Origin: a virus
Length of the DNA stretch: 21,817 nucleotides
Strand: one strand, 5' to 3'
IMG/VR virus record: IMGVR_UViG_3300030060_006367
Span: 9,772-31,588 of that record
Of the stretch, positions 1 through 21,817 are shown one piece after another. The first letter of the stretch is position 1, and each line of letters starts with the position of its first letter. The translations under genes were made by a program, and so were the position numbers. Below the pieces are notes generated by a model. That model made no database searches and was not told where the DNA came from. It was given only the letters and a program-made list of their open reading frames with translations.

Positions 1-3000
1 TGGGAAGGTAATAATATTTTTCTTAATGGAGCTCCAGGCACTGGTGTAGAAGGGCCTGTAACAGCAGTTTCTATTATAGATGATAATAATTTACAAGATA
101 TTACACAATTAGTAGATTATCAAGGCAATCCTGTAACGGTAGATGATGATGTTTTTTGTATAAATATTGTAGGTACATATTCTTTTTCTGATTATGTTGT
201 TATGCTTGGAAAATGGCCATTATTAAAATGGGCATGGGAAATGCAAAACCCAGAATGGGAAACTGAAGGAATTGAATTTCCTGGTAATGATAATGTAGTA
301 ATAAAAGTAAAACAAGATAGTCAAGGAAGATTGACAGGAATTAATGGTGGTGATTTTGATTTATATTATGTGGGTAATTTAGAATTAGAAAATGATGTTA
401 AAGTTAAAGTAACAGGGGCAGAAGAAAATGATAAAACTAGAAGAATATATTTTACAGATGGTGTTAATCCATTAAAAACAATGAATGTAGCATTGTCACC
501 AGACTCTTATGCGCCATATGTATTAAACCCTGAATACTTTAATGTTTTTGCACCAGCTATATTTTCTAAAATAGAAATAGATGGATTTAATGATGGTGGC
601 TCTTTAGACTCTGTTGCTCATTCATATGCATATAGATATGTAACTATAGATGGTAGGGTTTCACAATGGTCTATGTTTTCTAATCCTGCAAGTGTTCCTG
701 TAACTGGAAAATCTACAAATGCTTCATTTACAAAAGGTGGTTCAATAGGTACCAATACAGGTAAATCTATGAAGTTAAAAATTCAAAATTTAGACTCTAG
801 ATATAATAGAATAGAAGTCATACATATTCCTTATTTAGATGGTGTACCAACTGGCCCAGGAAAAGTTTTTGCTGATTTATCTATACCTACAGCTGGTGAA
901 AATGGTAATACAATAAGATTTACACACACAGGAACAGAAGAAATAGATACAGAAATAAATATAGCTAATTTAGAGGCTCAAGGAGTTGTTTGGACAACAT
1001 GTAAAGCTATAGAAACTAAAGATAATAGATTATTTGCAGGAAATTTATCTGGTAAAGCAGCCTTAAAAGTAGAAACAGATTTTTCTGTAAAATCTTATAA
1101 TGCTTCAAATAAAACTTATGATGAAGATTACAATCCTCATTTATATGATGATATGTTATATTCTGCTGCAGGTGTAGATTATACAAATGGCTCTGAAGAG
1201 GGTACAGTTATAAATTCACAAGGAGATGTAGGCACTTCTTTATATCAAGATTCGCCAAATGCAATATATGGAGAACAACATAATTCTTTTTATAGATACA
1301 TACAAAGAATAAGTCCATTAACTGGAGAGCCAAATTCAGACACAGCTTTATTTATACAAGATATAAAAACAATAAATGGATATGGAGGAGCTAACATTGG
1401 TGGTTACACATATAGAGGTGTTTGGGGAGCAGAAAGTAAATATTTTAATACACCTATACCAGAAGGAGAGGAAAATGCAGGAGAATTTGAAGGTGTAAGA
1501 GTCACTTTTAGGGTTTTAGGTAGTAGTGTAGATGACCCTGTAAACCCTGTTGAATTAGATGAATCAGGTAAACTTAATTCATCTGGTCAAAAGGCCTGGA
1601 TTGCAAAACCTCCATATTATAAAATATCAGTAGATGGTGATGCAGATAGTTTTTATCCTAATTATGCTAATCCAATATATAATTCACAATATGTAGGATA
1701 CCAAAGAGGCGAAATTTATAGATTTGGTATTTTGTTTTATGACAAACAAGGTTCGCCTATGTTTGTAAAAAGAATAGGAGATGTAAGAATGCCAGAACAT
1801 TCTACAGAAGTTATAACTCCTAATTATGATTCACAAGGCAATGTAGTAGGTTTTTCAAATCCATGGCCTTATAATTACCAAACATCAAGAGACCCAAAAG
1901 ACCAAGGTTTTAGAAGATGGAATGATAATTATAGTGGAGATGAGGAAGGAATTTATAAAGTACCTTATAATCCAGAAGAATCTTATGCAGATGATGAAGG
2001 TGCTGCAGGTTATGGTTATTTAGCAAATGGAGTTAAAAGAGGAGAAAATGGTAATGGTAATTATGCACAAACTAAAGCTTGTGTTTTATATCCATATTTT
2101 GAAGTTAAGCTATCTACCAAAACTACAAAAGATATAGGTGGTTATTCTATAGTAAGAGTCCCAAGAGATGCTGATAATAGAACTGTTTTAGCTACAGGTC
2201 TTTTAAATAGAGCTGTTAATTATGATTGGGGAATAGCTAAAAACGAATGGTCTTCTTATACTGTTAAGCATGAAATGGAAAATAAACTTGGAATAGATAC
2301 ACATCCATATTTTACAAGAATACATCAATGGATGTGGAGTCCAGGAAATAGGGCAAACCAGTCAGGTACATTTGGTCAAAACGGTTATTGGACTAATAAT
2401 GCTATGTATGGACCTAAAGAAGTGTTAGGAACAAATAATACTAATGATAATTGGTATATATATCCTAGTAATAGTTGGGTAAATGGTATTTATGGAAATA
2501 ATAGATTAGAAGATGCTTCAGGAATACCAAGTAATGTTTATACATTAGATTCTCCCGATGCCTTATTAAATGATAATGCAACAAAAAATTTTCCTCCTGG
2601 ATGTAGATTAAAATTAGTTGAGCAATTATATTGTCAAAAACAAAATACAGGCGCAATTGAACTTTCAGATGCTAATGAAGGAACTACAGAAATGATGCAA
2701 TATTATGGTGACGCTGATTATAATAATGCAGGTGGCCCTGACCTATATCCTACAAGTGATGTTTACGATTCTGCAGATGCTTCTAGTTATCTAATAGACC
2801 AAGGCTCTCTAAATGTTTTTGCATGTTTAGTATCACAAGATTTATTAGATGGAGAAACTATTGTAATAGAAGATGAAGAAGTAGATACAGGTGGTTGGAA
2901 AATGATATTTCCCGATTATCATATTGACCAAAGTAGTTATGGTGATTGGGATGCAGACGGTCCAGAAGGCATAAATTTTGATGGAGAAATTTGGGCAAAT

Positions 3001-5913
3001 ACTATAACTGGTTTAGGTACAGAAAATACAGGTGGTAATCAAGGGTATGGTTCAAATAATGAAAGTGATGGTTTGCCTTTAGCGTTTTATACTAAATTAT
3101 ATAACAAAGCTTTACCAGGCTATCCATTTTATGGATTATATAGAGCTGATGCTATAGGGGGCGCATATGGAAATAGTGATGTAAGTAATAGCATTAGTTT
3201 TGCAGATTGCAATAGAGGACAAACTAATGGTAGTTTTTTCTTAGGAGCGGGAAACCCAAATAATGATGCTGGTGAAGGTGGATATTTTACTTTTGGATAT
3301 AATTGGACAGATGTGTGGGCTGGAGACCCAGGTGGCTATTATCCACCAAGAGCTCAAGGTTTAGTTATTGACCAATTTTTAGAAAATTCAGGATACGGTT
3401 TTGCACCTAAAGCATTTGCGGAAAATGCACCAAAAAAGTTTTTTCCAGAATCTAATATACATTTTGCTAAAGTTGTAGGACCAGGCGAAACTGTTTCTTC
3501 GGGTTCTTTAAATTCACAAACTGATTTTAGAAATAGAGGAACTTATATTTGGCCAGGATTTCAATTTTCTATGAGAGCTGCATGTCCACCATTATCTAAT
3601 ATTCGTGGCGGAGAAGGAGCACAACATCCTCATAAAAATACTGGTGGTATGGAGGGTAATAATACTATTGTTTTTTCATTGCCACAACCAGGGGTTATGC
3701 CTGTTACAAGAAACTGTCTTTTTCATAATAACAAATCAGAAAGTGTATATAGTTATTTTGGTGGAGAATACCCTTATAAGGTTACATGGTCTCCAGAAGT
3801 TCCATTAGCAAGTATAGTTAAAAATCAAACTAAAGAAAGTATGTATGGGGGCTATACATTAAATGCTTTTAATAAAAATAAATTTAGTTCTACAGGTCAT
3901 TTTAGGGCAGTAGGTAATGCTTTAACTGGGGAACAACCTAATTCTGTAAAAGATGTAGGAAGATACGATGGTAATCATGTATTTGGAGGAGATACTTTTA
4001 TATGTAATCATCAATATAGAAGGGGTCATGATTCAGATAATGATGAAGATAGCGCTTCTTTTTGGGGAGTAACATATCCAGTAGAATCTATATCTAATTT
4101 AGATTTAAGACATGGTATAACTTTTGGAAATAACTCAAGTGATATACCAAGATATTTAGAAGATGATAAACTTTATAATGAAAGTTATTCGTCAGAAAAT
4201 GAATTAAAAAAATCATATCCAACACCTACAGATTTTCTTGAAGTATTTACATGGCCAGCTACTGTAGCATGGTCTGAAGTAAAGTATTCTGCAGATACTA
4301 CAGATGCTTATAGTATTTTTCCTGTAAATCAAGTTAAAGATTTGGATTATGAAAAAGGAGAAATAACAAAATTATTTAAAGTACAAGATAAATTGTTTGC
4401 AACACAACATTCTGGAACGGCAAAATTATCAGTAAATCCTAGGGTTATGATTAAAACTGATGAAGACAGTACTATACAAGCAGCTACAGGAACAGATACA
4501 GTTGTTGAAAGATATGATTATGTAAGTGAAAGGTTAGGAAGTCAACATTTTCATGGACTAGCTTTATCAGATACTTCTGCATATTTTTATGATGATAATA
4601 ATAATACTTTTTGTAAACTTACTAGAGGTAGAAGTAAACAAGGTCAATTAACTTCTTGGGTGGTAAAGTCTTTAGGAGACGAGTTAGGAATGCAATCTTA
4701 TTTTAATGACTATAGAGACTTAACTATAAATGATAATCCATTAACTATTTATTCACCAGCATTATTTATAGAAGGTGATTCTAGTTTTAATTATCACGAC
4801 GAATATTATAGTGAATATACAACTTTTATAGATGCAGGAGAAAATAGAGGGGGTATAAGTTTAGGGTTTGACCCAGAAAGCTCAGAGGTATTATTAACTA
4901 TAGCTTCAGAAGAACATCCAGCAAGAACAATAGTATATAATGAAAAAATAGATTTGTTTACTACTTTCTTATCTAAAAGGCCTACAATGAATTTTAACTT
5001 TAAAGGTAGAATGTATTCTTCATATCGCTCAAATGTAACCACTTTAGTTAATAATCAAAACAATAAATTTTATTTAGCTAATGGTTATGAAAATTATAAA
5101 AACACCGACGAAGAAGGTGCTGTATATAAATATTTAAGTTTTGGTAATTATGATTATTATGTTTGGCAAAACCATACAGCAACAGAAAACAATTTACCTA
5201 TATACAATAACCCTTCTGAAGAAAAAATAAGATTTGACTGGGCTCATGAGCCATATGGATATGTAGCACAAAAACGATACGATGATATTAATAATTTTAG
5301 AGAGCCTTTTGAGTTTGAGGTAATATATAATGATGAGGGTTCTGTAAGTAAAATTTTTGATAAATCACAAATAATGTTTGAAACTGCTAGTGACCTAGGA
5401 AGTAGAAATTTATATTTTCGTAAATTTGCAATGTTAGGTTCGGCAAATAGGTATCCTATTGTAGAACAAGACAGAATAGATGATGAAAGTAGTTCTCAGT
5501 GGACAGATAGTAATGGAAATATATTTAATCCATATTCTACGGTTTTATCTACACAAGATGGAGGTACAGGAACATTAGGTTTATTAGGAGATGTGGGATA
5601 TAGAACATGGTATGAGGTTAAAGATAATATTCATTATGCTCCTATGAGAAGAGGTAATGAGTTAAATTTATTAGGTGAAAATACTCCATCAGGATTAAAT
5701 TTAGAGCCTACTGTTAGAGGCGTCTGGGCAAGAGTTATTTTTACTATGGGCTGGAAAGATGGTATAGACTATACAACAACTAATGTTGATACTGTAGATT
5801 CAAACGAAAGTCAAATTTATGGCTTAAGTCAAGGGACGCAAGGTTATAATTTAAAAGACGAAAAATTTAGTATATTTTCTATAATACCACATTACAGAAA
5901 ATCTAAACATTAA
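1..5913 (+). CDS. crAss-like phage tail stabilization/muzzle protein, 5'-truncated by the window edge
   Basis: The frame is open from base 1, so at least 1970 residues are present and the true start lies upstream. The ATG at 202 is only an internal methionine. Family-like blocks are visible: SYAYRY...DGRVSQWSMFSN (622-687), CKAIETKDNRLFAGN (1000-1044), GGYSIVRVPRDADNRT (from 2137), FGGDTFICNHQYRR (about 3982-4023), LDYEKGEITKLFKVQDKLFA (about 4345-4401), then ARTIVYNEK (from 4921). These are typical of the large beta-rich protein that forms the distal tail of crAss-like phages (called stabilization or muzzle protein; about 1400 aa in well-studied members, from memory). The product is rich in Asn, Asp, Gly and Tyr and has no signal peptide or membrane segment in the visible part. 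About 11 cysteines are scattered through it. The middle (about residues 700-1330) holds long Gly/Asn/Tyr-rich stretches that probably explain the extra length. It is followed 11 bases later by the next virion gene. The family call rests on remembered motif patterns, without alignment. Confidence 0.82.
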   Translation, partial: WEGNNIFLNGAPGTGVEGPVTAVSIIDDNNLQDITQLVDYQGNPVTVDDDVFCINIVGTYSFSDYVVMLGKWPLLKWAWEMQNPEWETEGIEFPGNDNVVIKVKQDSQGRLTGINGGDFDLYYVGNLELENDVKVKVTGAEENDKTRRIYFTDGVNPLKTMNVALSPDSYAPYVLNPEYFNVFAPAIFSKIEIDGFNDGGSLDSVAHSYAYRYVTIDGRVSQWSMFSNPASVPVTGKSTNASFTKGGSIGTNTGKSMKLKIQNLDSRYNRIEVIHIPYLDGVPTGPGKVFADLSIPTAGENGNTIRFTHTGTEEIDTEINIANLEAQGVVWTTCKAIETKDNRLFAGNLSGKAALKVETDFSVKSYNASNKTYDEDYNPHLYDDMLYSAAGVDYTNGSEEGTVINSQGDVGTSLYQDSPNAIYGEQHNSFYRYIQRISPLTGEPNSDTALFIQDIKTINGYGGANIGGYTYRGVWGAESKYFNTPIPEGEENAGEFEGVRVTFRVLGSSVDDPVNPVELDESGKLNSSGQKAWIAKPPYYKISVDGDADSFYPNYANPIYNSQYVGYQRGEIYRFGILFYDKQGSPMFVKRIGDVRMPEHSTEVITPNYDSQGNVVGFSNPWPYNYQTSRDPKDQGFRRWNDNYSGDEEGIYKVPYNPEESYADDEGAAGYGYLANGVKRGENGNGNYAQTKACVLYPYFEVKLSTKTTKDIGGYSIVRVPRDADNRTVLATGLLNRAVNYDWGIAKNEWSSYTVKHEMENKLGIDTHPYFTRIHQWMWSPGNRANQSGTFGQNGYWTNNAMYGPKEVLGTNNTNDNWYIYPSNSWVNGIYGNNRLEDASGIPSNVYTLDSPDALLNDNATKNFPPGCRLKLVEQLYCQKQNTGAIELSDANEGTTEMMQYYGDADYNNAGGPDLYPTSDVYDSADASSYLIDQGSLNVFACLVSQDLLDGETIVIEDEEVDTGGWKMIFPDYHIDQSSYGDWDADGPEGINFDGEIWANTITGLGTENTGGNQGYGSNNESDGLPLAFYTKLYNKALPGYPFYGLYRADAIGGAYGNSDVSNSISFADCNRGQTNGSFFLGAGNPNNDAGEGGYFTFGYNWTDVWAGDPGGYYPPRAQGLVIDQFLENSGYGFAPKAFAENAPKKFFPESNIHFAKVVGPGETVSSGSLNSQTDFRNRGTYIWPGFQFSMRAACPPLSNIRGGEGAQHPHKNTGGMEGNNTIVFSLPQPGVMPVTRNCLFHNNKSESVYSYFGGEYPYKVTWSPEVPLASIVKNQTKESMYGGYTLNAFNKNKFSSTGHFRAVGNALTGEQPNSVKDVGRYDGNHVFGGDTFICNHQYRRGHDSDNDEDSASFWGVTYPVESISNLDLRHGITFGNNSSDIPRYLEDDKLYNESYSSENELKKSYPTPTDFLEVFTWPATVAWSEVKYSADTTDAYSIFPVNQVKDLDYEKGEITKLFKVQDKLFATQHSGTAKLSVNPRVMIKTDEDSTIQAATGTDTVVERYDYVSERLGSQHFHGLALSDTSAYFYDDNNNTFCKLTRGRSKQGQLTSWVVKSLGDELGMQSYFNDYRDLTINDNPLTIYSPALFIEGDSSFNYHDEYYSEYTTFIDAGENRGGISLGFDPESSEVLLTIASEEHPARTIVYNEKIDLFTTFLSKRPTMNFNFKGRMYSSYRSNVTTLVNNQNNKFYLANGYENYKNTDEEGAVYKYLSFGNYDYYVWQNHTATENNLPIYNNPSEEKIRFDWAHEPYGYVAQKRYDDINNFREPFEFEVIYNDEGSVSKIFDKSQIMFETASDLGSRNLYFRKFAMLGSANRYPIVEQDRIDDESSSQWTDSNGNIFNPYSTVLSTQDGGTGTLGLLGDVGYRTWYEVKDNIHYAPMRRGNELNLLGENTPSGLNLEPTVRGVWARVIFTMGWKDGIDYTTTNVDTVDSNESQIYGLSQGTQGYNLKDEKFSIFSIIPHYRKSKH

Positions 5914-5924
5914 AAAAAATAATT

Positions 5925-7151
5925 ATGGAAGATGAAATTTTAGAATTAACTGATGATAGTTTTAGTGATGCCTTTGGTAAAGCTTATACTAAATTAGGTG
6001 GAGAGGGTAAAGAATTTATATGGCAAGGTAAAAAGTATACAACTGATTTAGCTAGTAATCCTACAATAAGTCCTATTAATTTACCTACAAGAAATGTGAC
6101 ACAAATACCAACTAATAATCCTACATCAACAATAACAAAAGGAAATGAACTTTTAAGAGGCGTAGACTCTACTGCTCCTGAAATATCTAAAACTTTTGGT
6201 CAAACTAAAGCAGGTCAATATGTGGCTAATGTTGGACAAAATGTAAAAAATACTACAAAAATATTTAAACCAGGCGCCTTTAAAGCTTTAGATGCTACAC
6301 AACAAGCAGGAGCATTAAATACAATGTCTTTAGTTGCTAATTTAGTTCCTACAGATGATGGTAAAGCGGAAACATATTCAGCTGCAGAAATAGGAAAAGA
6401 TGTAGCAAATTTAGCAATAAGCGCAGCACAATTAGCAAATCCATTAACATTTATGCAAGGAGCAATAGGTCTTGGTACTACTTTAGCTAGTGGAGTATCT
6501 CAAATAGTTAATAGGGGTAAAGCTAGAAAGGCAATAGAAGATGAAAAACAAGAAACAATAAGAAGAGAAACAGAAGCTTTTAGAAATAAAATAAAGGCTA
6601 TACAATTTGGAAGTGCTGCCCAAAGAATAGATGATGAATTAGCTAGAGAAACAGCAGCCAGAGAATCGTATGGTGAAGAAACAAAAACATTAGCATATGG
6701 CGGAACTATGAATCCATTTTCTGGTCAAGATAATTCGGATTTTAATGTAGATTTTTTAAATTTAGAACAAAATATGGAAACTCAATTTAAAAAAGGAGGC
6801 AGATTGTATGACTATTCTAAAGGTGGTATGACACCAGGTGCTTATAATCATAAAACTAATGATATAAAAACTTATGATAAAGGAGGTAATTTTACTGGAA
6901 TATCTGTTACAGGAGGTGAAGGAGTTATAGATTCTCCTGCAATGAAAAAAATGTATTCTTTTAAAAAAGGTGGTAACGCAAAAAAAGCTGGTGAATTAAT
7001 GTTTGCTGAAATGGATAGTTGGAAGAAACACGGCACAGCTAAACAAGGAGCTAGTATACCTAGAACAATGCCTTCACAAATGAATAATACATATGCAAAT
7101 GACAGACATGTTTTGGATATGATAAATAGTATAGGTAATAAATTAAGGTAA
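5925..7151 (+). CDS. Putative virion protein with FxWxGKxY motif and Lys-Gly-Gly repeats
   Basis: This is a 408-aa protein. The ATG lies 11 bases after the muzzle stop, behind a run of A with no Shine-Dalgarno. Residues 12-40 contain AFGKAYTKLG...FIWQGKKYTT, a short motif that I recall from N-termini of assorted phage virion proteins. Residues 155-195 are an Ala/Leu/Gly-rich, weakly hydrophobic stretch, followed at 198-250 by a strongly charged, probably coiled-coil helix (KARKAIEDEKQETIRRE). The C-terminal third repeats a Lys/Tyr-Gly-Gly element (YGG at 258-260, KKGG at 289, SKGG at 298, DKGG at 318, KKGG at 347) and ends this section with GISVTGGEGVIDSPAMKKM (325-343). The repeats look like short beta-hairpins. 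There is no cysteine. Position suggests a tail-associated or packaged cargo protein. The exact role is unknown, and no enzyme motif is visible. The gene ends in tandem stops TAA TAG. Confidence 0.75.
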   Translation: MEDEILELTDDSFSDAFGKAYTKLGGEGKEFIWQGKKYTTDLASNPTISPINLPTRNVTQIPTNNPTSTITKGNELLRGVDSTAPEISKTFGQTKAGQYVANVGQNVKNTTKIFKPGAFKALDATQQAGALNTMSLVANLVPTDDGKAETYSAAEIGKDVANLAISAAQLANPLTFMQGAIGLGTTLASGVSQIVNRGKARKAIEDEKQETIRRETEAFRNKIKAIQFGSAAQRIDDELARETAARESYGEETKTLAYGGTMNPFSGQDNSDFNVDFLNLEQNMETQFKKGGRLYDYSKGGMTPGAYNHKTNDIKTYDKGGNFTGISVTGGEGVIDSPAMKKMYSFKKGGNAKKAGELMFAEMDSWKKHGTAKQGASIPRTMPSQMNNTYANDRHVLDMINSIGNKLR

Positions 7152-7154
7152 TAG
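7149..7154 (+). other. Tandem stop codons TAA TAG
   Basis: The 408-aa gene ends with TAA directly followed in frame by TAG, and the next ATG begins two bases later. An AAGG lies 7 bases upstream of that ATG (7145-7148), the only Shine-Dalgarno-like element in front of any gene here. The double stop would prevent readthrough into the next gene. Confidence 0.6.
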
Positions 7155-7155
7155 T

Positions 7156-8646
7156 ATGTTTAAAGATAAAGGTTATAGTTTAATTAAAAAGTTTGAGGAA
7201 GGTGGCGTTCAAGATGGAACAAGACCACTTGATTTACAAACTATGAAATATTCTAATGGTGGTGTTCTTACCGATGAACAACGTAGAAATAGACAAGGCT
7301 TAGTAATTAAACAAGACACTATGGGTCTTATTATTACAAATATGGGAAATTTTACTCCAGAGCAATTTAATGCTCGGTTTGGACCAAGGTATATTTTAAA
7401 ACAAGATATGCAACAAGTACCTAAACTTAGCCTTAAAGATGCTTTAGAATTTTCTAAAAATACAAATTTTACTAAAGCAAATCAAGTTATAAAAAACAAA
7501 ACTTTGCTTGAAGCAACAGAAAAAGAATATTTTAAAACTTTATCAGAATCTGACAAAAAACAATATATTATAAATAACCCAAATAGCGCTGCTACATTAG
7601 AATATAAAAAAAATCTTGAAGATAAAAAAAAGGATAAAGGAGGCTCTAGTAGTGGTGGTGGTTCTAGTAAAACTGCTAAAATATATAGTAAGTTATTTAA
7701 TGATGTTAAAATGGAAGACTTAGAGCAATATTTACCAGAAGCTCGTGAGTTAACAGGAATAGAAGATTTTAATCCATTAAATTCAGCACATACAAAAAAA
7801 TTACAAGAAGCTTTAGTTGCTCGTAGTGACGAATTTGACTCTACATATTTTAGTGGAAAAGAAACAGATATATTAGAAGGAGATTTAGGTGTTAATAAAC
7901 AAGGTGTTGATGGTAAGTTTGGTATAGATACTTTTAACGCTCTTAAAGAGTCTTCTGAAAAAGTAGACGACACAAAACAAAAAATAAAAGAAGGCGTTCA
8001 AAAAGTAAAAAAAGTTGTACAGGACCATGGATATAATGCGCTTACATTATTAAAAGCAGGAACAGGAATACATGGTATAGGAAAAGCATTAAAAAATATA
8101 GAAATAGGAGAAGAGCCTGAGCTATCAGCTTCTTTTAGAGCTTTTATGAATAGAGCAAAAGAATTATCAGAATCAGGTATAGACCCAGTAGAAAAAGCTA
8201 GAATGAAATCTGATTTAGGAACTGCATATAACGCAGGTGTAAAAAATGCAATGAGAGCAGCAGGTGGTAGTAGAGGTGCTTTTTTAGCTAATGCAGGGGT
8301 TTTGAACGCAAATAGAGTAAATGGTTTGTTAAAACTAGCTGCTTTAGATAATGAAGCTGCAAGAGCTAATATGAAAAATTATGGAGATAATTTAAGATTC
8401 CAAGAAAAATATTTAGCAGAAAATAAAAATAAAACCAGAGACATGAAATATGAAGAGGATGTAAGACAAGCAAATGTTTGGGGACAGTTAGGTTCTGGTT
8501 TATTAGGTATGGCTTTTGAAGATTTTGCATATGCAAAAGAACAACAAAATATGAAACCATACTATGATGCGTTAGTAAACAAATCAGATATGACTTTATT
8601 TGAGCATCAGGCTAAAATAGATAATCAAAGTTTAGGGATAAAATAA
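7156..8646 (+). CDS. Putative virion protein with peptidoglycan-binding-like module
   Basis: This is a 496-aa protein whose start is 4 bases after the previous stop. The N-terminus (FEEGGVQDG, residues 13-21; YSNGGVL, 32-38) carries Gly-Gly elements like those at the end of the preceding protein. Residues 150-161 are a Lys/Asp-rich helix leading to the flexible linker GGSSSGGGSS (162-171). Residues about 207-263 resemble a peptidoglycan-binding domain of the PG_binding_1 type: helix HTKKLQEAL, then GVDGKFGIDTFNAL, where DGKFG-x-x-T-x-x-AL is the family signature. A basic amphipathic helix follows (271-290). The C-terminal 170 residues are helical and Ala-rich (MKSDLGTAYNAGVKNAMRAA, then GGSRGAFLANAG), a pattern I recall from phage virion proteins. 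No cysteine and no lytic active site are visible. It could anchor the virion to the cell wall during ejection, or be an injected protein. The overall family is not identified. Confidence 0.72.
   Translation: MFKDKGYSLIKKFEEGGVQDGTRPLDLQTMKYSNGGVLTDEQRRNRQGLVIKQDTMGLIITNMGNFTPEQFNARFGPRYILKQDMQQVPKLSLKDALEFSKNTNFTKANQVIKNKTLLEATEKEYFKTLSESDKKQYIINNPNSAATLEYKKNLEDKKKDKGGSSSGGGSSKTAKIYSKLFNDVKMEDLEQYLPEARELTGIEDFNPLNSAHTKKLQEALVARSDEFDSTYFSGKETDILEGDLGVNKQGVDGKFGIDTFNALKESSEKVDDTKQKIKEGVQKVKKVVQDHGYNALTLLKAGTGIHGIGKALKNIEIGEEPELSASFRAFMNRAKELSESGIDPVEKARMKSDLGTAYNAGVKNAMRAAGGSRGAFLANAGVLNANRVNGLLKLAALDNEAARANMKNYGDNLRFQEKYLAENKNKTRDMKYEEDVRQANVWGQLGSGLLGMAFEDFAYAKEQQNMKPYYDALVNKSDMTLFEHQAKIDNQSLGIK
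7774..7944 (+). other. Peptidoglycan-binding-like module inside the 496-aa protein
   Basis: Residues 207-263 show an amphipathic helix with LQ (TKKLQEAL) and, about 30 residues later, GVDGKFGIDTFNAL. This matches the closing signature of three-helix peptidoglycan-binding domains (DGxFGxxTxxAL). The intervening loop is longer than in typical members. A Gly/Ser linker lies about 35 residues upstream. This is motif-level evidence only. Confidence 0.55.
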
Positions 8647-8653
8647 TTAAAAT

Positions 8654-10963
8654 ATGAGTTTTGCAAATATAATTAATAGTTGGAGTACAAGTGCTCAAAG
8701 AGGTAGAGAAAGAGCTAAAAGCTCAGCTAATATTGCTATGCAGACATATACTACTAATGCTGAAACTCAGATGTTAGCAGAAAATGTTCGTGCACAAAAT
8801 GAAGCATTTACAAATACTATAAATTCTACAGCAGAAAGTTACGCAAAATATGCTAGACCAAAAGACCATGCTTCTTTAACAAGAACAGTAGAGACTGCAG
8901 AAGCAGAATTTAAAAGCAAATTAAATCAATTTGGAGACGACCCATTAACATTTTATAGAAATGGTGGAAGACAATTCTTGGAAGAATATAAAGATGCTAT
9001 TATGGGAAGTTCTGCTGTAGCAAGAATTAAAAATAATATTCCTAGTATTAAAAAATATTTAGAACAACAATCTAAAGACCCATATATGTTATCTGATATG
9101 GATAGAAGAAACTATGAAGCTTACATGAAAGGTGAAATAGATGATTATAGATTTGCAGGTTCTTATACTAAATTTGATAAATTAGACAATATAGATAATT
9201 GGAATAATCCAGATTCAGGAACTGGTTTATATGATAGTTGGGGAGAAATGGTATTTAATTCAGATAATCATGGTGCGGCTTTAAATAATTATAGAATAGA
9301 CCATGGATTATCTGTAGACTATATGATAGAAAATAAATATAATCTTGAAGGAGATGTAATTAATTGGTTAGATAACAATCATAGTAGATTATATAATGTT
9401 AGGTCTACTGGAGCTCCACAAGAAGCAGTGAGAAAAAGACAAGAAGAGGTACAAAAAATGACTTCTGCTAACTTTACAGATGCAACAATAGGTATATTAG
9501 ATATGTATTCTTCTCAAAATCCATTTAATGATACTGACCCAGCTAACTCAACTGCAAATTACAATGCAGGATTATTATATGGACTAGAGCCATATAGATT
9601 TGATAATACTTTAGCTAGAGGTAAGAAAAGAAAAAATAGAGTTGTTTGGAATGGTGTGTTAGATGGTAGAGGTGGTGAAGCTGAAGGTGGCTTTATGGGT
9701 GTATTATTCCCTGGTCATGAAGACAAAAGTCATATACATACATCTGATTTAAGTGGTATATGGAGAGGTGGCGAAGGTGTTCAAGTTTGGACAGAAAAAG
9801 GAGATAATATATATGACACCAGCTATAATGAAGGTAGTAGGTTGGATTTTGATTATGGTCCTTTTGATGGAACCTTAAGTTATAGAGGAGCTGTTCAAGT
9901 TTATGCTGTTAAAAAGCCAGGTGAAGATAGAGAAACATTAGTTACTTATGAAGAAGCACAAGAGCTTAAAAGATTAAATGACCCTAATATGACAATAAGA
10001 CCAACTATGGCAATGATGTTTAGAGATGCTGATTATCTTTTTAATGATTGGAGTGTTGCTGATACTAAAGGAGAGGAGAGTATATTTGTAGAGGTTGATT
10101 TAAGAAATCCTCATGTATCAGGTGCTTTCCATAACTTTATGGAACAAAAAAACAAAGACTTAACATTTACATTAAAATCAGTAAAAGAGCATCAACCTAA
10201 TTCATATAACTGGGAAGGTGCTGGTAATAAATTTGTTTATACTACAGATAATACAAGAGATGCTGTAGGTACATTATTTGATGATGCAAACAATGCATTA
10301 ATGAAATTTGGCCAAAGACCTTTAGGGCCTGGTACAAGTTTAAATGTAGAAGGTTCAGCTCACTTATTAGCATTTGCTTTAGAAGAAGCAGAAAGTGGTA
10401 ATCCATTATTAATATTACAAGAGGTAGGTAATTCGTATAATAAAACTCATAGAGATATGCAAAAAGATTATGAGCAAATGGGAATGGAATATCAATTACC
10501 TGAAGGAGCTAACTTAGATGATTTAACTGAAGGCTCCCAAGAATTACAAAAATTATTGGTATCTTTAGAAAAGAAAGATTATGAATCATTCTACAATACA
10601 ATACAAAGTTACGAAGAGAAGGTATTAGGTGTAGAAGAATTTGAAGCTCAGTTGGGAACATTAGATAAAGGAACTCTAGAATATAGACAAACTAAAAATA
10701 TTATAAACAATCTGAAAAAACAAGCAGAAAAAAAGGTTGATGATGTAAAAAGGTCTGTTGACCATGTTTCAAAAGCTGTTATGTATTATGGCGAAAATGT
10801 TAGGGGAGACTTAAAACTATATTCATTCCAAGAACAATTTTCTCATAGAGCTCAAGATAAGACAATGAATTATTACGAAAACCCATCAGGTTTAGAGTTA
10901 GATAAAATTAACGAAGACCATTGGGACCAATTAGATAATTCAACAAAGAATTTTGTACAATGA
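8654..10963 (+). CDS. Putative virion cargo protein directly upstream of the giant RNA polymerase gene
   Basis: This is a 769-aa protein whose ATG lies 7 bases after the previous stop, in an A/T-rich leader without Shine-Dalgarno. Residues 1-65 are a helical, Ala/Asn/Thr-rich N-terminus. Residues 100-170 hold a charged helical block (NGGRQFLEEYKDAIMGSSAV, then RRNYEAYMKGEIDDYRFAG) that looks like a conserved structural element of crAss-like virion proteins, though I cannot name the family. The middle (about 325-420) is Gly/aromatic-rich and probably beta-structured (FMGVLFPGHEDKSHIHTSD). The end (about 625-710) is Lys/Glu-rich and likely coiled coil. No signal peptide, membrane span, catalytic motif or cysteine is seen. 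Its TGA stop overlaps the ATG of the giant downstream gene, so the two are probably made in a fixed ratio. A packaged partner or chaperone of the polymerase is an inference from position only. Confidence 0.7.
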   Translation: MSFANIINSWSTSAQRGRERAKSSANIAMQTYTTNAETQMLAENVRAQNEAFTNTINSTAESYAKYARPKDHASLTRTVETAEAEFKSKLNQFGDDPLTFYRNGGRQFLEEYKDAIMGSSAVARIKNNIPSIKKYLEQQSKDPYMLSDMDRRNYEAYMKGEIDDYRFAGSYTKFDKLDNIDNWNNPDSGTGLYDSWGEMVFNSDNHGAALNNYRIDHGLSVDYMIENKYNLEGDVINWLDNNHSRLYNVRSTGAPQEAVRKRQEEVQKMTSANFTDATIGILDMYSSQNPFNDTDPANSTANYNAGLLYGLEPYRFDNTLARGKKRKNRVVWNGVLDGRGGEAEGGFMGVLFPGHEDKSHIHTSDLSGIWRGGEGVQVWTEKGDNIYDTSYNEGSRLDFDYGPFDGTLSYRGAVQVYAVKKPGEDRETLVTYEEAQELKRLNDPNMTIRPTMAMMFRDADYLFNDWSVADTKGEESIFVEVDLRNPHVSGAFHNFMEQKNKDLTFTLKSVKEHQPNSYNWEGAGNKFVYTTDNTRDAVGTLFDDANNALMKFGQRPLGPGTSLNVEGSAHLLAFALEEAESGNPLLILQEVGNSYNKTHRDMQKDYEQMGMEYQLPEGANLDDLTEGSQELQKLLVSLEKKDYESFYNTIQSYEEKVLGVEEFEAQLGTLDKGTLEYRQTKNIINNLKKQAEKKVDDVKRSVDHVSKAVMYYGENVRGDLKLYSFQEQFSHRAQDKTMNYYENPSGLELDKINEDHWDQLDNSTKNFVQ
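10960..10963 (+). promoter_or_regulatory. ATGA stop-start overlap (translational coupling site)
   Basis: The TGA (10961-10963) of the 769-aa gene shares bases with the ATG (10960-10962) of the giant gene. The giant frame has a TAA at 10936-10938, so this is its first possible ATG. No Shine-Dalgarno precedes it. Termination-reinitiation is the simplest way to start translation here. Confidence 0.7.
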
Positions 10964-13900
10964 GTTTATTATTCAGAGCCACACAAAGTAACATAGAAAA
11001 AGATATAAAAAAGTATGATTCAGGCACATCAGCTAAAGAAGAATCTACTCCTATACAAACACCTTCTAATTTACCACAACAATATAACGCTCCATTAGGT
11101 GAGGGTTTGCAAAACAGATTTGCATCTTCTAAAAACTTTTTAGGTGATGACAGAGAGGGATATATGCGTAGTGAAGCTGTAGATGTAGATTTGCCACAAG
11201 GATTACAATTAAGAGAGCAAGAGGTAAATAATCAATTAATGGACCAGTCTAGGCAACAAGCTTATTCTGCTTCAGACCCTGCTGTAAACTCTTTTTTTAT
11301 AGAATCAGGAGTGGTCCCAGAAAGTAGCGATAGAACTAAAGAGGCTGCTTGGAGGTCTAATATGTTTAATAGTATTAATGAGTTTGATGCTCCCCCTACA
11401 GAAGCAGGTAAGATTACAAGAAGTTTAGCTTATGGATTTGGAAATTTTTTAGAAAGTTGGGGTAATATAAAACAAATGATTTCGCAAACAACACAAGCTG
11501 TTTCAGATAATATTATTAAGTTTGCTTTAGGTCAAGTTGTGGGTCAGCCTGAAGCGGCTCAACATTATGAAGGTTTAATGGAAATTACAAGAACTGGAGG
11601 CACGCAACAAGATATTGAAAAATATATTACAGAAACTATGGGTCTTGGTGATAAGATTGATACAAAATCAGTTTCTGAAATATTATATGGATTTGATTGG
11701 ATGACTGACAAGACTCTTGCTGCATCAGCTAGTGGGCCAGAGGGTAATTTTTTACAAGAAGCAGGTAAAAATTTAAAAGCTTTTTCTAATTGGGAAAATG
11801 ATGTGTATCCACATAGGGACGCAAGATTAAATGATGAGGGAGCTTTTTATATGGGTGAAGATGGAAAAGGTATGTTTGGATTAGGAATAGTGCCTACAAA
11901 AGTTAATTATTCATTAATGTTTACTCCTGATTTTTGGACAACAGAAGCTGTTCAACAAGTACCTTATTTATTAGAAGGACTAGGTGTTGGCTCTATATTA
12001 AAAAAAGTAGGAACATATGGTTTAAAACAAGGATTAAAAGCAACTGGAAAAAAAGGAGCAGCATATATGGCTAACCCTTCTGTTATAAGTGCCTATAAAC
12101 AAAAAGCATTAAATAAACTATATAAAACTATGGGTTTTAATGGTAGAAATGCTAGTGTTGCTGCTGTAACTAAAGGTCAATTATTAGAAGGAGCAGTTGA
12201 AACAATATTTGGTGGTGTTGGTTATTGGTTGCCTCATGCAGCGCATATATCTAGTCAAACATATATGGATGTTTTAAAACTTTCTGGTAATCCTGATGTA
12301 GCTAGAGCAAGTGCTTGGGGTACTTTTATAGATAATACAGCTACTATGCCACTTGCTATTTTTCAACATAGTATACTTACAAAAGGTTTAACAGGTATTC
12401 GTCAATCTATAAAATTAAAACCTAAAGGAAATCCATTTAAACAAAGACTTAAAGCTCTTATGCCATCTATGGCCTTACCATTTGTAGAGTCAAAGTTTGA
12501 AGAGATAGAAGAAGTTTATCAAGATTGGACTATTCAAAAAAATGTAGCTCAATATAAAGGTGAGGAGTACATGGACTTTATGGATTACTATAGAAGTCCA
12601 GAGGCTGCACATACTAGAGTGTTGTCTGCAGGTATGGGTTTGGCATTTGGTAGTATAGGTTTAGGTAGAGATATTGCAAGTGATATTAGAGCTGCAGATA
12701 TGCGAAGTGTTATAAATGATGCAGCAGAAAGGTCTGCTAATATAGATGCTTTAATAACACAATTTGGACTTAATAAACATGTTAGTGAAGGTGTAGAATC
12801 TACACATACTTCAGTAGAAGATGCTATACAAGATATGTATTATCATGCTGCGTCACAAGAAGATATAGGTGGTAGCAAAGATGTGATAAATCACTTTGTA
12901 GAATTAGGAAGTATAGGTCTTACTAAAACAGAAGCAGATAGACACCTTAGTGCAATAGAAGCTATACATGAAACCTTTAAACCTTATATTGGTATTACAG
13001 AGTCTATGACAGATGAGATGGGCGTTAAGAAAAAAGTTAAAATTGCTAAATATGCTTATGAACTTGAATCGCAAAAACAACAACTATCTGAAATTAATGA
13101 AAGCTATGATGCGCAAATAAAAAAGATACGTGAAAGCGATAGGTCTGCTGGTGTAAAGAAAAGAATGATTAGTAAGTTAATGAAAGAACAGCAAAGAGCT
13201 AACATTACTTTAACTAAGGATATAAATAAATATCAAACCGATATTGAAACTTTATTAGATGAGCACGATAGATATATGAAAGATAGAGAGGCTTATCTAA
13301 AAACAAAAAGAAAAGATGTTAAGGCTAAAAAAGCTGATGCACCTGTAGTTATTACTAAAGAAGTAAAACAAAAGCTTAGAAAACAAGGTTATAATAATGC
13401 TGATATAAAAGAAATGTCTGTGTCTCAAGCAAACAAGTTGGTAAAAGAAGGCACAACAAAACAAGAAGCAGATAAAACTGCACAAGCAAAAGAAACGCAA
13501 AGTACAGCTTTATTAAAAACAAAACTACTTGCAGCTAATTTAGGTTATAAAAATGCAGACATAAATAAAATGTCTAAAAAAGAAATAATTAGAGTCTTAA
13601 ATAATAAAATAAAGAAAACTGATTTTTTACAAAAAAAACCTAAAGAAGGTAAAAAGCCATTAGGAAAAATAATTTCTACTAAAGGTATGCTTCCTGCTAA
13701 TATTTTAAATCGTAAAGAAAGATATGAGGTGATTCATGATGGTGAAAAGAAAACGGTAGAAGTTCGAATTTATGAAAATGGAAAAGAAGAATATAAATTA
13801 ATTAATAAAGATGGTGCCTCGACTATTATAAAAGTTCCTGAAAAGGGTACTATTAAAGAAAAAATAGATTTAGCTCTTGAGGATGCAGACGCAGTTTTAA

Positions 13901-16900
13901 CTGAAACAATAACAGATGTTGATAAATTATACTCTAAAAAACAAATAGAAAAACGTGGTTTAGTAAGAGAGGGGGATGTTGAAACACAACAAGAAGTTCC
14001 TGCAGAAATTACAAATGGTTTAAAGACTAAAAAAGAAAAAGATTTAGCAGAAGAAGTATATAGATGGTTGCAAACAGATGAAGGAAATTTAGACAATAAC
14101 TCTGTTCAGTATGAAGTGGTAAATAAAGAATCTGGTGAAGTTTTATTTTATAGAAACCCTTATATAGCATCTGCATCTAAATTAGCAGGAAAATCAATAA
14201 CAAGAGTTAAAGAGATTTTAAAAGAAATGCAAAGACAGCATATGATTATAAATCCTGGTTTAGCTCAAGTTATGATAACTAATATTGATAAAGCAGAAAA
14301 GTTAAGAGAGGTAAAAAGAAAAGATAAAAGAGATTCAAGAAAAAGATATAGTGTACAAGAAGAAGAAGAGTCGCCAACATGGGAAAGAAATATAGGAGCA
14401 GAAAAAACATTGCGTAGATTACTTAGAGGTAAAAACATAAACCTTATTACATATAACTATGCTAAAAGAAACAAACAAGGCATTAGATACTATGGAGCCG
14501 CGCAAGGACTATCTATATACTTAGATGCTAAAAAAGCTAGTCACGATGTTTTATTTGAAGAATTAGGACATATATATCTTGACGATGCATCTAATCTACC
14601 TAGCACTAAGGCTTTAAGAAAAATTATACACAAAGAGCCTGTGTTTAAAAAGAAACTAAATGAATACTGGTTTAGGATTGAATATAAAAATCCTGATGGA
14701 ATAGGTAAATATTTAGGTGATTTGATTGATATTGAAGTAGATATTGCACCATATGGTGTGTGGAAAAAAGCTAATAAAAATAAAAGCAATAGTGAATATG
14801 TTGCTTATGTAGATAAGATACTTACTTCTAAAGGATATAAAAGAAGGCAAGATAGGTTTCAAGAAGAGATAGCACATGAAGCCATGATGGAGGTTTTAAC
14901 TAAAGTAAAAAATCAACAAGCTAAAAATATACAAGAGATGAATAAGTCTTTGCTTGTGTTAGCAGGTAAAGAAGGATTGGCTTTTGTAAAAGGAATGTTA
15001 AAGTTTATTGCAAATAGATTTACTAAAGCAGAGTCAAAAAAGATATTAGAAGAAACTGGTAATGAACATCTATATAGCAAAGAGTCACAAAAAATTATAG
15101 AAAATGTATTAGATGACTTTAAAAATCATAAAGGAGAGTTTAGTGGTGAAAAGGGTAGTTATACTGCTAGACATCATATAACTCGTTCTTTAGGCTCACA
15201 GGTGTCTATGTTTGATGACGAAGCTACCATGAATGAGCTAGCAAAATATGTTGAAGGTTTATTGGAAGAAGAAACAGAATTTAAAAATGAAATTACTGAC
15301 CCTAAATACATAAATAATAAAGAAGGCCAATACTATACACCTGCTGGTGTAATAAAAATGAAAAGGTTTATTAAAGATAAAGAAGCTGAGATAAGAGGCT
15401 TTATGGAAACTTTAAGAGCAGAAAAACTTATATCATATGAACAGTTTCAAAAATACATGTCGTCTGATAAACTAATAAATAGTCTTACACAACATGTAAC
15501 AAGTTCACAATCTGGATTAACTATAAAAGAAGAGGATGAAATGCAAGCTATTTTATCTAATCAAATGTCAGATATTAATGAAGGACTTGGGCCACAACTA
15601 TCTAAAGATTTAGTTGAGTTTATAAAAACTAGTAAAGACCCTGATGTATTTGATGGTAATGTTAGAAGAATATTAATAGAAAACATATTTGATAATACAA
15701 AAAATGCAGACGAGTTTGTAGAAAATGTAGAAACACTTATAGCTATAAGAAAGTCTAATCCTGAAAGTCTAAGTTCCGATGATTTAATTTTAAGCGACTT
15801 AGCTACCTATATGCAAGAAAAGTATACAGAAAGAGGGCAAGACGCTTACAATCCATTAAAAGACCTTTACAATGAACTTAAAGAAGGCTACATGGAGGTG
15901 GACTATACAGTTATGAATCTTAGGTTAAACCAAAAAGGTAAAGCTGAGATTAGTAGACTAGTTGGTCCAAAAGAAAGATTACTTGCTACATCTATAGAAA
16001 AAGATTTTATATCTATGCTTCGTATAGAAGACTTTGCTAAGCCAAGAGTTGATAAAGGCGAAACATCTGTAGACCTATCTAAAAGAATGACAGCAGAAAA
16101 GATATCTAAACTATCTTATATGTCTAATCTTGGTAATATGTACAATCTAATATTAGATGACAACACTACAGACATGCAGGCTAGAAAAGAAATAGCTAAG
16201 TTTATTAAAAATTATTTTGCCACTAACTTAGAAATAAGTGAAAGTGCTATAGCGAAATTTGAAATGCTTAATACTGCAGAAAAAAGAAAAGCATTAGTAG
16301 AAGGATTAATAAATGATACTGCACATACATATTTTCATAGAGGTGGTAGTGATAAGCAAGGAGCCAATCCTAATCCATTTGTATTTATAGAAAGCGTATC
16401 AGATGAGGGAAGAGTTAGAACTAGAAGCAGTGCAGAAAAAGAAAATGTTAGAAATGAAATTAGAGCTGGTTTTAATGAATGGGCAAGAACAGGTCCTGCT
16501 AAAGAAGTATTTGAAAGACATTTTGAAGAAAAAGGCGAAACAGTAAATTGGGATAGCATGGTAAAAGGATTAGGAGCTATATTAACGTATTCTTTTGATA
16601 ATCCTACTACTGTACAAGACGGAAAAAGATTTTATGGTAGAGCTAAATTTAACATAGGTAGATATTTTAAGTCAGGTAATAGATATGCAAAATCTAAATT
16701 TGGAGCAGAGGCTTACATGAATCCTTTCTGGGAATTAGAAACAACTGCTAAAAAAAACAAACTATTTGGTTATGAATCTGTTATTAATGTTTCTAAAGCA
16801 ATAGCACAAAACTTACAAGATAAGAAAAGAGAAAGTACTGTTAAAGCTCCTGACAATAAAGACCTTGTTACGTTAAGTAAAAAGAATAGTTTGTCAGTAG

Positions 16901-19900
16901 GTATAGATGTTATTAACAACTCTGATATAAAGGTGTTAAGTAATTACTACAAAAACAATGCCATAATAGAGTTAATGAAAAACAATCCTAACTATAAAAT
17001 AGATATAAAGCCTAGTGGTGGTGGGTTTGTTACACTAGAAGATGGAACAAATATAAACTATAGAAAAACAAAAGTATCTCCTGAGTTATCTAGTATTATA
17101 GATATGGACTTAGCCTTACAAGGTATAGTTTCTAACACTAACTATAGTATGCCTGTTGGTATATTTGGTGATAAAGATGTGCAATATAGATGGGACAACA
17201 CACCTGTTTATAACTTGCAAGATGCAAGAAAAGAAATACGTAAGGTAGATAAAAGAAATACTTTTGCTGATGGTAGCAAGTATGGTAGCTTTAAGACTGC
17301 AGACATAAGAGCATTGGTTAGTAGAATGAAAGGGTTTATTAGTAAAGATTCTAAACAACTACATTTAACAGAAGGTTTAGCTGCTATATCTAATGCCGTC
17401 AAAGAAGGACAAAAAGATGTTATAGTATATGGTAAGCAATTTGTTTTGAATGATTTGTTAGAGTTAATGGTTTTAAATAAAGCTATATCTACATTTAATG
17501 TAAAGGAGTTAATAGACCAAAAAACATCTAACTATACTAGCTTTTTAGATAATATATCTAGAAGAATGAGAAGTGTTTCTCCGTTTTCTGCAATGGGTGG
17601 TGATTATAGAGTAGAATATGTATTAGTAAAAAGCATACCTATAAACTACAATAAGCCTATTGCACCAAGAAAAGGAAGAAACGAGGTTGCTTTAGACAGC
17701 AAGCCTGCAGGCACATCTATAAACATTCAAGAGGCAGAAGATGCGTTTTCTATTATATCAACAACAGGGGCACAAATAGCTAGAAAAAGATATGGTGGTA
17801 TAAGAGACTTTGGTAATCATTTAAAGTGGGTAGGTAGTCATAATGAATTAGAAAATGATACATATAATAAAAACTTTGATAACGTACCTTTTTATTTTAA
17901 AACCAATACTGCTATTGCAAGTCAAGATTTCTTAAAAAAGAATCCTGTGCTTAAAGATGTAATGAACAAGATAGAGCAAAGACAGTCTGTTGTTGGGGAA
18001 AACACTATTGTAATATTTGCTCCTGAAACTACAGTTAAAATTAAAAACGAAAAGTTAAAAAAAGAATTTAAGTCTTTAGAAGAAATACAAAACATGTCTA
18101 TGGAAGAGTTTAACAAAAACCAAGATAGACTATTTAAATTTAAAGATAAAGATAATGTAGAAAAGTATGGATTAAGTGGTAAAGAAATAGGTATACAATT
18201 AGAGTTAGATAAAAAATCTAATGACTCTGTTTTGTCTAAACAGCTACAATTATTATTATTAAGTCCACTTAAAGAACAAGCTGAAACAGTTATTAATAAT
18301 TTTGTAGAAGCATTTAAGCTTAAACAACCACAGCAGTTTAAGAAAATGACTGACGAGGCTTTATATGATAATGCTAATAGAGAAAACTTTGCTGAAGCTA
18401 AATTAGACTTAGTTAAGAAAGGTTCTTTTGATAACAACTCTATAGCAGTAAGAAATCAATTAGTTAAGTCTGTGTTTGGTAAAATGCTTACTAAAAGAGG
18501 TCCTGGTGGAACGCTAACACAAATGCCAGGTATATTCTATAGAAAATCTTTTAGTCCAGGAGATGTAATGTTTGATGCTAGTTTAGGACTACAAGGATAT
18601 GGTAGAACTAAAGATGGTAAAATTACTTCAGCAGATATAGCTGTAGGTGAGAGAGCTGGTCTCCAAGTAGGAGATGTGGTATTATTACAAAGACTACCTA
18701 CATCAAAAGGTGGTGATGCTATATACGCTACAGTTGTAGATGTAATACAGGGCATAGGTAATGGTGTTATGGTTCCTGCTGAGTTAGTAGGTAAAGTTGG
18801 TTCTGACCATGATGGTGATACTAACCAAACTTTAAGAAAATATAGAAACCCTAAAACTAAACATGAAATAGCATTTAATAAAGCTTTTGATTCTTTAATA
18901 AACTTTATTAGAAGTCCAGAGTATGCTGCGTATATGGAGGCGGAAATGGATTATATGTCTGTTTACAAAGGTGTAGAGTCTGATTTAAACCAAGCATATA
19001 AAAATTCTGATATATATGATAACTTAAATGATTTAACATATTTTGGTAATGAACAACTGCTAAGGTTTAAAGATGAAGGTCAAATAGGGATAGGTGTTGC
19101 AGCCATACAAAACACATTACAAAAAGTTTTATCTGCATACAGTGTGTCTTTTGAGTCGCCTGGTACATCTATAAATGGTAAAAATTTATCTACAAAGTTT
19201 AGTTCTTCAAAATCAGCTATACTAAATATGGCATTTAAATTAAACATACTGGTAGATGATGTAAAGAAAGGTTTAGCTAAATACTTAAACATGAATAGTG
19301 TAACACATAATATGTGGTTTCATTTATTAGGTAGAGGCGTTAGCTTTAAAGATGCTTCATTAATACTTGCGCATCCTGTTGTAAGACAATATGTTAGAAT
19401 GATGCAAGACACAGCATTATTACAAGGTAAAGAAAAAATAGTAGCAAAGAAAAGAATAATAAATCAGTTGTTAAATGATAATGTTACATCTGATAAAATT
19501 AAAAGTGCTTTTTATACAGAGTCTTTTGATGTAAATACAGCACCTGCGCAAATAACTAAAGAAGAAAATGTAGCTGGTATAATTCAATTAATAAGAGATT
19601 TAGATAATGATATAATAAATGCAAAAATTACCGCATTGTCTTCTATTATTAATTATGATAGCAATATACCAGTAACTTATTTGGGTGGCTTAAATCTACT
19701 AAAACAAGTGTTAGACTTAGGATTAAATGATGGAGGGGTAATAAGTATGTCAAATCTTATAGATGTTAATACTGAATTTACATTTAAAGAGCTTGTGTCT
19801 GGATTAAAAATAAACGATGTTAGTGATGCATCTACAGCTGTAGAATTTAAGTCATCATTTATACAAAACAATTTGGAGTTATTAATAAAACAAATAAATA

Positions 19901-21817
19901 AGCTTAATGCAGACCCAGCAGTACAACAAGGGCACTTTGCGTTAGTAGATGCAATGCACCCAATGTCAACTCAACATAGTTTTGTTCATAAAGATGAAGA
20001 TATAGAGAAGACATTTAATCTTGTAAGGTCATTTAGATTAAGACAAACACCAGGTTTGTATAACTTTAACATAGAAAAGTTATTCAAAAGAGGATTTTAT
20101 AAGGATAGCCAACAAATGTTAGAGCTGTTAAATCCAAATACATCTGTTGATAGATTAATGGATTTAGGGTTAGCTCACATTAAAACACTTTCTATGTCAC
20201 AATACAAAAAATATGATTTTATTAAAAAATATTTAGACATACAAAGAAAGACCACTGGTAAGTTTGCAGGTTATATAGAGCCTACATCTAATAATAAAAC
20301 AAAAATATCTATTAAAGACGGTAAGGTTATAGCAGAAAATCTTGAAAAGAAAAAACGTTATGATGAAATGTCTTTAATTGTTAAAGATAGAATTAAAGAT
20401 GCTGATATAAATACAGTAAAAAAAGAATGGGCAAGATTAGATGATGATGTTAAAGACTTTTTGTTTGCTTACGATTTAATTAAAAACAATCATACAGGGT
20501 ATAATACTTTACTGCCATATATGTTTGGTAGAAAATATAGAGATGCTGTTGTAAAAGAAACTAAAAAACAAGCTAACATAAAAGAAGGTGGGTTAACTAA
20601 CGCATACTATAACCAAGCATTAGAGTTTATTAAACTTAATAATAGAGATTCTTTCTTTAAACTAAACAAAGAGCTACTAGAACAGGCTACAATAAATACT
20701 AAAAACAATTCTATAGAAATGTCTGTAACATCTGAGTATATTAAAGATGGGCAAATTGTTTCTGTTAATGCAGATACAAAGAAGGCAGAAGATGGTTTAG
20801 ATAATAATTCAGCGCAGTTATTATATAGAGCTGATAGAATAAGAAAAGGTAGATTGGTTAATGATGTTATGTATGATAACAACTTTGATAAAGTTAAGGT
20901 GTTAAGAAATCTTAAGTATACTGTAGCTAAAGTAAACACATATCAAAATGGATTAGAAAGCGTTATAAGTAAAGCAGATGTTGTTTTATTTGATGGACCA
21001 ACTAATGATATTAGTGGTTTAAGAATTAAAAAAGAAGCTAGAAAACAAAACAAACCTTTTATGTATATGTCTGGGACAGATGCGGTACAAGGTTTTATAA
21101 GAAATAACAAAGCTAAAAAGATATTTATTGGTGGTGGAATAGAAGAGTCTGCAAGAACAGAAGAAGAACTAGAAAATACATTTGCATATTCTACATATAG
21201 TTTAACACCTATAAGTAATTCATTTGTAAGACAAAGTGTTATAATGCCTGAGGTAGATGTAGATATGATGGATAAAAACATTGAATCTAGAACAACAGAA
21301 GAAACAGAAACATCTATACAAACTAAAATAAACTTTAATATTAAAGATGCTCTTGATGCTAAAGAGACAATATCTGTAACACAAAACTCTGAACAGATAT
21401 TTCAAAGAGGTAAACTAAAAGAACTAGGCAATATAAGTTACTTCCAAGCATTACAAAGAGGAGCTGTAACAGGAATAACTGTAAAGACAACAACACCTAT
21501 ACACGGTAGGCTTAAAAAACTAAAAGAAGGTGATGTAATAGAGTTTAAGAGTGTAAATAATGAAAGTCTATATGTAACTGTAACTAAAGCGTTACACCCA
21601 CTAAGAGGTTCTGGAAAAAATATAGAGTCATGGTCTGGTATCGATGGATACAACAAAAATTACTTTATAAGTAAGATAAGAGGAGACATAGACAACTATA
21701 ATCAAATAGAGTTTGAGCCATATATTGATGAAAACAATATGAGGTTTAATATAGATGGTAAGGCAGAAGAGGCAGAACAAAAAGATATAGATGCAAAAGA
21801 TGATATGCTTACAGAAC
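10960..21817 (+). CDS. Giant virion RNA polymerase polyprotein of crAss-like type, 3'-truncated by the window edge
   Basis: The frame runs from the ATGA start to the last base without a stop: at least 3619 codons, C-terminus missing. Visible segments by residue: 336-570, Gly/Ala-rich hydrophobic stretches with an acidic helix (FEEIEEVYQDW) as in injected internal virion proteins; 700-780, charged coiled coil; 806-883, two short helical repeats; about 1165-1310, zincin-like domain with EELGH in place of HExxH; 1400-2230, unassigned; 2348-2815, RNA polymerase core with DHDGD at 2616-2620; 3316-3399, SLOG-like; 3471-3574, ASCH-like. DxDGD marks the catalytic double-psi beta-barrel shared by cellular beta' subunits, YonO/QDE-1-type enzymes and the crAss-like phage polymerase (phi14:2 gp66, 2180 aa from memory). 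The product is expected to be packaged and delivered with the DNA to transcribe early genes. It contains no cysteine. The polymerase call is firm; the accessory domains are tentative. Confidence 0.9.
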   Translation, partial: MSLLFRATQSNIEKDIKKYDSGTSAKEESTPIQTPSNLPQQYNAPLGEGLQNRFASSKNFLGDDREGYMRSEAVDVDLPQGLQLREQEVNNQLMDQSRQQAYSASDPAVNSFFIESGVVPESSDRTKEAAWRSNMFNSINEFDAPPTEAGKITRSLAYGFGNFLESWGNIKQMISQTTQAVSDNIIKFALGQVVGQPEAAQHYEGLMEITRTGGTQQDIEKYITETMGLGDKIDTKSVSEILYGFDWMTDKTLAASASGPEGNFLQEAGKNLKAFSNWENDVYPHRDARLNDEGAFYMGEDGKGMFGLGIVPTKVNYSLMFTPDFWTTEAVQQVPYLLEGLGVGSILKKVGTYGLKQGLKATGKKGAAYMANPSVISAYKQKALNKLYKTMGFNGRNASVAAVTKGQLLEGAVETIFGGVGYWLPHAAHISSQTYMDVLKLSGNPDVARASAWGTFIDNTATMPLAIFQHSILTKGLTGIRQSIKLKPKGNPFKQRLKALMPSMALPFVESKFEEIEEVYQDWTIQKNVAQYKGEEYMDFMDYYRSPEAAHTRVLSAGMGLAFGSIGLGRDIASDIRAADMRSVINDAAERSANIDALITQFGLNKHVSEGVESTHTSVEDAIQDMYYHAASQEDIGGSKDVINHFVELGSIGLTKTEADRHLSAIEAIHETFKPYIGITESMTDEMGVKKKVKIAKYAYELESQKQQLSEINESYDAQIKKIRESDRSAGVKKRMISKLMKEQQRANITLTKDINKYQTDIETLLDEHDRYMKDREAYLKTKRKDVKAKKADAPVVITKEVKQKLRKQGYNNADIKEMSVSQANKLVKEGTTKQEADKTAQAKETQSTALLKTKLLAANLGYKNADINKMSKKEIIRVLNNKIKKTDFLQKKPKEGKKPLGKIISTKGMLPANILNRKERYEVIHDGEKKTVEVRIYENGKEEYKLINKDGASTIIKVPEKGTIKEKIDLALEDADAVLTETITDVDKLYSKKQIEKRGLVREGDVETQQEVPAEITNGLKTKKEKDLAEEVYRWLQTDEGNLDNNSVQYEVVNKESGEVLFYRNPYIASASKLAGKSITRVKEILKEMQRQHMIINPGLAQVMITNIDKAEKLREVKRKDKRDSRKRYSVQEEEESPTWERNIGAEKTLRRLLRGKNINLITYNYAKRNKQGIRYYGAAQGLSIYLDAKKASHDVLFEELGHIYLDDASNLPSTKALRKIIHKEPVFKKKLNEYWFRIEYKNPDGIGKYLGDLIDIEVDIAPYGVWKKANKNKSNSEYVAYVDKILTSKGYKRRQDRFQEEIAHEAMMEVLTKVKNQQAKNIQEMNKSLLVLAGKEGLAFVKGMLKFIANRFTKAESKKILEETGNEHLYSKESQKIIENVLDDFKNHKGEFSGEKGSYTARHHITRSLGSQVSMFDDEATMNELAKYVEGLLEEETEFKNEITDPKYINNKEGQYYTPAGVIKMKRFIKDKEAEIRGFMETLRAEKLISYEQFQKYMSSDKLINSLTQHVTSSQSGLTIKEEDEMQAILSNQMSDINEGLGPQLSKDLVEFIKTSKDPDVFDGNVRRILIENIFDNTKNADEFVENVETLIAIRKSNPESLSSDDLILSDLATYMQEKYTERGQDAYNPLKDLYNELKEGYMEVDYTVMNLRLNQKGKAEISRLVGPKERLLATSIEKDFISMLRIEDFAKPRVDKGETSVDLSKRMTAEKISKLSYMSNLGNMYNLILDDNTTDMQARKEIAKFIKNYFATNLEISESAIAKFEMLNTAEKRKALVEGLINDTAHTYFHRGGSDKQGANPNPFVFIESVSDEGRVRTRSSAEKENVRNEIRAGFNEWARTGPAKEVFERHFEEKGETVNWDSMVKGLGAILTYSFDNPTTVQDGKRFYGRAKFNIGRYFKSGNRYAKSKFGAEAYMNPFWELETTAKKNKLFGYESVINVSKAIAQNLQDKKRESTVKAPDNKDLVTLSKKNSLSVGIDVINNSDIKVLSNYYKNNAIIELMKNNPNYKIDIKPSGGGFVTLEDGTNINYRKTKVSPELSSIIDMDLALQGIVSNTNYSMPVGIFGDKDVQYRWDNTPVYNLQDARKEIRKVDKRNTFADGSKYGSFKTADIRALVSRMKGFISKDSKQLHLTEGLAAISNAVKEGQKDVIVYGKQFVLNDLLELMVLNKAISTFNVKELIDQKTSNYTSFLDNISRRMRSVSPFSAMGGDYRVEYVLVKSIPINYNKPIAPRKGRNEVALDSKPAGTSINIQEAEDAFSIISTTGAQIARKRYGGIRDFGNHLKWVGSHNELENDTYNKNFDNVPFYFKTNTAIASQDFLKKNPVLKDVMNKIEQRQSVVGENTIVIFAPETTVKIKNEKLKKEFKSLEEIQNMSMEEFNKNQDRLFKFKDKDNVEKYGLSGKEIGIQLELDKKSNDSVLSKQLQLLLLSPLKEQAETVINNFVEAFKLKQPQQFKKMTDEALYDNANRENFAEAKLDLVKKGSFDNNSIAVRNQLVKSVFGKMLTKRGPGGTLTQMPGIFYRKSFSPGDVMFDASLGLQGYGRTKDGKITSADIAVGERAGLQVGDVVLLQRLPTSKGGDAIYATVVDVIQGIGNGVMVPAELVGKVGSDHDGDTNQTLRKYRNPKTKHEIAFNKAFDSLINFIRSPEYAAYMEAEMDYMSVYKGVESDLNQAYKNSDIYDNLNDLTYFGNEQLLRFKDEGQIGIGVAAIQNTLQKVLSAYSVSFESPGTSINGKNLSTKFSSSKSAILNMAFKLNILVDDVKKGLAKYLNMNSVTHNMWFHLLGRGVSFKDASLILAHPVVRQYVRMMQDTALLQGKEKIVAKKRIINQLLNDNVTSDKIKSAFYTESFDVNTAPAQITKEENVAGIIQLIRDLDNDIINAKITALSSIINYDSNIPVTYLGGLNLLKQVLDLGLNDGGVISMSNLIDVNTEFTFKELVSGLKINDVSDASTAVEFKSSFIQNNLELLIKQINKLNADPAVQQGHFALVDAMHPMSTQHSFVHKDEDIEKTFNLVRSFRLRQTPGLYNFNIEKLFKRGFYKDSQQMLELLNPNTSVDRLMDLGLAHIKTLSMSQYKKYDFIKKYLDIQRKTTGKFAGYIEPTSNNKTKISIKDGKVIAENLEKKKRYDEMSLIVKDRIKDADINTVKKEWARLDDDVKDFLFAYDLIKNNHTGYNTLLPYMFGRKYRDAVVKETKKQANIKEGGLTNAYYNQALEFIKLNNRDSFFKLNKELLEQATINTKNNSIEMSVTSEYIKDGQIVSVNADTKKAEDGLDNNSAQLLYRADRIRKGRLVNDVMYDNNFDKVKVLRNLKYTVAKVNTYQNGLESVISKADVVLFDGPTNDISGLRIKKEARKQNKPFMYMSGTDAVQGFIRNNKAKKIFIGGGIEESARTEEELENTFAYSTYSLTPISNSFVRQSVIMPEVDVDMMDKNIESRTTEETETSIQTKINFNIKDALDAKETISVTQNSEQIFQRGKLKELGNISYFQALQRGAVTGITVKTTTPIHGRLKKLKEGDVIEFKSVNNESLYVTVTKALHPLRGSGKNIESWSGIDGYNKNYFISKIRGDIDNYNQIEFEPYIDENNMRFNIDGKAEEAEQKDIDAKDDMLTE
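11965..12666 (+). other. Hydrophobic internal-virion-protein-like segments in the giant protein N-terminus
   Basis: Residues 336-570 contain three Gly/Ala-rich hydrophobic stretches: YLLEGLGVGSIL (about 345), LLEGAVETIFGGVGYWLP (408-425) and VLSAGMGLAFGSIGLG (554-569). The last follows an acidic helix FEEIEEVYQDW. Such alternation of amphipathic and hydrophobic helices is typical of phage proteins that enter or cross the host envelope during ejection. Membrane insertion is inferred. Confidence 0.45.
13375..13608 (+). repeat. Two degenerate copies of a GY-NADI-MS helical repeat in the giant protein
   Basis: Residues 806-831 (LRKQGYNNADIKEMSVSQAN...) and 856-883 (LLAANLGYKNADINKMSKKE...) share the pattern L-x(3,4)-G-Y-x-N-A-D-I-x-x-M-S-x-x-x, each followed by a helix. 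The protein similarity is clear while the DNA has diverged, so the duplication is old. The layout resembles small two-helix SAP/LEM-like units. A charged, low-complexity linker separates the copies. Confidence 0.6.
14461..14920 (+). other. Zincin-like metallopeptidase domain with altered active site
   Basis: A predicted beta strand GLSIYLDAKKASHDVL runs into FEELGHIYLD, where E1200-E1201-L-G-H1204 sits at the place of the HExxH helix. Downstream, YKRRQDRFQEEIAHEAMMEV (E1302, E1303, H1306, E1307) resembles the helix that supplies the third ligand in zincins. I recall zincin domains from giant crAss-like phage proteins. The first zinc-binding His is replaced by Glu here, so peptidase activity is uncertain. 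Confidence 0.5.
18001..19410 (+). other. Double-psi beta-barrel RNA polymerase catalytic core
   Basis: Residues 2348-2815 of the giant protein hold the ordered landmarks. They are TIVIFAPETTVKI (from 2349), GIQLELDKK (2411), KRGPGGTLTQMPG (2512-2524; likely the lysine-bearing first barrel), LQRLPTSKGGDA (R2578), GVMVPAELVGKVGSDHDGD ending at D2620, GQIGIGVAAI (G2707) and VDDVKKGLAKYLNM (V2765). D2616, D2618 and D2620 are the expected metal ligands. The RLPT element before the triad and the IPxE-like lead-in are spaced as in other single-polypeptide polymerases of this class. A further block at about residue 3167, FLFAYDLIKNN, may belong to the same enzyme. Confidence 0.85.
20905..21156 (+). 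other. SLOG-like (cpYpsA C-terminal half) segment
   Basis: Residues 3316-3399 read NTYQNGLESVISKADVVLFD, then LRIKKEARKQNKPFMYM, a predicted helix ending FIRNNKAKKIFIGGG, and EESA. This follows the second half of circularly permuted YpsA/SLOG folds: NV...aDatLi, then T...A...kkP, then k.lnvaG.reS. The first-half signature (SGGqtGaD) is not visible upstream. The match is by pattern memory and weak. Confidence 0.35.
21370..21681 (+). other. ASCH/PUA-like segment near the visible C-terminus
   Basis: Residues 3471-3574 include the beta-rich run ITVKTTTPIHGRLKKLKEGD, followed by VIEFKS, LYVTVTKALHPL and WSGIDGYNKNYFISKI. The order KT.T...R, then GD.i.F, then v.Vtkv, then an EGw.k.yf-like helix recalls ASCH domains, small PUA-fold modules that bind nucleic acid or nucleotides. 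The assignment is tentative. Confidence 0.35.

Follow-up and report, generated by a model that had tools for sequence, protein, structure and literature searches.

Cysteine is depleted from the putative ejected cargo of a divergent crassvirus and, in its relatives, found at the facing ends of split RNA polymerase chains

Results

Gene content of the window and assignment of the record

The window, that is, the whole stretch of 21,817 nucleotides analyzed here, corresponds to the last 21,817 bases of an IMG/VR virus record (positions 9772-31588 of 31,588). It is AT-rich (31% GC) and carries five genes, all on the forward strand, with no further long open reading frame (ORF) of note. The first (1..5913) encodes the C-terminal 1,970 amino acids (aa) of the muzzle protein, the gene start of which lies upstream of the window; it was recognized by Pfam (PF25731, crAss_MUZ; E = 6e-109) and, as a virion structural protein, in a PHROG search. 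Between the muzzle and a giant RNA polymerase gene lie three genes for putative cargo proteins of 408 aa (5925..7151), 496 aa (7156..8646) and 769 aa (8654..10963). The giant gene (10960..21817), of which the first 3,619 codons are visible, is open at the record end, with the C-terminus of its product beyond it.

PHROG and Pfam searches with the four proteins downstream of the muzzle, hereafter the block, gave no matches. Against a profile of Suoliviridae C1 cargo proteins, the 408-aa protein displayed a suggestive similarity (whole-sequence E = 0.014; best stretch, i-E = 1.3e-4), and the 496- and 769-aa proteins had no family match. Because of their gene position and lack of cysteine, together with the weak C1 match of the 408-aa protein alone among them, we regard the three small proteins as putative cargo.

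By its core profile match and catalytic loop, the giant gene qualifies as encoding a Crassvirales virion RNA polymerase (two-barrel, DxDxD), of the type with fused a and c parts, and its position and size class are as in relatives. The Crassvirales RNA polymerase core profile matches residues 2578-2684 with a modest score (i-E = 1.3e-4) and an unusual loop: GSDHDGD (residues 2614-2620; 18799..18819), the likely counterpart of the catalytic GSDFD(I/V)D, has His in place of Phe in the triad spacing. The visible chain extends about 1,000 aa past this loop; in relatives, the chain ends about 900-2,450 aa past it. The polymerase a part contains an HExxH zincin motif in nearly all relatives (77 of 80 contigs). 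The window instead has EELGH (residues 1200-1204; 14557..14571), a possible remnant of that motif, and since it replaces HExxH, the protease of the window polymerase may be dead or altered.

The remaining 9,771 bases of the record, upstream of the window (L002), carry portal, scaffold-like, capsid, ring and other head-tail genes, including the major capsid protein (PF23898; 3e-21) and ring protein 1 (PF24228; 3.5e-31). Short unreadable stretches in L002 (~948-985 and 3527-3624; XXXX in translation) break the portal and capsid genes. Across both parts of the record, the order of rings, muzzle, small cargo and giant RNA polymerase matches that in the 12 named genomes compared, and the record belongs, on sequence grounds, to Crassvirales. 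Identity of the muzzle to known crassviruses is only about 21-31%, too low for a close match to any named genus of the Steig-, Suoli- or Intestiviridae. Single-protein scans of IMG/VR with the RNA polymerase core, the 769-aa protein and the muzzle retrieved no relatives, and tblastn against the phage collection with residues 1-2,997 of the giant protein yielded no match; the window represents a sparsely sampled branch.

Absence of cysteine from four consecutive genes

The earlier note had reported no cysteine in the 408-, 496- and 769-aa proteins and the 3,619 visible codons of the giant gene, against 11 in the 1,970 residues of the muzzle fragment at the upstream border of the block, and the ORF translations confirm both counts. 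The four block genes contain no TGT or TGC among 5,292 sense codons, as compared to 64.4 expected from the genes' own position-specific base frequencies (Poisson P ~1e-28). The upstream genes together with the muzzle fragment encode 27 Cys in 4,724 residues (Fisher P = 1.5e-9 versus the block). Cys is the outlier residue of the block; the next most depleted, Trp, is down only about 2-fold. Several small upstream ORFs, namely those for the 335-aa scaffold-like protein and for proteins of 247, 237, 117 and 107 aa, are also Cys-free, so that the absence of Cys from a short protein is of little significance.

The note had further argued that base composition alone does not suffice as an explanation. 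We agree, and give base composition a negligible probability as the source of the deficit, along with avoidance of the codons and regional effects of mutation. The AT-richness of the window would favor such a source, but the codon expectation contradicts it, and TGT/TGC are common in the other two frames of the block (96 and 310 occurrences), which argues against any base-composition effect. Regional or strand effects are equally contradicted, given that cargo genes occupy both strands in crAss001, DAC15, cr128, cr116 and cr106, and yet are Cys-poor. These candidates were rejected on the codon expectation and the presence of cargo on both strands in several genomes.

Depletion of cysteine in Crassvirales cargo

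The virion cargo of PhicrAss001 has been defined by mass spectrometry as gp45, gp46, gp47, gp49 and gp50 (PMC10172136). Exactly these five are the Cys-poor proteins of crAss001: together, they contain 7 Cys in 7,478 residues, compared to 1.33% in other ORFs of the genome. Among 12 Crassvirales genomes, Cys accounts for 0.17% of cargo residues versus 1.36% elsewhere, with a 4- to 20-fold reduction in each genome (Mann-Whitney P = 3e-23), and when nine genomes are added, cargo Cys in the resulting 21 stands at 0.15%. A content below 0.2% is found in 75% of cargo proteins versus 4% of the 135 other ORFs of at least 300 aa. In the 12 genomes, Cys is 8-fold down in cargo, and His, the next residue, 1.5-fold; the overall residue profile of cargo is rich in Ala and Gln and poor in Trp and His. 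The interpretation of the note thus withstood the refuting conditions that the note had set: in such genomes, genes for capsid, tail and replication proteins have ordinary Cys content, and homologous cargo proteins of relatives are Cys-poor.

Depletion is not absolute. In lineages reading TAG as Gln (among L030-L109), interior Cys is four to ten times higher (ac chains, 0.35% versus 0.08%; b chains, 0.37% versus 0.04%). Because these recoded lineages keep 0.35% interior Cys, and cr130 has 0.38% in all cargo, internal cysteines are evidently tolerated. In Steigviridae C1 proteins (L003 41987-44515, L006 14177-16675, L183 4051-6279), the sole interior cysteines form C-x7-C pairs within a conserved FTxYCGGKVTxxCIxRG motif.

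Cysteine content of ejected proteins in other phages

Depletion of Cys, and its restriction to ejected proteins, recurs in several phage groups. Among T7-like phages, gp15 lacks Cys in 44 of 44 distinct proteins and gp16 has 5 Cys in 46 proteins, in comparison with 0.58% in gp12 and 0.76% in TerL. The N4-like virion RNA polymerase (vRNAP) has 3 Cys in 16 proteins, and none occur in gp51 (0/13) or gp52 (0/11), compared to 0.39% in gp53 and 0.93% in the primase. P22 gp7, gp16 and gp20 have no Cys in 1,309 residues. At the same loci, tail and packaging proteins that are not ejected contain 0.3-0.8% Cys. YonO of SPbeta, a homologue of the crassvirus polymerase which is produced in the cell and is not known to be a virion component, contains 14 Cys in 839 residues (1.67%).

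The rule is not universal: virion RNA polymerase subunits of phiKZ are weakly depleted or not depleted at all (gp178, 0.34%; gp180, 0.41%; gp80, 1.34%; phage background, ~0.87%). Some non-ejected virion proteins, N4 MCP (0/401) and P22 gp26 (0/233), are also Cys-free. In P23-45, neither the virion nor the non-virion RNA polymerase has Cys, a paired comparison that is uninformative because the phage background is only 0.29%. The suggestion of the note that lack of cysteine could mark phage-delivered cargo is thus supported by the crAss001 cargo detected by mass spectrometry and by ejected proteins of T7, N4 and P22, with phiKZ as an exception.

Tape measure proteins may follow the same rule, judging from their sequences: that of SPbeta has 0 Cys in 2,285 residues (L021 439-7296), and the tape measure-RNA polymerase fusion of P23-45 has 0 in 5,002. 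In 38 of 42 distinct T7-like gp14 proteins (L016 27728-28318; L134-L181), the only Cys is at position 2 (MCW...); T7 gp6.7 (L016 18864-19130), which is also ejected, starts with MCF and is otherwise Cys-free.

Terminal cysteines at breaks in the polymerase chain

The crassvirus polymerase consists of three parts, the gp47-like a, the catalytic, gp50-like c and the gp49-like b. Steigviridae encode them as a|c|b, Suoliviridae and environmental relatives as ac|b, and Intestiviridae as a|cb. The few Cys of these chains occupy positions 3-6 or the final residues. In the named genomes, a Cys is present at 37 of 39 facing ends, at none of 29 outer ends, and at none of 64 ends of small cargo proteins.

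A scan with a catalytic-core alignment (A2) yielded 80 contigs, and single b queries five loci; after removal of near-duplicates (cores >90% identical), 60 complete separate ac chains remained. A Cys is found in the last 7 residues of 55 of these, whereas in four others a tail extension places it 16-29 residues from the end, and the fifth is a broken gene. In b genes, the first Cys is at most 12 residues from the start in 56 of 59, and at most 8 in 53 of 59. Facing ends thus carry a Cys in 108 of 117 cases as opposed to 0 of 54 outer ends (ac N-end, b C-end), the Fisher P value of 2e-35 being overstated because related sequences are not independent. Among other ORFs of the same contigs, such terminal Cys occur in 4 of 79 and 5 of 57. 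Five contigs encode ac and b with exactly one Cys each, at the facing tips (e.g., L035; 4,522 and 2,111 aa). Furthermore, C4 is the only invariant column in an alignment of 41 b N-termini (10-46% identity), and C238 the only near-invariant one in an alignment of 31 ac C-termini (7-23% identity). No second Cys accompanies these residues: none of 59 ac tails has two in the last 12 residues, and none of 58 b starts has another within about 25. His is present in 12 of 59 ac tails and 17 of 58 b starts.

The exceptions were inspected. In L050, L056, L062, L109 and cr273, the ac Cys precedes a tail extension and is 16-50 residues from the end, and in cr10 it is 11 from the end; the first ORF start is upstream of the likely start in L096 and L102, and the gene is broken in L104. 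In cr116_1 (L014 11998-26709), c is apparently split by an endonuclease-like ORF into c1 and c2, both of which end in Cys; c2 has none at its start, which might represent a partial exception to the rule or a recent insertion.

Conservation of the b N-terminus extends beyond the Cys, as a CPNxxNK motif. In an AlphaFold model of b, the Cys is predicted in an ordered start ahead of a helix (pLDDT ~94); in that of the ac C-terminus, which is of low confidence (mean pLDDT 54.5), the Cys terminates a tail that is probably flexible. A Foldseek search with the b N-terminal model returned no significant match (best E = 0.44). We also considered translation coupling or a DNA motif as the source of the terminal Cys and judged both unlikely, because the Cys stays in frame at a variable distance from the end (1-7) or the start (3-6), and because chain a is convergent to c and b in crAss001-like genomes.

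Gene breaks, fusions and the terminal cysteines

Terminal Cys depend on chain breaks and are lost upon fusion. Genomes fetched after this rule had been framed served as its test. In Intestiviridae (a|cb), the C-end of a has its Cys (1956/1957, 2019/2020), as does the N-end of cb (MSC; in crAss002 once the start of cb is moved to Met33); the C-end of cb has none, and no Cys is conserved where c and b join. In four further genomes of the Steigviridae type and in two IMG/VR relatives, Cys is present at every readable facing end (some annotated starts in L027 and L028 are slightly upstream). In the fused acb genes (L066, L078, L079), the C-end Cys is absent and no junction Cys pair was found, and ac fusions with a single Cys have none at the a-c boundary. 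The window giant, an ac fusion, has no Cys at the fused a-c boundary or anywhere else among the 3,619 residues that are visible, in agreement with the rule for such a fusion.

Discussion

The block is likely a Crassvirales cargo module, with Cys purged from the ejected chains and lone terminal Cys probably stapling the split ones. The association with ejected proteins makes ejection-linked selection against Cys highly probable. The three small proteins and the giant RNA polymerase would be carried in the virion and delivered to the host before the DNA, by way of the tail and its muzzle gate. They would cross the tail in an at least partially unfolded state, as has been proposed (PMC10172136). 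Any disulfide arising in the free virion or the periplasm would create a loop or cross-link unable to thread or refold; since it would block passage or refolding, Cys would be removed from the cargo. The note had offered ejection through the tail and contact with the oxidizing periplasm as an explanation; this reading is supported in outline, although the data do not tell tail threading, the periplasm and oxidation in the free virion apart.

Indeed, Cys might be avoided owing to oxidation and random cross-linking in the free virion, at very high protein concentration, rather than to passage through the tail or periplasm. Such a cause fits all the depletion data equally well and would accommodate the Cys-free tape measure of SPbeta, the Gram-positive host of which has no periplasm. 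Nevertheless, we consider it possible but doubtful, because muzzle, portal and capsid proteins share the same virion and keep their Cys, and crAss001 tail proteins even use disulfides (PMC10172136); as the proteins that keep Cys need not move, the two causes overlap. That long helical or coil-rich virion proteins are Cys-poor regardless of ejection appears improbable. N4 MCP and P22 gp26 could be cited in favor of such a structural-class effect, as could the Ala- and Gln-rich, Trp- and His-poor profile of cargo, but other residues shift at most about 1.5-fold compared to 8-fold for Cys, other long ORFs of the same genomes are seldom as poor in Cys as cargo, and the folded catalytic part of the polymerase is Cys-poor when its homologue YonO is not.

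Located at the tips, the terminal Cys could form no large loops within a chain, and yet could join chains. Where a, c and b are split, Cys is conserved once in the last residues of the upstream chain and once in the first residues of the downstream chain, and at no other site, and its likeliest role is an end-to-end disulfide. The stapled pieces would then thread as a unit, with the N-terminus of a in front, to be freed by the reducing cytoplasm, and N-to-C ejection, as proposed for gp45, would turn a-c-b into one directed thread. We put the chances of an end-to-end disulfide staple between polymerase chains at about even. Linking geometry appears possible, with the b Cys modelled in an ordered start and the ac Cys on a probably flexible tail. 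Alternatively, the terminal Cys might be metal ligands, a packaging or docking signal, or contacts in the assembled polymerase, with the interior depletion a separate matter. The CPNxxNK motif of b, conserved beyond the Cys and modelled as ordered, could indeed be a binding site, and the lone Cys of T7-like gp14 has no obvious chain partner. Still, this alternative seems unlikely: a disulfide fits better than a metal site because each facing end has one Cys, no second Cys and few His, and a general packaging signal would not be absent from outer ends and lost on fusion. A zinc site between facing ends was judged unlikely for the same lack of ligands. In its full form, the disulfide reading posits that tip disulfides link a-c-b for serial expulsion as if it were one 6,000-residue polypeptide, that release follows in the reducing cytoplasm, that fusion swaps the staple for a peptide bond, and that Cys depletion with lone terminal Cys predicts cargo; the odds for and against this scheme seem to us balanced.

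Several known systems provide points of comparison. The cargo of PhicrAss001 (gp45, gp46, gp47, gp49, gp50), like that of the window, adjoins the muzzle gene; it was detected in virions by mass spectrometry, and its ejection in a partly unfolded state has been proposed (PMC10172136). In the window, by contrast, a and c are one gene in which no Cys is seen, and position and homology point to cargo status. Phi14:2 gp66 (PDB 6VR4), like the putative window polymerase, is a Crassvirales virion RNA polymerase; in phi14:2, a (g067), c (g066) and b (g065) are separate chains, each Cys-poor with Cys only at facing ends, whereas the window polymerase is an a-c fusion, extremely divergent, with GSDHDGD in place of GSDFDID. 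T7 gp14, gp15 and gp16 are likewise ejected, refold after passage and are nearly Cys-free, but they are not homologous to crassvirus cargo and build a channel, and gp14 retains its Cys at position 2. The vRNAP of N4-like phages (Schitoviridae) is also a giant, Cys-free virion RNA polymerase expelled via the tail; it comes from an unrelated phage and is a single chain without breaks or conserved terminal Cys. It is a T7-like single-subunit polymerase, not one of the DxDxD two-barrel kind.

The observation is real, not an artefact, correctly interpreted in outline, and partly known for N4 phages: the N4-like vRNAP was described as devoid of Cys, with a link to tail passage and periplasmic disulfides proposed in 2010 (PMC3715699) and repeated since (PMC3915230, PMC5795418). 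The crassvirus structural atlas (PMC10172136) nowhere uses the word "cysteine", and neither the ejection-protein review PMC8954989 nor, in a text search, two recent N4-like structure preprints mention it. What looks new is that cargo of crassviruses, T7 and P22 is included and, most of all, the chain-break rule; the latter was not found in the literature searched, and as most subscription papers are not searchable, its absence is unproven.

Crassviruses are the commonest human gut viruses. How each polymerase set, with about 0.7 MDa of folded protein, passes a channel of less than 50 A, and in what order, has been stated to be unknown, although ejection of gp45 was proposed to proceed N-to-C with partial unfolding (PMC10172136). 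A rule on forbidden versus obligatory Cys sites renders this question directly testable on virions of cultured phages. Long virion-module proteins with less than about 0.1% Cys would also provide a cheap sequence test for ejected proteins of metagenomic phages. As far as our searches show, the swap between fusion and paired terminal Cys would be an undescribed means of holding split proteins together; if this is true, evolution trades a staple for a peptide bond on each gene fusion.
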